From positions 62,001 to 126,000 of the forward strand of contig NZ_CP119780.1 of the NCBI RefSeq assembly GCF_029338195.1: a stretch of 64,000 nt of DNA, written 5' to 3'. The translations under genes and the position numbers were made by a program. Below the pieces are notes generated by a model that had not been told where the DNA came from, searched no databases, and was given only the letters and a program-made list of their open reading frames with translations. This document shows positions 1 through 64,000 of this stretch, piece by piece; within the stretch, counting starts at the first letter, position 1, and the number at the start of each line of letters is the position of its first letter. The DNA is from Haloarcula litorea. GTDB taxonomy: Archaea > Halobacteriota > Halobacteria > Halobacteriales > Haloarculaceae.

Positions 1-2
1 AG

Positions 3-626
3 GTCGACGCGGTCCACGCCGTCGGCGAGCGCGTCGGCGACGAGATGGACCTGATGCACGACCCGGCCTGCGAACTGGAGACCTACGCCGACGCGCTGAA
101 ACTCGGCCGCGCGCTCGACGAGGAGGGGTTCTTCTGGTACGAGGACCCCTACCGGGACGGCGGCATCTCTCAGCACGCCCACCGGAAGCTCCGTCAGGCG
201 CTCGATACCCCGATCCTCCAGACCGAACACGTCCGCGGGCTGGAGCCGGCGACCGACTTCGCCGCCAACGAGTCCACGGACTTCCTGCGGGCGGACCCCG
301 AGTACGACGGCGGGATCACCGGCGCGATGAAACGCGCGAAGGTGGCGGAGGGCTTCGGGATGGACGTGGAGTTCCACGCGCCCGGACCGGCACAGCGCCA
401 CTGTATCGCGGCGATCCGCAACACGAACTACTACGAGCTCGCGCTGGTCCACCCCGACTGCCCGAACACGCAGCCGCCGGTGTACGAGGGCGACTACTCC
501 GACATGCTCGACACCGTCGACGACGAGGGGATGGTCACGGTGCCCGAGGGACCCGGCCTGGGCGTCGACTACGACTGGGACTACATCGAGTCGAACGCCA
601 CCGGGAGCGTCCACACCTACGACTGA
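3..626 (+). CDS. Enolase-superfamily sugar-acid dehydratase, C-terminal part (gene enters from left edge)
   Basis: The reading frame is open from the window edge, so the N-terminus is missing. About 207 residues of the TIM-barrel half of a mandelate-racemase-type enolase are visible. Metal-ligand strands can be read in order: WYEDP (Glu), LQTEH (Glu), then RADPEYDGG (Asp), followed by EFHAPG with the candidate catalytic His. The family dehydrates aldonates to 2-keto-3-deoxy acids. It ends one base before a Gfo/Idh/MocA dehydrogenase, and a 2-keto-3-deoxy-acid dehydratase and a semialdehyde dehydrogenase follow. By analogy with the haloarchaeal xac pathway, D-xylonate or L-arabinonate dehydratase is the best guess. 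Substrate is inferred from context only. Confidence 0.85.
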   Translation, partial: VDAVHAVGERVGDEMDLMHDPACELETYADALKLGRALDEEGFFWYEDPYRDGGISQHAHRKLRQALDTPILQTEHVRGLEPATDFAANESTDFLRADPEYDGGITGAMKRAKVAEGFGMDVEFHAPGPAQRHCIAAIRNTNYYELALVHPDCPNTQPPVYEGDYSDMLDTVDDEGMVTVPEGPGLGVDYDWDYIESNATGSVHTYD

Positions 627-627
627 G

Positions 628-1725
628 ATGACCTACAGAGCCGGCATCATCGGAACCGGAGGCATCGCTGGGATGGGCATCCTCGGGATGCACGACGAGG
701 AGGAGATCGGCGAGAAGAAGGTCAGGGCCAGCCACGCCGGCGGGTACGACGCGACGGAGGGCGTCGAACTGGTGGCCGTCGCCGACGTCGACGAGGACAC
801 CCTCGAGCGGTTCGGGGAGGCCTGGGAGATCCCGCCGGACCGGCGGTACGTCGGCCACGAGTCGATGCTCGCGGCGGAGGACCTCGACCTCGTCTCCGTC
901 TGCACGCCGTCGTACCTCCACGCCGACCACGTCGTCGACGCGGCCGAGTCGGCGGCAGACCCCGGGCTGATCTGGTGTGAGAAGCCCATCGCGTCGTCGG
1001 TCAGCGAGGCCGAGGAGATGGTCGCCGTCTGCGACGAGACGGACACGGAGCTCCTGATCAACCACTCGTTCCGGTTCACGACGAAGCTCCAGCGGCTCCG
1101 GGAGCTCGTCCAGACCCAGGACCTGCTGGGTGAGGTCCACGCCGTCGCGACGCAGTTCCGGATGGAGCTGTTGCGCAACTCCACGCACCTGCTGGACACG
1201 CTTGTGTACCTGCTGGACGCCCGCGCGGAGCGCGTCTCGGGCTACATCACCGGCGAGAACGAGGCCGTCGACTCGCTGCAGGCCGCGGAACGCGTCGACG
1301 ACGCCGGCGGCGGGGGGTTCGTGGTGATGGACGACGGGAGCTTCGTCACGATCGACTGTACCATCCCGCGGGAGCCGTCGTCGATGACCCTCCAGTTCGT
1401 CGGGAGCGACGGGAAGCTCTACCTCAACAACGACGACGGGGAGTGGCGCTACTGGCGGCTCGACGACGGCACCCACGTGGAGGACGACCTGCCGGGCATC
1501 GAGGGGGCCTGGACGTGGGACGAGGACTACCGCGACGCCTTCGCCAACGCCGCCGCCGACGCCGTGGCCGTCCTCGACGGAACCATCGAGAACCCCTCGA
1601 CTGGCGAGGAGGCGACGCGATCGCTGGAGATCATCGTCGGCTTCTACGTCTCCCACTACACCGGCGGGCAGGTGTCGATCCCGCTGGAGCGCCCGCTTCG
1701 AGACGTGACTATCACCTCCTGGTAG
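628..1725 (+). CDS. Gfo/Idh/MocA-family NAD(P)-dependent sugar dehydrogenase
   Basis: 365 aa. The N-terminal Rossmann fold begins GIIGTGGIAG (residues 6-15). The family motif EKPIA (around residue 118) carries the conserved catalytic Lys, and a later THLLD segment carries a candidate active-site His. The C-terminal half is the usual GFO beta-sheet domain. ATG lies one base after the upstream stop, so the two genes are an operon. In Haloferax and Haloarcula the first step of oxidative pentose breakdown is done by an enzyme of this family, so a pentose 1-dehydrogenase is likely here. The N-terminus does not resemble the Haloarcula xylose dehydrogenase start that I recall, so another sugar or polyol substrate is possible. 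Confidence 0.85.
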   Translation: MTYRAGIIGTGGIAGMGILGMHDEEEIGEKKVRASHAGGYDATEGVELVAVADVDEDTLERFGEAWEIPPDRRYVGHESMLAAEDLDLVSVCTPSYLHADHVVDAAESAADPGLIWCEKPIASSVSEAEEMVAVCDETDTELLINHSFRFTTKLQRLRELVQTQDLLGEVHAVATQFRMELLRNSTHLLDTLVYLLDARAERVSGYITGENEAVDSLQAAERVDDAGGGGFVVMDDGSFVTIDCTIPREPSSMTLQFVGSDGKLYLNNDDGEWRYWRLDDGTHVEDDLPGIEGAWTWDEDYRDAFANAAADAVAVLDGTIENPSTGEEATRSLEIIVGFYVSHYTGGQVSIPLERPLRDVTITSW

Positions 1726-1779
1726 CGGGTCGGAGCCGGGCCGGGGATGGAACGCGGCGGCGCGGCGTGAACCGGGGTT

Positions 1780-2646
1780 TCAGACCGTCGCCACGCCGTT
1801 GGCGAGGCTGCCGACGTTCTCGATGTCGATGTGGACCTCGTCGCCGGCCGCCAGCGAGAACCCCTCCTCCGGGACGAGCGAGGTGCCGGTCAGGAGGACC
1901 GCCGACTCCGGGACGGTGTTGTGCCGGCGGAGGTACGAGACCAGTTCCTCGCAGGTCCGGACCATCTCGCCCGTCGACGTCTCGCCCTCGTAGACCGTCT
2001 CGCCGTCGCGCTCGACGGTCATCGTCATCGCGAGGTCGTGAGGATCGCCGACGGACTCGGGCGTCGCCACACAGGGTCCCAGCGAACAGCAGCGGTCGTA
2101 CACCTTCGCCTGTGGGAGGTAGAGGGGATTCTGCCCCTCGATGGAGCGGCTGCTCACGTCGTTGCCGACGGTGTAGCCGACGATCTCGCCCTCGTAGAGG
2201 ACGACCCCCAGCTCCGGCTCCGGGACGTTCCACTCGGAGTCGCCGCGAACGCCGACGGCCTCGCCGGGACCGACCACCCGGTCCCAGGTCGCCTTGAAGA
2301 ACACCTCGGGGCGGTCGGCCCCGTAGACGTCGAGGTACATCTCCGGCATCCCGCTCTCGGCCTCGCGGGCCTGCTCGCTGATCTCGTAGGTGACGCCGGC
2401 GGCCCACACCTCGTCGACGAGCGTCGGGACCCCGACGGCCGACGGTGTAGGTACGGACACCGACTCGGCCGTGTCGAGGAGGTCGCCGGCCACTTCGTCG
2501 ACGGTGCTGTCGCTCACGTCCGCGACGTACGCGAGGTCCTCGAATGCGGTCACGTTGGGCCGCGCAGTCGTGAGGTCGTAGGCGTCGGCCCCGTCACGGG
2601 CGAGGAGGCGGGGACCGTCGGCTCCGACCGTGCGATAGTATCGCAT
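1780..2646 (-). CDS. Fumarylacetoacetate-hydrolase-fold protein, probable 2-keto-3-deoxy-pentonate dehydratase
   Basis: 288 aa, start MRYYRTVG. The open frame extends to 2748, but the added stretch is arginine-rich and runs into the divergent promoter. FAH-fold metal ligands are visible: VPEPELGVV (Glu-x-Glu), a conserved Lys in PQAKVYD and the GNDVSSR loop. Archaeal members such as Sulfolobus KdaD and Haloferax XacE dehydrate 2-keto-3-deoxy-arabinonate or -xylonate to 2-oxoglutarate semialdehyde. It is convergent with the sugar dehydrogenase and divergent from the semialdehyde dehydrogenase, which uses its predicted product. Function is a family-plus-context inference. Confidence 0.85.
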   Translation of the reverse strand: MRYYRTVGADGPRLLARDGADAYDLTTARPNVTAFEDLAYVADVSDSTVDEVAGDLLDTAESVSVPTPSAVGVPTLVDEVWAAGVTYEISEQAREAESGMPEMYLDVYGADRPEVFFKATWDRVVGPGEAVGVRGDSEWNVPEPELGVVLYEGEIVGYTVGNDVSSRSIEGQNPLYLPQAKVYDRCCSLGPCVATPESVGDPHDLAMTMTVERDGETVYEGETSTGEMVRTCEELVSYLRRHNTVPESAVLLTGTSLVPEEGFSLAAGDEVHIDIENVGSLANGVATV

Positions 2647-2730
2647 ACCCTCTACTGCTACAGGCAGCGACTTGTCGGTTCCGGTGCTCGTCCCAAAGCT
2701 TCTCGTAAGTCGGGCGTGTCGATACGGCTG
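2647..2730. promoter_or_regulatory. Divergent promoter region of the pentose pathway
   Basis: 84 bp separate the starts of two genes that run in opposite directions and catalyse consecutive steps. A sugar-responsive regulator site would be expected here, but I see no convincing palindrome. Confidence 0.4.
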
Positions 2731-4173
2731 ATGACGGACACCTACCACAACTACGTGAACGGCGAGTGGGTCGCCGCCGAGACCGGCGACACCTTCGAGG
2801 TCCGGAACCCCGCCGACCGATCCGACGTCGTCGGCCAGTTCCAGCAGTCCGGGACCGCCGACGCCGAGGCCGCGGTCGAGGCCGCCGACGCTGCGAGCGA
2901 GGACTGGGCCGGCACACCCGGTCCCGAGCGCGGGCGGATCCTGCGGGCGGCGGGCCAGCGCCTCGCGGAGCGGAAGGACGAACTCACGGAGACGCTCGTC
3001 CGCGAGGAGGGGAAGGCCCGCCCCGAGGCCGCCGGCGAGGTACAGCGCGCCGTCGACATCTTCGCCTACTACGCGGCGAAAGCCAGCGACGTCGGCGGAA
3101 CGGTGAAGGCCTCCAGCAGCGAGGACACGCGGCTGTACACGGTGAACGAACCGGTGGGCGTCGCGGGCCTGATCACCCCCTGGAACTACCCCATCGCCAT
3201 CCCGGCCTGGAAGATCGCGCCGGCGCTGGCGACCGGGAACACGATCGTGTTCAAGCCCGCCTCACAGGCCCCCGACGTCTCGCGGAAGCTCGTGGAGTGT
3301 CTCGACGAGGCCGGCCTGCCGGACGGCGTCCTCAACTACGTCACCGGCCCCGGGAGCGAGGTCGGCAAGACCTTCTCGACCCACGAGGCCGTCGACGCGG
3401 TCTCGTTCACCGGCAGTTCGGCCGTCGGCGACACCGTCGGCCAGCAGGCCAACGAGACGGGCAAGCGCGTCCAGCTGGAGATGGGCGGCAAGAACCCCGC
3501 CGTCGTGATGCCCAGCGCCGACGTCGACGAGGCCGTGGACATCGCCGCGAGCGGTGCCTTCGGCGTCACCGGCCAGGCCTGTACGGCCACGTCGCGGGCC
3601 ATCGTCCACGAGGACGTCTACGACGAGTTCGTCGAGGGCGTCGTCGCGGCGGCCGAGGAGATCGAGGTCGGCCCGGGCCTAGACGGTGCCGAGATGGGGC
3701 CACAGGTCAGCGAGAGCGAGCTCGACAGCACGCTGGAGTACGTCGACGTCGGCGTCGACGAGGGGGCGACCCTGGAGACCGGCGGCGGCGAGGTCGACGC
3801 CGGCGACGGGTTCTTCGTCGAGCCGGCGGTGTTCTCCGGCGTCGAACCAGACATGCGCATCGCCCAGGAGGAGATCTTCGGGCCGGTGCTCGCGGTCATC
3901 CCGGTCGGGAGCTACGAGGAGGCCGTCGAGGTCGCCAACGGCGTCCGGTACGGCCTCTCGGCCAGCATCGTCACGCAGGACCTCTCCGAGGGCAACCGGT
4001 TCGTCGAGGACATCGAGGCCGGCGTCGTCAAGGTCAACGAGAAGACGACCGGGCTGGAGCTGCACGTCCCCTTCGGCGGGATGAAAGACTCCTCCAGCGA
4101 GACCTACCGCGAGCAGGGCGACGCGGGGCTGGACTTCTACACCATCTCGAAGACCGTGTACATGAACTACTGA
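2731..4173 (+). CDS. Aldehyde dehydrogenase, probable 2-oxoglutarate semialdehyde dehydrogenase
   Basis: 480 aa, typical for the ALDH superfamily. The start MTDTYHNYVNGEW is the ALDH N-terminus; the frame stays open upstream only because of G+C-rich antisense sequence. Visible motifs: PWNYP (oxyanion Asn), FTGSSAVG cofactor loop, LEMGGKNP with the general base Glu near residue 250, and GQACTATSR with the nucleophile Cys near 283. It oxidises the semialdehyde made by the neighbouring FAH-fold dehydratase, delivering 2-oxoglutarate to the TCA cycle, as XacF does in Haloferax. ALDH identity is certain; the substrate is inferred from neighbours. Confidence 0.9.
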   Translation: MTDTYHNYVNGEWVAAETGDTFEVRNPADRSDVVGQFQQSGTADAEAAVEAADAASEDWAGTPGPERGRILRAAGQRLAERKDELTETLVREEGKARPEAAGEVQRAVDIFAYYAAKASDVGGTVKASSSEDTRLYTVNEPVGVAGLITPWNYPIAIPAWKIAPALATGNTIVFKPASQAPDVSRKLVECLDEAGLPDGVLNYVTGPGSEVGKTFSTHEAVDAVSFTGSSAVGDTVGQQANETGKRVQLEMGGKNPAVVMPSADVDEAVDIAASGAFGVTGQACTATSRAIVHEDVYDEFVEGVVAAAEEIEVGPGLDGAEMGPQVSESELDSTLEYVDVGVDEGATLETGGGEVDAGDGFFVEPAVFSGVEPDMRIAQEEIFGPVLAVIPVGSYEEAVEVANGVRYGLSASIVTQDLSEGNRFVEDIEAGVVKVNEKTTGLELHVPFGGMKDSSSETYREQGDAGLDFYTISKTVYMNY

Positions 4174-4949
4174 CCGCCGTTTCTCACTGTTCGTACCAGA
4201 CTTCGAGAATACCAATTCAGCGTATCTTTCTCGCGGCTGTCCCCCGGACCGTCCGATATCGAGTCGTCCGATCACCCGGACAGCGGGTCGTCCGACCAGC
4301 GGACGAGGCCACGGTCCCTCGGCACCAGAGTCTGTTTCGACCCGACCGAGTCGCTCCGAGACATCACACGCAGTAGGTGTAGAGATAGGCCGGAGCAGCA
4401 CGTTCAGCTGTTGACTCGGGAGAGATGCGGGGAGCGAACGGGGGACGATCGAATCGGTTGCTGTGCGTTTCGTCGTTCGGTGCGGCCGCCGACTTCGGCG
4501 TTCGGCGGGGCCGTCGATCTCGGCCACCGACGGTATCGTGCATCCGCAGGTGGTTCGGCATCCGCGCGTGGTCCTGATTTCGAAGAGTTGTAGTTCTTCT
4601 TAATCTCATCCAGATGTGACAGTAATCGTATCTATTCTGGGGCGCGGATCCCTACCGCCGTGTCGGTCGGTCCGTCACTGCCGTCTCATTCGGTTGTAGT
4701 TCCCTTGTCGTCTCCTTCGATTGTGGTTCGTCCCTGTCGTCTCGTTCGGTCGCGGTCAGCAACTGCCGTACCGCTCGGTCGTGGGATCGGCGAGGGAACC
4801 CCGTGTTCGAGGGGCGACGAAAACCGCGCCCGTTCAGGAGCCGACATCCGACAGTAGTATAGCTATAAAGTATAGTTCATCTGTCCAGCGAGCCGTAGTC
4901 ACGAACCTCCCGACGCCGTGGCGCGAAGAGCGCGGCCGTCCGATAGATT
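4174..4949. other. Intergenic, no gene seen
   Basis: About 775 bp between the pentose cluster and the origin module. Open frames here are short, arginine/serine-rich or antisense-like, and none has a recognisable domain. Around 4600-4730 the sequence carries three loosely repeated segments of the type ctcattcggt/gtcgtctc (4684-4755). Nothing else can be supported. Confidence 0.5.
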
Positions 4950-4990
4950 TTAACCAACAAAACTACGTTTCGCCGGCTACTGTTGGTTAA
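4950..4990. repeat. Inverted repeat, left border of origin module
   Basis: Perfect 10-bp arms TTAACCAACA (4950-4959) and TGTTGGTTAA (4981-4990) separated by 21 bp. The same arms with the same 21-bp spacer occur at 7968-8008 on the other side of the orc gene. It ends 9 bp before the next start codon, so it could also be an operator or transcript boundary. Confidence 0.85.
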
Positions 4991-4999
4991 CACGAACCG

Positions 5000-5317
5000 A
5001 TGTCCGACGATCCACCGCGACCGCCGAGCGACCTCCCCGCCGAGGTCGTCGACGCACTCGACGACTGTTCGCCCGAGCGCCTCGCACAGATCGCGACGTA
5101 CGCCGAGGAACTGGCCGAGTATCGAGAGCGTGAAGCCCGTCCGACGGGCGACGGGGATCGAACCGGGACGGACCGGGAAGATCTTCCTCCGGACGTTCCG
5201 TCGAAGGCGACGATCACGGTCAAGGAGATCAACGGCAACCGGTACTACTACTGGCAGTGGCGAGAGGGCGATTCGATCGTCTCGAAGTACAAGGGACCCG
5301 TGGCCCCGGACGACTGA
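5000..5317 (+). CDS. Small conserved haloarchaeal protein beside the origin (DUF6788-like)
   Basis: 105 aa. The N-terminal half is acidic and helical (RLAQIATYAEELAEYRERE). The C-terminal part, ITVKEINGNRYYYWQW then KYKGPV, matches a short domain with the N-G-x-x-Y-x-x-W pattern seen in small haloarchaeal and viral proteins, which I associate with DUF6788. Function is unknown. It sits between the left inverted repeat and the ORB-like repeats, so a link to replication or replicon maintenance is possible but only positional. Confidence 0.75.
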   Translation: MSDDPPRPPSDLPAEVVDALDDCSPERLAQIATYAEELAEYREREARPTGDGDRTGTDREDLPPDVPSKATITVKEINGNRYYYWQWREGDSIVSKYKGPVAPDD

Positions 5318-6029
5318 GGAGTGGCGAGCCGCCGGCGAGTGGTCCCACACCAGCAAAGGATCGTCCGGACACACTCGGCCGGACACACCTCTATCGATCT
5401 GAAGCGACAGGGGTCGTCGTCTGTTCCGTAGCAGGGCCAGTGAGGAGCGGACACCCACACCCCTCTATCGATGTGTTTCGGAGCGGGGTGTCGGGCCGGT
5501 CTGGAGGGAACCGACGGGAACGAGAGACGGTCGTCCCGGAAGATATCCTGTCGAGAGAGTCTGAGAGCGGGAGTGAGGGAGGAGTAAGCGTGAGAAGAGA
5601 GGGAGGAACCGAACAGATCTACTGAGTAGGGTTCGTCGACGGTCGGAACACATCGAACACATCGATAGAGGGGTGTGTGTGTTCGTTCTAGTCTAGAGAA
5701 CTAGAAGAAGAAGGAAGACGTCCCACGCTAGCACTGAGTGAGAGACCGGGAGAGTCCGTATCCGCCTCTCACCTCGTGTGAGACCCTCTCGGTACCACTC
5801 ACGCTCTCTCCGCTCTCGCTCGACCCCCCTCCACCCATCCGTCGCGAACACATCGATAGAGGGGTGTGTGTGTTCGGTCCCTGCGTGGACACATCGTTGA
5901 CTGTTTCAACGACTCCTCTCTCCCGTGGCCACGAGAGTCGCAGATCGCCTTCTTCAAATCTTATCGACGCCGATCTCACTTCGATAGGGGTGTAGTAACG
6001 CTTTTCCCGCTCCCGCGTAAGGTGTGTGT
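5318..6029. other. Candidate replication origin (oriC-like), left repeat cluster and unwinding region
   Basis: A 712-bp gene-free stretch directly upstream of orc1/cdc6. It holds five ORB-like repeats in two orientations. Between repeats C and D lies an inverted repeat TCTAGT-N7-ACTAGA (about 5687-5705) followed by an A-rich gaagaagaaggaag run, the least G+C-rich part and the best candidate for the unwinding element. The left flank (about 5550-5630) is strikingly purine-rich on the top strand and the right flank (about 5755-5845) pyrimidine-rich. Orc binding, repeat orientation and location all fit an archaeal origin. Confidence 0.8.
5383..5997. repeat. ORB-like repeats A-E (left cluster)
   Basis: Copies of ACACCCCTCTATCGATGTG, often followed by TTCG. 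A 5383-5403 (+), B 5455-5480 (+), C 5654-5685 (-), D 5845-5876 (-), E 5977-5997 (-, degenerate). C and D are identical over 32 bp. The run of C/G in CCCCT is a G-string like that of archaeal origin recognition boxes. Confidence 0.85.
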
Positions 6030-7526
6030 ATGGATTCCGAGGACTCCGACACGCTGCCGGACTCGTCCGGACCGTCGGAGGAGGAGACGACGCAAGCGGA
6101 CCTCGCGAGTTCTTCGCAGTTCGACACCGAGTCGGCGGACGGGGAGACGGACCAGTCCGAATCGCCGGGCGATCCCACTCGGTCGGGACCGGTCCGTGCT
6201 CGATCGGAGACGGACGAGGCCGAATCCGACGCGACGACGTCGATCGAGGATATGCTCCTCGAGTTCGACGAACAGGAGGGGCTGATCCGCGAGCGGGCGC
6301 TGCTCGATCCCAACCACGTCGTCGAGGAGGACCGCATCGTCGGTCGCGACGAGCAGCTCCAGGAGGTCACGAAGATGCTCCGGGTCGCACTCGGGAACAA
6401 CCGCCCGCCGAACCTCTTCCTCTACGGTCCCTCCGGGACGGGCAAGTCACTCATCACCAAGGCCGTCTGTAACAAGATCACCAAGATCTGCGAGTCCCGC
6501 GAGATCGAGTTCGGGACGATCGAGGTCAACTGCCAGGACCTCGACACGCTCGGCGTGGCCGTCTACGAGCTCGTGACCGAGGCCGCCGACGAAGCCGGTG
6601 TCGACGTCGAGGTCCCGAAACACGGCGTCTCGACGAAGGAGAAGTGGGACGAGCTGTTCCGGATCGTCAACGAGAACTTCGACTCGATCGTCTTCGTCCT
6701 CGACGAGCTGGATATGCTCGTGGGCCGCCGCGACAAGCAAGATCCGGCCTTCTCACGGTTGCTCTACCAGCTCTCGCGAGCGGGCGGCGACGGGGAACTG
6801 GACGCCTACATCTCGGTGGTCGCGATCTCGAACGACACGAAGATGATGGAGTCGGTCGGGAGCCGCGCGCTCAGTTCCTTCACGCCCGAAGACGTCCACT
6901 TCGACGACTACGACGCCAACCAACTCCAGTCGATCCTCCGCCGCCGCCAGGACGCGTTCTACGAGGACGTCCTGGCCGACGACGTCATCCCGCTCGCTGC
7001 GGCCTTCGCCGCACAGACACACGGCGACGCGCGGAAGGCGATCGATCTGATGCGGGTCGCCGGCGAACTCGCCGAACGGGAGGGCGATGCACAGGTCCGG
7101 GAAGAGCACGTCCGGCAGGCACAGGACAAGGTCGAGAAGAACCGCGTCCTCGAAGTGGTCCGTGGTATCAGCACCCAGAAGAAGCTGTGTCTCTACGCGA
7201 CGGCAGCTGTGGCGGCCGAATCGAACAACGGCTCGGCGCGTAGTACGACTGGATACAAAGTATACCAGTTCCTCACGGACTCGATCGACGCCGACCAGTA
7301 CCACCAGGAGACGTACGTCAACAAGATGAAAGAGCTCACGACCTACTCGCTGGTCGACTTCGAGCGCCGCAGCCACGGCCCGAGTTCGGGGATGTTCCTC
7401 GAGTTCCAGTTCGGCGAGTCCCCCGAGACGATCCTGGAGACGCTCCGTGAGGACTCCCGGATCGATATGGTCTCACAGGACGAAGTCACCTCCGTCGTCC
7501 GGGCACAGGTCAAGAACGAGACGTGA
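6030..7526 (+). CDS. Orc1/Cdc6 family replication initiator
   Basis: 498 aa from ATG at 6030; a GTG two codons earlier is possible. An acidic, low-complexity N-terminal tail of about 85 residues precedes the AAA+ ATPase. Walker A YGPSGTGKS is at about 132-140, Walker B FVLDELD at about 221-227, and sensor 1 VVAISND follows. The C-terminal third (from about 390) fits the winged-helix DNA-binding domain. The protein binds origin recognition boxes and loads the MCM helicase. ORB-like repeats lie on both sides of the gene, the usual archaeal arrangement in which an initiator is encoded next to the origin it recognises. Haloarchaea carry many orc paralogues, so no specific number is assigned. Confidence 0.95.
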   Translation: MDSEDSDTLPDSSGPSEEETTQADLASSSQFDTESADGETDQSESPGDPTRSGPVRARSETDEAESDATTSIEDMLLEFDEQEGLIRERALLDPNHVVEEDRIVGRDEQLQEVTKMLRVALGNNRPPNLFLYGPSGTGKSLITKAVCNKITKICESREIEFGTIEVNCQDLDTLGVAVYELVTEAADEAGVDVEVPKHGVSTKEKWDELFRIVNENFDSIVFVLDELDMLVGRRDKQDPAFSRLLYQLSRAGGDGELDAYISVVAISNDTKMMESVGSRALSSFTPEDVHFDDYDANQLQSILRRRQDAFYEDVLADDVIPLAAAFAAQTHGDARKAIDLMRVAGELAEREGDAQVREEHVRQAQDKVEKNRVLEVVRGISTQKKLCLYATAAVAAESNNGSARSTTGYKVYQFLTDSIDADQYHQETYVNKMKELTTYSLVDFERRSHGPSSGMFLEFQFGESPETILETLREDSRIDMVSQDEVTSVVRAQVKNET

Positions 7527-7550
7527 CTAGTGGGGTCCGGGCCGACGGTG

Positions 7551-7836
7551 ACACACCTCTATCGAAGTGTTCGAAGCGCCGCCGCGAGTACCGAGTACCG
7601 AGACCGATACGAACACACCTCTATCGAGATGTGATTCGGCTTCTGAGGGTCTGTGCCGACGATACTCCGCGATCGACTTCCAGCAGAAACAGTACTCGTA
7701 CGAGGCGGAGTCGCGCGATCGACTGCCGGTCGCTCCCGGGACACACCCCTCTATCGAAGTGTACTGGGATCTCGTGACCGAGGTGCACGCGATCGGGACG
7801 TTCCGAACGGATACACCCCTCTATCGATGTGTTCGG
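7551..7836 (+). repeat. ORB-like repeats F-I (right cluster)
   Basis: Four same-direction copies of the repeat seen upstream of orc: F 7551-7573, G 7610-7638, H 7741-7764, I 7811-7836. Core ACACCYCTCTATCGA is shared; the GTGTTCG tail varies (GATGTGATTCG in G, GTGTAC in H). Confidence 0.85.
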
Positions 7837-7967
7837 AGCGCCGCTCTCTGTCACTCTCGACCACGACCGGAGCGCGACCCGACCGCCGCTCCAGCGGACT
7901 CCGTTCCGTACCGTCCCACGCTACCTGGTCCCGGACTCGCAGTCCGCGGCGACCGGATCCTCGTACG

Positions 7968-8008
7968 TTAACCAACAGACGCGGGGAGAGTCCGACACTG
8001 TTGGTTAA
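7968..8008. repeat. Inverted repeat, right border of origin module
   Basis: Arms TTAACCAACA (7968-7977) and TGTTGGTTAA (7999-8008), spacer 21 bp. Arms and spacer length are identical to the repeat at 4950-4990, while the spacer sequence differs. Confidence 0.85.
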
Positions 8009-8122
8009 GCCCGCGATCGCGCTGGACTCCCGCTCGGCAGTCACCCCGGTCACGCCCAGTCGGGGACCGTCCACCGTCCGAGAGACGCGTGGGTTCGGGC
8101 TCCGTCGCCGACTCGTGTCCCC

Positions 8123-8644
8123 CTACTCCGCCGGCAGGACGTTGAAATTCACCGCCAACGGCGGACTCGTCCCGGCTAGGACGAACCGATGCGTGCCCGG
8201 CGTGAACGTCACGTCGGCCTCGGGTCCACTGACGCCCCGCTCGTCGGCCACGCCAGCCGCCGACAGGGGGACCGTCGTGGCCAGGGTGTCGCCCGGACCG
8301 ATAACGGTCGCACACAGGTCGTGCCACCGCTCGTCGGTCCACACCACGTGGTTCCACGTCCCCTCCTCGTACGACTGGACGGCCCAGGGGACGTTACAGC
8401 CCAGATCGATCCGTCCGGACGTACCGGCGTGGTGGACCTCGAACGCGATCGAACCACCGCGACGAGCCGTGTCGGTCGGAGCCCGGAGCCGAAGCGGCTC
8501 CCGCTCGTAGACGACCTCGCCGTCCTCCAGGTACGCCGGTTCGGAGGCGGTATCGGCGGGCACGGGATCGACCCCGACGGCGGTCCCGACGACACCGCCC
8601 CCGAGGAGTACCGCGCCGGCACCGAGTATCTCTCTGCGTCTCAT
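8123..8644 (-). CDS. Secreted protein of unknown function with twin-Arg-like signal
   Basis: 173 aa. MRRREILGAGAVLLGGG is a short basic plus hydrophobic N-terminus of the kind haloarchaea use for Tat export; no lipobox Cys follows. The remainder looks like an all-beta Ig-like domain (FEVHHAGTSGRIDLG, then a C-terminal PGTHRFVLAG strand pair). Residues WNHVVWTDERWHDLC hold a Trp-rich segment. I do not recognise a named family. Confidence 0.7.
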   Translation of the reverse strand: MRRREILGAGAVLLGGGVVGTAVGVDPVPADTASEPAYLEDGEVVYEREPLRLRAPTDTARRGGSIAFEVHHAGTSGRIDLGCNVPWAVQSYEEGTWNHVVWTDERWHDLCATVIGPGDTLATTVPLSAAGVADERGVSGPEADVTFTPGTHRFVLAGTSPPLAVNFNVLPAE

Positions 8645-8707
8645 ACCGTCCCTCTCGAGACCACCCGAGATAACGGATCGCGACGCTCAAAACGGCTCTT
8701 GAGCGTA

Positions 8708-9025
8708 TCAATCGAACTCGAACAGGCGGCGCAACTCGCGTTCGATCTCGGACGTGAACTCGGCCAGCACGCGCTCGGCACGCTCGTCGGAGCCGGGCAG
8801 TGACTCGATACGCCCGTCGACGTCGTCGGGGAGCGTCACGCGGAACCGCCCGTCGCCCTCGTAGACCGGCTCGCTCTCGCTGAGGATCCGCCGGTCGATG
8901 CCCCGTAGGACTTCCGAGTCCCGCTCTCCGTGGAGCTCCTGATAGGCGTTCGAGTACGCGGTCTCGAGCTCCTCGAAGTAGTACGTGTACTTCTCCTCGA
9001 ACTTCTCGGGATCGAACTCGGTCAC
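8708..9025 (-). CDS. Conserved haloarchaeal protein (DUF5783-like)
   Basis: 105 aa from GTG at 9025, giving VTEFDPEKFEEKYTYYFEEL, the start I associate with a small haloarchaea-specific family. An in-frame ATG at 9064 would add 13 residues that do not fit. The protein is acidic and mostly helical, with an internal SESEPVYEGDGRFRVTLPDD beta segment. No catalytic motif is visible and the function is unknown. Confidence 0.7.
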   Translation of the reverse strand: MTEFDPEKFEEKYTYYFEELETAYSNAYQELHGERDSEVLRGIDRRILSESEPVYEGDGRFRVTLPDDVDGRIESLPGSDERAERVLAEFTSEIERELRRLFEFD

Positions 9026-9222
9026 ACGCGAACGGATGGCCCCCGCCGACAAAACGCTGGACATTCCGGGACAGTCTCCCTTCGGCGCTCGCTGCGCGCG
9101 GCGAACAAGAGTTCGGCCGCCCCGTCGGTGGCCGTCCCGGTGACCACCGCTCGGAGGCCCGCACAGTCGGCGTCCGCGACACCGACCCGCTCCGCCGGCG
9201 GCGTGCCCACGTCGACCGTGAT

Positions 9223-10638
9223 CTACCCGACCCCAGGCGTCGTGAGTCCGCTGACACCGCGTCGCTGGCCGCTGACGTAGACCCCCGTCTCGGTCGCTGC
9301 CACGTCTCTGGGCGCGACCGCGAGGTCGGTCCGCCACCGCTCGCTCCCGTCCGTCGCCGAGAGTGCGATCAGCGTGCCGGCCTCGCTCCCGGCTTCCGCG
9401 CTCGCGCCGTATCCGACGAGGAGCGTCCCCCCGGCGACGGCCGGCTCGGCGACCCTGAAATCCGCGTCGGGCTCGTCGACGGTCGCGGCGTCCGCGATCG
9501 GCTCGCGCGTCAGCCACTCCAGGCCCCCGGTCGCTGCCCGGAGCGCGAAGACGACGAACTCCGACGCGGCCTCGTGGCCCTCGCAGACGAACAGGCGGCT
9601 CCCGTCGGCGGCGAGCGACGAGAACGCGGCCGCGCCGGAGCTGGCCAGCCCCGCGAACTGCCAGTCGACGGCGCTGGCTCCCGACACACCGGCCGCGAGT
9701 GTTCCCGTCGCGTCCGTCGACCAGATGACGCCGCTGTCCAGCGCCGTCGTTCCCTCGCCGGTCACCAGCGGCCGATCCGGGTAGCGAACGGGGACCGTCG
9801 TCCGGTCGACGGCCGGCGCTCCGTCGTGCAGGCGAACGCCGAGGAGGAGCTGCTCCGGTCGCCCGTAACTGGCCAGCACCCGGTCGTCAGTGATCGCCAT
9901 CCCGCCGGGGTCCTGAAACACGCGTGCGTCGTCGAGTGCGTCCCCGAGGTGGATCCGCCAGCGCTCGCGACCGTTCTCGGGGGCGAGCCCGTGGAGTCCG
10001 TAGCTCGTCTGAACGTACACACAGTCGGGCGTCGCTCGCGGGATCGGCGCGAAGCGCTCCGGCGGGTCGTCGGGAGCGGTCAGGTAGCGGTCGGGGACGA
10101 CTTCCGAGACCCGCTCGTAGAGGTCGATCCGCCACCGGACGGTTCCGTCCGACACGTCGACGGCGATCACGTCCGTCTCGAAGTCACCGAGGTACAGGGT
10201 CCCGTCGACGACTCCCCCGAAGTGGGGGTACAGCGAGCCCGAATCCCGAACCTGCCGCCGCCAGCGACGGGTCCCGTCGGTCACGTGGTATCCGGTCAGT
10301 ACGAGCCCCGCCGCGTACTCGGTGCCGACGACGACGGTGTCTCGGGTCACGGCAGCGAGATGCGTCGACTCCGGTGACTCGTCGTCGGGTGACCGCTGGC
10401 GACCCCGCCAGTTACCCGTCGGCGGGTCGTCGTGAGCGACGGCACTGCGCGCGGTGTTGCACAGTCCCGCCCGTGGGAACACCCACTCGCTGTCGGGTGC
10501 TGTCCAGTCCGTCCCGAGCGAGTCCGGCGGTCGTGACCTGTCCCCGTCGTCGAGGGACCGCGACGGACAGCCGGCGAGACAGGCGACCCCGGCCGTCCCG
10601 AGCATCCGGAGGGCAGTGCGGCGAGTCGGAGGGCACAT
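9223..10638 (-). CDS. PQQ-like beta-propeller lipoprotein
   Basis: 471 aa. Start chosen at ATG 10638, giving MCPPTRRTALRMLGTAG-VACLAGC: a Tat-type signal with a lipobox Cys. The body consists of repeated WxW/G-x-x-W blades (DGTRRWRRQV, DGTVRWRID, NGRERWRIHL, DGSERWRTDL), the PQQ-like propeller signature also found in BamB-like proteins. It is probably an extracellular membrane-anchored propeller; haloarchaeal members are common and mostly uncharacterised. The open frame upstream of this start is Pro/Arg-rich and not part of the protein. Confidence 0.85.
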   Translation of the reverse strand: MCPPTRRTALRMLGTAGVACLAGCPSRSLDDGDRSRPPDSLGTDWTAPDSEWVFPRAGLCNTARSAVAHDDPPTGNWRGRQRSPDDESPESTHLAAVTRDTVVVGTEYAAGLVLTGYHVTDGTRRWRRQVRDSGSLYPHFGGVVDGTLYLGDFETDVIAVDVSDGTVRWRIDLYERVSEVVPDRYLTAPDDPPERFAPIPRATPDCVYVQTSYGLHGLAPENGRERWRIHLGDALDDARVFQDPGGMAITDDRVLASYGRPEQLLLGVRLHDGAPAVDRTTVPVRYPDRPLVTGEGTTALDSGVIWSTDATGTLAAGVSGASAVDWQFAGLASSGAAAFSSLAADGSRLFVCEGHEAASEFVVFALRAATGGLEWLTREPIADAATVDEPDADFRVAEPAVAGGTLLVGYGASAEAGSEAGTLIALSATDGSERWRTDLAVAPRDVAATETGVYVSGQRRGVSGLTTPGVG

Positions 10639-10793
10639 CGAACCGGACGTTGGCTCGTGTGTACAAAAACGATTTGGCGACCCACGACACTCTCCGGGGT
10701 CCCGAGGGGAGAGCGAGCGGGCCACGCGGCGACGATCGGACGACGGCGATCGAACTCAGCAGCGCCGGTCCGCGGTGTCGGTCTCGCTCGGCA

Positions 10794-11393
10794 TCACCGT
10801 GACCTGTCCCCGTCCTCGACTTCGACGACGAACGAGCCGTTCTCACCGTCCTCGATCGTGCTCTCGTTGACTCGGAGGTGGATCGATTCGCCGGCGGTGA
10901 CTCGCGTGACGTTCCCGGCGTGACTCGTCGCGTCGTCGGACGCGTTCGCCTCGCTCGCGGTGGTGTGGGCACCGGCGTCGAGTGACACCGCGTTCGAGGC
11001 GTCGAGCGTCACCGGCTCGACGACGGACGTGACGGTCTGTTGATCGAGCCTGACGTCTGCAACGACGCGCGCGTTCCCGGGCGTCTCCATCGGGGCGATA
11101 CTGACGGACACGACGCCGTCGTGCAGCTTCGAGGCCGTCACCTCGAAGTGCACCGCCGCGTCCGCGGCGAAGTGGCGTCGGACCTCGTCGTTCGCCCAGG
11201 CGATCTCTACCGCTCGATCGCCTGCCTCGCCGGTCAGTTCGTCCGGTGTGACGACGTCGACGGTGTGGTTGGCGGGCAATCCAGCAGCCGACCCCGCGTC
11301 GGCTGTCGCAGTATCCGTGGTCGCGGTGGCGACACCGCCCACGCCGACCGTGAGGAGTGTCGCGACCGCGAGTGTGAGGGCTTTCGTGTGCAT
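10794..11393 (-). CDS. Secreted protein of unknown function
   Basis: 199 aa. Clear signal peptide MHTKALTLAVATLLTVGVGG followed by ATA cleavage-like residues. The mature part is acidic, rich in Asp/Val/Thr, with several Asn-x-Ser/Thr sites, and ends in VEVEDGDRSR without a membrane anchor. Its promoter region carries GAAAGC-type inverted repeats, and the next gene upstream encodes a membrane-bound winged-helix regulator, so it may belong to that regulon. No domain is recognised. Confidence 0.65.
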   Translation of the reverse strand: MHTKALTLAVATLLTVGVGGVATATTDTATADAGSAAGLPANHTVDVVTPDELTGEAGDRAVEIAWANDEVRRHFAADAAVHFEVTASKLHDGVVSVSIAPMETPGNARVVADVRLDQQTVTSVVEPVTLDASNAVSLDAGAHTTASEANASDDATSHAGNVTRVTAGESIHLRVNESTIEDGENGSFVVEVEDGDRSR

Positions 11394-11511
11394 CGGTTCG
11401 AACTGTGTCGCGGCGACCCGTCGGGGCTCCGTATCCCGCGGCAGTCAGGGGCCCCGCTTCTCGGCTCGCCGCGGTCGTACGTTGTCTGAAAGCCCTCAAA
11501 GCCCTTGATTG

Positions 11512-11556
11512 GAAAGCGGATCGAAAGCCGTTTGGAAGGGCTCGGAAACCGCTTTC
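11512..11556. promoter_or_regulatory. GAAAGCGG/CCGCTTTC inverted repeat upstream of the secreted-protein gene
   Basis: Arms at 11512-11519 and 11549-11556. Further GAAAG motifs lie between and before them (11488, 11523). Together with the palindromes at 12286-12323 this suggests operator sites, not proven. Confidence 0.4.
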
Positions 11557-11639
11557 GGCGGGGTGCCTGGTGTGACCGATCCGCGTCGGTACGACTTCTG
11601 CAGGCGGTTCGCGGCACGCGGTCGCCCTTCCCTCCGAGG

Positions 11640-12215
11640 TCACTGGAGTCGAATCGTGTTCCCCATCCCGTCGCGTTTTCGCTCGACGAGTCCCCGGTGT
11701 TCCAGCTTGTCGAGCGTCCGACTGACCGTCGCCTTCGAGAGGTCGGTCTCCTCGACCAACTTTCGCTGGGCCATCGTGCCGTCGCTCTCGAGGAGCAACC
11801 CGTAGATCGTCTCCTCGTTGTTCGCGAGTCGTTCGAGCGTGTCTTCCCACCGATCTTCTGCCGACGACTCGGCCGCGGGGTCGGCCGAGCGACTCACGCC
11901 CGCCGGTCCACCGTTCGGCTCGGCGGGCGGGCGAGACTCCGCCGCCGGGGCGGGTTCCTGTGACGCGAGAACGTGCGTCTGGTCGTGGACGACGAGATAC
12001 GTGCCGCTGATCCCCGCGAGGAAGGCACTGGCCACGGCGATCGAGACGTCCAGGTAGGTGAAGAACTCGCCGACGTGCGTGGTCTGCGTGCCGCTCTCGC
12101 CCAGCGAGACCACCACCGGCGACGGTGAGACGAGCTGGACGGTCAACACCAACACGGCACCGACGAACACCACGGCGGCCAGCAGATGCGTCTGTTGGAG
12201 GGCTCGAAAACGCAT
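11640..12215 (-). CDS. Membrane-anchored winged-helix transcriptional regulator (MarR/DUF7343-like)
   Basis: 191 aa from ATG 12215. Two membrane helices (about residues 9-30 and 50-75) are followed by a Pro/Ala linker and a C-terminal winged helix: ETIYGLLLESDGTMAQRKLVEETD, then SKATVSRTLDKLEHRGLVERK. The architecture places a DNA-binding domain on the cytoplasmic face of the membrane. A TATA-like aaaaataaac on the minus strand about 30 nt before ATG suggests a leaderless transcript. A 12-bp perfect inverted repeat lies just upstream, consistent with autoregulation. Signal and targets are unknown. Confidence 0.8.
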   Translation of the reverse strand: MRFRALQQTHLLAAVVFVGAVLVLTVQLVSPSPVVVSLGESGTQTTHVGEFFTYLDVSIAVASAFLAGISGTYLVVHDQTHVLASQEPAPAAESRPPAEPNGGPAGVSRSADPAAESSAEDRWEDTLERLANNEETIYGLLLESDGTMAQRKLVEETDLSKATVSRTLDKLEHRGLVERKRDGMGNTIRLQ

Positions 12216-12285
12216 AGGTGATCCATCCGACACCGACCGTTTATTTTTGTCGGTCCGTATCGCCGCAAGAGCCCGCGAAACGACC

Positions 12286-12323
12286 GTGAAACGCGTTTCC
12301 AACCGATTCCGAACGCGTTTCAC
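12286..12323. promoter_or_regulatory. Perfect 12-bp inverted repeat in divergent promoter
   Basis: Arms GTGAAACGCGTT (12286-12297) and AACGCGTTTCAC (12312-12323), spacer 14 bp. The left arm contains an internal 12-bp palindrome gaaacgcgtttc (12288-12299). It lies between the membrane regulator gene and the divergent secreted-protein gene, a likely operator for the regulator. Confidence 0.6.
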
Positions 12324-12361
12324 CCGGGCACTATTGAGGTCTTTCAGCCAACGGTGACGGT

Positions 12362-13057
12362 GTGAACGAGATCGTCCGGTCGCGGTTGCTCGTCCTGGTG
12401 ACTCTCACAGTGATCGGGGTCGGCCTGGCCGGTGGCGGCGTCGCCGTCGGGCTCGCCGGCCCGCTCTCGACCACGGGCCCGTCCGCCGAGTTCGTCGTCT
12501 CCGAGGGAGACGTGACCGTCTCGACCGGTGACCGATCGGAACCGGTCGTCGAGAACCTCTCCGGCGTGACGGAGGTCACGATCGAGGAGACCGACGCCGG
12601 CCAGTTCACGGTCCGGACGAGAACGGACTCCCCGCTGACCGACGCCGAGCGGAGGCGCGCACGAGCGATCGCGACCGACAACGCGACAGTGGCGCTGGCA
12701 CTGGACGGGATGGACGCGTACGAGCTGTCGGTCGAGCCCGTGTACCGAGTGAACCGAACCGCGTCGACTCGACGGACGTTCGAGATCCGGACCGACAGCA
12801 ACCGGACCGACGGTGTGTTTCGTGGCGAGGTGGTCGACGACGAGACCGGGACCGGCGACTCGGACGGCGGAACGGTGACCGTCGAACGCGCCCCCGACCA
12901 CGTCGACGACCGTGCGGTCGTCCGCGTTCGAGACCCCGACAGAGGCGATCGACACGACCTCCGATACACGGTCGACGTGAACCTGGCGAACGGAACGGTC
13001 ACGGGCATCACCGACTGGGCGGCCATCAGACGGGAGTCGGCGACGGACTCTTCCTGA
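12362..13057 (+). CDS. Membrane-anchored or secreted protein of unknown function
   Basis: 231 aa from GTG. An N-terminal hydrophobic helix (LLVLVTLTVIGVGLAGGGVAVGL) acts as signal or anchor. The rest is extracellular-looking, with many Asn-x-Thr sites. The C-terminal segment LRYTVDVNLANGTVTGI has the strand-turn-strand look of a PepSY-type repeat, but one copy only. It is divergent from the membrane regulator and shares the palindromic promoter region with it. Confidence 0.65.
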   Translation: MNEIVRSRLLVLVTLTVIGVGLAGGGVAVGLAGPLSTTGPSAEFVVSEGDVTVSTGDRSEPVVENLSGVTEVTIEETDAGQFTVRTRTDSPLTDAERRRARAIATDNATVALALDGMDAYELSVEPVYRVNRTASTRRTFEIRTDSNRTDGVFRGEVVDDETGTGDSDGGTVTVERAPDHVDDRAVVRVRDPDRGDRHDLRYTVDVNLANGTVTGITDWAAIRRESATDSS

Positions 13058-13096
13058 CCCTCACTCTTTTACCGTCACCCGCCTTCCGAGGCGGGT

Positions 13097-13717
13097 GTGT
13101 CGCTCACCAGCGATCGAGCGGACGGGATCGACGTCTGGAGCGGGAGACTCCTGGCGATCGCCGGCGTGGTCCTCCTCGTCGAGGCCGTCGGCGGTCTCTC
13201 CGGCGAGAGTCTCAGCGGACTCCCGTTCTCGTGGCTGCTCACGACGATCCCGTTCGGCGTCGGATTCGCTCTCGCCCCGCTCGTGTTGCTCCGGTCGTAC
13301 CGCTACCTCGACGACCACGCCCCGCTGTCGGCCGTCGTCGGGGCCGCCTTCGTAGCGGCGCTTCCGGTCGGGACCGTCGTCTTGGTAGTGTGGGGCCTCC
13401 TCGGTCTCGCCGTCGGCCCCGTCCCCGGGATCGCCGCCCTGCCAGTCAGCGTGGGGACCGTCTTCTTCGCGCTGCTGGCCGCGTTCGCGCTCGGCGTCGG
13501 GACGTTCGGCCTCACGTTCCTCCGGGACGGACGCACACGGCTGCTGGGCGCATCGCTTCTGACCTTCGCGTCGGCGTGGGCCCTCCCGCTGGCCGTGGTC
13601 AGACTGTCTGGCGTCTACCCGGACTGGCTCGCGACCGTTCTCGTGGTCACCGTGGCGACGGCGATGATCGCGGTCGGTCACTGCTTCCCTCCCGTGGGAC
13701 CCGGGCGTGGACAGTGA
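13097..13717 (+). CDS. Six-helix integral membrane protein, unknown
   Basis: 206 aa from GTG. About six hydrophobic helices are visible (for example LLAIAVVLLVEAVGGL-like, FGVGFALAPLVLL, GTVVLVVWGLLGLAV, VFFALLAAFALGVG). There are no charged motifs suggesting transport. It lies 39 bp after the previous gene and may be cotranscribed. I do not recognise a family. Confidence 0.7.
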   Translation: MSLTSDRADGIDVWSGRLLAIAGVVLLVEAVGGLSGESLSGLPFSWLLTTIPFGVGFALAPLVLLRSYRYLDDHAPLSAVVGAAFVAALPVGTVVLVVWGLLGLAVGPVPGIAALPVSVGTVFFALLAAFALGVGTFGLTFLRDGRTRLLGASLLTFASAWALPLAVVRLSGVYPDWLATVLVVTVATAMIAVGHCFPPVGPGRGQ

Positions 13718-14048
13718 TTCGGAGTCCCAGTCGGGGCCGCTCTCCACGAGACACTTCTCGTACTCGACTCGACCGTCCCGGTCCCGTGCCCGCCACCGTG
13801 GGACGTTCCATCGAGGAGCGCCTCCCCGAGCGTCGCCGCGTAGAGCGGCGACGTCAGTTCGGTCGGCTCGATCCGCTCCGCCTCGGACCCCTCGTCGAAC
13901 CGGAGCCCTCCAGATCGACGGGTCCCGATCGTCGTGTACGGCCGCTCGCTGTCCCGGTGCCGGCGGTGTGAAAGTGGCAAGCTCCCGAGTACTTTCCCGG
14001 GGGATTATATCGGCTACCCACGTTGACTAAGACGACACCCTCGAAATC
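13718..14048. other. Intergenic, possible relic; promoter of the next gene
   Basis: 330 bp. The minus-strand frame near 13840-13960 reads RIEPTELTSPLYAATLGEALLDG, weakly like the PLY...LDALF core of a HalOD1 domain; too little for a call. GATTATATCGG at about 14004-14014 is a TATA-like element 35-45 nt before the next start. Confidence 0.35.
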
Positions 14049-15845
14049 GTGCCTCACACCACAGAAGGGGTCCGGGTCCTGCTCGTAGATAGCGACCCCG
14101 ACTTTCTGGAGACCGCCGCGTCACACCTCGAACAGGCGGCCGAACCGCTCGCGGTGGAGACTGCGACGAGCGTTCGGGCGGGACTGGACACGTACGAGAC
14201 CGGTGAGTTCGACTGTGTCGTGTCTGGGGAGGAGCTGCCCGACCGGTCCGGACTGGCGTTTCTCCGGGCCGTCAGGGAGCGGGACGCCGACATACCGTTC
14301 GTTATCCTCACCAGTCACGACGAGGCCGGGGCGACCGAGGCCGTCTCGGCCGGGGTGACCGATTACGCTCGGAAGCCGACCAGCGACGCCCAGTACGACA
14401 TACTGGCGAAACGGATCACGAACGCGGCCGTCGGCCACCGGGCTCGTCGACGGACGAGCTGGCTACGGTCGGTGATCCAGAATATCAGTGAAGGGGTGTA
14501 CGTGCTCGACAGCGACCACCGGTTACGGTTCGTCAACTTCCGGATCGCGACGACCGAGGGGGCCTCGGAAGACCGGTGGCGTGGGCAGCACATCTCGTAT
14601 CTCGCGGAGACGGGCGTCCTCTCGGAGGCCGAGGTCACGAGAGTACGACGAGCCGTCGACGAGATCCTCGGCGGCGACGCCGAACAGGTCCACGTCACGA
14701 TCCAGCCGTCCGTTCCCGACCCGGACCGCACCCTCGAACTCCGGCTCACCCGCATCGAGGCGGCGGACGGAGAGGCGCTCGTCCTCGGGACGACTCGGGA
14801 CATCACCGCCCGAGAGGACCGACAGACGGAGCTCCGGACGATCCGGGCGCAGTACGAGACGCTGATTCACCACATCCCGGACATGGGCGTGTTCCTGTTC
14901 GACGAGGACCTCGAATACACGCTGGCAGGGGGCGCAGAGCTGTCGGAGGTCGATCTCGCGGCGTCCGAGTTCGCCGGACAGACGCCGTTCGATCTGTTCC
15001 CCGACGAGCTGGCGACGGAGCTCGCCGAGCACTACCGGGCCGCGTTCGAGGGTGTAGAGAACACGTTCGAACAGGAGTACGAGGGGAGCCACTATCGGAT
15101 CAAGACGCTGCCGGTCCGGAACGACGCGGACGAGATAATCGCGGGGCTCGCGGTCTCGGAGAACATCACCGAACAGAAACAGAACCAGCGGCAGTTGCGA
15201 CGACAGAACGAACAGCTGGAGGCGTTCGCGCGGGCGATCAGCCACGACCTGCGCAACCCACTGACAGTGGCGACGGGCCAGCTCGAGTTGGCCCGGCAGA
15301 GCGGTGACAGCGAGCACCTCGACAGTGTCGACCAGGCGCTACAGCGCAGTCAAGATCTCATCGACGATCTGCTGGCGCTCGCTCAGTCCGGCGAGCAGCT
15401 GGGCGACGTGACCGAGGTCAGACTCGCCGACGTGGCGAGGCGATGCTGGCAGACCGTCGACGTCTCGGAAGCGGGACTCGTGATCGACTCGGATCGGCTG
15501 CTGCGCGCCGACGAGAGCCGGCTCCGCCAGCTCATCGAGAACCTCGTCCGGAACGCAATCGAGCACGGCGGTACCGACGTGACCGTCACCGTGGGCGCAC
15601 TGAGCGACGGGTTCTACGTCGCGGACGACGGCGACGGCCTCGGCGATACCGACCCCGACTCGCTGTTCGAGTTCGGCTACTCGACGAACACGGACGGGAC
15701 GGGGTACGGACTCGCGATCGTCAGCCAGGTCGCCGATGCACACGGGTGGGACGTGACGACGACGGCGAGTGCTGCGGGCGGCGCTCGCTTCGAGATCACC
15801 GGCGTCGACGGACGGGTGGACCCGGACGACGAGGAGACCGAGTGA
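14049..15845 (+). CDS. Receiver-PAS-PAS histidine kinase with degenerate receiver
   Basis: 598 aa from GTG. An N-terminal receiver-like domain (8-120) has the acidic pocket DSDPD, but the phospho-acceptor position reads CVVSGEELP, with Gly60 where the related kinase at 19004 has Asp66; the late Lys (ARKP) is present. Two PAS domains follow (about 135-260 and 270-385). The HisKA H-box is AISHDLRNP with His399, then HATPase with LIENLVRNAIEHG (N box), VADDGDGLG (G1) and GTGYGLAIV (G2). The kinase half looks fully functional, while the receiver probably cannot be phosphorylated. The partner regulator is not in the window. Confidence 0.9.
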   Translation: MPHTTEGVRVLLVDSDPDFLETAASHLEQAAEPLAVETATSVRAGLDTYETGEFDCVVSGEELPDRSGLAFLRAVRERDADIPFVILTSHDEAGATEAVSAGVTDYARKPTSDAQYDILAKRITNAAVGHRARRRTSWLRSVIQNISEGVYVLDSDHRLRFVNFRIATTEGASEDRWRGQHISYLAETGVLSEAEVTRVRRAVDEILGGDAEQVHVTIQPSVPDPDRTLELRLTRIEAADGEALVLGTTRDITAREDRQTELRTIRAQYETLIHHIPDMGVFLFDEDLEYTLAGGAELSEVDLAASEFAGQTPFDLFPDELATELAEHYRAAFEGVENTFEQEYEGSHYRIKTLPVRNDADEIIAGLAVSENITEQKQNQRQLRRQNEQLEAFARAISHDLRNPLTVATGQLELARQSGDSEHLDSVDQALQRSQDLIDDLLALAQSGEQLGDVTEVRLADVARRCWQTVDVSEAGLVIDSDRLLRADESRLRQLIENLVRNAIEHGGTDVTVTVGALSDGFYVADDGDGLGDTDPDSLFEFGYSTNTDGTGYGLAIVSQVADAHGWDVTTTASAAGGARFEITGVDGRVDPDDEETE

Positions 15846-16048
15846 GCGTCCCGGCGGCACGATGCAGCGCCCGTGTCCCTATTGCCGCCACCGGCCCGGC
15901 TGACGGCTTCGTGCCACCGAGCCGATGCTGAGGGCACAGCCGCTCACCGGGTCCGGATATCCACCGCTGACAATCGGACTGCGTGCGCTCCCCCGTCAGA
16001 ACAACGAGACGAGTGACCGCCACGACGGCCCCTCGACCGGAACCGTCG
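15846..16048. other. Intergenic, nothing recognised
   Basis: 203 bp after the kinase gene, no supported feature. It is contiguous with a possible lipoprotein gene and the promoter of the photosensory operon. Confidence 0.3.
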
Positions 16049-16351
16049 GTGTCTTCCCGGCGTCGGGTACCGTCGACCCTCGGTGCCTCGGGAGCCGCGG
16101 GCTGTAACGGCCCCACGGGCTCCGACGCCACGGACACCGAACCGACAGCGACCGCTCGGCTGACGCTGACGGAAGAACCGAGCACGCCCTCGTCGACACG
16201 GACCGCGACGGACGCCGCCCTCGATCTGGCTTCGATTTCGGTGACGCCGGACCCGCCCCGACAGTGCCCGCCCGTGGAGTGTCTTCCGGCAGCCGCCGGT
16301 CCCGAGTGGGTCCGGAGCCCGTTCGAGCGACAGTCGGTCGGCTGGCAGTGA
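16049..16351 (+). CDS. Possible small Thr-rich lipoprotein or relic
   Basis: 100 aa from GTG. SSRRRVPSTLGASGAAGC resembles the Arg-Arg plus lipobox start of haloarchaeal lipoproteins, and it is followed by the typical Thr/Asp/Ser-rich linker (GSDATDTEPTATA). After about 60 residues no fold is apparent and there is no recognisable domain. It may be a decayed lipoprotein that kept only its leader. No clear promoter is seen. Confidence 0.35.
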   Translation: MSSRRRVPSTLGASGAAGCNGPTGSDATDTEPTATARLTLTEEPSTPSSTRTATDAALDLASISVTPDPPRQCPPVECLPAAAGPEWVRSPFERQSVGWQ

Positions 16352-16630
16352 CGGCGGCGCAACTCACCGCACGTTTCCGACGACCGTTCGAACCGACCGA
16401 AACGCCGAACGTGAACTGAATTCGATATGTCCGAGACGGGAGAGCTTGATATGCTAACGTCTTTAAGATAGCCGGTCTCGCCTCTCGCGTCCTTCGCCCC
16501 TGATCGCCCCGAAAGTTCCCGGACTGTCCCGTAGGGCGTCCGGCCGAGAGGTATGTGAAACGATGTCACACAGTCTCAGCTTTGATAAAATGGTAGTTTG
16601 CTTTACAAGCGTCGAAGCCAAGCCTACGCC
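16352..16630. promoter_or_regulatory. Promoter region of the phototaxis operon
   Basis: Two candidate TATA elements: GTCTTTAAGATAG near 16460 and GCTTTACAAGC near 16602-16611. The second lies 20-28 nt before ATG 16631 and would give a nearly leaderless mRNA. An A+T-rich stretch (tttgataaaatggtagtttg) precedes it. Confidence 0.45.
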
Positions 16631-18199
16631 ATGGTCGTATCAGCCGTTCGACGTAGTTTCGGGGCGAAGCTCGGTGTCGCGTACGTCGCCACCGGCGCGC
16701 TCGTCGTCGCGGTCGGGGTCGCGACGAACGACGTGGCGTCGACGGTCGTCGCCGGCATCGCGGGGCTCCTCACCCTGGGGTCGATAAACGCCGCCGAGAG
16801 CGTCGCCAGCGTCAAGGAACTCTCGAAGCAGACGGAGACGGTCGCGGACGGCGACCTCGACGCGACGGTCGCCTCGACGCGGACCGACGAGTTCGGGCGG
16901 CTGGCGACGGCGATCGACGAGATGCGCCGGTCCCTGCAGGAACGGCTGTCGGAGATGGAGGCCACACAGGCCGACGCCGAAGCGGCCCGGGAAAACGCGG
17001 AACAGGCCCGCGAGGAGGCCCAGGAAGCCGAGCGCGAGGCCCGGGAGATGGCGGAGGACTACCGGCGGATCGCCGAGGGGTACGGGGAGACGATGGAGCG
17101 TGCCGCCACGGGTGACCTCACCCAGCGGCTCGACGAGGAGACGGAGTACGAGGCGATGGCGACTGTCGCAACCGCGTTCAACCGGATGATGGACGACCTC
17201 GAAGAGACGATTCGGACCGTGGCGGACGTCTCGGCCCGGATCGAGACCGAGACCGAGGAGATCACCACGGCCACGCGTGACGTCGAGGACCGAGTGTCCG
17301 ACGCAGTCGACCGCTCGGAGGAGATCAAAAGCGGCGCACACGAACAGCAGACCCAACTGGAGTCGGTCGCGGCCGACATCGAAGACGTGAGCGCGTCGGC
17401 CGAGGAGATCGCGGCGACGGTCAACAGCCTCTCGGAGCGCAGCCGCGAGGTGGCGAACGCGAGCGACGACGCACAGCAGTCGGCGGAGTCGGCGCTGGAC
17501 GAGATGGCCGCGATCGAGGGCGACGTCGAACGGACCGTCGAACAGGTCGAGTCGCTCCGGGCGACCGCGACCGAGATCACGGAGATCACCGACATCATCG
17601 CCGACATCGCGGAGCGGACGAACATGCTCGCGCTGAACGCCTCCATCGAGGCGGCCCGTGCGGGCGAGGGTGGCGACGCCGGTGACGGCTTCGCGGTCGT
17701 CGCCGACGAGGTGAAGTCCCTGGCCGAACAGACCCAGTCGCGAGCGGACGACATCGCCGAGATGGTCGAGGAGGCCGCCGCACAGACCGAGGCCGTGACC
17801 ACGTCGATCCAGCGGACGCGGGACCGCGTCGAGACCGGGTCCGACACCGTCGCGTCCGCGCTCGGCGACATCGAGACCATCGCCGACTCCGTCGAGGAGA
17901 TCTCCGACTCGCTGCAGGACATCGATCAGACGACGAGCCGACAGGCCGACACCGTCCAGTCGACCGCGTCGACGGTCGACGACGTCACGGCGATCAGCGA
18001 CCGGACGGCGGCGAACGCGTCGGAGGCCCTCGACGTGGTCCGCTCGCAGCGGGACGTTATCGGATCGGTCTCGGCCTCCTTGCTGGAGTTCCGCGACAGC
18101 GACGTCGCACGACTGCAGACGCAGATCGACACGTTCACGATCTCGGAGCAGGGCGACGGCCGCGCCTCCGTCGCCGCCCCGGCGGGGGGTGACGACTGA
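16631..18199 (+). CDS. htrII: Sensory rhodopsin II transducer, methyl-accepting
   Basis: 522 aa from ATG 16631. Two N-terminal membrane helices (about 14-32 and 37-57) are joined by only a few residues. A HAMP domain follows (VADGDLDAT...[14 protein letters not shown]), then a long coiled-coil signalling domain with the hairpin tip [23 protein letters not shown] and Glu/Gln-rich methylation segments. The second helix ends [10 protein letters not shown], keeping the Asn that in Natronomonas HtrII contacts the rhodopsin. The stop overlaps the SRII start by one base, so the two are translated as a unit. It relays the blue-light repellent signal to CheA/CheW, which are encoded elsewhere. Confidence 0.93.
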
Positions 18200-18909
18200 T
18201 GGACCCCTCGACGCTCGCCTACTGGACCGCGGCGGCCGCATTCCTCGTCGGAACGGGGGTCGCCGTCCTGTTCTACCGGTCGCTCGGGGAGAGCGCGGCG
18301 CGGTCCCGACTCGCGTACCTCGCGGTCATTCCCGCGTTCGCCGGGCTCTCCTACGTCGGGATGGCACTGGGGATCGGGACGATCACGGTCGAGGGCACCC
18401 AGTTCGTCGGACTCCGGTACCTCGACTGGGTCGTGACGACCCCGCTCCTGGTCGGCTACGTCGGCTTCGTCGCCGGTGCCTCGCGCCGTGCCATCGCGGG
18501 CGTGATGATCGCCGACGCCCTGATGATCGCGTGTGGGGCCGGTGCGGTCCTCACGACCGGCCCGTCGAAGTGGGTGCTGTTCGGGGTCTCGTCGGTGTTC
18601 CACGTCTCGCTTTTCGCCTGTCTCTACTACGTCTTCCCCCGACAGGTGCCCGACGAGCCGCGCCAGCTCGGGTTGTTCAGCCTCCTGAAGAACCACATCG
18701 GCCTGCTGTGGCTCGCGTATCCGTTCGTCTGGCTCGCGGGGCCGGCGGGGCTGGGGTACACCACGATCGCGGGGACCGACATCACCTTCGCGTTCCTCGA
18801 CGTGATGGCCAAGGTGCCCTACGTGTACTTCTTCTACGCACGCCGGTCCGTGTTCGACGACGGGCTCCTCACCACGGCGCGGGACGGCACCATCTCACCC
18901 GCAGACTGA
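18199..18909 (+). CDS. sopII: Sensory rhodopsin II (phoborhodopsin)
   Basis: 236 aa, seven membrane helices. Retinal Lys is Lys205 in DVMAKVPYV, the primary counter-ion Asp76 lies in RYLDWVVTTP, and the proton-donor position of bacteriorhodopsin is Tyr instead of Asp, so it is a sensor and not a pump. Transducer gene htrII lies directly upstream with a one-base overlap. Compared with Natronomonas SRII, Thr189 and Tyr174-equivalents are kept, but position 199 is Phe (Tyr in Natronomonas) and 204 is Ala (Thr in Natronomonas). Both changes touch residues used for signal transfer to HtrII. Confidence 0.93.
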   Translation: MDPSTLAYWTAAAAFLVGTGVAVLFYRSLGESAARSRLAYLAVIPAFAGLSYVGMALGIGTITVEGTQFVGLRYLDWVVTTPLLVGYVGFVAGASRRAIAGVMIADALMIACGAGAVLTTGPSKWVLFGVSSVFHVSLFACLYYVFPRQVPDEPRQLGLFSLLKNHIGLLWLAYPFVWLAGPAGLGYTTIAGTDITFAFLDVMAKVPYVYFFYARRSVFDDGLLTTARDGTISPAD

Positions 18910-19003
18910 CCTCGGAGACAGATATGCTTCGCACACACTCACGTCCAGAGACGAACGCCCGGGGCACTGAGCGCGGCCGGCAGCCCCCAGGAGTAGAGAG
19001 CAC

Positions 19004-20503
19004 ATGACCGACTCGAACGCCGACGGGACTCCCGAGCGACCATACCGTCTCCTCCACGTCGACGACCAGCCGGACTTCCTGAGCGTCACGCGGTCGTTCC
19101 TCGACCGGGAGCTGCCGGCGGCGGAGGTCGCCACGGAGACCGAGCCGGGTGACGCGATCGCGCGTCTGACACAGGGGTCGTTCGACTGTGTCGTCAGCGA
19201 CTACGATATGCCCGGGATGGACGGACTCGAACTGCTGGAGACGATCCGGGCCGACTACCCCGACCTCCCGTTCGTCCTGTACACGGGCAAGGGGAGCGAG
19301 AGCATCGCGAGCAGCGCGATCAACGCCGGCGTGACCAGCTACCTACAGAAGGGTGGTCCGGAGCAACACCGACGGCTCGCCAACCGGGTCGAACACGCGA
19401 TCGAAGAGTACCGTGCGAAACGCACATCGGAGCGGTACTCGGCTGTGCTGGGGGCCCTCGACTACCCCGTCTGGGTCGTCGACGTGGACGGCACCTTCGA
19501 ATACGTCAACGACCCGTTCGTGGACCTGACGGGATACAGCCGCACCGAGTTGCTGGGCAGCGAGCCGGGGCTGATCAAGACGGACGAGAGCGTCGAACGA
19601 GCGAACGAGGCACTGCGATCGGTCCTCTCGAGCGACGGACCGGACACCGAGCGGTTCGAGGTGACGATCCAGCCGAAAGACGGCGCGGACGTCCCCTGCC
19701 GCGACCACCTCGCACCCCTCCCGTTCGACGACCGGTACCGCGGGTGTGCGGGGATCCTCCGCGACGTGACCGAGCAGCGAGAGCGACGGGAGAAGCTGGA
19801 ACAGCAGAACCAACGCCTGGAAGAGTTCGTCTCCCTCGTCTCCCACGACCTCCGGACGCCGCTCAGTACTGCGAGGGGGGCGGCCGAACTGGCCGCCGAA
19901 AGCGGCGACCCGGAGTACTTCGAGAAACTCGAGACCGCTCACGAGCGTATGGACGGGATGATCGACGAGCTCCTGACGCTCGCCCGGGAGGGCCGGCGGG
20001 TGACCGTCGCGGAGCCGGTCAGGATCGACACGGTCGCCGCGGACGCCTGGGAGGGGCTCGCGACCGAGCCGGCACGGCTGACGACCGACGCGCCGGTCGT
20101 CGTCGAGGCCGACCCCGAGCGGCTGCGGCGGCTGTTCGAGAACCTGTTCAAGAACAGCATCGAGCACGGTCGCCCCGACGGGCGGTCGTCGAGCGGCGAC
20201 ACCGCCGAGCAGCGGGACGACGGTGTGGAGATCGCGGTCGGCACGACAGCCGACGACGGGTTCTTCGTCGCCGACGACGGGCCGGGTATCGACGCCGACC
20301 GGCGCGACGCGGTGTTCGAGCCCGGGTTCACGACGGCGAGTGACGGGACCGGGTTCGGACTCGCGATCGTCAAGCGGATCGCCGAGGCACACGGCTGGGA
20401 GGTCGTCGTGACCGAGAGCGACGCCGGCGGTGCCCGGATCGAACTCACCGGTGTCGACTTCGCTCCCCCACGCGAGTCGGCCGACGGGACCTCCACCACC
20501 TGA
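19004..20503 (+). CDS. Receiver-PAS-histidine kinase
   Basis: 499 aa. A receiver domain with intact HVDDQPDF pocket, phospho-acceptor Asp66 (VVSDYDMPG) and late Lys spans about 14-130. One PAS domain (about 145-265) follows, then HisKA with LVSHDLRTP (His281) and HATPase motifs LFENLFKNSIEHG, VADDGPGID and GTGFGLAIV. It starts 94 bp after the rhodopsin gene, in the same direction, so light signalling and this kinase may be coexpressed, though the link is positional only. Domain order matches many haloarchaeal REC-PAS-HK proteins. Confidence 0.9.
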   Translation: MTDSNADGTPERPYRLLHVDDQPDFLSVTRSFLDRELPAAEVATETEPGDAIARLTQGSFDCVVSDYDMPGMDGLELLETIRADYPDLPFVLYTGKGSESIASSAINAGVTSYLQKGGPEQHRRLANRVEHAIEEYRAKRTSERYSAVLGALDYPVWVVDVDGTFEYVNDPFVDLTGYSRTELLGSEPGLIKTDESVERANEALRSVLSSDGPDTERFEVTIQPKDGADVPCRDHLAPLPFDDRYRGCAGILRDVTEQRERREKLEQQNQRLEEFVSLVSHDLRTPLSTARGAAELAAESGDPEYFEKLETAHERMDGMIDELLTLAREGRRVTVAEPVRIDTVAADAWEGLATEPARLTTDAPVVVEADPERLRRLFENLFKNSIEHGRPDGRSSSGDTAEQRDDGVEIAVGTTADDGFFVADDGPGIDADRRDAVFEPGFTTASDGTGFGLAIVKRIAEAHGWEVVVTESDAGGARIELTGVDFAPPRESADGTSTT

Positions 20504-20728
20504 ACCGGACGAAGCTCGCCCCGAGGTTCGCCGCGATCTGGGCCGGCGTCGTCGACACGACGGCGTACACCGGCCTCTTCGAGGCGGTCGGCGATCCGGT
20601 CCACTTCGAGGCGGACGTCCTCGCGAAGTACGCGCAACGGGGCCGCGGGCTCCCGGACGCGCGGGCCGGCCTGTGGACGCCGCCGTCGCGCGAACCGCCG
20701 AGAGACCGACCCCGCCGCTCCGGCCGCG
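20504..20728 (+). pseudogene. Unidentified coding relic
   Basis: The frame beginning inside the end of the kinase gene reads [21 protein letters not shown], then [22 protein letters not shown], which looks like real protein, before turning Arg/Pro-rich. There is no start codon and no recognised family. Best read as the remains of a gene that once lay next to the GTP cyclohydrolase III relic. Confidence 0.35.
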
Positions 20729-21262
20729 ATGATCCAGGCGACACTCTCCCGACTCGACAACTACGGGCCGTGGACGGCGACGCCTGCGCCCCGGCCCGAG
20801 ATGGCCCTCCGGACGCTCCAGTGAGTCGGGAACGCACAGGACGACGCGCGACGCGGTGTCTGTCGCGGGAGCGCGACCCCGGGCCCGAACCGGCCGGACG
20901 TCGCACACTTCGACGTCACCGGCGAGTATACGGACGAAGACGACGCATACGGACAGTCTCTGTCCCTCTCGTCGACCTCCCACACGCTCGCGAGCCACTT
21001 CTACCGGACCCACGACGGCCTCGCGTTCTTCGTCCGCGGGGACAACGTCATCGCGGTCTGTCCCGGCTGTCCGACTCGACGTACCGATCGATCCTCGACC
21101 GAGTGAACGGGGCGTCGGCGCTCGCGTTCCGCGTCGGCCGCGCCGCCACGGCCGTCGAGGCGGGGATGGCGGCGAGACACGCGCCCGAGGACGGCCGCAC
21201 CGCTACGTACCGGTTGGTAGCCACTCGCAAGCTCAGTCGGCGTTTGAGCGTTGACAGCGCCT
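20729..21262 (+). pseudogene. GTP cyclohydrolase III (ArfA-type) pseudogene
   Basis: Three pieces of the archaeal GTP cyclohydrolase III family can be read in order. Piece 1 (20729-20823) starts [19 protein letters not shown] and soon stops. Piece 2 (about 20893-21055), in another frame, has VAHFDVTGEYTDED then LAFFVRGDNVIAVCPG. Piece 3 (about 21060-21235) reads LSDSTYRSILDRVNGASALA and GRAATAVEAGMAARHAPEDG. The middle of the protein (roughly 90 residues) is deleted and at least two frameshifts separate the pieces. The intact enzyme makes formylamino-pyrimidine nucleotide for riboflavin and F420 synthesis, so a functional copy should exist elsewhere in the genome. Confidence 0.8.
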
Positions 21263-21293
21263 TTAGTGGTGGCGTTCGACCTTCCGATCACCG

Positions 21294-21473
21294 ATGTCCC
21301 TCCTTCGCGTTCTCTACCCCTGTCTGCTCTCGGGGGTGAACGTCGGCGTCGGCTGGCTCCTCTACCAGCCGCTGGAATCGACCGTCGGACTGGTGTTGCT
21401 GCTCGTGGGCCTGCTCGTCTCGGTGGGCGTGCTCACACAGGCGGTCGGGGGCACGCCGGCGTCGGAGCAGTGA
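21294..21473 (+). CDS. Small membrane protein, 59 aa
   Basis: 59 aa, MSLLRVLYPCLLSGVNVGVG then a second helix TVGLVLLLVGLLVSVGVL, ending GTPASEQ. Two hydrophobic helices with a short loop (YQPLES) are visible. A TATA-like CTTTAGTGG at about 21261 lies 33 nt before ATG, the leaderless spacing. It sits intact between pseudogenes, and codon use is the high-G+C haloarchaeal kind. Function unknown. Confidence 0.7.
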   Translation: MSLLRVLYPCLLSGVNVGVGWLLYQPLESTVGLVLLLVGLLVSVGVLTQAVGGTPASEQ

Positions 21474-21497
21474 GCGGTCGGCAGCCGCGACCGGCGG

Positions 21498-21661
21498 TCA
21501 GTTCCCGCCGACAGTCCGGTTCTCCGGGCGCGGCCCCGTCGGGACCTCTTCGCCCCAGTTCCTGGCCCACTCGTCGAGTTCCGCCAGCGCGTAGCTCCTC
21601 TCCCTTCGTGGTGAGGCCGTAGTAGACGGCGATCGGAGCATCTTCCTCCATCCGACGGCGA
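21498..21661 (-). pseudogene. HxlR-family regulator, C-terminal remnant
   Basis: Minus strand reads RMEEDAPIAVYYGLTTKGEEL, then after a frameshift ALAELDEWARNWGEEVPTG. Both pieces match the C-terminal third of the intact HxlR proteins at 28776 and 31197. The first two thirds including the recognition helix are missing. Confidence 0.75.
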
Positions 21662-21960
21662 CGGAAGTGCTACGTGGCTTTCCCCAACTCGATAATCCGC
21701 GTGGCCGAGAGGGCAGTCGGAGGAGCGAGATTCGAGACCATCGGTGTCGACGGGTAAGCGGGCTGTCGCGGTTGCTGTACGTCAATTACGGAAAGCCGCG
21801 CGAAACCGTATGATCCCAGATACGGTCAGCTATACCTGATCTCCTGTATCTCGCCTGAGATATTATGTGGTCGACGCTCAACGCTGAGTTACGATGCGCG
21901 ATCGAATCGCCAACGTGGGTATCGGCCGTCAGAGTGCGATTGTTCCCGGAGGCGAGTAAT
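21662..21960. other. Intergenic, probable promoter of the next gene
   Basis: No gene seen. A+T-rich stretches CAGCTATACCTGA (about 21829) and GAGATATTATGTG (about 21858) are candidate TATA elements roughly 100-130 nt before the next start. Confidence 0.35.
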
Positions 21961-22941
21961 ATGGGCAAGCTCATCGATGGGGAGTGGGTCACCGGCCCCG
22001 AACGGGGACACGACAGCCAGGGGTTCGATGACTGGATTAGGGACCGGTCCGAACACCCCAACGCGAAGTACGTGGCTGAGTCGGACCGTTACCACCTGTA
22101 CATCTCCCGTGCTTGCCCGTGGGCACACCGAGCTGCTCTCGTCCGCACTCTGAAGGGACTCGACGACGAGATCTCGGTAGATATCGTCGACCCAGTGCGG
22201 CGGGACGATGGCTGGGAGTTCACACCCTCGAAGGACCGTTGTACGCCGGATTCGGTGCACGGGTTCGAGTATCTCCGCGATGTGTACACGACGGCCGATC
22301 CCGCCTATACCGGTCGGGTGACGGTACCGGTCCTGTACGACACGGAGACGGAGACCATCGTCAACAACGAATCAGCGGATATCGCCCGGATGCTGGACCG
22401 AGCGTTCGGTTCGCTCGGGTCGCGCGATGTCGAGTTGTATCCCGAGGCGAAACAGGATCGGATCGATTCGATCATCGGCGAAGTCCACGACGACATCAAC
22501 CTCGGGGTGTACGAGGCTGGGTTCGCAGAGACGCAGGTGGAGTACGAGCGAGCCGTCGAGACGCTCTTCGACGGCTTGGAGAGGTGGGACGATGTCCTCC
22601 AGGATCGCCGTTTCCTGACCGGCGATCAGCTGACACTCGCTGATGTCTTCCTCTTCCCCACGCTCTTCCGGTTCGACTCGGTCTACTACACGCACTTCAA
22701 GTGCAACGTGCAGCGGCTCGTCGACTTCGAGAACCTCTGGCCGTACGCCCGTGACATCTACCAGCTCCCGGGTGTCCGGGAGACGTGTGTGTCCGAGCAC
22801 GTGAAAGAGCACTACTACCGGAGCCACGAGGAGATCAATCCGACCGGATTCGTTCCGGTCGGGCCGGACACCGACTGGTCAGCAGCGCACGACCGCGACC
22901 GACTCGGTGGGACGATTCCCCCCGTCTCGGTCGACGGCTGA
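21961..22941 (+). CDS. Glutathionyl-hydroquinone reductase-like (ECM4/YqjG) GST-fold protein
   Basis: 326 aa from ATG 21961. Hallmarks of the ECM4/YqjG subfamily are the active-site Cys52 in SRACPWAHRA, VPVLYDTETETIVNNESADI for thiol binding and the C-terminal helical domain with LTGDQLTLADVFLFPTLFRFD. Bacterial enzymes reduce glutathionyl-hydroquinones. Haloarchaea generally use gamma-glutamylcysteine instead of glutathione, so the true co-substrate probably differs. It opens an island rich in quinone- and aromatic-handling genes. Confidence 0.9.
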   Translation: MGKLIDGEWVTGPERGHDSQGFDDWIRDRSEHPNAKYVAESDRYHLYISRACPWAHRAALVRTLKGLDDEISVDIVDPVRRDDGWEFTPSKDRCTPDSVHGFEYLRDVYTTADPAYTGRVTVPVLYDTETETIVNNESADIARMLDRAFGSLGSRDVELYPEAKQDRIDSIIGEVHDDINLGVYEAGFAETQVEYERAVETLFDGLERWDDVLQDRRFLTGDQLTLADVFLFPTLFRFDSVYYTHFKCNVQRLVDFENLWPYARDIYQLPGVRETCVSEHVKEHYYRSHEEINPTGFVPVGPDTDWSAAHDRDRLGGTIPPVSVDG

Positions 22942-23076
22942 CCGCGTCTGAGTCGGTCTGCAACCGGTGCAATCCCGACGGGCGAACTCCCGGAGGTGGA
23001 CGATGCTGCTCACCCCTGAACACGACTGCAGACTGTTCCGGATGTACTGGCGGGACAGCGATGATCCGGACTCGCT

Positions 23077-23340
23077 CGTTCCGGCAATTCCCCTTGACAC
23101 TCTATGTCGATGAACCGCTCGGAAACAGACTCTGGGTGGTGCTGGCGATAGCGGTACTCCCCGTTCCGCCGGTCTCGGTGCTGTACACACTGCGCGATGA
23201 CGGGCACGGCCGTCGGTGCGTATTCGGTGCGGACTGGCTGTCTAATCTACGGCGTCGTGAACCTGTTCGTCGTCGCACTGGTGCTCGGTCCTCTGGACAA
23301 CCTGTTCGCGTGCGTCAGCGTCGTCGTTGTAGGGTGGTCC
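23077..23340 (+). pseudogene. Fragmented small membrane protein relic
   Basis: Short hydrophobic pieces in alternating frames: GNRLWVVLAIAVLPVPPVSV, then after a frame change CLIYGVVNLFVVALVLGPLD. Together they resemble a broken 2-3 helix membrane protein. No single frame spans both. Confidence 0.35.
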
Positions 23341-23439
23341 CGAGCACCAGCGTGGTCACCTGGAAGTACTGTACCAGACACCTCTGAGCACAACACACGA
23401 TGGCTGCAACATCCGAGTCACCCGTTCGCCCCTCGATCG

Positions 23440-23533
23440 GGTCCAACTCGTCTATCAGCAGTTCGACGATACTCTGTGCGAATTCCCGTGCCTCGTTGCG
23501 GAACTGTCGTTGCTCGTCAGTCAATCGGAACCC
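23440..23533 (-). pseudogene. Acyl-CoA dehydrogenase N-terminal remnant
   Basis: Minus strand reads FRLTDEQRQFRNEAREFAQS then IVELLIDELDP, the first helix of acyl-CoA dehydrogenases. Similarity stops after about 30 residues and nothing downstream continues it. Confidence 0.4.
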
Positions 23534-23705
23534 CTACAGGTGAGAACATATCTTAATATTTTGATACTAATGTTTTTTACTGGGTCTCAATTCGGTAGCA
23601 GCGGTTATATAATCCCCCAGCGGTCTACCGCGGTATTCCGAAGAAAACCTGATTTAGTATATGTTGTCTGAGATATATTCGAGACGGATTCGCAAGTGGA
23701 CGTGT
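23534..23705. promoter_or_regulatory. A+T-rich promoter region before the DsbA-like gene
   Basis: ATTTAGTATATG at about 23651-23662 is a TATA-like element roughly 45-55 nt before ATG. The surrounding 23,550-23,640 is strongly A+T-rich. Confidence 0.4.
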
Positions 23706-24548
23706 ATGACAGAAGCGACAGACGCGACGGTCACACTGACCCAGTTCACCGATCCGATGTGCACTTGGTGTTGGGGGTCAGAACCGATCATCAGACACCT
23801 GCAGACAGTGTACGGGGACCAGATCGAACTGCGGTTCGTGATGGGCGGACTCATCGAGGACTTCGACGACTTCTACGATGCGGCGAACGATATCTCCGAA
23901 CCGGGCGAGGTCGGCCCACACTGGCAAGAGGCCTCCGAACACCACGGGATGCCGGTCGATACCACCATATTCGACGAGGACCCGGCGCAGTCGACCTACC
24001 CCGCAAGCATCGCATACGTTGCTGCGCGACAGCAAAGTCGTGACAAGGGCCAACGATATCTACGGCGACTCCGGGAGGCGTACGCGACGGAGGTTCGGAA
24101 CGTCAATCGTCGAGATGAGCAACTAGAAATCGCCAGGTCAGTCGGACTGGATGTTTCTGCGTTCGAAACGGCTGTGGACGACGGCAGCGCCCGAGCGGAG
24201 TTTCAAGAGGATCTCGCGAAGGCCCGGGAGTCCGGTGTTCGTGCCTTCCCGACGTATCACGTCGACGGTCCGGACGGTGACCGTCGTGTATCGGGATTCC
24301 AACCATTCGAGCGGTTAGACGCTGAACTGCGTGCAGTCGCACCGTCGCTAGAACGCGCCGAACTACCGGAGATTCGAGAGTTCATCGATCGATACGATAC
24401 CGTCGCGACCCAGGAGGTCGCAGAGGCCTACGACCTCAACTACGGCGAGACGTGTCAGGTGCTCGAATCACTCGTTGACGACGGTGATATCCGGAGCGAA
24501 AAACGCGGGAACGGATACCTCTGGATGAGTTCTTCGGAGGGCCGATGA
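23706..24548 (+). CDS. DsbA/FrnE-family thiol oxidoreductase
   Basis: 280 aa from ATG 23706. Active-site motif CTWC (Cys19-Cys22) lies near the N-terminus in FTDPMCTWCWGSEP, as in FrnE-like DsbA proteins, with the inserted helical domain and a cis-Pro segment GVRAFPTYHVDG (about 178-189). No signal peptide, so cytoplasmic. The last 55 residues (EVAEAYDLNYGETCQVLESL...RGNGYLWMS) look like a small winged helix appended to the enzyme. FrnE relatives act in oxidative stress and polyketide isomerisation; the precise substrate is unknown. Confidence 0.88.
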   Translation: MTEATDATVTLTQFTDPMCTWCWGSEPIIRHLQTVYGDQIELRFVMGGLIEDFDDFYDAANDISEPGEVGPHWQEASEHHGMPVDTTIFDEDPAQSTYPASIAYVAARQQSRDKGQRYLRRLREAYATEVRNVNRRDEQLEIARSVGLDVSAFETAVDDGSARAEFQEDLAKARESGVRAFPTYHVDGPDGDRRVSGFQPFERLDAELRAVAPSLERAELPEIREFIDRYDTVATQEVAEAYDLNYGETCQVLESLVDDGDIRSEKRGNGYLWMSSSEGR

Positions 24549-24616
24549 AACGCAATTTCGCTTCTGGTCGGCGTCTCTGGACAAGGCACAGATCGTGGTG
24601 GTGACGAGACCAGAGG

Positions 24617-25378
24617 ATGTCTCGCGAAGACGCTGATACAGTTGCTATGACGGGACAGGATAGTGACGAGGCGTCGGTGCCTGGAGACGGCGAGGAACTA
24701 CGTTTCTCCCGGAGCGGCGCAGTATCGGGATTCCTCTCGTGTGTCCCCGTTGCGCTCGGCGTCGGTGGCTACGGACTCATATTCGGCGTCATCGCACGTG
24801 AGGCCGGACTGAGTGTCACCACGGCAGTCCTGATGAGCGCGACCGTCCTGGCCGGCGCAGCACAACTGATCGCCGTTGGACTCTGGGACTGGCCGATCCC
24901 CGCCGTCGCCGTCATCGGAACGACCTTCGTGGTCAACCTTCGGTATCTGCTCATGGGAGCGTCGTTGCGACAGTGGTTCACGCGTCTCTCGTCCCGGCAA
25001 GCCTATGTGAGCCTGTTTTTCATGGCTGACGAAAATTGGGCGCTGACGATCGAAGATCTCAGAGAAGGCACCGGCCGTGGCGCGTTTCTTTTGGGAAGCG
25101 GGCTCGCGATCTGGGTCTTCTGGGTGCTGGCCACTGCCATCGGCGCAGTTGCGGGTGGTCGTATCGCTAACCCGGAAACCTACGGACTAGGGTTCGTCCT
25201 GACTGCGATCTTCCTCGCGCTCCTCGTCGGGTTCTGGGATGGACGCACTTCGCTGGCCCCGTGGGCTCTCGCTGCCGTCGCCGCGGTAACAGTCGAGACG
25301 ATTCTTCCGGGCCGGTGGTACATTCTGGCTGGTGGAGTCGCCGCATGTTTGATCGAGGTGATCCAGGATGGTCGCTGA
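24617..25378 (+). CDS. azlC: AzlC-family branched-chain amino acid exporter, large subunit
   Basis: 253 aa. About six to seven helices follow a hydrophilic N-terminal tail of 38 residues. AzlC motifs are GYGLIFGVIAREAGLS, AGAAQLIAVGLWDW and NLRYLLMGASLRQWF. The azlD gene overlaps its last 11 bases, the standard AzlCD arrangement for efflux of leucine analogues and other branched-chain compounds. An in-frame ATG at 24647 is an alternative start. Confidence 0.9.
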   Translation: MSREDADTVAMTGQDSDEASVPGDGEELRFSRSGAVSGFLSCVPVALGVGGYGLIFGVIAREAGLSVTTAVLMSATVLAGAAQLIAVGLWDWPIPAVAVIGTTFVVNLRYLLMGASLRQWFTRLSSRQAYVSLFFMADENWALTIEDLREGTGRGAFLLGSGLAIWVFWVLATAIGAVAGGRIANPETYGLGFVLTAIFLALLVGFWDGRTSLAPWALAAVAAVTVETILPGRWYILAGGVAACLIEVIQDGR

Positions 25379-25685
25379 GGTCTCCCCGGCCGCAGTGATG
25401 GTGGTGTTCGGGATGAGCATCGTCACGTTTGCGACGAAGGCCGGTGGGTTCTGGGCGATTGATCGAATTGATCCGGGGCAATCAACTCGAGACGCGCTCG
25501 ATGCTCTCCCGGGTGGAATCGTCGTCTCTATCCTCACGATTCGCCTCCTCGAAGGCGGGCCATCCGAGTGGGTCGCCGGAATCGTCGTGGTTCTCGTCGC
25601 TCGCGCCACGGAGAACGTTCTCTTCGCTCTAGTCGCTGGTTTGGGGACCCTGTTGCTCGTCCGATGGGGACGGCCCGTGCTCTGA
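25368..25685 (+). CDS. azlD: AzlD-family small transporter subunit
   Basis: 105 aa, about three to four helices. MSIVTFATKAGGFW and LPGGIVVSILTIRLL match AzlD, which pairs with AzlC to form the exporter. The start lies 11 bases inside azlC, indicating translational coupling. Confidence 0.88.
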   Translation: MVAEVSPAAVMVVFGMSIVTFATKAGGFWAIDRIDPGQSTRDALDALPGGIVVSILTIRLLEGGPSEWVAGIVVVLVARATENVLFALVAGLGTLLLVRWGRPVL

Positions 25686-26237
25686 AACTCTTTCCAGGGA
25701 TTTCCCCTAAAGCCGTGTGCGGCGTGTCCGTGAGTCATTCTTGGAGTTGCCCAGTATAGCAGAGGAACCCCGGTGGGGTATAGTCTGACTGAACATTACA
25801 TGCCATCGATTCGGCTCTCCCGACGTCGGAATGCCGGCAAAGGAAAGGCGATATTCGACGGCCCAGACCCGAGTGACGGCCAATAGACGAGCGCTTCGGG
25901 TTGTAACGGACGATTGAACGGCCACAGGACGGGCACACAAATGACCGGGCCGGTCAGCGAGGGGTTGGACGGCATCGCGGTCGGCGAGACAGGTCTCCCA
26001 GGTAGTCGGTACGATCGGTTCCCTCGCTACCCGAGGGTACCCAATCGCGGAAGTGACCGAAGAGTCGACTAATGAAGAGACCGTCTTCCTATCGCTGTAC
26101 GGCCGCCCCCCGACGGCCGAGGGACTGACAGAGTTCCGGACAGTCCTTGTCTCACGTCGGGAAATCCCGGACTCTGTCACGACCGTCATCAAGCATACTT
26201 CCCAGGAAGAGAGTTCAACGATGGATGTCTTCCGGAT
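25686..26237. other. Intergenic, decayed sequence
   Basis: About 550 bp with open frames on both strands that look Arg/Ser-rich and match nothing I recognise. It leads into a transporter remnant, so it may include eroded upstream parts of that gene or an old insertion. Confidence 0.3.
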
Positions 26238-26501
26238 GTGGGGTCGCTGGTTGGTGGCGGGGTCCTGGCTACCGCTTTACTCTCCGGAGTTCATTTCGAG
26301 CTGCTGGAGAACATCGGTGCGACGAAGACGGCTCTCGCCTACTACGCACACCCGATCTCGACCGCAATCGCGGGAAACATCTACCTCAACGAGCGAATCA
26401 CGACCCTCACTGTCGTCAGGGTCGCCGTGGTCTTCACTGGGTTCATCCTTGTCAAGCGACAGAATGTCCCGACAGCGCTCTCTGCGGTTCCTTCGAAGTA
26501 G
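26238..26501 (+). pseudogene. EamA/DMT-family transporter, C-terminal remnant
   Basis: 87 residues: GSLVGGGVLATALLSGVHFE, ENIGATKTALAYYAHPIST, IAGNIYLNERITTLTVVRVA and VFTGFILVKRQ are the last two to three helices of a DMT permease (the A/G-x-x-x-x-NE pattern of the final repeat). A complete EamA protein has ten helices, so about 70 per cent is gone. Confidence 0.65.
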
Positions 26502-26802
26502 CCGTTCGCATCTTCTTGTTCGCTTGTGGGCTCTCTGGGCGCACTGTCACGGCTCTATGAGTCCTGTCGGGTACTGGTATGACTCACTCGACGGCGACCG
26601 ATAGGTTCGTGATATCTCCATAGATAGCCTCTCAAACCGGTATACTGCAGCACACCTGGTGTCGTATAATTTGCCTGAAATATATCTGTAGCTGGCCGGT
26701 ATCCTCACTCGCAACGATGTCGATATTAGACATCCGCTACACGACAATCGGAAGCGAGGCGACGACCAACCCTCCGCGCAGTTATCTCGGAGGTGAGAGC
26801 TG

Positions 26803-27219
26803 ATGGCGTTCTCCTCCGCGGTGTCCGGGACGGCGTTCCTGCTCGGCCGGGCACTGTTCGCGCTCGTCATCGGCTACCTCGCGCTGGGGAATCTGCTCGA
26901 TCTGGAATCCTCCGTCGGGTACGCGAAGAGCAAAGGGGCACCACTCGCATCGATCACCGTCCCGGTCGGGAGCTTCGGACTCGTCGCCGGTGCACTGGCG
27001 GTTCTCGCCGGTATCTATCCTGCGCTCGGTGCTATTGCGGTGGTCGGCTTCCTCGCCCCGATTACGGTCATCATGCACGACTTCTGGACGATGGAGGGAC
27101 AGGACCGTCAGAACGAACAGATCCACTTCCTGAAGAACGTCGGCCTGGTCGGCAGCGCACTGGTCTTCCTGGCGCTCTCGACGCTCTCGTGGCCGTTCGC
27201 CGTCGGCGTGGGGCTCTGA
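26803..27219 (+). CDS. DoxX-family membrane protein
   Basis: 138 aa with four helices. GRALFALVIGYLALGNLLDL, SKGAPLASITVPVGSFGLVA and MHDFWTMEGQDRQNEQIHFLKN fit DoxX, whose conserved Lys/His/Phe-Trp pattern is readable. Members are linked to thiosulfate oxidation and to redox or radical stress complexes. It starts in an island of redox genes and is followed after 5 bp by an MFS transporter in the same direction. Confidence 0.85.
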   Translation: MAFSSAVSGTAFLLGRALFALVIGYLALGNLLDLESSVGYAKSKGAPLASITVPVGSFGLVAGALAVLAGIYPALGAIAVVGFLAPITVIMHDFWTMEGQDRQNEQIHFLKNVGLVGSALVFLALSTLSWPFAVGVGL

Positions 27220-27224
27220 GACGG

Positions 27225-28427
27225 ATGGGAACGACCGGGACATCGACGAGCACCACGTCCACAGTCGGCGTTCCGTGGCGGTCGCCGACGCTGTTCGCCA
27301 TCCTCGCCGCCACCCTGATGACACCGCTTGACGTCCCGCTCATCAGTCCCGCGCTCCCGCAGATCCAGTCGACGTTCGGTGTCTCGGCTCCCCAAGCCGG
27401 ATCCTTCATCACGGCGTACGCGGTCCCGGGAATACTGCTCGGGCCGGTGATCGGTGCCCTCGCTGATCGATATAGTCGACGATACGTGCTCTCTGGCTGT
27501 CTCGTCGTGTTCGGGACCGCCGGCACCGCAATCGCGTTCACCAACGACTTCACGCTCGCGTTGGGACTTCGAGTTCTCCAAGGTTGTGCCGCCGGGAGCA
27601 TCCTCTCTGCCTTGGCGATGACCGTCGTCGGTGACCGGTACGAGGGCCCACAGCACGACTCGGTGATGGGCGTGACGTCGGCGATGCTGTCCTTGGGGAC
27701 TGCTATCTATCCCGTCGTCGGTGGTTTTCTCGCCGCCCGCGCGTGGAACGCGCCGTTCCTCGTGTACGGCCTTGCACTGCCTGTCGCGGGGATCGTTTTC
27801 TTCGCGCTTGACGGGGCAGCGTCGTCGGCGTCGACGACCGACCGAGGATACGTTCGGGAGGCACTGGCGGTAATTCCGACCCATCGAGCTGTTGGACTCT
27901 ACGGTGTGATGTTCCTCTCGTTCACACTTCTCTTCGGCGGTCTCTACACGGTCCTGCCGTTCTATCTCTCGGAGACGTTCGAGCTCTCCGCTGCTGCAGT
28001 CGGTGCCGTCACGAGTACGGTCCTCCTGGTGACCGGCATCGTCTCGACACAGAACGGGAAGCTGACCGTCCGTGCGTCGGTGACGACACTGCTCGGGACC
28101 GGCTTCACGTGCTATGCCCTGGGTCTCCTCGGCGTCGCTTTCGCGCCATCGTTCGCAATCCTCGTCTTCTCTCTGTGCGTGTTCGGCGTCGGGAGCGGGC
28201 TCGTCACGCCGACGCTGTTCGGAAGCGTCAGCGCAATCGCCCCCGACCACGTCCGTGCGGGCGTGATGAGTCTCCAGACGACCACGATAGGCGTCAGTCA
28301 GGTAGCTGGACCCGTCCTGTTCACGTTCGTTGCCGGTGCCGTCGGCTATCGGGGCTCGTTGCTGATCGCGAGTGGCGCGGCCGTCTTCGGTACGGCCGCA
28401 CTCGGGGTGGTGAACCTGAACACCTGA
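27225..28427 (+). CDS. MFS transporter, probable drug or compound exporter
   Basis: 400 aa with 12 predicted helices. The start MGTTGTSTSTTS was chosen because it follows the DoxX stop by 5 bp; the longer frame is antisense-like. The A-motif-like GALADRYSRRYVLSG lies between helices 2 and 3, and the motif-C-like GPVLFTFVAGAVG is late. The family signature ALPQIQSTFGVS near the N-terminus is that of DHA1-type efflux pumps. With DoxX it probably forms an operon. Substrate unknown; aromatic or quinone export fits the setting. Confidence 0.88.
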   Translation: MGTTGTSTSTTSTVGVPWRSPTLFAILAATLMTPLDVPLISPALPQIQSTFGVSAPQAGSFITAYAVPGILLGPVIGALADRYSRRYVLSGCLVVFGTAGTAIAFTNDFTLALGLRVLQGCAAGSILSALAMTVVGDRYEGPQHDSVMGVTSAMLSLGTAIYPVVGGFLAARAWNAPFLVYGLALPVAGIVFFALDGAASSASTTDRGYVREALAVIPTHRAVGLYGVMFLSFTLLFGGLYTVLPFYLSETFELSAAAVGAVTSTVLLVTGIVSTQNGKLTVRASVTTLLGTGFTCYALGLLGVAFAPSFAILVFSLCVFGVGSGLVTPTLFGSVSAIAPDHVRAGVMSLQTTTIGVSQVAGPVLFTFVAGAVGYRGSLLIASGAAVFGTAALGVVNLNT

Positions 28428-28775
28428 CAGCCGGCCTGAACTGCCGTAATAGTCGGGTCGTATGGACGGTCCACTCGTTCCGCCGGCGGTCAGAGCTTCC
28501 GAGGATAACGAGCAGAATTATCAGGAGTGTTACTTTAACTCACTTCGCCGAGAACTTATCAGATCTCTCCCCGTGTATTCTCTCAGCGATGGCGTCACCC
28601 GAGGACGAACACGATGCTGCGCCCTGTGGAGGGGCCACGATAGCCGACGGGCACATCGTTCCCTCGACGCAGTCCTCGAGAAAGTCGGTGAACGGACCGG
28701 AACGACCCGGTCCGTCGACTACGCTGGTATCGATTCGCGCTGTGAAATGACCGCCCCTCGTACGACCACCTGACC
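28428..28775. promoter_or_regulatory. Intergenic with promoter of HxlR gene
   Basis: 348 bp. A+T-rich CAGAATTATCAGGAG and GTTACTTTAACTC (about 28512-28540) are candidate TATA or operator elements. No gene is supported on either strand. Confidence 0.35.
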
Positions 28776-29150
28776 ATGTCTGCTCAAAACGACTCCCGAC
28801 GGAAAGAGATCGAGCAAGAGAACGCATCGGCCTGCCCAGTCATCAACGCGATCGACCAGATCGGCACCCCATGGCGGATGAACGTCATCCACGCCCTGCG
28901 AGACGGGGAGAAACGGTTCAACGAACTCAAGCGTGCGACAGGCGCGCGCTCGAAGACCCTCTCGGACGTCCTCGACGAGCTCGTCGACAACGACGTCGTC
29001 GGCCGGCGTATGGAGGAAGATGCTCCGATCGCCGTCTACTACGACCTCACCACCAAGGGCGACGAACTTCTCGAGGCACTCGAGGCACTCGACGAGTGGG
29101 CCCAGGACTGGGGGGAGGAGGTTCCGTCCGGATCGGGTCCTCGGTCATAG
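28776..29150 (+). CDS. HxlR-family transcriptional regulator
   Basis: 124 aa. Family marks are ACPVINAIDQIGTPW, the helix-turn-helix KRFNELKRATGARSKTLSDV and the wing RRMEEDAPIAVYYDLTTKGDEL. It is 70-80 per cent identical by eye to the protein at 31197 and to the remnant at 21498, so these are recent paralogues. HxlR proteins respond to aldehydes, quinones and other electrophiles, and Bacillus relatives control azoreductase and mhq genes. Its Cys near residue 20 is shared by the paralogues and could be a sensor. Confidence 0.92.
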   Translation: MSAQNDSRRKEIEQENASACPVINAIDQIGTPWRMNVIHALRDGEKRFNELKRATGARSKTLSDVLDELVDNDVVGRRMEEDAPIAVYYDLTTKGDELLEALEALDEWAQDWGEEVPSGSGPRS

Positions 29151-29440
29151 AGGCGACACCACTGACGGCTCCGCGGTCTTTTCGATGGGACCCCAACGAT
29201 AGTGGATACAGGTGGGCCCCATCGTGGGATGGAAAGGTACCCGAACCGGAGCGACGCTGGCGGTGACTCCCGTCCTCGGAACGGACCTTGGAGTCCATCC
29301 GTTGGTGGCGGTCAGTCAGCAATTGCAGAGGCACCGCCTTCTGCCGCGGCTCGAGACAGGTCCTACCTGGATGTTTTGGATCGTCGCTGCTGGCCCCTGA
29401 GCGGCATAGTTTTTTGCAAGCGCGGAAACCACTCGGCGAT
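29151..29440. promoter_or_regulatory. Intergenic with A/T-rich promoter
   Basis: 290 bp. GCATAGTTTTTTGCAAG at about 29404-29420 is 20-36 nt before the next ATG and is the likely TATA element of a leaderless gene. Nothing else recognised. Confidence 0.4.
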
Positions 29441-30382
29441 ATGACTGATGACTCTTCTCGCAGAGCCGAAACTGCCGCTGACGCGGAGTCAGCCTTCAAA
29501 GTCCTGAGCCACGACCTCAGATTGGAGATCCTCCTCGCGCTGTGGGATGCCCGGGATTATAGACTATCGTTCTCCGAACTCCGGAAAGCCGTGGGGGAGC
29601 GGGATTCGGGTAGTTTCAACTACCATCTAGAACAGTTGCAAGACCACTTCGTGACGAAGACCGAGCGTGGATACGAACTCCAGTACCCCGGGCATCGTGT
29701 ACTCGACGCCATCCAGAGCGGCGTCTTCCACAAGGAGACGAGCATTGGGCCGGTGAGTCTCGATGAAGCCTGCGGGGAGTGTGGCGGGACGCTGACGTTC
29801 GAGTACGATACTGACTGCATCGCTCGAATCCGATGCACTGACTGCAGTAACCGTATCCTGGAGTGGCCGTTCGACCCGGGTGGTACGGCAGATCGCGAGC
29901 CCGATGCAATCGTCGCTGCATTCGATCGCCGAACCCGGGACATCTGGGCCTGTGCACTCGACGGCATCTGTCCGTTTTGTGCGGGACGAGTCGAGAGGGA
30001 ACTGACCAGGTCTGTTCAGGAGCAAGGGGCCTGTGTCGGGGTGGTAGAGCAGTTCGAACGGTACGACGAGTATTTCGCTAGTGACCACCCAGCCATTACT
30101 TCCGTCAACTGCAATCGGTGTAGCTTCTACAGCTTCGTCCCCGTCGGTGTCGTGCTGTTGAACGACACGATGGTCGCAATCCGACTCCGAGACGCCGGAC
30201 TCGACGTCGAGGCGACCCCGATGTGGGGGCTCGGCTTTATCGTCGACGCGGCAGCACTCACCATTGATGAAACCGACCCCATACGTATCGAGGTCGCGAT
30301 TCCGGACGTCAACGAGGATCTGACGTTCACAGTCGACGAGAAACTAGCAGTAACGCAAAAAAGCGCACCTGACGGTAGGTGA
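29441..30382 (+). CDS. ArsR-like HTH regulator with zinc-ribbon C-terminal domain
   Basis: 313 aa from ATG 29441. The N-terminal winged helix is FKVLSHDLRLEILLALWD then SFNYHLEQLQDHFVTKTERG. The rest is a haloarchaea-type domain with Cys pairs CGECGG, CTDCSN, CPFCAG and CNRCSF, that is four CxxC knuckles likely binding two zinc ions. The protein at 50517 has the same layout, so they are paralogues. Such proteins (DUF7347/DUF7351 families by my recollection) are thought to repress nearby genes in response to a ligand. It precedes an FMN reductase-HxlR pair. Confidence 0.85.
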   Translation: MTDDSSRRAETAADAESAFKVLSHDLRLEILLALWDARDYRLSFSELRKAVGERDSGSFNYHLEQLQDHFVTKTERGYELQYPGHRVLDAIQSGVFHKETSIGPVSLDEACGECGGTLTFEYDTDCIARIRCTDCSNRILEWPFDPGGTADREPDAIVAAFDRRTRDIWACALDGICPFCAGRVERELTRSVQEQGACVGVVEQFERYDEYFASDHPAITSVNCNRCSFYSFVPVGVVLLNDTMVAIRLRDAGLDVEATPMWGLGFIVDAAALTIDETDPIRIEVAIPDVNEDLTFTVDEKLAVTQKSAPDGR

Positions 30383-30609
30383 GTTTCTGGAGACGGCTCG
30401 ACTAGTCGGGCCAATGATGAACCCCAGAACGGAGTTCGCTTCTTCGAATCACCCCATTCGACATCACTACCTTCTCGGTGTGCCCTGTGACCACTCCTCT
30501 CATCGCCGTCACTCGTTCCGACAGCCGACCGTCGATAACATCAGATACTTTACTGGAAACACTTCCACCGAGAGGTTATCTGGGTGCAGTGCCTTGCTTG
30601 TTCCCAGCT

Positions 30610-31194
30610 ATGAAATTAAAAGGAGATGAACATATAGTCGCCCTGTGCGGCAGTCAACGCGACAGTAGTCATACTCATCGAGCGCTTTCCAAGGCGCTAG
30701 ACGCGGCTGAAGACCGTGGAGCGACGACTGATTTCGTCGAGGTTGCCAGTCTGGACCTCCCGCTGTTTGACCCGGATCACAGCGACGCCGGTGATGCTCC
30801 GGAACTCCGCGACCGGATCGGCGAGGCCGATAGCGTCCTGCTTGGTTCACCGATATACCACGGTTCCTACGCTTCGCCGCTGAAAACCGCGGTTGACTAC
30901 TGTGGGTTCGACGAGTTCGAGGGAAAGACCGTCGGACTGTTGGTTGTCGGAGGGGGTGACTTCCCGACGCCGGCCCTGGAACACCTCCAATCAGTCTCCC
31001 GAGAACTGAGTGCTTGGGTGCTACCCAGTGGAGTTGCGATTCCCAGAGCCCACGAGAAGTTCCAAGATGGCCGCCTCACCGACGAGCACCTGGCCGAGCG
31101 GATAGACACCTTGGGGGCGGAGCTTGTCCGGTACGCTGGGGTCGAATCGTATCCCGAGACAACGACTGGTTGTGCTATTCCGAGGCCCGATTGA
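30610..31194 (+). CDS. NADPH-dependent FMN reductase (azoreductase/quinone reductase-like)
   Basis: 194 aa. Start ATG 30610 follows an A+T-rich stretch; earlier frame is not protein-like. Flavodoxin-fold FMN loop CGSQRDSSHTHR (residues 12-23), LLGSPIYHGSYASPLKTAVD for FMN and subunit contact, and GGGDFPTPALEHL. Relatives reduce quinones, azo dyes and chromate. Only 2 bp separate it from an HxlR regulator, a typical electrophile-sensor plus reductase pair. A close paralogue lies at 51603. Confidence 0.9.
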   Translation: MKLKGDEHIVALCGSQRDSSHTHRALSKALDAAEDRGATTDFVEVASLDLPLFDPDHSDAGDAPELRDRIGEADSVLLGSPIYHGSYASPLKTAVDYCGFDEFEGKTVGLLVVGGGDFPTPALEHLQSVSRELSAWVLPSGVAIPRAHEKFQDGRLTDEHLAERIDTLGAELVRYAGVESYPETTTGCAIPRPD

Positions 31195-31196
31195 TT

Positions 31197-31571
31197 ATGT
31201 GTGCGGAGTCAGAGTCCAGACAGGAGGATATCGAACAGCAGAACGATTCGGCATGTCCAATCGTCAGTACCATCGACCAGATCGGCACTCCATGGCGGGT
31301 GAACGTGATACACGCCCTCAAAGACGGCGAACAGCGGTTTAACGAACTCAAACGTTCAACCGGTGCGCGCTCGAAGACCCTCTCGGATGCGCTCGATACG
31401 TTAGTCGAGAGCGATATCGTCGACCGGCGAGTGGAGGAAGATGCCCCGATAGCTGTCTACTACGGTCTCACCACGAAGGGGCAAGAACTAAACGAAGCGT
31501 TAGGGGCATTAGAGGAGTGGGCCAGAGACTGGGACGAGGAGTTCTCATCCGAGTCTGATGGGCCGCTGTGA
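31197..31571 (+). CDS. HxlR-family transcriptional regulator
   Basis: 124 aa from ATG 31197, two bases after the FMN reductase stop. ACPIVSTIDQIGTPWRVNVI, then QRFNELKRSTGARSKTLSDAL and EEDAPIAVYYGLTTKGQEL. It is a close paralogue of the protein at 28776. Cotranscription with the reductase suggests autoregulated control of that enzyme in response to quinone-like compounds, as known for Bacillus YodB and related HxlR/MarR regulators. Confidence 0.92.
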   Translation: MCAESESRQEDIEQQNDSACPIVSTIDQIGTPWRVNVIHALKDGEQRFNELKRSTGARSKTLSDALDTLVESDIVDRRVEEDAPIAVYYGLTTKGQELNEALGALEEWARDWDEEFSSESDGPL

Positions 31572-31899
31572 CCTCACGCAAGCCGATTCAAGTTAGCCGT
31601 TTAGAAGCCTGGCTATCGACTGTTGTCGAGTCCAATTCCCGGCCAAGGTGCTCGGATTCGACGAGATCGGCGACGGGTTCGGGCCTATTGCCTGACGAAT
31701 CATAACGGCGTCGCCCCTCGACCTTTTTCGCCAGTTCGTCACGACTGGCAGTGATGAAGTCCCGACGTCGTCAGTGTGGGCCTGCGGGCAGTGAATCCAG
31801 ACGTCGCTTCCCGTTTTCGTCGTGGTCAGGTAACACAGGTGTAACTCCCTGACGGGGATGTCGCAGAATCGTTATGCAGCACCCCTGAGAAGGGAGACT
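31572..31899. other. Intergenic, possible relic
   Basis: 328 bp. The minus strand around 31640-31760 reads ITASRDELAKKVEGRRRYDS and continues PEPVADLVESEHLGRELDST, which looks protein-like but has no start, no recognised family and a stop before it. It may be a gene tail left behind. Nothing else supported. Confidence 0.3.
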
Positions 31900-32091
31900 A
31901 TGACTTGCTCGTATCTGGAATACCGGAGTGAGTCGGATGGTGAGCAGTTCGACCAGCCTCGGGCATACTGCACCGCTACAGACCAGTTCGTCCAGGCGAT
32001 GAGAGCGGATATCTGCAACGACCGGTACGGTCTCGATCACGCGGTCCACTGCGAAATCTACCGTGAGAATACCGAGGACTTGACACCGTGA
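31900..32091 (+). CDS. Small Cys-containing haloarchaeal protein
   Basis: 63 aa from ATG 31900 (an in-frame ATG at 31858 adds 14 residues). MTCSYLEYRSESDG, AYCTATDQFVQAMRADICND and HAVHCEIYRE carry four Cys and His spaced like a small metal-binding or redox protein. Its stop overlaps the GTG start of the following BKACE gene. The family is widespread in haloarchaea as far as I recall; function unknown. Confidence 0.7.
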   Translation: MTCSYLEYRSESDGEQFDQPRAYCTATDQFVQAMRADICNDRYGLDHAVHCEIYRENTEDLTP

Positions 32092-32936
32092 CTTACGAGA
32101 GCTACCTTGCCGGCACGCCGCTCGTCGTCACCGCGGCGCTGACCGGTGGTGTCCACGGGAAGGAGGCGAACCCGAACCTCCCCGAGACCCCGAAAGAGAT
32201 CGGGCGCGCGGCCGCCGCCGCCGAGGCCGCCGGCGCTTCGGTCGTCCACCTGCACGCCCGTGAGCCGAACGGCGAGCGCAGCTTCGCGACCGAACGGTTC
32301 CAGGAAATCGACGACGAGATCCGCCGACACGCCGACGACGTGATTATCCAGCACTCGACCGGGGGAACGGGCGCACCCGATGCGGACCGTCACCTCCCTT
32401 TGCGGACCGATCCGCCCCCGGAAATGGCATCTCTCGACATGGGGCCGCTCAACCGCTACGACCATCTCACCAGTGAGAACACACGCGGGCTGGTTGACTC
32501 GTTGCACGACGAGATGCGCGATCGTGGTATCAAACCCGAACTCGAGGTCTTCAATGACGGCCACCTGAACGAGGTCCACGGGCTGCTCGACCGGCGCGAC
32601 CTCGCCGACCCCGTCTATACGACGCTCATCTTCGGACCCGGAACGCTGACACCGCCGCGGCCGCGGAACTTTCTGAACGCGATCGACAACCTCCCCGAGG
32701 GCGCGCTGTTCAATACGCTCGGGTTCGGCCGTCACCAGTTACCGTTCGCGACAATGGGGACGCTACTCGGCGGCCACGTCCGCGTCGGTCTTGAGGACAA
32801 CGTCTACTACCGCGAGGGAGAGCTCGCCACGAGTAACGCTCAACTCGTTGAACGAGTCGTCCGTATCGCGGACGAGCTCGGGCGGGATGTCGCGACCCCC
32901 GATGAGGCACGTGACATCCTCGGTCTCGACCCCTGA
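32088..32936 (+). CDS. BKACE-family beta-keto acid cleavage enzyme (DUF849)
   Basis: 282 aa from GTG overlapping the previous stop. The metal-binding His pair is in ASVVHLHARE (residues about 47-56), the TIM-barrel strand VIIQHSTGGTGAP is the acetyl-CoA binding loop, and EVFNDGHLNEV and LFNTLGFGRHQL supply later active-site strands. BKACE enzymes, first known from lysine fermentation, condense a beta-keto acid with acetyl-CoA to give acetoacetate plus a CoA ester. Substrate specificity cannot be read here. Cotranscribed with the small Cys protein upstream. Confidence 0.9.
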   Translation: MTYESYLAGTPLVVTAALTGGVHGKEANPNLPETPKEIGRAAAAAEAAGASVVHLHAREPNGERSFATERFQEIDDEIRRHADDVIIQHSTGGTGAPDADRHLPLRTDPPPEMASLDMGPLNRYDHLTSENTRGLVDSLHDEMRDRGIKPELEVFNDGHLNEVHGLLDRRDLADPVYTTLIFGPGTLTPPRPRNFLNAIDNLPEGALFNTLGFGRHQLPFATMGTLLGGHVRVGLEDNVYYREGELATSNAQLVERVVRIADELGRDVATPDEARDILGLDP

Positions 32937-33142
32937 AACCGACGTATCTGCCCCTTATGATTCGATAGAACACGTTTGAAATTAGAGCTGGTCCTGTGAA
33001 CCGAGAGCATCAGCGGGAAATGTCCGCGTGTTCGGACTGTCTGTATCGCTTCGTGCGTATCCGGTAGCACGTCCGAGGCACGTAGTATCGCGGGATGTCA
33101 ATTGCCTGCAAATGACGTAGTTGTTCTGCAGCGGGGCAGGAG

Positions 33143-34780
33143 TCACTTGGTGAATTCGCTGAATTGCTCGATCTCTTCCTGTGTCCCGCTAATGAGTAAC
33201 GCATCGTTCTCGCGTACGGTGAATGACGGATCGATCCCCGAGATTATCTCGCCGTCGCGCTCGACGGCAACAACTGTCACTCCGGTTCGCGTGCGCACTC
33301 TCGACTCGGCGAGTGTCTGCCCGGCAAGCTTTGGGGCCTCCCTGTGGACGATCTGCACCCGCTCGGAAGGTGAGAGAGGTCCCCCAGCAGGGAGGATCTC
33401 TCCAGCAATCATCTCTCCAGTGACCGTCGCAAGCGCCAGCACGTAGTCAGCACCGGCCCGGTACAGCTTGGGAATACTATCGGCTTCGTTCGCCCGAGCG
33501 ATGATTTTCACTTCGGGGTTGAGTCTCCGAACGAGAAGTGTGGCAAACACCGCATCAGTGTCGTCTGGCAACGCGAGGATCACAGTCTGTGCCGTTTCGA
33601 TATTCGCGTCGAGGAGCGCCTCGGGGTTCGTCGCATTACACGTGACATCGACACTCGGCTTGTCCTCGATATCCAGTGTTGTCGGCTCTATCTCGGCGCG
33701 TGCCAGCGCGTCCGTGACTGCCGACCCTACCTCGCCCATCCCGGCAACCACGACGCTGTGGTGACCGTGAACGGGTCGGTGGATTCCCGAATTGCCCAGC
33801 TGCTTGAGCCGGTCTAGTTGTGGTTTACGACCAACGGCGAGCAGGATCGTTTGTCCGTCGAGAACCGTTTCCGGTGGAATTGGGCTCGTAAATTCGCCCC
33901 CGATCCACGCCCCGAGTAGAGCCGCACCGGTCCGCTCGGCGACCTGGTTTTCGGAGAGTGTCTCGCCGACGAGTCCACTCCGAGGCTGGATGGGGACTTC
34001 GACGATTTCGAACTCTTCAGAGAGTTCAACGACATCGTCCAAGTTCATCGGCTCCATCGTCGTCGCCTTGTCTACGAGCCGTTCGCCGAGCAATTGATTC
34101 GGCGAAAAGACCCGGTCAGCACCGGCATGGCGGTGGTAGTCGGCGAGGTCGTAATCTTCGATGATGCTGATCGTGTATATCTCGTCTGTCGCCTCCTCTG
34201 CTGCGAGAACGATGCTAACGTTCACCTCGTCGGATGCATCAGCCACTACGGCTGTCGCGGTGTCGACCTGAGCCTTCCGGAGTGTCTCGGTTACTTCGGG
34301 GTCGCCGTACACGACAGAGTGGCCCTGTTCGTACAATAATACGGCAGTCTCCCGGTCCGACTCCACGATGACGTAATCAACGTCGTGTTCACTGAGCTCA
34401 GAAATCAACGCATCGCTCTTTCGTGTGTACGAACAGAGGATGACGTGTCCGTGAACGTCATCAACGGCAGTTGGGGGGTCCGTCGCGAGAACATCCTCAA
34501 TCAGCGGGATAACGAACACGGGGAGGGCAGCGAAAATGAGAAGAATACCAGTTACTTGCATACCCATAACAAGTACGTTCATTATGGGGCTCGTCCACGG
34601 TGCATCCTCTCCGTATCCGACGGTTGTAAACGTCTGAAAGACGACCTGGAAAGAGTTTACAAGCGGCTGAGGCCGGTTTTCTAAGGTAGTCATCCCGTAG
34701 TCATATGCGAGGGTGAAAACGACGATCGTTCCTACGACCGTAATGAGGTAGTAACGGGCGTACTGTGAATGCTTAGCCAT
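33143..34780 (-). CDS. Potassium channel with two RCK (TrkA) domains
   Basis: 545 aa from ATG 34780. Two membrane helices flank a pore loop with selectivity filter TTVGYGE (residues 52-58). The cytoplasmic part has two Rossmann-type RCK domains, HVILCSYTRKSDALISEL and later SVVVAGMGEVGSAVTDAL, each followed by a TrkA-C-like segment. The architecture resembles GsuK/MthK-type gated channels. In a haloarchaeon it probably participates in potassium homeostasis. It lies alone on the minus strand. Confidence 0.9.
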   Translation of the reverse strand: MAKHSQYARYYLITVVGTIVVFTLAYDYGMTTLENRPQPLVNSFQVVFQTFTTVGYGEDAPWTSPIMNVLVMGMQVTGILLIFAALPVFVIPLIEDVLATDPPTAVDDVHGHVILCSYTRKSDALISELSEHDVDYVIVESDRETAVLLYEQGHSVVYGDPEVTETLRKAQVDTATAVVADASDEVNVSIVLAAEEATDEIYTISIIEDYDLADYHRHAGADRVFSPNQLLGERLVDKATTMEPMNLDDVVELSEEFEIVEVPIQPRSGLVGETLSENQVAERTGAALLGAWIGGEFTSPIPPETVLDGQTILLAVGRKPQLDRLKQLGNSGIHRPVHGHHSVVVAGMGEVGSAVTDALARAEIEPTTLDIEDKPSVDVTCNATNPEALLDANIETAQTVILALPDDTDAVFATLLVRRLNPEVKIIARANEADSIPKLYRAGADYVLALATVTGEMIAGEILPAGGPLSPSERVQIVHREAPKLAGQTLAESRVRTRTGVTVVAVERDGEIISGIDPSFTVRENDALLISGTQEEIEQFSEFTK

Positions 34781-35018
34781 GGTCGCCAATTCCTCTTGTG
34801 TAGGTCACAGCCAATATCAGGGCTGTCCGGTTCACTCCGAATATTCGTTTGAACAACAGAAAAGCGACCGGTCGTTCCAAGTTCGGCAAGGGGGATCGAC
34901 GGCTGGAGGCTGTCAGAGCACTCTGTCCCGGACTCAACGACACTGGGACCGGTGCGTGTTTATGCCGAGGAAAGTCACCGACTGCGTGGCGAACTGAGTG
35001 TAATCTTTCGAGCACTTT
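34781..35018. other. Intergenic, promoter of the potassium channel gene
   Basis: 238 bp between two minus-strand genes; no gene seen. It must hold the channel promoter, but no clear TATA element stands out. Confidence 0.3.
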
Positions 35019-36164
35019 TTACTGAGTTCTCAGGAGTCTATGATCCGTTACTTCGTACGTCAGGAGGGTGGCGAATGATATGACTACGAACCCCAAGGCG
35101 GTCAGTGCTTGGAGTCGAGCGCCGATCGGAATCAAGAGAACAATGACGGCCGCAACTACCAGCCCGGGTGCGGGTATTTGAGCAGTTTCACGCCGCTGAA
35201 ATTCGCCACGGCCGAATAAGAAGAGCGCTCCACCGCCGTATAGGGCAACCGTCGGGAGCATCTCCAGGGCACTCCCGAGATGAGAAATAGCCTCTCTGAT
35301 ACCGAGAGCAGTGAAGATGATTCCACAAACGATGAGAAAATGGATGTAGCTATAGGAGACGAGCGCTCGAAGCGCACGCTCGTGTCCTTCTGTATCTGCG
35401 AGTCGCCGTTCTGCCGCCGAAACGAGATAGTCAAAGTACAGCCACCAAAGCGTGATAACGAACCCCATTCCGAGCACGATACCGAGGATTTGGGCCGGAT
35501 CCAAGCTCAGTTCTGTTGCACTGAACCCCATCTTAATCAGTATCTCTCCGAGCGCGACGATGATTATGAGGCGATACCGTTCGACGAAGTGCTGAGCATC
35601 GATGTAGAAGCCTTCATTCCCGCGGATGTACGGCACACCGTAGTCGATCGCAAGCGCACTGGCCCAGAGTGCTCCCTGGGCAGCCCCGTTGAGAAAGCTG
35701 GCAACGATTAAAAGTGCTGGCCCACCGAGAAATCCAGGTGCCAGTCGTCGAACACCCTGTTGAGTCTCCGGTTCAGTACCGAGGATATACAAGCCTATAT
35801 GTAGGACTCGAACCACGAAATACGCGAGACTGAAGAGTAATGCGTGGCCGTCAAAAGCTCCCGGGACGGCTACTGCAACGACGAACATACTTGTTGTCGC
35901 AGTGAGAATGACGAGCCGCCCAGCGAGGGTCTCTGCGGCAGGTATGGCGTCCGTCAACCAGGAGTAGGTTACCCACGCCCACCAGAGCACTCCCAGCAAC
36001 GCTATACCACGAGCCATCCCTTCCCAAGTTAGATTAGCTGATAGAAAATCTACAACCTGGATGAATCCAAACACGAACACCAGATCGAAGAATAGCTCTA
36101 GTGTACTGACCTCCTGTGACTCTTCACGAGTCCTATTTGGAACATCGAGTAGTTCTGAGACCAT
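35019..36164 (-). CDS. Low temperature requirement A (LtrA) family membrane protein
   Basis: 381 aa from ATG 36164. LtrA signature near the N-terminus: STLELFFDLVFVFGFIQVVD; later HFVERYRLIIIVALGEILIKMG, the second conserved block with the acidic Glu. About ten to twelve helices. LtrA is named for a Listeria cold-growth mutant and its molecular role is unknown; haloarchaeal copies are common. The sequence is complete and the gene is separated from its neighbours. Confidence 0.9.
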   Translation of the reverse strand: MVSELLDVPNRTREESQEVSTLELFFDLVFVFGFIQVVDFLSANLTWEGMARGIALLGVLWWAWVTYSWLTDAIPAAETLAGRLVILTATTSMFVVAVAVPGAFDGHALLFSLAYFVVRVLHIGLYILGTEPETQQGVRRLAPGFLGGPALLIVASFLNGAAQGALWASALAIDYGVPYIRGNEGFYIDAQHFVERYRLIIIVALGEILIKMGFSATELSLDPAQILGIVLGMGFVITLWWLYFDYLVSAAERRLADTEGHERALRALVSYSYIHFLIVCGIIFTALGIREAISHLGSALEMLPTVALYGGGALFLFGRGEFQRRETAQIPAPGLVVAAVIVLLIPIGARLQALTALGFVVISFATLLTYEVTDHRLLRTQ

Positions 36165-36302
36165 CTGATATTCCCTCACACGCGATCTATCAACAAATGT
36201 CGAGTCGGCAATTCGCGGTCCCTCTCGGCGAGCGAACTGATGATTTGTAACTCTTGCAGAAGGGATTCAGGTACGGCTCTTCCGCACCGCCATCTCTCGA
36301 AT

Positions 36303-36557
36303 TCAATTGAAAACCTCTACTCGGCTCCTGCCGATGATATTCACGACGAGATCGTCGTGTTCGAACTCTACCAACACCTGGGCGTCCGCGGAACGCAGCA
36401 GCGCATCTACTGCTCCAATATCAATCGATTCATATATCGGCTCTATCTTCGCTGGATGAGTATTTTCTATATCGGCGATAGCCTCGGCAACAATAGCTTC
36501 GATCGACTCCTGACTATCGATATGGCGGGTTAGCGCTGGCGTATCTTCTCTTTCCAT
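36303..36557 (-). CDS. HalOD1 output-domain protein
   Basis: 84 aa from ATG 36557. DSQESIEAIVAEAIADIENT, IEPIYESIDIGAVDALLRS and VLVEFEHDDLVVNII match the halobacterial output domain 1, including the PIYESID core. The domain is found alone or at the end of response regulators and is thought to act as an effector in haloarchaeal signalling. Here it stands alone. Confidence 0.85.
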   Translation of the reverse strand: MEREDTPALTRHIDSQESIEAIVAEAIADIENTHPAKIEPIYESIDIGAVDALLRSADAQVLVEFEHDDLVVNIIGRSRVEVFN

Positions 36558-36815
36558 AGATCTCTTTGAGATTTGGGTCCGGAATTGAGTCCTCTCCACC
36601 GACGTATTGGAAGACGGAATTAATGAAATTTATGTGATATGTGGGTGACCTGGTGACGGGCCTGTTACTATATGTGGTCAAGGAAACCAGCGTCGCTCAC
36701 GACAGGCTCTCGGCCTGCTGTATGCTACTGAGTGACGTAAAATAGTGCATCCCACCTGGTTTTCCTCCCGTTACTACCGTATTTAACGGTCTATAGGCCG
36801 GAGTGAGTGATAGCG

Positions 36816-37157
36816 ATGGATATCGTGTTCCACCTGTCCAGCAGCCAGAGTGTAGATGGAGCAGAAGCGCTTGCGAACGTATCCAACCTGTTGGGTGATG
36901 AGACCGCTGACGTGGACTCAGTCGTGCTCATCGCTAACGGCGGTGGCGTACAACACCTCCGGTCTGATTCAGATGTTGCTGACCGTGTTCGTGTATTGAT
37001 GGAACACGGTGTTGAGTTCAAAGCGTGTCGGAACGCGATGAACGCCCAGAACATATCATCCGGCGACCTCGTTGATGGTATCGGAACCGTCCCCAGCGGC
37101 ATCGGTGGGGTGGCCAATCTCGAATCGGACGGCTACTCGTACATCAAAATCCCCTGA
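36816..37157 (+). CDS. DsrE/DsrF-family protein
   Basis: 113 aa from ATG 36816. Fold motifs: MDIVFHLSSSQSVDGAEALA, SVVLIANGGGVQHL and HGVEFKACRNAMNAQ. Cys75-equivalent in FKACRNAMN is the candidate sulfur-carrying residue. TATTTAACGG at about 36779-36788 lies roughly 30 nt before ATG, implying a leaderless mRNA. DsrE-like proteins carry persulfide sulfur or modulate redox enzymes; no partner is evident nearby. Confidence 0.85.
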   Translation: MDIVFHLSSSQSVDGAEALANVSNLLGDETADVDSVVLIANGGGVQHLRSDSDVADRVRVLMEHGVEFKACRNAMNAQNISSGDLVDGIGTVPSGIGGVANLESDGYSYIKIP

Positions 37158-37367
37158 CAGAGCACGCTGCCAGAACCGAACAAATATGATGGCGTTTTGA
37201 TACCACCATTTCCCCGTGCTCAATTTGGCCTTCTCGAGCGGCCAGCATCTCGTGGTCGACTGTTGAATGACCGAGTACGCGAAATCCACCAACCATCCCT
37301 TCGGCCCGAGAGATCGTTCCCTACTTGCGTACGTTGTCCTGCAGCCAATCCAGCTGCTGGAGTCGAA

Positions 37368-37709
37368 CTATAGATGTTCGTCAGCCCAGCATTCGATCTC
37401 GTCGAACACCGGGCACAGCGACGCACCGCTATCGGTGAGAGAGTAGTAGGTGGCGATCGGTTTATCCTCGACACGCCGCTCAACGAGCCCGCCATCCTCG
37501 AGATCTTCAACGACACGCGATAGTGTTCGAGAGTTAGCACCCGTTGATCGCTTGAGTTCGTTGAAACGCTTTTCTTCCGAATTGACGAGATCGTAGAGCA
37601 CAATCAGCCGCCACTCTGATCCAATCTCGTTCACAGCTTCGACAACCGAACACGCGTTCGGGCTTTTGTCCTCCTGTGCTTTCTCGTCCCGGGAATTAAT
37701 CGATGCCAT
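37368..37709 (-). CDS. HxlR-family transcriptional regulator
   Basis: 113 aa. ACSVVEAVNEIGSEWRLIVL, the HTH KRFNELKRSTGANSRTLSRV and the wing RRVEDKPIATYYSLTDSG. It is more distant from the two close paralogues at 28776 and 31197 but keeps the N-terminal Cys. It is divergent from an NmrA-like oxidoreductase gene across 338 bp, its most likely target. Confidence 0.92.
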   Translation of the reverse strand: MASINSRDEKAQEDKSPNACSVVEAVNEIGSEWRLIVLYDLVNSEEKRFNELKRSTGANSRTLSRVVEDLEDGGLVERRVEDKPIATYYSLTDSGASLCPVFDEIECWADEHL

Positions 37710-38047
37710 CGAGATTGTCTGCTGTCATCTTATTGCTGAAGATACAAATAGGTTCGTATTAGAACCAGGTAATATAATGTAACCAGATATCTAGAGGCAA
37801 CCCTGCTGTTACTCTCAGTATTGACGTACTTATGAATCTCTCCGAGGTGAGTGCGTGGTGAGGACTGCTGGAAGCGGGAGCGTTCTGCACGTGAACACAC
37901 GACTCCCCTTCGCTGGTGTCCCCGCAGATATTGGAAACCCGTTCACTACTGTAGTCTTAGTAGACACCGACCAGCTTCCCTTTCATCCGCAGCCAGATAA
38001 CTGAGAGACAGTACTATATTTTAGCGGTCCATCCGATAATTACACTC
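37710..38047. promoter_or_regulatory. Divergent promoter region
   Basis: 338 bp, A+T-rich between HxlR (-) and the NmrA-like gene (+). ACTATATTTTAGC at about 38012-38024 is 24-36 nt before the GTG start at 38048, a strong TATA element for a leaderless transcript. Confidence 0.55.
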
Positions 38048-38917
38048 GTGCAAACAGTCCTCATCACCGGCGCGACCGGGAATATCGGCTCCGTCGTCGT
38101 CCGATTACTCGCTGATTCAGACGTATCCGTGAGAGCGATGACGCGGAGCCCAGAGCGCGTCGGTTGGAGCGAGAATTTGGACGTCGAGGTTGTCAAAGGG
38201 GACTTCATGGCTCCGGAGACGCTGGATAACGCGCTCACTGGAACCGACCAAGCGTTTCTACTCTCCCCGAACGTGAAGCACATGGCCGAGATGCAGTCGA
38301 ACTTCGTCGCTGCTGCCGAACGTGCAGATATAACACACCTCGTCAAACTTTCAGCTGCTGGAGCAGATCCCGATACATCGTGGGACATCGCACGGTGGCA
38401 CGGACGCGTCGAACAGGAAATAGCCGCGTCGTCCCTCGATTACACGTTCATCCGCCCGGTCAGCTATATGCAAAACCTCCTGAACGATGCAGAGACGATT
38501 CGGTCAGAGGGCCAGTTCGGTCGAGCTACGCCGGCAGACGCCAAAATCAACGTCGTTGATACGCGCGACGTCGCACGACTCGTCGCCACGGTACTCCGTA
38601 ATAACGAGCATCGTGGGGCGGTATACAAACCCACCGGCCCCGAACCAATCACGTTCGAGGCCATGGCACAAGCGCTTACCGAGGCTACCGGTACGGAGGT
38701 GGCGTTTCGGGAACTGGCTCCCTCGGAAGCCAAGCGCGCGATTATAAACGACGGTGGTCCGGAGTGGCTGGCAGATGCGATGGTCGGGCTTCAAGTCGCG
38801 TTCGGGGATGGACTCGCCGACCTCAACACGAATGACGTGCACCGAGTCACCGGCGAACCGCCCGGGAGTTTCGCTACGTTCGCGCGGGATCACGCCGAGG
38901 TATTCACTCCTAACTAA
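38048..38917 (+). CDS. NmrA-like NAD(P)H-binding protein (QOR2-like)
   Basis: 289 aa from GTG. The Rossmann motif is LITGATGNIGSVV (residues 5-17), followed by MTRSPERVGW, FLLSPNVKHMAEMQSNF, SAAGADPDTSWDIARWH and FIRPVSYMQNLL. It fits the atypical SDR group of NmrA, HSCARG and quinone oxidoreductase 2, which bind NADPH and reduce quinones or sense redox state. Controlled probably by the divergent HxlR gene. Identification of the exact activity is not possible. Confidence 0.88.
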   Translation: MQTVLITGATGNIGSVVVRLLADSDVSVRAMTRSPERVGWSENLDVEVVKGDFMAPETLDNALTGTDQAFLLSPNVKHMAEMQSNFVAAAERADITHLVKLSAAGADPDTSWDIARWHGRVEQEIAASSLDYTFIRPVSYMQNLLNDAETIRSEGQFGRATPADAKINVVDTRDVARLVATVLRNNEHRGAVYKPTGPEPITFEAMAQALTEATGTEVAFRELAPSEAKRAIINDGGPEWLADAMVGLQVAFGDGLADLNTNDVHRVTGEPPGSFATFARDHAEVFTPN

Positions 38918-39154
38918 CCCGTTGAACACCTGGTGTCCCTCCCTACACCACTCATCAAATTAATCATATTACGGCGCTTAGGAAACCATCCGTGAAGCGA
39001 ATACCTTACGTCGTAACCCGTACAGGTCGGCGCTCGTTTGAGGGCTCCGGCCCCACGAGGAACGGCCGCAGGTCGAACTGGATTGCACTGTGGAGTGATT
39101 CCGACGTAAAGTCGAGTAGCTGCCGACGACCGCTCGTCTGTCCTGCATCCTATA
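38918..39154. other. Intergenic, nothing supported
   Basis: 237 bp. The G+C-rich block 39030-39120 has an unusual look (ggctccggccccacgag) reminiscent of the non-coding ends of IS605-type elements, but no tnpB frame is present, so no call is made. Confidence 0.25.
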
Positions 39155-39604
39155 ATGACTGCTGACGGATTTTTCCGACCTGACTGGATTTCAGTTTCGG
39201 AGAAGCTCTCACCTCCCCTCCACGGGTTCGGAGTGCTCGCAAGTGTCACAGCGTTAATTCTACGAGACGTCACAGATCCGGCGATCGGATTCCCGATCGC
39301 AATCGGTCTCCTCACCGGTGTCGGACTACTGTCGTCGTCCCCGTCCACGGAAAGACCAGCAGTCCTTCGCGTAATTTCTGGTGGGCCGACGAGTGGCGGC
39401 AAGAAACAAGGCGCGACGATCAAGCTCGTGTTTGCGATTGCGTTACTCTATGCGTCAACGTATCCCACGTTGTTCGGAAGTGGGCCGCCAGTACCGACGG
39501 ACCTGCTGCTCGGCTTGGCGCTGCTGTCTTCCAGTATCGGAACCACTCTCGAGGCGAAAGCAATCGACAACCGACTAGAGAGTACCGACACCGTCAGCGA
39601 GTAG
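39155..39604 (+). CDS. Membrane protein of unknown function
   Basis: 149 aa with about four hydrophobic segments: LHGFGVLASVTALIL, AIGFPIAIGLLTGVGLLSS, IKLVFAIALLYASTYPTLF and LLLGLALLSSSIG. The two halves look like a repeated two-helix unit. TATA-like CCTATAATG overlaps the start. No family recognised. Confidence 0.55.
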   Translation: MTADGFFRPDWISVSEKLSPPLHGFGVLASVTALILRDVTDPAIGFPIAIGLLTGVGLLSSSPSTERPAVLRVISGGPTSGGKKQGATIKLVFAIALLYASTYPTLFGSGPPVPTDLLLGLALLSSSIGTTLEAKAIDNRLESTDTVSE

Positions 39605-39613
39605 GGCCCGTGT

Positions 39614-39925
39614 ATGCGAGTGAAAGACAGAGTGCGACCGAGTCGCACTCGACGAACCTTCGCCGCTGTACAAGCCACAAAAGACGGCCACGACGTTCAG
39701 GCAGTGCTCGACGCCTCGGGCGCAATCAACGACCTCGGACGCGAAGCTGCACTCTGGCGGACGCAGGACGCCGGTGTGACGCCAACGAGCTACAACGCTA
39801 TCGCATCCGAGTTACTCCACGACTGGGCGGACGAGGAAGGAGACGACCAGGTTACGAAAACGCGAGCGACTGAGGACCGACCACTAGTCCCACCACATAG
39901 GACGGCTCCAGATTGTATCTTTTAA
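39614..39925 (+). CDS. Hypothetical protein, 103 aa
   Basis: Starts 9 bp after the previous stop. The first 70 residues (VQATKDGHDVQAVLDASGAI, then TPTSYNAIASELLHDWADEE) look like a helical acidic protein; the Pro/Arg tail (PLVPPHRTAPDCIF) is less convincing. No recognised domain. Kept because of its position and amino-acid composition; could be spurious. Confidence 0.4.
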   Translation: MRVKDRVRPSRTRRTFAAVQATKDGHDVQAVLDASGAINDLGREAALWRTQDAGVTPTSYNAIASELLHDWADEEGDDQVTKTRATEDRPLVPPHRTAPDCIF

Positions 39926-40106
39926 TATCAAATAGAAACCACGGTACAACGTCGCAACACTCGAACTCGATTCGTTGCAGTGATCAAGAGCAACGGATGA
40001 CTTTGCGGCCGTACACAGTGTGTATTCAAGCCCCGGGACCGAACTGTCGGTGAACGCGCGGACAGTCGGTTCTCACTCCTACAGAAACCGTTTCCCCCGT
40101 GCTATT

Positions 40107-41072
40107 TCAGTGCTCTCCAGAGCCGATAGACTCGTGATCAAACGGTGGAAGGTGCGCCTCGATCTCCGCGCGTTCGTTCTCCAGCCACTCCGGTAGCGTG
40201 AGCCTCGAACCCAGTTCGTCGATGCTCTCGTCCACTGTGAACCCGGGCTTCGTCGTCGCCATCTCGAAGAGGACGCCACCGGGTTCCCGAGAGTAAATCG
40301 ATTGGAAGTACTTCCGGTCGATGACTTCGGTAACGTGCTGACCGTGGTCGGAGAATGCATCTCGCCAGCGTTCCTGCGCCTCCACATCGGTCACCGTGAA
40401 CGCGACGTGGTGCACTGTTCCGATTCCCATCCGTCCTCGCTCCAGGTCCGTCTCGACGAGATCAATAACCGATCCAGGGTTCTCGCCAGCCGCGCGATAG
40501 CGTCGTCGCCCGTCCGATTCACCATCCAGTTCATAGCCCAACACGTTCGTGAGAACCGACGCAGTCGGCGCGAACTCCGGGACTGCCAGAGTCACGCTAT
40601 GGAACCCCCGGAGTTGGTGGTCAGCTGGAATCGGGCTGTCGTCCCACGGCTCCGCGTCGGCAGCGGCCGCTGCCTCCGAAGCGACGAGTTCGAGACCGAT
40701 TCCGTCAGGGTCTTCGAACGCAAGGACCGCCTCACCGAACCGTTGGCTCTGTTCGACGTCTACACCTCTGGATTCGAGTCGGTCGACCCAGTACTCGAGG
40801 GAGTCCGGTTCGATCAGGTACGCCGTAGCCTGGGCCTGTCCAGCACCGAACTCCCCTCTTCGGCCGCGGTCGGTCCACGGGAAGAATGTGAAGTTCGTCC
40901 CGGGAGTCCCCTCACCGTCTCCGAAGTAGAAGTGGTATGTCTTCGTGTCGTCGTGGTTGACAGTGCGCTTCACGAATCGCAGGCCGAGTGTCTCTACGTA
41001 GAACGAGGCATTACGCTCTGGGTCGCCTGCGATCGCGGTCACGTGATGCAGCCCCGGCGTAGTTACCGTCAT
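40107..41072 (-). CDS. VOC-family ring-cleaving dioxygenase, MhqO-like
   Basis: 321 aa, two VOC modules. The first starts LHHVTAIAGDPERNASFYVE, the hallmark of hydroquinone-type ring-cleavage dioxygenases (MhqO). Metal ligands are His in LHHV, His in TVHHVAFTV and Glu in GVLFEMAT. A strong paralogue lies at 44942. In Bacillus mhqO sits with the esterase mhqD and is induced by catechol and methylhydroquinone; here the esterase and another VOC gene follow within 4 kb. A role in detoxifying quinols is therefore a reasonable inference. Confidence 0.9.
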   Translation of the reverse strand: MTVTTPGLHHVTAIAGDPERNASFYVETLGLRFVKRTVNHDDTKTYHFYFGDGEGTPGTNFTFFPWTDRGRRGEFGAGQAQATAYLIEPDSLEYWVDRLESRGVDVEQSQRFGEAVLAFEDPDGIGLELVASEAAAAADAEPWDDSPIPADHQLRGFHSVTLAVPEFAPTASVLTNVLGYELDGESDGRRRYRAAGENPGSVIDLVETDLERGRMGIGTVHHVAFTVTDVEAQERWRDAFSDHGQHVTEVIDRKYFQSIYSREPGGVLFEMATTKPGFTVDESIDELGSRLTLPEWLENERAEIEAHLPPFDHESIGSGEH

Positions 41073-41421
41073 CGTGGTATTGCATAGGCGATGGATGGGA
41101 ATATGATTTCCCGGGCGTTGGTATCACCTGGTAACGCTAGCGAAAGTCGCCGACGAGGACGTCGCCAAACCGTTATTCAGTTTCCCCAGAAAGGCACTCT
41201 ATGGCGTCTCAGTACAGGTCACGGCGGGATGAGTCGGGCAGAGTTCGGTTCGACGACTCTTGTGTATGCTGTAGTGACACGGGACACCTCATCCAGTCGA
41301 TTCGTGCCAACAGATGTACCGTCCGTCCCAGCCCCTATCGCGTGAACTACTTGACCCTGTATAGTAGCGGTCACGGCACGGCGGCAAATCCGAACCACAC
41401 TCGGGGGTGTCCTGTGTACTG
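41073..41421. promoter_or_regulatory. Divergent promoter region, small ORF possible
   Basis: 349 bp between MhqO-like (-) and SDR (+) genes. A 73-codon ORF on the plus strand (41201-41422, MASQYRSRRDESGRVRFDD) ends on the SDR start codon, but it has poor protein character. GTTATTCAG at about 41170 may be its TATA element. Better regarded as untranslated leader unless shown otherwise. Confidence 0.3.
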
Positions 41422-42135
41422 ATGTCGAGTCGATTCGATTTCGGTGATCGAGTCGTCCTCGTGACGGGCGCGAGTGGCTCACTCGGCACCGCCACCGTCA
41501 GACAGTTCCACGACGCCGGTGCAACCGTCTGTATGAGCGCCCGTAATCCTCCGGAAGACAGCGAAGCGGCTGACCTCCTCGCTTCAGATCGCGTCCATTT
41601 CTATCAGGGGGATTTCACCGAAGAGCCCGCGGTCGAACAAGTGTTTGACTCACTCATCGACGATCACGGGCACCTCGATGCACTCTGTACGCTCGTTGGC
41701 ACGTGGGAAGGCGGTAATCCGATCGACGAGACCGACGTCGATGCGTTCGATTTCCTCATAGATGTGAACCTCAAGACGACTTTCCTCGCCTCGAAGTATG
41801 CCATTCCACATCTCCGCGAATCCGGTGGGACTCTGGTGAGCGTCAGTTCCCGTTCCTCGCTCGAAGGTGGTGAGGGCGATGGTCCGTATCGGGCAGCGAA
41901 AGCCGGCGTCCGACTGCTGACCGAAACGATTGCCGAGGAGAACCTCGGGACGGTGCGTGCAAACGCGATCGTGCCGGATGTCATCGATACGCTGGCGAAC
42001 CGGGAGATGGTGCCCGATGCCGACCCAAGCGCTTGGCCGACGCCAGACGAGATCGCACGCGTGGTCCTTTTCCTCTGCAGCGACACTGCGAGCGTAACGA
42101 GCGGTGCCGCGGTTCCCGTCTACGGGGAGATGTGA
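41422..42135 (+). CDS. Short-chain dehydrogenase/reductase
   Basis: 237 aa from ATG 41422. Cofactor motif VTGASGSLGTATV (residues 14-26), the catalytic Ser in VSVSSRSSLEG, Tyr-x-x-x-Lys as PYRAAKAGV and the late segment RANAIVPDVIDT. Classical SDR of 235-250 aa with NAD(P) dependence. The substrate is not apparent; its position within the quinone/aromatic cluster suggests a carbonyl or quinol substrate. Confidence 0.9.
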   Translation: MSSRFDFGDRVVLVTGASGSLGTATVRQFHDAGATVCMSARNPPEDSEAADLLASDRVHFYQGDFTEEPAVEQVFDSLIDDHGHLDALCTLVGTWEGGNPIDETDVDAFDFLIDVNLKTTFLASKYAIPHLRESGGTLVSVSSRSSLEGGEGDGPYRAAKAGVRLLTETIAEENLGTVRANAIVPDVIDTLANREMVPDADPSAWPTPDEIARVVLFLCSDTASVTSGAAVPVYGEM

Positions 42136-42166
42136 CAGGATGACCTGACCGAGTACCTTGGGCGGC

Positions 42167-42589
42167 TCAGTCCATCGGATGACGCATTAGCTTGCCGTGT
42201 TCGACTTTCATACAGTGGTCCTGAACCACGTCTACTCCGTTTGCTTCTGCCGTTCTTGCAGCCGCTTCGTTCCGAATCCCGGTCTGCATCCAGATGGCCT
42301 GAACGTCTTCACGCGCTACCACTTGGTCGACGATGCTCGGGACCTCCTCACTCGGTCGAAATATCTCGACGATATCGATGGATCGGGGGACGTCGCGGAG
42401 TGAAGCATAAGCTCGTTTTCCGAAGATCTCGTCTGCCGCGGGATTGACCGGTATGATTTCGTAACCGTGTCGTTGCAGGTACGCGGGGATAATGTGAGCG
42501 GACTTCTCGTATGACCTCGAGGCTCCGACGACTGCAACGGTGTTGAGTTCGAGAACCCGTCGGAGCCCATCGTTCTCCTCGATTGGCAT
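42167..42589 (-). CDS. CoA-binding protein (YccU-like)
   Basis: 140 aa from ATG 42589. Rossmann segments VLELNTVAVVGASRSYEKSA, HGYEIIPVNPAADEIFGKRA, RSIDIVEIFRPSEEVPSIVD and IWMQTGIRNEAAARTAEANG are diagnostic of the CoA_binding_2 family. It ends CMKVEHGKLM with the conserved Cys-x-x-x-E. These small proteins bind CoA and may regulate metabolism by thiol chemistry. Convergent with the SDR gene. Confidence 0.9.
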   Translation of the reverse strand: MPIEENDGLRRVLELNTVAVVGASRSYEKSAHIIPAYLQRHGYEIIPVNPAADEIFGKRAYASLRDVPRSIDIVEIFRPSEEVPSIVDQVVAREDVQAIWMQTGIRNEAAARTAEANGVDVVQDHCMKVEHGKLMRHPMD

Positions 42590-42789
42590 ACGGGATCTAC
42601 TCCAGTCATACAAATCAGCGTATCGCCAACGGCTACTCCACGTACTCGGTTCGACGCGCTCTCGTGGCACTTAGTTCAGACGCGTGCCATCACTCCCGGG
42701 TGTGAAATGAGCGATCGGCCCCGCCAGAGAAAGCACCCATCACCCCGAGTCTGTCTCGGGGGCGATTACCGGTGGTTGAGTTGGTGCCA

Positions 42790-42848
42790 CCTGATTTCCC
42801 TAATATTACATATCTTATAATTTTGTGTCCAGCATAACTGCTAATGTA
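42790..42848 (+). promoter_or_regulatory. Strong TATA promoter
   Basis: TAATATTACATATCTTATAATTTTG spans 42800-42824. Its TATA core lies 25-40 nt before ATG 42849, the spacing for a leaderless haloarchaeal transcript. Confidence 0.5.
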
Positions 42849-43058
42849 ATGGAACTACCGAAGGCGAAAGACAACGGAACCGATGCGACCGGCAACCCGC
42901 GGCTGTACGGTACGGACGCACTCGGCGACAGAGCCGCGATCCAAGCGCTGACCGCGTCACTCGAATTCGAACATCGATTGGTCGACCGGAGGGACATCTC
43001 CCCCAACTCTTCTCACCCGAAGACCACGGACGACCGACCAGTGCTCGCTTTCGCGTGA
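42849..43058 (+). CDS. Short hypothetical protein leading the dioxygenase-esterase operon
   Basis: 69 aa from ATG 42849; a GTG at 42825 would lie in the promoter. GNPRLYGTDALGDRAAIQAL and LEFEHRLVDRRDIS look coding. Its stop overlaps the GTG start of the next gene, so the three genes form one operon. No family recognised. Could be a leader peptide or a small partner protein. Confidence 0.5.
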   Translation: MELPKAKDNGTDATGNPRLYGTDALGDRAAIQALTASLEFEHRLVDRRDISPNSSHPKTTDDRPVLAFA

Positions 43059-43900
43059 CGATGGACACAAACGGACTCCCGCAGGGGGCACGTGTCGGAC
43101 GGACAGCACTCACTGTCTCGGACCGCGAGGAGATGACCGAATTCTATCGGCGCGTGGTCGGTCTCAGTATGCTAGACAAGTCTCCCACGACCACGGTGCT
43201 CGGAGTCGATGGGGACCCTCTCCTCATCCTCGAGGAGCACACGGATAGCAACGCACGACCTGGGCCGACTACCGGGCTCTTCCATATCGCCTTCAGGGTG
43301 CCCTCCCGTGGAGCACTCGGGGATGCTCTCGAACGAATCCGAGAGCACTGGCAGCTCGATGGTTCGGCCGACCATCGGGTCAGTGAAGCGCTCTACGTTA
43401 CAGACCCCGAGGGGAACGGCGTCGAGATCTACCGGGACTTCCCGGAGGCGGACTGGTCTGTCGCCGATGATGGTAGCATTCGACTCGGAAATGACCCACT
43501 CGATGTGAACGAGATAGCTGCGGTAGCTGCTGGTGAGACGCAGGCTCCGCCTGAAACAGATATCGGACATCTCCACCTCGAGGTGTCCTCACTGGACGAG
43601 TTCAAACGCTGCTACGTCGATACCCTCGGGTTCGAAGTGAAATCGGAGTTGAAAACCGCAGTCTTCGTCTCCGCCGGGCGGTATCACCACCGCATCGCGG
43701 CGAACACCGGACACAATAAATCGGAGCCACGCCGCGGCCGGGGGTTATCCTGGTTCGAAATTGTCCTGCCAGAGGCGTCGTCGCTCGAATCCCTTCGAAC
43801 CCGTCTCGCAGCCAGTCAGTGGACGATAACCGAGCTTGAAGAAAGTATCTCGATAACGGACTCGGACGGCATCGAGATACGGTTCCGACAGCAACAATGA
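43055..43900 (+). CDS. VOC-family dioxygenase, MhqE/CatE-like
   Basis: 281 aa from GTG overlapping the upstream stop; ATG 43061 is an alternative. Two VOC modules: VGRTALTVSDREEMTEFYRR and GHLHLEVSSLDEFKRCYVDT. Metal ligands are likely His in LFHIAFRV and His in GHLHLEV with Glu in GNGVEIYRD. It resembles catechol-2,3-dioxygenase CatE and MhqE of Bacillus. The downstream esterase overlaps by 4 bp (ATGA), so translation is coupled. Confidence 0.88.
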   Translation: MTMDTNGLPQGARVGRTALTVSDREEMTEFYRRVVGLSMLDKSPTTTVLGVDGDPLLILEEHTDSNARPGPTTGLFHIAFRVPSRGALGDALERIREHWQLDGSADHRVSEALYVTDPEGNGVEIYRDFPEADWSVADDGSIRLGNDPLDVNEIAAVAAGETQAPPETDIGHLHLEVSSLDEFKRCYVDTLGFEVKSELKTAVFVSAGRYHHRIAANTGHNKSEPRRGRGLSWFEIVLPEASSLESLRTRLAASQWTITELEESISITDSDGIEIRFRQQQ

Positions 43901-44535
43901 CAGGTCCACATCAGGATCGTCCCCTCGTGACGGCTGGCGCACCCCTTGATGCCGCTGAGGCTGCGCTCGTTCTCGTCCACGGTCGGGGATCGACTGCCGG
44001 GAGTATCGTCCAGATGGCAGATGAATTCCATCGACACGGTGTCGCGTATTTCGCGCCCCAGGCGGCCCGAAATACGTGGTATCCGAATCGATTCACCGCG
44101 CCGGTCGAATCGAACGAACCCGGGCGCTCCTCTGGCTTGGAGGCCATCGACGACGCCGTGTCGGAAGCCAATGATGCAGGTATTCCGACCGAACGGGTCA
44201 TCGTTCTGGGCTTCTCTCAAGGGGCGTGTTTAGCGTGCGAGTACGTCGCGCGAAACCCACGCTCCTACGGCGGACTCGCAGTGCTGAGTGGCGGTCTCAT
44301 CGGTGAATCTATCGACCGAGGCGATTACCAGGGCGACCTGAAAGGGACCCCTGTGTTCCTCGGGTGTAGCGACGTTGATCCGCATATCCCCGAAGAACGA
44401 GTCCACCAGTCGGCTGAAGTTTTCCAGCAGTTGGATGGTACGGTGGTCAAACGTCTCTACGAGGGGATGAGTCACAGTATTAACCAAGACGAGAGAGAGT
44501 ACGTCTCGGGGATGGTCGCAGACCTCGTCGAGTAG
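43897..44535 (+). CDS. Alpha/beta hydrolase, MhqD-like carboxylesterase
   Basis: 212 aa. Catalytic Ser107 in LGFSQGAC, Asp in GCSDVDPHIP and His in GMSHSI form the triad; the oxyanion strand VLVHGRGSTAGS is near the start. The protein matches the phospholipase/carboxylesterase group that includes MhqD. It directly overlaps a VOC dioxygenase gene, the same functional pairing as the Bacillus mhqED/mhqO genes. The substrate may be a ring-cleavage product. Confidence 0.9.
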   Translation: MTGPHQDRPLVTAGAPLDAAEAALVLVHGRGSTAGSIVQMADEFHRHGVAYFAPQAARNTWYPNRFTAPVESNEPGRSSGLEAIDDAVSEANDAGIPTERVIVLGFSQGACLACEYVARNPRSYGGLAVLSGGLIGESIDRGDYQGDLKGTPVFLGCSDVDPHIPEERVHQSAEVFQQLDGTVVKRLYEGMSHSINQDEREYVSGMVADLVE

Positions 44536-44941
44536 GTAGAACTGGAGGAGCGTTGTGGAGTATGATTTCCGGGAGTGAGGTAGTGACTTCCGTGTCGGGC
44601 ATTCCGACTGGCTACATTTGTACGGATTGATCGAAACGTCACCGTGACGCGTCCGGGAGTGAGGTGGGAGTGGGGATGGGCAGGGGCCCGGACGCGGAGG
44701 TCTGACAGCACGGTGCCGTGGACGGGAGTAGCTCCACGTGTTTGGCGTCCGTCTGAGGGTGGGACGCCATTAGCGTCTACGTCCCGGGGGTATTAATATG
44801 TCATATATAGCTAAAGTTACGAGGTTGCGCTGATGTAACCACCACACCACTAGCCCACTGACACCTGATAACGCTGATGTTAGTTAGTGTGCTAAACACC
44901 ACTTAGATTATAAATGTGTTCGAACATAAAGCGAGGACGAC
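44536..44941. promoter_or_regulatory. Intergenic with promoter of MhqO-like gene
   Basis: 406 bp, no gene. TCCGGGAGTGAGGT occurs twice (about 44569 and 44650). GTATTAATATGTCATATATAG at about 44790-44812 and GATTATAAATG at about 44907-44917 are A+T-rich TATA candidates; the latter is 25-35 nt before the next start. Confidence 0.45.
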
Positions 44942-45895
44942 TTGGCCGACTATACACCAGCCCTGCATCACGTATCAGCGATAGCTGGCGATCCCCAGCA
45001 GAACGTCGACTTCTTCACCGAAGTCCTTGGGATGCGACTCGTCAAGCAAACCGTAAATTTCGATGAGAAATTTATGTACCACCTCTACTACGGGGATCAC
45101 CGGGGTTCACCAGGCTCTCTCATCACTTTCTTTCCCAACCAACGAGGGAGAGAGGGGCGAATCGGTCAACCCCAACCCTCCGCAACGACGTTCGCGGTAC
45201 CGAACGGGGCCATACCGTATTGGCAGGAGCGACTCGACGATCGAGGCGTCGACGTCGATGAGCCAATCGAACGGTTCGGCGAGACCGTGCTCCAGTTCCG
45301 TGACCCCGACGGCCAACGACTAGAATTAGTCGCTCGCGAAACGGACCGGCCTCCAGTGACAGAGTCGTTCCCTCGTAAATACGCAATCCGTGGCCTCTGC
45401 GGTGTCACGCTGTTGTCGTCAAGCGTGTATCACACTGCAGCACTGCTAGAGATTCTTGATTTCTCGCCGGTCGACCAGCAGGGCGAACGTGTCCGCTACG
45501 GCACACCGGATTCGTCTGTTCCCACGATGGATCTGCTCGATACAGAAACATCGTACGGACGGGAGGGAAGTGGGACCGTCCACCATGTCGCGTTCCGAAA
45601 GGGAACCCGATCACTCGAGAAGTGGCGCGAATATCTTTTCGACGCTGGTCTGGAGCCGACGCGAATCAAGGACCGACGGTACTTCAAATCGCTCTACTTC
45701 CGTGGTCCGGGTGGAATCCTTTTCGAGATCGCGACCGAGGGGCCTGGATTCACCATCGATGCGGACAGATCAGAACTAGGGGCAAACTTGCAGCTTCCGC
45801 CACGGTACGAGCCCGATCGAGAGATGATAACCCGACAGCTCCCCGAACTGGCTCTCCCAGATGAACCAGTTGGGCCAGGTCTAGTGCAAGAATGA
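44942..45895 (+). CDS. VOC-family ring-cleaving dioxygenase, MhqO-like
   Basis: 317 aa. TTG is used as start; TATA at 44907 and homology (ADYTPALHHVSAIAGDPQQN) support it, and no ATG fits. Metal ligands: His in LHHVSAIAGD, His in TVHHVAFRKG and Glu in GILFEIAT. It is homologous to the gene at 40107 across its length, so the island carries two MhqO-like paralogues plus an MhqE-like enzyme. Probably cleaves hydroquinone-type compounds; activity unproven. Confidence 0.9.
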   Translation: MADYTPALHHVSAIAGDPQQNVDFFTEVLGMRLVKQTVNFDEKFMYHLYYGDHRGSPGSLITFFPNQRGREGRIGQPQPSATTFAVPNGAIPYWQERLDDRGVDVDEPIERFGETVLQFRDPDGQRLELVARETDRPPVTESFPRKYAIRGLCGVTLLSSSVYHTAALLEILDFSPVDQQGERVRYGTPDSSVPTMDLLDTETSYGREGSGTVHHVAFRKGTRSLEKWREYLFDAGLEPTRIKDRRYFKSLYFRGPGGILFEIATEGPGFTIDADRSELGANLQLPPRYEPDREMITRQLPELALPDEPVGPGLVQE

Positions 45896-45927
45896 TGCTC
45901 TATCCGCTGGCTGGAGGACGGTTCCGT

Positions 45928-46980
45928 CTAGAATCCCTGTAGGCCATGAAAATCTCCGCGGGGAACGAGAGGACTCTCGGGCAGACCCGCGCGGGGATTC
46001 GGGTCGTTGAACCCACGCGGTGCGACGTCGTTCGGGGAATCCGGATAGAACAACGACGCGAACGCGTGAATATGTTCTCGACCGACGCTCAGTTCCGTCT
46101 GCCCGCCACCGTACATCTCGATTCCTTCCTCCAGACAGTACTCGATTGTTTCGAGTGCTGATTCGACGGTACCGAACCGTGAGGGCTTGATGTTCAACCA
46201 CTCGGGGTCGAACGGAAGCTGCTTGATGCTCTCGACACTCTTGATTGGATAATCCCAGGTCACGCGACGTTCGTGTCCGTCGAACAGGGGCCGTGTCTCC
46301 TCCGTGAGCTCGGGATCTTCGATGAGAGCGTCAGGGAACCCATCGATTACGCGTTCGTAGAGGGCTGGGTCAGCTGACTGGTCGACTGGCGTGCCGCTGT
46401 ATTTCCCTTTCAGATCGACCACTCGAACGGCCCCAGTCCCGGCTAGCTCCCGAATAGTTTCGTCCGTCCAGCTGGAAGTGGGATCGAGTTTGAATTCCAG
46501 TGACGGAATCATCTTCAACCAAGTGTGGACGCGATCGGTGCTCGGCGGGTCCCCGAGTCTCGTGCTCACAGTGAACCTGACCGGGTCGTACTCGCGGCCT
46601 AGCGCGTCGGCGAGGTCGCTTTCCGCTTGCTTCAACGCCAGATCGAGGGCAGCACTTTCGAACGCCCACCTTCTGTACGGGTGTGAGTCGTCTCGTTTGG
46701 GGGTCGCCGCTGGGAAGAGATCGGTATTATCGAGAGTCTCGGAAAACGACGTATGTGTATACTGGCCCGCGATTGGGAGCCGGGTCGCGTTTTCGACAAG
46801 TCTCCTGTGTAGCTCGGGCTCGTAACTGACGTCCTCCCCGAGACCTGTCTCACCGTCGCCCGAGAGTCGAACGACGCTCGTTACCCGTTTGAATTCGCTC
46901 GATGTCTCCTTCTGATAGAGTCCCAGATCGTAGTTTTCGATTTGAAGCGATAGCTCGGACAGGGGATCATATAATGTCAT
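45928..46980 (-). CDS. Enolase-like superfamily protein
   Basis: 350 aa from ATG 46980. The barrel shows VRVVDLKGKYSG (the Lys-x-Lys strand), ALIEDPELTEETRPL (Glu-Asp ligand), RVTWDYPIKSVESIKQ and LNIKPSRFGTVESALETIEY. There is no clear His for mandelate-racemase chemistry, so it is closest to a muconate-cycloisomerase/o-succinylbenzoate-type member with unusual active-site strands. Haloarchaeal relatives are uncharacterised. It is convergent with the dioxygenase gene and might act on ring-cleavage products. Confidence 0.8.
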   Translation of the reverse strand: MTLYDPLSELSLQIENYDLGLYQKETSSEFKRVTSVVRLSGDGETGLGEDVSYEPELHRRLVENATRLPIAGQYTHTSFSETLDNTDLFPAATPKRDDSHPYRRWAFESAALDLALKQAESDLADALGREYDPVRFTVSTRLGDPPSTDRVHTWLKMIPSLEFKLDPTSSWTDETIRELAGTGAVRVVDLKGKYSGTPVDQSADPALYERVIDGFPDALIEDPELTEETRPLFDGHERRVTWDYPIKSVESIKQLPFDPEWLNIKPSRFGTVESALETIEYCLEEGIEMYGGGQTELSVGREHIHAFASLFYPDSPNDVAPRGFNDPNPRAGLPESPLVPRGDFHGLQGF

Positions 46981-47474
46981 TCTCGGTCGTTTGTTCAACG
47001 TATGCGGACGGCCAGCCGAAACCAGCCTGATCGGTTGCTTCTGATTGGGGCGTCCATCGAAACTCCCGATTCGATGCTTTCGAGAAGGCGGCGAAACCGG
47101 CCCGGCGGCTGTTGCCTCCGAGAGCAGCTGCTCCCTCCACGAAAGCGTCATCGTCGGAGTGTTTGTCGAACGATTGGTCACTCACTGTCTATTCCACGAA
47201 CGCCGTTTTCTGATATGGTGGTCGAGCGAGATTCGTATGTGATTCACGATTGGTTTGGATAGGGATTAATGCTATCTGACACCGACGTTACGTAGTACGA
47301 CAGGTGTAACCGCCGAAGCAAAATGCGACGGAACAACCCTCTGTTCCAATCGAAAATCGAATGGTTTCGTCCTGTGACTCGGCTGTTCTATCGATTATAT
47401 TGAAGCAGTTACCTACGATCTATCGAGTGCTGGCTACTGGCCGAAGGCTTCCATCGGGGAACTCTCTCCAGAGA
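46981..47474. other. Intergenic, nothing recognised
   Basis: 494 bp. Probable promoter of the enolase-like gene within the first 100 bp. The rest is moderately A+T-rich (around 47250-47300 and 47380-47410) and has no protein-like frame. Confidence 0.4.
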
Positions 47475-48134
47475 CTAATCTTCGCTCGAGAAACCGATTT
47501 CACTGTGGGTCCCATCGCAGAATGGTTTGTTCGCCGACCCTCCACACCGACAGAGTGCAGTCGAGGACTCTCGGACCGTTTCCGTTTCGCCCGCCTGCTG
47601 GAGTTTGAATCGACCCTGAACCTGGACAGGGCCGTCGGGTATCGGCTTGACCGTTAGCACGCCGTCAGCGTCTTCTCCGCGCGAATCTATTTCGGGGGCT
47701 GTCTTCGATCCAGCTGCCTCAAAATCTACGTCGACGTGACTATTGTCACACAGTGGTTTGTTCTCCGACGCCCCACATCGGCACAGCGCAACGCGGGTGT
47801 CCTCAAGCAACGTCGTATCGTCTGGGGTTACGATTTCGATATCCCCTCGAAGATACAGTGGCCCGTCAGGAGAGACGATGATGTGGTTCTCGTCCGGAAC
47901 AGACTCTTCGGGTCCGCTATCTGTCCGTTTGAACTTCAACGCACCAGTCGGGCAGTCCACGATGACCTCTGAGAGGTCGCCAACGTCGGCATTATCCGGA
48001 TCGATCCAAGGTCGCTTGTCAGGGTCGAACACGTCGGGAAGCCCCCGCACGCACTCTCTGGCGTGAATACAGCGGTTGGCGTCGTAGCTCACTTCGATCT
48101 GTTCTCCGGAATAATAGTGGATGTCTTCGTCCAT
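47475..48134 (-). CDS. Ferredoxin-like plus double CDGSH iron-sulfur protein
   Basis: 219 aa from ATG 48134. N-terminal half: YDANRCIHARECVRGLPDVF then IVDCPTGALKF, a divergent (4Fe-4S) mono-cluster domain. C-terminal half has two CDGSH motifs, CRCGASENKPLCDNSH and CRCGGSANKPFCDGTH, each able to bind one 2Fe-2S cluster with three Cys and one His. The combination is known from bacterial and archaeal CDGSH proteins, which act in redox or iron sensing. Single gene, no evident operon partner. Confidence 0.92.
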   Translation of the reverse strand: MDEDIHYYSGEQIEVSYDANRCIHARECVRGLPDVFDPDKRPWIDPDNADVGDLSEVIVDCPTGALKFKRTDSGPEESVPDENHIIVSPDGPLYLRGDIEIVTPDDTTLLEDTRVALCRCGASENKPLCDNSHVDVDFEAAGSKTAPEIDSRGEDADGVLTVKPIPDGPVQVQGRFKLQQAGETETVRESSTALCRCGGSANKPFCDGTHSEIGFSSED

Positions 48135-49021
48135 AGTACGCTTCCTACTGCTTCCAGACTGATGTACTCTGCCAAAAAGTGTCAAATTTGGGGTATTACG
48201 ACCCTGATTATAACTGCCTCGAAAACCCCGCTAATGGGTGTCGCCACTGTACCTGACCGACGTTCGATCAACTTTCGGGGTTCACACTGTGGATCAAAGG
48301 CTTGACCAGTTCCCTGCGAGTGACTCGAAAATAGAACCCTCTCGTTTGTTCTACTAATCGGGGGACACTCCAAATAAGGGTGGATGCTGAACGAAGGGGA
48401 ACACACCTTGCGGTGCGACCAACACTAGCGAAGGGCACTATCACGACGGTGGGAAATATGACTGGCACTATCGCGGGACGGTTGTCGATTACTCGGGTCA
48501 CGAGGCGATGTTCCGACGACGATTCTTCGTCACCTGACGCGACCTTCCGTCTCCTGTCGGGCGTCCGTACCGGTGAGACCGCGAGCGAAATCGGTGAGGC
48601 CAGTACCACAGACCCAAGCGCGGTCGCGTCGGCGTTCCGGGAACATAACGCAGTCTGTGAGTTCGAGGCGTGAACCAAACAGACGACCGATTGCTTACGA
48701 CGTACGACACGACTGACGTTGATCTGTACGCGTTCGTCGAGAGGGTAGAGTTCCCACCGAACTCCCAATCGAACCTGCCCGCTGCCCGTCGACGAGGATG
48801 TCGTATCCGAGCATCCCCGCCAACAGTGTGACCAGGTCGACATCGACGGTACCGTACTCTTGTGATCCGGTCATTAGCTGTCCGTCGGCGGGCCGTCGCG
48901 TTAATGTAGCGGCCGGACGGTCCGGACTTGAGGAGGCCTCACTCTGTCTCGGTGGGTCTCCTCCGGCGAGAGAGCAAGTGAACACTGCTGCTGGTACGGA
49001 CAGTCACGACACCACTTCCAG
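48135..49021. other. Long intergenic, degraded sequence
   Basis: About 890 bp. The plus frame 48672-48800 reads NQTDDRLLTTYDTTDVDLYA and FVERVEFPPNSQSN, protein-like and ending soon; the minus frame 48770-48870 reads YGTVDVDLVTLLAGMLGYDI. Neither has a known family. A stem-loop lies at 48930-48962 (GGAGGCC...GGTCTCCTCC). Probably eroded genes. Confidence 0.35.
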
Positions 49022-49276
49022 TGGTCTGCACCGTATCACCGGCAGGTCGTGGCCGAGTAACAGCGGCCCGTATCCCATCATATAGTCGAGGTACTGATTG
49101 CCGTCGACATCGACGATGTGGGCTCCTTCACCGTGATCGACGAACGACGGATACGGCTGCGGGTCGGGTCGGACTGGCGAGTTCACCCCCCGACCAACGA
49201 TCCGAGCGCCCCGGCTATATAATCGAGCCGATGCCGAACCCGAACGGTCGAACCGCTCGTTCCCGGAGCCGGTCAC
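49022..49276 (-). pseudogene. Glutamate-1-semialdehyde aminomutase (HemL-like), truncated
   Basis: GTG at 49276 overlaps the stop of the upstream amidotransferase gene. GVNSPVRPDPQPYPSFVDHG then GAHIVDVDGNQYLDYMMGYG match the N-terminal 70 residues of the HemL family, after which the match ends (about 49040) in unrelated residues and a stop. The family is about 445 aa, so over 80 per cent is missing. Pyridoxal-phosphate Lys is absent. Confidence 0.75.
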
Positions 49277-49947
49277 GGTTCACCCTCCGTCTTGGTGTCG
49301 GACTCCGTGACCTGCTGCTCGAGATTGTCGAACAGCGTCCGGAGCCGCTGCTCTAACGGCTCGGTCTTTTCGACCGCCGCCCGCATCGTCTCGTCGTCTT
49401 GGACGAACGGCCCGTCGGGCAGGTCGCCGCTGTTTTCGATGATCTCGTCGACGGTCGTCGACGAGGACTCGAGATGGAACTGGAGACCGACGACCCGGTC
49501 GCCGTAGACGAACGCCTGATTCGCACACGCTTCGGTCCGAGCCACTCGGGTCGCGCCCTCGGGGAGGTCGAACGTGTCGCCGTGCCAGTGGAACACCTCG
49601 TACGTCTCGCCAAAGTCGGCGAACAGCGGTGATTTGGCTGCTTCGGCAGTCGCCTCGACGGGGAACCAGCCGATCTCCGAGATGTCGGCTTCGGAGACCT
49701 GGCCGCCGAGCGCCTCGGCGACCAGCTGAGCCCCGAGGCAGATTCCGACGACCACCTTGTCGGCGTCAACCGCCGTCCGAATGAGGTTTTTCTCCGCCGT
49801 GAGCCAGGGGTACTCGTCGGTGTCGTGGATGCCCATCGGCCCGCCCATAACGATCAGCCAGTCGAACGTGCTGAGGTCGGGGAGCGATTCGCCGTCGTAC
49901 AGGCGCGTCCCCGTCAGGTCGTGGCCCGGAATCGGTTCGTTGCTCAC
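49273..49947 (-). CDS. Class I glutamine amidotransferase-like protein, N-terminally shortened
   Basis: 224 aa from GTG. Cys70 in VVGICLGAQLV and His158/Glu160 in LQFHLES complete the triad, so the catalytic part is intact. The family normally begins with a beta strand and 20-25 residues (of type LQHVPFEGPGSI) before GHDLTGTRLYDGESLP; here these are replaced by a short MSNEPIP, suggesting 5' loss. Function in the family is often unclear (GMP-synthase-like). It was translationally coupled to the HemL-like remnant. Confidence 0.75.
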   Translation of the reverse strand: MSNEPIPGHDLTGTRLYDGESLPDLSTFDWLIVMGGPMGIHDTDEYPWLTAEKNLIRTAVDADKVVVGICLGAQLVAEALGGQVSEADISEIGWFPVEATAEAAKSPLFADFGETYEVFHWHGDTFDLPEGATRVARTEACANQAFVYGDRVVGLQFHLESSSTTVDEIIENSGDLPDGPFVQDDETMRAAVEKTEPLEQRLRTLFDNLEQQVTESDTKTEGEP

Positions 49948-50042
49948 TGATGATCGCCTGTCTGAGTCGAGGTGAGTTGGCGTTGTAAATCAGGTAGTAA
50001 TTTTGAAGCCAGTAGGTCCGAGATTCTGAACAAGGTCAACTC

Positions 50043-50348
50043 ATGCGAATCGGGGAAACAGAGTGGAACGGGATCTGGGAAGTACTAGGCTGTAAATGGA
50101 CGTTTCACATCATCCGATTACTGGCCCAGGAAGACGCCCAGTTCAACCACATCAAGCACGCAATCGAAGGGTTGCCAGCGAGTACTCTCTCAACCCGGCT
50201 GAAAGCACTCCAGCGTGAAGGAGTCGTCACCCGCGATGTCGACGAAACTGCATCGCCACCGACGGTGACGTACTCGCTGACCGAGAAGGGAATCGAACTT
50301 GCAGAGATTATCGCTCAGATCGAAGAACTCGAATCACGGTACTCGTAG
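50043..50348 (+). CDS. HxlR-family transcriptional regulator
   Basis: 101 aa. WEVLGCKWTFHIIRLLAQED, the recognition part FNHIKHAIEGLPASTLSTRL and a wing EGVVTRDVDETASPPTVTYS. It keeps the conserved Cys in GCKW. More divergent from the other HxlR proteins in the window. It lies 95 bp after, and divergent from, the truncated amidotransferase gene. Confidence 0.88.
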   Translation: MRIGETEWNGIWEVLGCKWTFHIIRLLAQEDAQFNHIKHAIEGLPASTLSTRLKALQREGVVTRDVDETASPPTVTYSLTEKGIELAEIIAQIEELESRYS

Positions 50349-50516
50349 TGGAGTGACACAATTACGGGAACTAGCTGACTGGCTGCTAGCTGTCAAATTT
50401 TTCAAATGAAATTAGAGAGATGACACGCATCGAAACCATCCTCCGAGGTTGTGATCTGACTTCAACGGACTACGATTGCGCTGTCAGAAGTCGTGTGCGA
50501 GCTCCAGCGGATGCAA

Positions 50517-51431
50517 TCAGCAGTCAGCCACCGATGGAGTACTGCCTGCTCTGTTCGTAGCAACGATCGAGAGGCTTTCGTCGAGGGTTACGGTGAGCGT
50601 ATCACCATTTTCGGTAAGCGAGAGATCAATTCGCCAGGGGTCGGTCGATTCCACGATTGTACAGTCGTCGCTCACGCACCAGTTCAATCGCCAGTACGGT
50701 GTGGTGGCGAGGTCGATCCCGTGGTCACGATAGAATGAGACGACTGGAGACTGGTCAAGCAGAGCGATGCCGATGGTCGAACACAAGTCGTGATGGCACT
50801 GACGGCACGTGTACTCGGCCCTGAGGTCCGCATCCAGACAGCAGTCTCCACCGCGGACGATTTCAGTCTGCATCTGGCCACTACACTCCGGACAGACACC
50901 GTCTCTGGCGAGACTGTGGAGATGTCGAACTCGCTGGTCGAACGCAGAGAGGGTCTCCTCGTCGTCGCGACCGATCAGTCCGCCCGGTGGAAACGAGTAT
51001 TGTCCGTGCGTGCGGCCACATGCCGGACACCCGATTGCGAGTTGTTCGTCACTGTAGGTCCCGACAAGCGGATTTCCACACTGTGTACAGTCGTCACCCG
51101 TCTCGATTGGTTCGAGATCAGGATGGGCATTAAACGACCCCTCGACGGCTGCCCGCACGACACTCTCCCCGGCTGTTCGGAGTTCATACCCCTCGTCTGT
51201 CTTCCGAACGAAGTGGCCCCTCAGCTGACCCAGATGGTAATTGAACGTCGCACTGTCGTTCGCATCAGATCTCTCGTAGAGTGTGGTGAAATCGATCGGC
51301 TGCTCGTCGGTGTGCCAGAGCGCCTCCAGAATCGCTATCCGTATTTCGTTACCGATTAGCGAAAACGCCTCGGCAGGTCTCAGACAGTGGTCCGATTCCC
51401 GGGCGAGTTCCATCGCCTCCAGCCTGTTCAT
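50517..51431 (-). CDS. ArsR-like HTH regulator with zinc-ribbon C-terminal domain
   Basis: 304 aa. Winged helix AFSLIGNEIRIAILEALWHT then SATFNYHLGQLRGHFVRKTD. Cys pairs CTQCGN, CPACGR, CPECSG and CRQCHH give four zinc knuckles. It is a paralogue of the protein at 29441, and each is upstream of an FMN reductase gene. Here the reductase (51603) is divergently transcribed and the space between contains two nested inverted repeats, so this protein may repress that gene. Confidence 0.88.
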   Translation of the reverse strand: MNRLEAMELARESDHCLRPAEAFSLIGNEIRIAILEALWHTDEQPIDFTTLYERSDANDSATFNYHLGQLRGHFVRKTDEGYELRTAGESVVRAAVEGSFNAHPDLEPIETGDDCTQCGNPLVGTYSDEQLAIGCPACGRTHGQYSFPPGGLIGRDDEETLSAFDQRVRHLHSLARDGVCPECSGQMQTEIVRGGDCCLDADLRAEYTCRQCHHDLCSTIGIALLDQSPVVSFYRDHGIDLATTPYWRLNWCVSDDCTIVESTDPWRIDLSLTENGDTLTVTLDESLSIVATNRAGSTPSVADC

Positions 51432-51602
51432 ACTTCCAGTTGTGTCCAGACGCGCTAAAGTCCTCGCTCGACACCATTTTTGTAATAGAAGTGATGTGAC
51501 CTCGAATTTCTGTCACATCTCCCAAAACGAATTTTTGCAAATCTCGTTACAAAATATCAATTCAGCGAGATTTTTTGTGACAGTAGGCGGTATCCACTAC
51601 CT
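51432..51602. promoter_or_regulatory. Divergent operator-promoter with nested inverted repeats
   Basis: 171 bp, A+T-rich. Outer repeat CTGTCACA (51510-51517) and TGTGACAG (51576-51583); inner repeat AATCTCG (51540-51546) and CGAGATT (51566-51572). A TATA-like AAAATATCAA lies at 51551-51560 between the inner arms, so a bound regulator would cover the promoter. Confidence 0.6.
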
Positions 51603-52199
51603 ATGTCACCCGGAATCGAACCACAGGTAGTTGCACTCTGTGGGAGTCTACGCGACGATAGTCGGACAAGGGTCGCGCTGACGGAGGCGCTGGCGGCATC
51701 CGAAGAGGTCGGTGCTGCGACCGAACTCGTTGACCTGCGCAACTACGAGTTACCTAGTCTGAACGCAGTCGAGACGGCTGTACCCGACGCCGAGAAGTTG
51801 CGAGAGACGATCAAACGGGCCGACAGTGTCCTGCTCGGGACTCCGAATTATCACGGGTCCTATTCTGGAGCCCTGAAGAACGCACTCGATTACTGTGGGT
51901 ATGACGAGTTTGAGGAAACGACGGTCGGGCTACTAGAAGTCGCTGCCGGTGGATTTCCCGGGTCTGCCCTCATACACCTCCGGACCGTCAGCAGAACTTT
52001 GGGCGCGTGGACCCTGCCAACCGAGGTTGCGATTCCTGATTCACATTCGATGGTGGGCGACAACCGAATCAAAGATCAGCACATCGCCAAGCGGACGAAT
52101 CGACTCGGCCAAGAAATCGCTCTGTACGCAGGCGTGGCAGCGTATCCCGACATAGCCGATCGAGCCAGTCCAACCGACGGTGCAACACACCACTACTAG
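51603..52199 (+). CDS. NADPH-dependent FMN reductase
   Basis: 198 aa. FMN loop CGSLRDDSRTRVALTEAL (residues 13-30) and LLGTPNYHGSYSGALKNALD. It is a paralogue of the protein at 30610 and equally close to a regulator. Only 2 bp separate it from a quinone-reductase-like MDR gene, so the two reductases are coexpressed. A role in reducing quinones or related electrophiles is likely from family and neighbours. Confidence 0.9.
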   Translation: MSPGIEPQVVALCGSLRDDSRTRVALTEALAASEEVGAATELVDLRNYELPSLNAVETAVPDAEKLRETIKRADSVLLGTPNYHGSYSGALKNALDYCGYDEFEETTVGLLEVAAGGFPGSALIHLRTVSRTLGAWTLPTEVAIPDSHSMVGDNRIKDQHIAKRTNRLGQEIALYAGVAAYPDIADRASPTDGATHHY

Positions 52200-52201
52200 A
52201 T

Positions 52202-53167
52202 ATGAGAGCGATACGACTTCAGGAAACCGACGGGATCGACGCACTAACCGAGGAGGACGTCTCCTGCCCCGAACCGAGCCCCGACGAATACCTCGTCCGA
52301 GTACACGCGGCCGGAATCAATCCCCTCGATTGGCTTCTCTCCCGGGGGATGCTTCCACACCTGCTCGACACTGACCTCCCGTGGATCCCCGGCTGGGACG
52401 TGTCGGGCGTCGTTGAATCGGTCGGCTCCGACGTGTCCGAATTCGCTCCCGGCGACGCCGTCTTCGGAATGTCACGTCTTCCCGGTGCCGGAGGGGCGTT
52501 CGCCGACCACACCACGATGTCGGCTGATGAAATCGCGGCCAAGCCAGAAGGACTCAGCCATCACGAGGCTGCGGCCGTCCCCATGGCAGGGCAGACGGCC
52601 TTCCACGCACTCTACGAAGAAGGTGACGTTGACTCCGCAGAGCGAGTACTCGTCCACGCAGCGAGCGGTGGTGTCGGACACATGGCTATCCAGTTCGCAG
52701 AACATACGGGAGCACACGTCATCGGAACCGCCTCCGGAGACAACGAGGCATTTCTCCGCGAACTCGGAGTCGACGAGTTTGTCAACTACCGATCGGAGCG
52801 ATTCGAGGAGGTAGTGGACGACGTCGACCTCGTCCTCGATGCCGTCGGCGGGGACGTTCTCGAACGGTCAGTCGAGGTCTTACGGTCGGGCGGCATCGTC
52901 GTCACGCTTCCGGAACCGCCCTCGCAAGCGGCGGTCGACCGATACCACGACGAATACGGCGTCGACGTCCGATTTTTTGATGTCATCACGGATTCGGACC
53001 CGGAGACGCTCCGCCAGGTTGCCGCTCATATTGACGCCGGTGTGGTTGCTCCCAGAGTCAGTGACGTGTATTCACTGTCTAAGATGCAAGACGCACTTGA
53101 CAGGAGCGCAGGGGGTCACGTCCGCGGCAAACTCGCGGTTGGGCTCACGGGAGGAGTCGATGACTGA
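52202..53167 (+). CDS. MDR-family NADP-dependent oxidoreductase (quinone reductase-like)
   Basis: 321 aa. GroES-like N-terminal part (VRVHAAGINPLDWLLSRGML, PWIPGWDVSGVVESVG), then cofactor motif VLVHAASGGVGHMAIQFAEH (residues about 149-168). It lacks the zinc-binding Cys/His of alcohol dehydrogenases, as expected for quinone-reductase/QOR-type enzymes. Second gene of an operon after the FMN reductase. A VOC gene, now dead, overlapped its last bases. Confidence 0.9.
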   Translation: MRAIRLQETDGIDALTEEDVSCPEPSPDEYLVRVHAAGINPLDWLLSRGMLPHLLDTDLPWIPGWDVSGVVESVGSDVSEFAPGDAVFGMSRLPGAGGAFADHTTMSADEIAAKPEGLSHHEAAAVPMAGQTAFHALYEEGDVDSAERVLVHAASGGVGHMAIQFAEHTGAHVIGTASGDNEAFLRELGVDEFVNYRSERFEEVVDDVDLVLDAVGGDVLERSVEVLRSGGIVVTLPEPPSQAAVDRYHDEYGVDVRFFDVITDSDPETLRQVAAHIDAGVVAPRVSDVYSLSKMQDALDRSAGGHVRGKLAVGLTGGVDD

Positions 53168-53417
53168 GGACGCATTCCGACTCGGGAGTATCGACCACGT
53201 CGAACTGTCAGTCCCCGACCGCTACGAGGCGGCCGCCTGGTAGAACGATGCACTGGGACTCAAGGTTGTCGAGGCGTTCAAACATTAGGCCGAGCTGAGT
53301 GCGTATCCATTAATGAGATCCAGCGACGTCGGCAGATCTCGCCCTCACAACGGGTGTGACGGGCTCGTTGTGTTCCACCCGCCGGTGCTGAACGCCACCA
53401 GGGGTCTGCTCGGGTAG
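53160..53417 (+). pseudogene. VOC-family protein with two in-frame stops
   Basis: ATG 53160 overlaps the end of the oxidoreductase gene. LGSIDHVELSVPDRYEAAAW, stop, NDALGLKVVEAFKH, stop, then a frame open to 53417. The first stop (TAG after AAAW) replaces what should be Tyr. The start of a glyoxalase/dioxygenase family member is recognisable; the remainder is eroded. It was the third gene of the reductase operon. Confidence 0.75.
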
Positions 53418-53573
53418 GGCCCGACACCCTCTGCAAGACCGGGGCGATCTGTCGGTTAGCGACTGGCCTACTCCTCGGCCCCGAGTGCTTCGTCGAGGCG
53501 CTCGCGGACGCGATCGAAGTGGTCGCCGATGCGATCTGGCATCGGCCCGAGTGTATTGTCAGCCACAGGTTGG
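53418..53573. other. Intergenic with a 32-codon minus ORF
   Basis: A minus-strand frame 53468-53566 (GTG start) reads ADNTLGPMPDRIGDHFDRVR then ERLDEALGAEE. It is acidic and helical but too short to call. It follows the dead PIN gene closely. Confidence 0.25.
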
Positions 53574-53977
53574 CTCGTCAGTCCCGGTACTCCTCGACAT
53601 CGACGACCCGCTTGGTTTCCTCGTGCGTGAGGTCGCTATCGGCCGAGACCACGGGCGCGTCCAGCTCCCGACCGACAGCCGCGATCAGCGCGTCGAGCCC
53701 ACCGAGGGACGGACCCTCGGGGCCGATCTCGCCCGCGATCTCCCCGGCGAGGGCGGCCGTGTGTTCATCGACGGCGTGTGTCTCGCCCCACGCCAGGTCG
53801 GCGCGGGCACCCTCGACGTCGCCGTCTGGAACGTTGGCTTCACCGACCAACACCTCGGCGTAGGCGGGGACCGGCATCACCCACCACTCGGCGTCACCGC
53901 CGTTGGCCTCGTAGAACTCTTCGTCGCCTCGACACCCGCCAGGTAGTCGATGAGAACTTCGCGTCGAGAACCTTCAT
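53574..53977 (-). pseudogene. PIN-domain toxin (VapC-like) with two frameshifts
   Basis: ATG 53977 gives MKVLDAKF, then one base is missing (CTC to TC) before LIDYLAGVEATK, and a second is missing (GAG to AG) before FYEANGGDAEWW; the rest, MPVPAYAEVLVGEANVPDGD to VVSADSDL, is open. PIN acids Asp5, Glu (AYAEV) and Asp (SADSDL) can be placed. With two single-base losses no continuous protein can be made. The antitoxin gene 36 bp upstream is intact. Confidence 0.75.
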
Positions 53978-54012
53978 CCGTCCGCGTCCGCGCCGTCGTC
54001 ACCGGCCAGTCG

Positions 54013-54249
54013 TCACATCCGCGCTTTCCGTTCGTCCTTGGCCCGCTCGCGCTGCTCGCGAACGCGCTCGGCCTCCTCATCCGACCACCGGCCGAACCCG
54101 TCGTAGAAGTCACCTGCCTCGCTCTCGCCGAGGACACGTTCGAGGACATCGTTGTAGGACTCGCCCTCGCGTCGCTGCCGATCGAGGATACGCTTCACTC
54201 GGTTGCTAACTCGAATCTGTTCGTCCGCTGTCACCGTTTGCGTCGACAT
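54013..54249 (-). CDS. VapB-like antitoxin
   Basis: 78 aa. MSTQTVTADEQIRVSNRVKR starts a ribbon-helix-type DNA-binding segment, followed by REGESYNDVLERVLGE, typical of the haloarchaeal VapB family (DUF7557 by my recollection), and a charged C-terminal helix (EEAERVREQRERAKDERKAR). Its PIN partner lies 36 bp downstream and is frameshifted, so it is now an orphan antitoxin. Confidence 0.8.
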   Translation of the reverse strand: MSTQTVTADEQIRVSNRVKRILDRQRREGESYNDVLERVLGESEAGDFYDGFGRWSDEEAERVREQRERAKDERKARM

Positions 54250-54340
54250 TCACATTAACACGGCTTAGTCATTAGGTCGATTATCGGTCGCTTCCCTGCC
54301 GATTTCGACCCCTGACCGGGGATTCAAGCGGATCGCGTGA

Positions 54341-55243
54341 GTGTCCCGAGACGAGATGGTGTCTCAGGCCGAGATCGACCGGCTCCGAACGGAGGCCAAC
54401 ACGATCCTGACGCGCATACAGCGCGTCGACGAGGCACTGGAACGAGCCCGGTCGGAGGAAGGAGAGCACTGGGACCAGAGGGAACTGGAACTCACACTCG
54501 AGACACCGCACGGCGAGTCGATCGAGGTCACGCTGTCACTCGACGAAGACGCCGCGAGTAACGCCCAGACACGGTACGAGCGAGCGAAGGAACTCGAAGC
54601 GGAACTGGAGCGACGAGAGGCGGTCGTCGGCCAGCTCGCACCGATGCCCCGGGACCCGGTCGCGTATCTCGTCTGCTATCACCTCGACACCGTCGAAGGC
54701 AACTATCCGAGGTCGATGGCCGGGCACCTCGACGCCGAACGCGGCCACGTCGAGGACCTCTGTGAACAACTGGACTCGGCGGGACTGTTGGAACGTGTCG
54801 AATCAGGAACGGTCAAACAACGACGAGTGAAGGCCAAACGAGCCGACGAGGTGCGCCAGCACCACACCTACTATCGGCTGTCTCGGGAAGGCGATCACCT
54901 CCTCCGGTTTCTCGGCGATCGGGACGGCAAACTGAACGTGTTGCGGCATCTGCCCGATGGACAGACGATCGCCAGGCGACTGGCTCGCGGCGGGCCGGAC
55001 TACCCACGGATGACTGCTAACGAACTGGAAATGGAGTTCGAGTACGTCCGGCACCTCTATCGTGCGCTGCAACGCGTCGGGCTGGTGACGGTATATGAAG
55101 GGAGTACCATCAAGGGCAGCGAGCGAAAGCTCAAGCCCAAAGACGAGACTCACAAGAAACACACCTACTACGTGACGACAGATATTGCCGAGGAACTCCT
55201 CCGGGAGCTGACGCAACAGGATAGGGATAACCCGTCATCATAG
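54341..55243 (+). CDS. DUF2250-like double winged-helix protein
   Basis: 300 aa from GTG (ATG 54356 alternative). N-terminal coiled coil (about 5-90), then two HTH-like repeats with the pattern VAYLVCYHLDTVEGNYPRSM and later RRLARGGPDYPRMTANELEM, each followed by HHTYYRLSREGDHLL or KHTYYVTTDIAEELL wings. This is the archaeal DUF2250 arrangement. Likely DNA-binding; function unknown. It lies between two toxin-antitoxin clusters. Confidence 0.8.
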   Translation: MSRDEMVSQAEIDRLRTEANTILTRIQRVDEALERARSEEGEHWDQRELELTLETPHGESIEVTLSLDEDAASNAQTRYERAKELEAELERREAVVGQLAPMPRDPVAYLVCYHLDTVEGNYPRSMAGHLDAERGHVEDLCEQLDSAGLLERVESGTVKQRRVKAKRADEVRQHHTYYRLSREGDHLLRFLGDRDGKLNVLRHLPDGQTIARRLARGGPDYPRMTANELEMEFEYVRHLYRALQRVGLVTVYEGSTIKGSERKLKPKDETHKKHTYYVTTDIAEELLRELTQQDRDNPSS

Positions 55244-55410
55244 GTGCCCGATTTAATGCCACTCGCGTGATCTCTCCCTGCTCTGTCGTTTCTCGGTGCC
55301 TCGACAGCTACGTTACTGGAACAACGTGGTCGAGAATGCCCGTTCCGGAGACCAAGTCGGACGCAGCCTCCTGAAGGACACTGGCGAGAAGGCACCGCTC
55401 AGTGGCATCA
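55244..55410. other. Intergenic, eroded integrase 3' side
   Basis: 167 bp between the DUF2250-like gene and the integrase fragment, without a recognisable gene. The missing catalytic part of the integrase should have lain here but cannot be read. Confidence 0.3.
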
Positions 55411-55716
55411 CTATCGTGACGAGGAGCTCAAATTGACCTCGTGACAGGAGCCAGCTGAGGCGCACATCGCGCCGGAACCGACGCTGTCGGGGAGGTAGGC
55501 GTCGCGTGGCTTCCCGCCGTTCCCGGAGGTGTCTTTCCCGGTATGGACGCGGAGCCGGTATTGGCCGCTCTCGGTCTGCGTGACATCGACGGGTCGGACC
55601 TGTGGTATCTCGAAGGCACGCAACCCGACGAACGCACCCAGTTGGATGATGAGGTCGTCCCGTTGGGAGCTGGTGGCCCGGCGGAGGTCCTCGATCTCGC
55701 TGTCGGTGAGCCACAC
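55411..55716 (-). pseudogene. Tyrosine recombinase (integrase) fragment
   Basis: VWLTDSEIEDLRRATSSQRD, LIIQLGAFVGLRAFEIPQVR and LRVHTGKDTSGNGGKPRDAY match the start of the catalytic domain of haloarchaeal XerC/D-like integrases, including the first catalytic Arg (GLRAFEI). The frame then changes character and the H-x-x-R and Tyr motifs are absent. There is no proper N-terminal SAM-like domain either, so only a middle slice survives. It is the main sign of a mobile element in this part. Confidence 0.75.
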
Positions 55717-55761
55717 TTTGTGTTCGTTCCCGGCGGTGGATTCGATACGAATTACGATTAG

Positions 55762-55808
55762 TTCGGTAAACCGTAATAGACAGCGTCGGTAAACCGTAAT
55801 AGACAGCG
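55762..55808. repeat. Tandem 23-bp direct repeat before the integrase fragment
   Basis: TCGGTAAACCGTAATAGACA plus GCG occurs twice head to tail (55763-55785, 55786-55808). It sits upstream of the integrase fragment on its strand. Possible regulatory iteron or arm-type site. Confidence 0.6.
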
Positions 55809-55990
55809 CCGAATCCGCCTCGAACTGCCCGCCATAGCACGCGCTTGTGCCAGCCGCTAGATTCTTCCGTTGCGGAAACTGAAGAAGTCGTTATCGAACT
55901 GGCGGAGACTTTTCTCAGGAGCTGGCCGTCTCCCAACCCACACATCAGCGACAGGTTTGGTAAGAATACAAAGCATATGTACAACTAACG

Positions 55991-56287
55991 ATGGCAAGTA
56001 GTACAGATGAACCGACAGTAGTACGAGTGTCCCAGAAAGGGCAGGCCACGATCCCCAAGCGACTGCGCGAGGAGTTCGACATCGAGACACCGGGTGAGGT
56101 GTTCATCTACGAGGAGGGGGGTCGGATCGTTATCGAGCCCGTCCCTACGATCGGTGATCTGCACGGCATCCACGCCGGCGAGCACGAACCCGGCGAGGTA
56201 ATGGAGAAAGTGCGAGAGGTGAGGGAAGACGAAAAGGAGCGCGAAGCAGACCGAGTTGAGCGGCTGCGCCCCTCTGCGGACGAATGA
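55991..56287 (+). CDS. AbrB/MazE-type antitoxin
   Basis: 98 aa. SpoVT/AbrB fold: VVRVSQKGQATIPKRLREEF then VFIYEEGGRIVIEPV (residues about 10-50), followed by a charged C-terminal helix that binds the toxin. TATA-like GAATACAAAGC at about 55966 is 20-30 nt before ATG. The stop overlaps the toxin start by 4 bp (ATGA). It probably represses its own operon. Confidence 0.92.
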   Translation: MASSTDEPTVVRVSQKGQATIPKRLREEFDIETPGEVFIYEEGGRIVIEPVPTIGDLHGIHAGEHEPGEVMEKVREVREDEKEREADRVERLRPSADE

Positions 56288-56724
56288 GCCCGGGATACGT
56301 CTTCGACACGGAGGCACTCATCGCGTTCCTGTACGACGAACCCGGTCACGAGTACGTGGCCGATCTCCTCGACGATGTCGAATCCGGGCAGGCTGAGGGC
56401 CTCCTCTCGGAGACAAACGCGAGTGAGGTGTACTCCCTCGTTGGTTGCTTCGAGGGCACAGATGCGGATGCCCCGACGACAGACTCGTTCCGGGTGGCCG
56501 ATAGAGACCTCCGAGCGCTCAGACGCCACGGCGTTGTCATCGAGCGGGCTGACTGGCAGCTCGCCGGCGAGGTGAAAGCCGACGGTGATATCTCACTCGC
56601 TGACGCGCACGCCGTCGCTCTCGCGCACGAGCGGGATGCGACACTGGTGGTAGGCGGTGACGGCGACTTCGATGAGCTGCCGCTCGAGATCGATACCGAG
56701 CGGTTCCGCGACCACGGTGTCTAA
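56284..56724 (+). CDS. PIN-domain ribonuclease toxin (VapC)
   Basis: 146 aa. PIN acidic residues: Asp8 in YVFDTEALIAFL, Glu in NASEVYSLV, Asp in ISLADAHAVALA and the last pair in GGDGDFDEL. All four are present, so it should be an active metal-dependent RNase. Paired with an AbrB-type antitoxin, translationally coupled. A stem-loop containing repeat begins on its stop codon. Confidence 0.92.
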   Translation: MSPGYVFDTEALIAFLYDEPGHEYVADLLDDVESGQAEGLLSETNASEVYSLVGCFEGTDADAPTTDSFRVADRDLRALRRHGVVIERADWQLAGEVKADGDISLADAHAVALAHERDATLVVGGDGDFDELPLEIDTERFRDHGV

Positions 56725-56770
56725 CCAACACGGCCTGGTTCTACGCCCCCGTTTGTAGAACAGGTCGTTA
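56721..56770. repeat. 50-bp repeat, copy 1, beside AbrB-PIN module
   Basis: CTAACCAACACGGCCTGGTT start, with hairpin GTTCTAC...GTAGAAC (56739-56762) and end CAGGTCGTTAC. A near-identical copy is at 57585-57635. It begins at the stop codon of the upstream toxin and overlaps the 3' end of the next toxin, so it could be a bidirectional terminator. Confidence 0.75.
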
Positions 56771-57247
56771 CCCATCGATGAGAGACAGTATGTCGCGTTT
56801 CTCATCGGGGATCGGATTCCGATAGGTCACGTCCTCGTCGGCGCACAGCTCATCGAAGTCAGCATCGGTCGTGATCAGGTAGTCAGCATCGTACGAGCGA
56901 GCGAGGGCGAGAACGAACGAATCGTAGACGTCGTGGTTTTTCTCCGCGCTGATATCGTATGCTTCGAGCAACGTCGTCTGCGTGGCGCTGATGATCCGAG
57001 CCGGACTCTGTACGAGGGACTGGATTGCATTCCGGGCGGCGACCGGTTCAACACCGAAGTTCTGGGTCATGATATACTGCGCTCGAAGCGGGTAGTAGTC
57101 AAAGACGAGCAGGACGTTCGGGCCATCGAGGGCGTTTTCGATCCACGGGTAGACATCGTCGTACGCAGGGTGATCGTCGGTCAGGCCGATCGCGAGGATA
57201 TTGACATCGGTGAGGACGGAAACCTCGGTCGGAAGCGACTCGGCCAT
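56768..57247 (-). CDS. PIN-domain ribonuclease toxin (VapC)
   Basis: 159 aa from ATG 57247, 4 bp after the antitoxin stop. PIN residues: Asp in VSVLTDVNILAIGL, Glu in TLLEAYDI, Asp in HDVYDSFVLALARS and Asp pair in LITTDADFDEL. Different subfamily from the toxin at 56284 (longer, with NVLLVFDYYPLRAQYIMT insertion). Convergent with that toxin, separated by the 50-bp repeat. Confidence 0.9.
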   Translation of the reverse strand: MAESLPTEVSVLTDVNILAIGLTDDHPAYDDVYPWIENALDGPNVLLVFDYYPLRAQYIMTQNFGVEPVAARNAIQSLVQSPARIISATQTTLLEAYDISAEKNHDVYDSFVLALARSYDADYLITTDADFDELCADEDVTYRNPIPDEKRDILSLIDG

Positions 57248-57251
57248 CGAT

Positions 57252-57521
57252 TCAGCCGTCCATCGGGCCGAAGAGCGCTTCACCAGCGTCGGCGGGAGTG
57301 GTGTTTTCCCATCGATCTCGGCCCGCTGTAGCAGTTTCGAGTTTTGCGCTGGGCTTGGGGTTGACTTCGAGGACTGAGCCAACCAGCGTGGCCGGAATTT
57401 CGTCGTTCGCTTCGATGCCGAGCTGGTCTCGGATCTCCTTCGGGAGTGTCACCCGCCCTCGGTCGTCGACTTTCAGCGTGATCTCCTTACCCTCGGTCGC
57501 CGTAGCATCTGTCTTTCCCAT
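57252..57521 (-). CDS. AbrB/MazE-type antitoxin
   Basis: 89 aa from ATG 57521. ITLKVDDRGRVTLPKEIRDQ and LGIEANDEIPATLVGSVLEV give the AbrB swapped-hairpin fold; the C-terminal tail DRWENTTPADAGEALFG is the likely toxin-binding part. The pair with the downstream PIN gene lies between two copies of a 50-bp repeat. Confidence 0.9.
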   Translation of the reverse strand: MGKTDATATEGKEITLKVDDRGRVTLPKEIRDQLGIEANDEIPATLVGSVLEVNPKPSAKLETATAGRDRWENTTPADAGEALFGPMDG

Positions 57522-57584
57522 TTTAGAACACCTATTACCCACTACTGAGCTGACATACAAAACTCTTGCCTCTGTGCTGGTTCT

Positions 57585-57635
57585 CTAACCAACACGGCCC
57601 GGTTCTGCCCCCCCCTTCGTAGAACAGGTCGTTAC
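57585..57635. repeat. 50-bp repeat, copy 2, beside AbrB-PIN module
   Basis: CTAACCAACACGGCCCGGTT start and AGAACAGGTCGTTAC end, near-identical and same orientation to 56721-56770. Differences are confined to the loop (CCCCCC run). Confidence 0.75.
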
Positions 57636-57706
57636 TGGCGTTCTGTAGGAGACGAGAATCCCTACCTGCTATTACACCTATTACACTCGATGACGAACTA
57701 GCGACT

Positions 57707-58069
57707 ATGCCAATCGACATCGACCGGTTCGAGCAGGACTCGAGCGAGGAACTCCGCTCGGGCGGTCGAACGAACGCCGAGGAGATCATTACGTTCCTCG
57801 CTGCCAACCCCGAGCAGGCGTACACGCCCAAGGAGATCCACGAGGCGACCGACGTCTCACGCGGGAGCGTCGGGGTCGTCGTCTCCCGGCTCGAGGACCG
57901 CGAGCTCGTCCGCCACCGGGGGGAGTACTGGGCGATCGGCGAGGCCGAGGACATCGACACCACGCTCTCGTCGCTGGCGACCGCTCGCGCAGCGACCGAC
58001 CGCTTCGGCGAGGAGAATCCTGACGAGTGGGGCCTGGGCGTCGACGAGTCCGCGGCGTCGTCGGAATGA
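57707..58069 (+). CDS. Winged-helix protein, partner of a MazF-like toxin
   Basis: 120 aa. GGRTNAEEIITFLAANPEQA, YTPKEIHEATDVSRGSVGVV and SRLEDRELVRHRGEYWAIG form a MarR/TrmB-like winged helix; the tail (TARAATDRFGEENPDEWGLG) resembles an antitoxin tail. The stop overlaps by ATGA with a short ORF that starts like a MazF/PemK toxin. Thus an HTH-MazF pair of the haloarchaeal type, with the toxin broken. Confidence 0.82.
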   Translation: MPIDIDRFEQDSSEELRSGGRTNAEEIITFLAANPEQAYTPKEIHEATDVSRGSVGVVVSRLEDRELVRHRGEYWAIGEAEDIDTTLSSLATARAATDRFGEENPDEWGLGVDESAASSE

Positions 58070-58131
58070 GCTACGACCAGGGCGACGTCTGGTGGGGCCC
58101 GACGCCGCACAAGTCGTCAGTCTCTCCGTAG
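58066..58131 (+). pseudogene. MazF/PemK-like toxin stump
   Basis: 21 codons, MSYDQGDVWWGPTPHKSSVS P and stop. YDQGDVWWGPTP is the family N-terminus (of type RGDVVWGPDP). A complete toxin has about 110-140 aa, so only the first strand survives. It overlaps the HTH gene by 4 bp. Confidence 0.6.
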
Positions 58132-58144
58132 GCCCAAACGCTTA

Positions 58145-58165
58145 GGTACTACATTATGTAGTACT
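58145..58165. promoter_or_regulatory. Palindromic operator-like site
   Basis: GTACTACATTATGTAGTAC (58147-58165): GTACTACAT and ATGTAGTAC arms, nearly perfect, just before the AbrB start at 58170. Fits an AbrB-type autoregulatory site combined with the TATA element. Confidence 0.65.
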
Positions 58166-58169
58166 TCGT

Positions 58170-58445
58170 ATGAGCACCGAGACAGACGAGAAGACGACAC
58201 GCATCACACGGAAGGGGCAGGTAACGATCCCGAAAGAGCTACGCGAGGAACTCGGCCTCGAGGAAGGCGACGAGGTCCGCTGGGAGAAAACCGAAGACGG
58301 GATCCAGGTGCGAAAGGCGACTCGCTCCGCCGGCCGCGGGATGCTCGTCGACGACGATGTGTCCGACGCAAAGCGGGAGGAGATGGCCGATGAGATGGAA
58401 GCCGACATCCGCGAGCAGCGCCGGACGGAGTGGCAGCCTGAATGA
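58170..58445 (+). CDS. AbrB/MazE-type antitoxin
   Basis: 91 aa. TRITRKGQVTIPKELREELG and LEEGDEVRWEKTEDGIQVRK, the canonical AbrB core, then a helical tail (DAKREEMADEMEADIREQRR). Directly upstream TAGTACTACATTATGTAGTAC-type palindrome (58146-58164) overlaps the promoter and may be the autoregulatory operator. The stop overlaps the PIN start by ATGA. Confidence 0.92.
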   Translation: MSTETDEKTTRITRKGQVTIPKELREELGLEEGDEVRWEKTEDGIQVRKATRSAGRGMLVDDDVSDAKREEMADEMEADIREQRRTEWQPE

Positions 58446-58843
58446 CACGCTACACCGCCGACGGGGTGGCGATGGCGCGGTACCTCGTCGACGCGCTCCC
58501 GACGGCCGCGGACGAAGCGTTCGAGCGGAGCGAGCAGGGCGTCGACGTGATCGAAGCGCCGACGGTGGCGGTGAGCGAGGCGATCTGGACGGCGGTCACG
58601 AAGGGTACGATCGCTGGTATCGACGTCGACACGACACCGAACGCCGTTCTCCGTGGGCTCGTTCACGACGGCCCGGTGCAAATCGCCCCGACCGACGAGC
58701 AGGATCTCGCGGTCTACGGGAGTCTCCTCGACCATCACACACTCCACGACGCGCTGTTGATCGCAAATCACCGCGTGCGAGGCACTGCTGCGATAATCTC
58801 GAACGACGCTGAATTCGCTTCTGAATCTGTCATCTGGGACTGA
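58442..58843 (+). CDS. PIN-domain ribonuclease toxin (VapC)
   Basis: 133 aa. ADGVAMARYLVDALP (Asp7), Glu in VAVSEAIWTAVTKG, Asp in LHDALLIANH and Asp in IISNDAEFAS. The first acidic residue lies in an atypical context (ADGVAM), but the fold reads through. Translationally coupled to the AbrB antitoxin. Confidence 0.88.
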   Translation: MTRYTADGVAMARYLVDALPTAADEAFERSEQGVDVIEAPTVAVSEAIWTAVTKGTIAGIDVDTTPNAVLRGLVHDGPVQIAPTDEQDLAVYGSLLDHHTLHDALLIANHRVRGTAAIISNDAEFASESVIWD

Positions 58844-59276
58844 GGTCAAAGACTGAGAGACGAGGACGCGGCGGCCGCTCACCGTCGGTCGAGAGGGGTG
58901 GGTCTGGCCTACACAAGGCCCCAACGACACGATTCGTGAATTTCGTCGCTATTCGGAGAGATCCCCGCTCAGGAGCGGCCAGTTGCGGCGTCGAGTTCCT
59001 GATCCCTGATTTGAGGGTTGATTGACCACCTCGTTAGCCAATATTCGGCCGTCTACGACCGTCGGTGTTGGTTAGACTCAGCTCCGCCGTCGCGACGGTC
59101 ACGAAATGCGGCCGGCGGATCTGGGTCAGCTCCAGGTCACGGCGTCGTCCTCGAGTGCCCATACTCAGTCTTATCTGTGAACACCACGGACGAGATCACC
59201 GAAAAAAGAAGTTGTGACCCAGTCGCTACCAGACGATTCGATCACTCGGGAGCTGTGAGTTCCCTAGAGCGAACCC
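58844..59276. other. Intergenic containing an inverted repeat
   Basis: 433 bp. TTAGCCAATA (59034-59043) and TGTTGGTTAG (59066-59075), spacer 22 bp, a degenerate relative of the origin-border repeats. No gene. Confidence 0.45.
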
Positions 59277-60080
59277 CTACTCCCAGACCTTTCTGATCGA
59301 CTCGATGTCGACCGTGTCAGCCCCGATGGTGGCCGTGATCCGATCGTCTTCGTAGCCGCGGCACGCCGAAATCTGCTTTCGAGCCTGCCCTGCATCGCTG
59401 GCCACCGCCAGCGTGTAGAAATCCCCGATCGGGATCGCGAGTGTCACATCCGTATTCGACGTCGCGTCTACCTGCACGGCTTTCTGGGCGACGGGCTGGT
59501 CGTCACGGCGCAGCGACAGCTCGACCGTGACGGCGCTGTCGGTCTGGTTGCGGACCTGGACCGAGACCTCGCGGTTGCCTGGGCAGCCGATGACGGGCTC
59601 GTCGTCGCCGCGAATACTGACGAGCAGCATCGGGTAGGTCTGTCTCGATGGGATCCGCCACTCGGTCGTCGTTGAGCGACCGTCCCCGACGGTCACGGTG
59701 ACGGTGTACTCGCCAGCGGTGGCTGTGACCCCATCGAAGGGTATCGACTCCCCGCTCGCGAGCGTCTGGGTACACTCGAAGAACGTCGTGTCGTCGTGGG
59801 CGATCGCGAGCGTGACGGTTGTCTCTGAATCGGTCTGGTTCCGGAGTTCGGCACTGCCCGGCTGGTACGTCTCCTCCGCGCCTGGAATCGCGTACGGCAG
59901 TTCGTGGCCGGTCGCACACGGGGACGGCGTGTCTGTCGGCTCGGTGGGTGTTGTCGTGGGCGCTGCAGTCGTTTCTGTCGGGTCGGTCTGGTCTGCGGGC
60001 ACTCCCACACAGCCAGTCAGTCCAGTCCCGAGAGCGAGACTCAGGGATCGCAGGAGGGCACGACGGGACGAGCGTGGCAC
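59277..60080 (-). CDS. Lipoprotein with two beta-rich domains
   Basis: 267 aa from GTG 60080, giving PRSSRRALLRSLSLALGTGL then TGC lipobox: Tat-type lipoprotein. An upstream GTG (60125) would add 15 residues. Thr/Pro-rich linker with TTTPTEPTDTPSP, then two similar Ig-like segments: ELRNQTDSETTVTLAIAHDD and VQVRNQTDSAVTVELSLRRD, evidently an internal repeat. Surface-anchored; function unknown. Confidence 0.8.
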   Translation of the reverse strand: MPRSSRRALLRSLSLALGTGLTGCVGVPADQTDPTETTAAPTTTPTEPTDTPSPCATGHELPYAIPGAEETYQPGSAELRNQTDSETTVTLAIAHDDTTFFECTQTLASGESIPFDGVTATAGEYTVTVTVGDGRSTTTEWRIPSRQTYPMLLVSIRGDDEPVIGCPGNREVSVQVRNQTDSAVTVELSLRRDDQPVAQKAVQVDATSNTDVTLAIPIGDFYTLAVASDAGQARKQISACRGYEDDRITATIGADTVDIESIRKVWE

Positions 60081-60256
60081 AGCGGAGTCACCGAGTCTGC
60101 CGGAATAGGTTTTGTGTGGCGACACCGGCCGGTCGGGTGGGATGACGAGTACCGAATATTGTCAGAAACCAGGTACGAGAGACAGAAAGTAGCTTCAATA
60201 CGATGACTTGGTTATTTCAGTCTGGTCCCGCCGAAACAGTTTCTCAGGGGTGTGTA

Positions 60257-61639
60257 TCAGTCAGTCAGCCGCCGTATCTGCAGCCGGAACTGGGGCTCTT
60301 CCGGCTGACCTGGTGGGAAGCTCAGACTCCCGTAGGCGTTCTCGACGATCCACTTGACCAGCCAGAGGCCGATATCGTAGCCGTGTTCCAACTGTGTCTC
60401 GTACCCCTGTTGGATCGCCTTCTGGGTTTGCTCTGGAATGACGACTCCTGGCGTATGGAAATCCAGCGTCGCGGTATCTGGCCGGGGTGTCGAGAGGGTA
60501 ATCGACACCGTCCCAGGATCGGTCTCTTGCAGCAGGACCAGTGCGATAAGTATTTCGTGGACTGCGATATCGAAGTTTTCGTCGACAAATACGTCGATGT
60601 CGTAGCGCCCAGATATGGTAACATTCGCGTCCGGATGGTCGATCTTCAGTTGGTCGATGGCTCGGTCGATAACCGGTCCGAGTTCTGTGTGTTCGGTCCG
60701 ACTCTGGCCGATCGTCTGGCGAATATACCGAGCTTTGTCCGACATCCCAGCAATTTTTTCACAGTGCTGGATCGCAGCGTGGACCCGCTCTCGCATCGGC
60801 TCATCGAAGTCACCCATCTCGGCGAGAGCATCTAACGTTCCAGCAATCACGGTCAGGTCGTTGCTGATATTGTGTCGCAACACGCGATTGAGGACCGTCA
60901 GGCGTTGATCACGCTGCTCGATATCTCGGTGGGCCTGCGTCAGGTCGTGCATCTGTTCGAGCATCAGCCGTGCATTCAGTTCTGGCCGCTCCGTTGTGGT
61001 GTACTCACTCGGCGAGATGTAGTACGGATTCTCGCAGATCATATTTCGATACACGACCTGTTCGTGGGTCCAGAGAGCCTTTGCGATCGATTCTTCGCTG
61101 AACCGCGTTAGGTCGTACTGGCAGAGCGCGTGAACCGGGAGCGTCGGACAGATCTCGTCGAAATCTGATTCGAACCTGACGATGTGATCGAACGACGACT
61201 CGGTATGAAAACACCACGTGTTTTCACCCGCGACGAACAGGCCTTCGTACCCCGCCTCGACGCTGTCGTCACAGGCCGATTCGAGTCGCGAGACCATTCG
61301 ATCGGGATCGAACCCAGACTCCAAGTACACATTCGAGGCATCGTCGATGCACAGGTCCGACTCTTCACGCCGTTGAGCTACGTCAATCCCGGCGGCGCTG
61401 AACGCGCTCTCGACCGCTGCAGGACTATTCTCGTCGGTCAGATACAGGCATTTGTAGTTTGACTGGAGGCCGTAGTCGATAAATTCGGCCGCGAGAGCGA
61501 GCTGTGCTCTAGGTGATTCGTAAAAATACGCGAGATGGCGTGCGAGGTCTGTCTCGTTGAGGGTGGCTCGGAAATCATCCACCGTGGGAGTCGCAGCGTG
61601 AGGGAGGTGAGTCGAGTCGCTCACCTCGGGGCGTCTCAT
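60257..61639 (-). CDS. MEDS-domain sensor histidine kinase, degenerate ATPase
   Basis: 460 aa. N-terminal MEDS domain (about 30-195): HLAYFYESPRAQLALAAEFI, YKCLYLTDENSPAAVESAFS and later LCQYDLTRFS. Then a coiled region and an H-box-like LNRVLRHNISNDLTVIAGTL with His275-region. The ATPase half lacks a clear N box (VHEILIALVLLQETDPG); G box GYDIGLWLVKWIVENAYGSL remains. It may be a sensor with weak or no kinase activity, or an atypical haloarchaeal kinase. MEDS domains sense small molecules, e.g. dichloromethane-pathway regulator DcmR. Confidence 0.82.
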   Translation of the reverse strand: MRRPEVSDSTHLPHAATPTVDDFRATLNETDLARHLAYFYESPRAQLALAAEFIDYGLQSNYKCLYLTDENSPAAVESAFSAAGIDVAQRREESDLCIDDASNVYLESGFDPDRMVSRLESACDDSVEAGYEGLFVAGENTWCFHTESSFDHIVRFESDFDEICPTLPVHALCQYDLTRFSEESIAKALWTHEQVVYRNMICENPYYISPSEYTTTERPELNARLMLEQMHDLTQAHRDIEQRDQRLTVLNRVLRHNISNDLTVIAGTLDALAEMGDFDEPMRERVHAAIQHCEKIAGMSDKARYIRQTIGQSRTEHTELGPVIDRAIDQLKIDHPDANVTISGRYDIDVFVDENFDIAVHEILIALVLLQETDPGTVSITLSTPRPDTATLDFHTPGVVIPEQTQKAIQQGYETQLEHGYDIGLWLVKWIVENAYGSLSFPPGQPEEPQFRLQIRRLTD

Positions 61640-62188
61640 ATTACCTCAAATTTATCATCTCTGATAAGGCTGTTGGACAGATACTCCACTCGAATAGTGG
61701 TTCCCGAGCAGCTTGACCCGTCACGTCCGTTGTAGACTTTGACTGTATTGTGTGGTTCACAGTAACACTACTCAGTAGAAACCTAGCGGATGATACACGG
61801 CCTATGATGACTGATTCGCGCTGTGCATCTTGCATAGTTCTCGAGATCTCCACCGAACTGGTAGACTATCCGGGGAGTAGGACGCATACCGACTGAGCAG
61901 GTATTTTGCTTGTGAGGGGTAGATCGAACAACAGTGACTCCGATTGGTTAACCAACAACTTGCCGCAAACGGCCGGTCTTGTTGGGTAGAATCGGCTACG
62001 CTGTTGTGACGACTACGAAGTGAGGCCCACGGGACTGGCTTTAGCGTGTGTTGGTGATAGACGAGTGATTCTTGTGAGCAACGAGAAAGCGAACTGGATC
62101 TGCTTGAATTCTATCCTCTGTTGAACAGCGCACTACAAGTCAATAGTTTAGAAACTCTTTTTTCAGTTGATTAGGTGCCTGTCAACAG
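61640..62188. other. Intergenic containing an inverted repeat and promoter
   Basis: 549 bp. TTAACCAACA (61948-61957) and TGTTGGGTAG (61980-61989), spacer 22 bp, is the third near-perfect relative of the origin-border repeat. GTTTAGAAACTC at about 62147 is a TATA candidate 40 nt before the next gene. No gene seen. Confidence 0.5.
61948..61989. repeat. Inverted repeat of the TTAACCAACA family
   Basis: Left arm TTAACCAACA identical to the origin borders; right arm TGTTGGGTAG with two changes; spacer 22 bp with an inner GCCG/CGGC pair. Confidence 0.7.
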
Positions 62189-63925
62189 ATGTCGAACAAC
62201 AAGACAATCCTGTTGGTGGCGCTGCTGCTGGTTTTCGGCGGCGGCACACTCGCCTATGTCGTCCAGACTGACGGCGGGAGCATCGAAACGCGAGACGTTC
62301 GCTTCGCTGCGTCGAACGGGCAGATGATAGACGGCACACTGTACATTCCACCTGGGGCTACTGCCTCGGATCCTGCACCGGGCGTGGTGGCGATACACGG
62401 TTATATCAACACGCGAGAGACACAGTCGCCCTTCGCCATCGAGTTTGCCCGGCGCGGATTCGTCGTCCTCGCGATAGACCAAGCCGGACACGGTCACTCC
62501 GATCCGCCGGCCTTCGGGAACGGATTCGGTGGGCCTCCGGCTCTCTCGTATATGCGGTCGCTGGCGTTCGTCGACGACGAAAATATCGGACTGGAGGGCC
62601 ACTCGATGGGCGGGTGGGCAAGCGTCTCAGCGGCTGCTGCCCACCCAGATGGGTACGAATCGGTCGTTCTGGAGGGTTCGTCGACGGGGAGTTTCCCGGG
62701 CGTGCCAGCTGGCAACGAGACGTTCCCCCGGAACACTGCCGTCGTGTTCAGCGAGTACGACGAGTTCTCGACGCTGATGTGGGGAGTCCCCCACGCGTCG
62801 AACGTCGAGCGGAGTGAGAAACTTCAGACGCTGTTTGGCACGAACCAGACAGTCGAGGAGGGACGGACGTATGGAAACGTCGAGGCTGGGACGGCGCGAC
62901 GACTGTACACCCCCGCGACGACTCATCCCGGCGACCACCTCTCGACAACAGCCGTCGGTGACGCCATCGAGTGGATGCAGCTCACGCTCGAGGGGGAAGA
63001 CGAGATGCCTCCGGGCAACCAGATCTGGTGGCTGAAGGAACTCGGGACGCTCGCTTCGTTGCTCGGCGGCGTCTTGTTCCTGTTCCCATTCGGGGCGCTG
63101 GTTCTTCGGAATAACCGCCTCTCGTCGGTTTCACGCGAGGTCCCAGACGCTGCAGGGCTGACCGGAAACGGCTGGTACGGGGCCGTCGCCGTCGCCGCGC
63201 TCGTTCCCGTCGTAACCTATTTCCCGCTCAATCTGATCGGACAGGGGTTCGTCCCGACCAACTGGTTCTTCCCCCAGCAGATCACCAACGGTGTGATGGT
63301 GTGGGCACTGGGCAACGGCCTCGTGACTGCCGGCCTGGTTGGGGTGTGGCACTACCGCTCCGACAGAACGACTCTCGCCCAGTATGGCTTCGATACGGGT
63401 GATAGTCGGCAGACACTCCTCCAGTCGGCTGCCGCAGCGGTAACTATCGTCGGTGGTTTCTACGGGCTCCTGGCGGCGGTGGGCTATCTCTTCGACACCG
63501 ACTTCCGCTTCTGGGTGTTCGCGATGAAGCTTCCGACCACCACGCAGTTCCGTATCGCACTGATCTATCTCGTCCCACTGACGCTGTTCTTCCTCGCGTT
63601 AGAGCTGCTGTTGCACGGGCAGCTCAGACGTGGTGATCGGTCCTTCCGGACGGCACTTGGTCAGAACTGGGTCGCCGTCGTCGGCGGATTCATCCTCTTG
63701 TTGCTCGTCCAGTATGGCGTCCTGCTGACCGGGAGTCCGCTCCCCTTCGGTCAGCCACTTCTGACGATCGTCGCCTTCCAGTTCGTCGCGTTGCTCTCCA
63801 TCGTGACTGCCATCTCGACGTATTTCTTCCGGAAAACCGGGCGAGTGTGGGTTGGTGCGTTCGTCAACGCGCTCCTCGTGACGTTCGTGTTGGTCGCTGG
63901 GACTGCAACGCACGCACCGCTATAA
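62189..63925 (+). CDS. Alpha/beta hydrolase fused to a polytopic membrane domain
   Basis: 578 aa. N-terminal signal anchor (7-25), then an exported hydrolase domain: GVVAIHGYINTRETQSPFA (oxyanion), nucleophile Ser in LEGHSMGGWAS (about 140) and His in THPGDHLST (about 250). After 290 the protein has about eight hydrophobic helices with no enzyme motif. The combination of dienelactone-hydrolase-like esterase and membrane domain is seen in archaea and some bacteria but uncharacterised. It probably acts on the outer face of the membrane. Confidence 0.85.
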   Translation: MSNNKTILLVALLLVFGGGTLAYVVQTDGGSIETRDVRFAASNGQMIDGTLYIPPGATASDPAPGVVAIHGYINTRETQSPFAIEFARRGFVVLAIDQAGHGHSDPPAFGNGFGGPPALSYMRSLAFVDDENIGLEGHSMGGWASVSAAAAHPDGYESVVLEGSSTGSFPGVPAGNETFPRNTAVVFSEYDEFSTLMWGVPHASNVERSEKLQTLFGTNQTVEEGRTYGNVEAGTARRLYTPATTHPGDHLSTTAVGDAIEWMQLTLEGEDEMPPGNQIWWLKELGTLASLLGGVLFLFPFGALVLRNNRLSSVSREVPDAAGLTGNGWYGAVAVAALVPVVTYFPLNLIGQGFVPTNWFFPQQITNGVMVWALGNGLVTAGLVGVWHYRSDRTTLAQYGFDTGDSRQTLLQSAAAAVTIVGGFYGLLAAVGYLFDTDFRFWVFAMKLPTTTQFRIALIYLVPLTLFFLALELLLHGQLRRGDRSFRTALGQNWVAVVGGFILLLLVQYGVLLTGSPLPFGQPLLTIVAFQFVALLSIVTAISTYFFRKTGRVWVGAFVNALLVTFVLVAGTATHAPL

Positions 63926-64000
63926 TCCCGACTGCATCGATTCATCGTTGACCTCGTCGTTTCGGGTTTGGCGGCTCTGTTGAAACTCTCGAATGGTAAC

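Follow-up and report, generated by a model that had tools for sequence, protein, structure and literature searches.

Ring-cleavage defence against quinones is established in Bacillus and Staphylococcus. The mhq genes of Bacillus subtilis and Paenibacillus (mhqNOP, mhqED, mhqPOD) have in common with the locus described here an MhqO-type dioxygenase and an adjoining alpha/beta-hydrolase, as well as the second sphere and the metal ligands, which in MhqO are His11, His218 and Glu266 (PMC12673573). The catDE genes of B. subtilis, which are under CatR/YodB regulation (PMC6212828), share with it a CatE-like VOC protein and an HxlR/DUF24 regulator with an N-terminal cysteine. The Staphylococcus aureus mhqRED/QsrR set is induced by methylhydroquinone and is similar in its ring-cleavage dioxygenase and phospholipase/carboxylesterase, but it is bacterial, has a MarR-type MhqR, and no BKACE (beta-keto acid cleavage enzyme), enolase or CDGSH partners have been described there. 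No paper on an archaeal counterpart of this defence was found in the literature searched.

The window, i.e. the whole stretch of DNA that was analysed, comprises 64,000 nt of Haloarcula litorea (GCF_029338195.1, contig NZ_CP119780.1, positions 62,001 to 126,000). The replicon carrying the cluster is plasmid-like; in a DNA search for the nearest plasmid no record spanned the cluster region, and an Rfam scan across the window gave no match. All ORFs named in the original prediction of an mhq-like hydroquinone cluster, including the SDR, are present where it placed them (Table 1). However, the cluster extends further and also includes a CoA-binding protein, a CDGSH/4Fe-4S protein, LtrA, BKACE, DoxX and HxlR. 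The MhqO active sites and synteny support the hydroquinone ring-cleavage reading, but the mhq-like label is too narrow, since the esterase-paired VOC protein resembles CatE and the regulator falls into the CatR/YodB class. Our best reading is a haloarchaeal counterpart that would blend the logic of Bacillus mhq and catDE. Compared with the Bacillus and Paenibacillus mhq genes it has an HxlR/DUF24-type instead of a MarR-type regulator, two MhqO paralogs, and additional SDR, CoA-binding, enolase-family, CDGSH, LtrA and BKACE genes.

Table 1. Features of the window, in order of position.
Feature	Position	Strand	Evidence and remarks
Xi-class GST / glutathionyl-hydroquinone reductase homolog	21865..22941	+	Natrialba magadii 6gzf, 374 bits
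DoxX-like membrane protein	26803..27219	+	PF07681, 24.9 bits, barely above cut-off; 36-47% identity to nine related cluster loci
Second HxlR, N-terminal Cys	28776..29150	+	PF01638, 67.5 bits
Member of the NADPH-dependent FMN reductase family, candidate quinone reductase	30478..31194	+	PF03358
Third HxlR, N-terminal Cys	31197..31571	+	PF01638, 65.5 bits; ORF opens 31014, start inferred
BKACE	32088..32936	+	PF05853 full-length, 293 bits; 2y7d, 176 bits
LtrA family membrane protein	35019..36179	-	PF06772, 254 bits; 49-54% orthologs in L136, L381-L384
HxlR/DUF24-family repressor (predicted)	37368..37709	-	PF01638; invariant Cys20, near-invariant Cys99
Predicted HxlR operator TATTACCTGGTTCTAATACGAACCTATTTGTA	37743..37774	-	Upstream of HxlR; best PWM site in window
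NmrA-like NAD(P)-binding protein	38048..38917	+	PF05368, 105.6 bits; divergent from HxlR across operator
MhqO1, PcpA/MhqO-type two-domain VOC ring-cleaving dioxygenase (predicted)	40107..41072	-	3oaj (B. subtilis MhqO), 265.7 bits; PcpA 4huz, 181 bits
SDR oxidoreductase	41407..42135	+	PF13561; 70-73% identical orthologs by MhqO/MhqD/CoA-binding gene in L210, L381, L382
CoA-binding (CoA_binding_2) protein	42167..42670	-	PF13380, 139.6 bits; 69-73% orthologs in L081, L210, L381, L382
CatE-like two-domain VOC dioxygenase	43055..43900	+	Predicted metal ligands H77, E124, H172
MhqD-like alpha/beta-hydrolase	43897..44535	+	GFSQG nucleophile motif; PF02230, PF01738; 4h0c, 187 bits
MhqO2, second PcpA/MhqO-type dioxygenase (predicted)	44942..45895	+	3oaj, 249.8 bits
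Enolase-superfamily protein	45928..46968	-	ORF opens 47181, conserved start is codon 72; adjoins MhqO in L087, L382-L384
Divergent 4Fe-4S + two CDGSH domains	47475..48185	-	PF06902, PF09360; 65-79% orthologs adjoining MhqO in L181, L381, L383, L384
FMN reductase	51603-52199	+	PF03358
PIG3-like quinone oxidoreductase family protein	52202-53167	+	PF13602; quinone_pig3, 173.7 bits (cut-off 296.8)

Dioxygenases and the paired hydrolase

Both VOC proteins originally described as MhqO-like deserve the name, as they are similar to B. subtilis MhqO over their full length of about 300 residues (E 5e-78 for MhqO1, 4e-73 for MhqO2). They also have in common the eight active-site residues of the hydroquinone 1,2-dioxygenases PcpA and LinE, although overall similarity to these enzymes is only about 181 and 153 bits and no dehalogenation genes were seen nearby. 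Residues H9, H10, T12, H221, H222, R253, Y260 and E270 of MhqO1 align with H10, H11, T13, H226, H227, R259, Y266 and E276 of PcpA; the corresponding residues of MhqO2 are H9, H10, S12, H214, H215, R245, Y252 and E262, with Ser in place of PcpA T13. The PcpA active site is complete in 95/95 aligned rows of the family (90/90 where the N-terminal columns are present). This full conservation supports a hydroquinone ring-cleavage reading for both paralogs, which as Fe(II) enzymes would open p-hydroquinone between C1 and C2. The two fall into different tree clades: members of the MhqO1 clade adjoin BKACE and CDGSH/enolase genes, while the MhqO2 clade is MhqD-paired and the nearest relatives of MhqO2 adjoin MhqD.

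The third VOC protein had been called MhqE-like, and was thought to overlap an MhqD-like esterase. The overlap stands, with the hydrolase ORF starting 4 bases before the VOC ORF ends (43897-43900), but the name does not: at E<0.001 the VOC protein fails to match 3oaj, 1zsw or 4huz, entries that the two MhqO proteins hit strongly. As a single sequence it matches no PDB entry at that threshold; its family profile matches 1zsw weakly (E 2e-10). Its relatives are CatE-type proteins adjoining DoxX in haloarchaea and Paenibacillus. In the family profile, which matches extradiol dioxygenases, H77, H107, Y114 and E124 align to H214, H248, Y257 and E267 of homoprotocatechuate 2,3-dioxygenase, so that H77 and E124 fall on ligand positions; H172 is invariant in the family alignment and is, from the arrangement of the modules, the probable third ligand. 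The AF2 model (pLDDT 96) is nearest in fold to 1zsw, PcpA and MhqO (Z 22-23.5). Whole-chain Foldseek alignments with classical extradiol enzymes had an rmsd near 20 A, and only module-level matches were used. The CatE-like protein would cleave catechols at a His/His/Glu site formed by modules 2 and 3.

The catDE-like layout, with HxlR on one side, SDR-DoxX-CatE on the other and the operator between them, is found exactly in other haloarchaea, and DoxX adjoins CatE in the related loci L098-L100 and L103 and in Paenibacillus (L204). In the window, by contrast, CatE is paired with the hydrolase; DoxX is not directly upstream but 16 kb distant, and HxlR is 5 kb distant.

The hydrolase is, judged by its sequence, a homolog of MhqO-paired hydrolases and not a curated MhqD: it scores 20.6 bits with the curated MhqD model, far under the cut-off of 325, a model that in a six-frame search also stayed below cut-off in 14/14 control genomes, B. 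subtilis included. Its predicted serine hydrolase gene adjoins that of a predicted ring-cleaving dioxygenase, and the enzyme would hydrolyse the ring-opened product.

Regulators and gene neighbourhood

No MarR-type MhqR lies beside the cluster; the nearby regulator is an HxlR protein that appears to belong to the CatR/YodB class (DUF24 = HxlR), not to MhqR. Its cysteines match the Cys6/Cys7 logic of YodB and CatR (PMC6798810), Cys20 being present in 49/49 orthologs and Cys99 in 45/49. It adjoins MhqO, MhqD or CatE in 37/103 genomes. Elsewhere in the window there is a MarR-like HTH at 11640, 26 kb from the cluster.

An operator motif, with the consensus CGTTACCTGGTTCG-N4-CGAACCTATATAT, was derived de novo from genome comparison. 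The window site ahead of HxlR has a PWM score of 40.0 (33.6 when excluded from training), against 2.8 for the next different site; the complete genome contains two such sites, this one included. In other genomes the operator is also found ahead of DoxX, MhqO, MhqD, CatE and LtrA (the last, for example, at locus L081), including CatE, LtrA and DoxX genes outside the PWM training set. It was absent from 20 random regions, and the reversed pattern gave 0 matches in 12 genomes. The simple pattern with 3 mismatches matched 62 times in the window, where 67 matches were expected; therefore only the PWM discriminates the operator.

The original prediction of HxlR control is supported at the level of the gene family, whose members adjoin MhqO, MhqD, DoxX and CatE and have the operator in common. 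For the dioxygenases of the window it is only a candidate mode of regulation, because the operator precedes only the HxlR/NmrA pair. In the PWM scan no site above chance was found upstream of MhqO1, CatE, MhqD, MhqO2, the enolase or LtrA genes, and a weak site at 44909 ahead of MhqO2 scores at background level. In this gene family the HxlR would act as a redox sensor in the manner of CatR and YodB, repressing through GGTTCG-N4-CGAACC near target gene starts, and electrophile modification of Cys20 and Cys99, which are conserved in the comparison, could release it from the operator.

Conservation in other haloarchaea, proposed as a check of the cluster, was found: the grouping recurs in other genomes and families. 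The enolase-superfamily, SDR, CoA-binding, CDGSH/4Fe-4S, LtrA, BKACE, DoxX and HxlR genes are recurrent neighbours of MhqO and MhqD in Halobaculum, Haladaptatus and other haloarchaea. Amongst 116 family genomes, 35 have MhqD no more than 2 kb from MhqO and 11 have it that close to CatE; MhqO-MhqD, CatE-MhqD and HxlR adjacency is far over chance, with P values that ignore shared ancestry. This coordinate-based test replaced a comparison of partner presence in 15-kb and random regions, which was informative for the anchors, HxlR (P=0.01) and BKACE (P=0.05) but otherwise had low power. CatE and MhqO were never found 2 kb or less apart in the family sample, and the order CatE-MhqD-MhqO2 of the window is therefore unusual. 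When the 4 MhqO and 2 CatE-MhqD units of the genome were placed at random, the density seen in the window had P about 1e-4. Since the cluster genes are on both strands with gaps of 300-400 bases, they are not one operon; DoxX and BKACE are separated from the core by 7-16 kb.

Proposed function of the cluster

The whole is best explained as quinol/catechol detoxification through reduction and ring cleavage, with predicted substrates, activity and induction; we give this reading a probability of roughly 0.6. Of the proposed sequence in which quinols are reduced, opened and hydrolysed, ring cleavage is supported by the PcpA/MhqO active site kept in both MhqO proteins and by recurrent haloarchaeal synteny. 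For reduction, the FMN reductases and the glutathionyl-hydroquinone-reductase-like protein previously noted near the cluster were recovered. The two FMN_red proteins and the Qor-like protein, possibly with the Xi-class GST homolog, would, judged by family, turn quinones or thiol-quinone adducts into hydroquinones. The GST is a close homolog of NmGHR (Natrialba magadii, 6GZF), the sole purified haloarchaeal Xi-GST, for which no activity was detected (PMC6345682); the NmGHR study drew no tie to a ring-cleavage cluster. This lack of detected activity counts against the explanation, as do the missing operator sites ahead of MhqO1, CatE, MhqD and MhqO2 in the window, the distance of DoxX and BKACE from the core and the unusual CatE-MhqD-MhqO2 order.

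The SDR, CoA-binding, enolase-family and CDGSH proteins and BKACE may handle downstream products. The protein originally called enolase-like has weak single-sequence matches, and its profile matches the OSBS/NSAR family (E 2e-9). According to alignment and a PDB profile search it keeps the metal ligands D256, E288 and D310 and also K332, while the second Lys of the KxK motif is an invariant Asp233; it was thereby ruled out as a muconate cycloisomerase or OSBS. BKACE, which is within 2 kb of MhqO, MhqD or HxlR in 9/14 family genomes, would take a beta-keto acid, 3-oxoadipate being the obvious candidate.

The cluster might instead be mainly catabolic: plant or lignin aromatics would serve as carbon, and the SDR, enolase-like, CoA-binding and BKACE proteins would lead from the ring-opened product to acetoacetate and acyl-CoA. 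BKACE recurs as a neighbour, 3-oxoadipate:acetyl-CoA acetyltransferase ranks second among the curated models for it (204.7 bits, below cut-off), one BKACE group accepts beta-ketoadipate (PMC4922564), and the lignin dimer DDVA induces Paenibacillus mhqPOD (PMC12673573). However, no maleylacetate reductase was recognisable among the scanned window proteins, no link is known for the single MFS transporter (26793-28427 region), the regulator is of a redox-sensing kind, and BKACE often occurs without MhqO nearby, so that we regard a catabolic role as rather unlikely. Doubtful, too, is an HxlR-controlled haloarchaeal quinol pathway in which the PcpA-type pair and the CatE-type enzyme open the ring, and the KxD enolase, CoA-binding protein, CDGSH protein and BKACE lead to a 3-oxo acid cleaved with acetyl-CoA; if true, this would be an archaeal beta-ketoadipate-like outlet without the usual enzymes.

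It is improbable that ring cleavage is secondary and that the VOC proteins have other substrates, for example thiol adducts, an endogenous quinone/menaquinone by-product or a non-aromatic electrophile. VOC proteins include glyoxalases and thiol transferases as well as dioxygenases, several such NCBIfam models match weakly, and the 3OAJ structure was obtained with zinc (PMC12673573), but the PcpA second-sphere residues are all kept alongside the ligands and the CatE profile favours extradiol dioxygenases. A patchwork of unrelated plasmid genes without joint function would fit the two-way orientation and gaps and the aminotransferase fragment, GATase and membrane ORF at 39155 that have no cluster homologs, but is very improbable, as it is strongly disfavoured by synteny, the gene-family set recurring in other haloarchaeal families and in 0/20 random regions.

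If detoxification by reduction and ring cleavage is correct, haloarchaea have the same logic as the bacteria (reduce, cleave, hydrolyse, with cysteine sensing) in a different gene set. The predicted operator makes the regulon testable, and relatives occur in Haloferax, where deletions are routine. A genomic context is also gained for several unassigned haloarchaeal families, namely the KxD group of the enolase superfamily, the CDGSH/4Fe-4S protein, the CoA-binding protein and LtrA.

Predicted ring-cleavage enzymes and their partners

The two PcpA/MhqO-type two-domain VOC dioxygenases, MhqO1 and MhqO2, both align along their whole length with B. subtilis MhqO (3oaj), B. cereus 1zsw and PcpA (4huz). 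The PcpA active site is built from H10, H11, T13, H226, H227, R259, Y266 and E276. When 90 relatives were aligned with MhqO1, MhqO2 and three PDB sequences, all eight residues proved conserved; the exceptions are a T/S exchange at position 13 and a few N-terminally truncated rows. The metal ligands of MhqO are His11, His218 and Glu266 (PMC12673573). MhqO1 and MhqO2 fall into different clades of the tree: members of the MhqO2 clade adjoin MhqD, whereas those of the MhqO1 clade adjoin BKACE, CDGSH and enolase genes. The main contig carries two further MhqO genes, one paired with an MhqD homolog.

The third VOC protein was called MhqE-like in the original prediction, a label that needs correction. 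Searched as a single sequence it has no match in the PDB, and its relatives form a separate, CatE-like family with invariant H77, H107, Y114, E124, H172, H174, H211 and H212. A profile built from 49 of its members hits homoprotocatechuate 2,3-dioxygenase, aligning H77/H107/Y114/E124 with H214/H248/Y257/E267. In the AlphaFold2 model (pLDDT 96) the domains are arranged as in 1zsw, PcpA and MhqO (Z 23.5, 22.2 and 21.9); BphC/XylE, which match half of the chain at Z about 9, are arranged differently. From model and alignment we conclude that this is a CatE-like enzyme of PcpA-like fold, with a metal site predicted in modules 2 and 3, not 1 and 4; its third ligand would be H172. The gene order HxlR / SDR-DoxX-CatE, the layout expected from CatR-catDE, is found on Natrinema, Haladaptatus, Haloarcula sp. 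JP-L23 and Salinigranum plasmids, and Paenibacillus has DoxX-CatE. In the window's own genus CatE is instead followed by the MhqD homolog.

The enolase-superfamily protein retains the metal ligands and one lysine, the second KxK lysine being Asp (KxD) in all 28 sequences; by its residues it is therefore neither a muconate cycloisomerase nor an OSBS. The KxD group has no Pfam hit and has matches in 261 of 293 Halobacteriales genomes. At five loci lacking MhqO (L303, L311, L315, L317, L318) its gene is closely paired with one for a CoA-binding protein. The CDGSH protein, whose family is a repeated MhqO1 neighbour, consists of one divergent 4Fe-4S domain and two CDGSH domains.

Features of the window, and operator sites without an adjacent HxlR gene in relatives
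Feature	Position (strand)	Remark
Response-regulator/PAS/kinase gene	14049-15845	
Bacteriorhodopsin-like, then PAS/histidine kinase gene	18199-20503	
Xi-class GST homolog	21865-22941(+)	
DoxX	26803-27219(+)	
DUF7347/DUF7351 winged-helix	29288-30382(+)	near HxlR and FMN reductase gene
BKACE	32088-32936(+)	
LtrA	35019-36179(-)	
HxlR37 repressor	37368-37709(-)	
Predicted HxlR operator	37743-37774	sole window site; scores 33.6 with itself excluded from training, against 2.8 for the next different site
MhqO1	40107-41072(-)	
SDR	41407-42135(+)	
CoA-binding	42167-42670(-)	
CatE	43055-43900(+)	
MhqD homolog	43897-44535(+)	
MhqO2	44942-45895(+)	
Enolase-superfamily	45928-46968(-)	
CDGSH/4Fe-4S	47475-48185(-)	
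Class-III aminotransferase fragment	49004-49276(-)	probably a pseudogene remnant
DUF7347/DUF7351 winged-helix	50517-51431(-)	near HxlR and FMN reductase gene
Operator without HxlR		before CatE: Haloprofundus (L096), Halospeciosus (L212)
Operator without HxlR		before LtrA: L081
Operator without HxlR		before DoxX: L105, L208, L301
Operator without HxlR		before VOC gene: Halococcus (L209)

The HxlR regulator and its predicted operator

In HxlR37 orthologs Cys20 is invariant and Cys99 is present in 45/49, comparable to Cys6/Cys7 and the C-terminal Cys of YodB/CatR (PMC6798810). The inverted repeat GGTTCG-N4-CGAACC lies upstream of 10 of the 49 orthologs in perfect form (shuffles at most 1) and upstream of 33 with up to two mismatches (4% of shuffles); the extended consensus is CGTTACCTGGTTCGnatCCGAACCTATaTATn. 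The 3.94 Mb of sequence compared has 62 sites, the majority between HxlR and DoxX, MhqO, MhqD, NmrA or SDR-DoxX-CatE. These are partly circular, because the matrix was trained on sites beside HxlR; the seven without an adjacent HxlR fall outside that circularity. With up to three mismatches allowed, the genome itself has two sites. Both precede HxlR orthologs, and the one on the chromosome faces DoxX. Across 12 genomes the reversed pattern did not occur. In L209, L210, L382, L383, L384 and L077 two operator copies lie between HxlR and DoxX, spaced by exactly 106 bases, which suggests paired binding or two promoters.

The original label of an mhq system under HxlR control needs correction. Such control is supported for the gene family, which has a conserved HxlR-operator pair; in the window the matrix scan found no operator before MhqO1, CatE or MhqO2. 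Candidate regulators of these promoters are the HxlR proteins at 28776 and 31197, both with an N-terminal Cys.

Gene neighbourhood and replicon

Every ORF named earlier was found in the window, and homologs recur together in other haloarchaea. A Halobaculum magnesiiphilum plasmid (L381/L421) has DoxX-MhqD (81%)-enolase (61%)-CDGSH (79%)-MhqO and, further on, LtrA, HxlR (66%) and MhqO-MhqD-SDR (73%)-CoA-binding (73%). A Haladaptatus halobius plasmid (L210) has HxlR-DoxX-MhqO-MhqD (79%), enolase (62%) and MhqO-SDR (70-73%)-CoA-binding (73%). Related orders occur in genomes G283 (CoA-binding-SDR-MhqO ... CDGSH-MhqO-enolase-MhqD-MhqO-DoxX), G164 and G171 (CDGSH-MhqO-enolase-BKACE-HxlR-DoxX-MhqD) and G253 (MhqO (70%)-MhqD (83%)-MhqO-DoxX-HxlR (75%)-BKACE (84%)-MhqO). 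LtrA homologs are present in five of these loci. Across 20 similarly sized random regions no cluster partner reached its threshold.

Among 116 family genomes MhqD lies beside MhqO in 35 and beside CatE in 11, and BKACE is near MhqO, MhqD or HxlR in 9/14. The best HxlR37 ortholog is at most 2 kb away from MhqO, MhqD or CatE in 37/103 genomes (chance about 0.4% per gene). The P values of these adjacencies take no account of shared ancestry. The density of the window cluster has P about 1e-4 under random placement of the genome's own copies. Judged by homology and gene order, the cluster is both conserved and larger than originally reported. Apparently broken or split genes in relatives (MhqO1 in G253; MhqD in G051 and G075; L397:9785-10157, L090:737-1364, L181:3062-3608) indicate that copies have been lost as well as gained.

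The 3.79 Mb genome comprises three contigs; that of the window (C2; 284,460 bases) carries its own Orc1/Cdc6 gene and thus looks like a secondary replicon. Window GC is 61.8%. The two DUF7347/DUF7351-HxlR-FMN reductase neighbourhoods resemble two copies of one small module.

A proposed quinone defence

Sequence comparison shows the family membership, catalytic residues, synteny, operator and cysteines. In the pathway inferred, quinones would be reduced, p-quinols would be cleaved by MhqO1/MhqO2 and catechols by CatE, and the products would be hydrolysed by MhqD and handed on. BKACE, one group of which accepts beta-ketoadipate (PMC4922564), would act on a 3-oxo acid, cleaving it with acetyl-CoA. 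The Xi-class GST homolog could fit in by acting on thiol-hydroquinone adducts, but the relative that has been studied is inactive in vitro (PMC6345682). The cluster first proposed is real and its function plausibly named, two of its labels aside. It is predicted to be a new variant, found in archaea, of the quinone defence by ring cleavage known from bacteria, with further partner genes and, in the gene family, a conserved regulator-operator pair.
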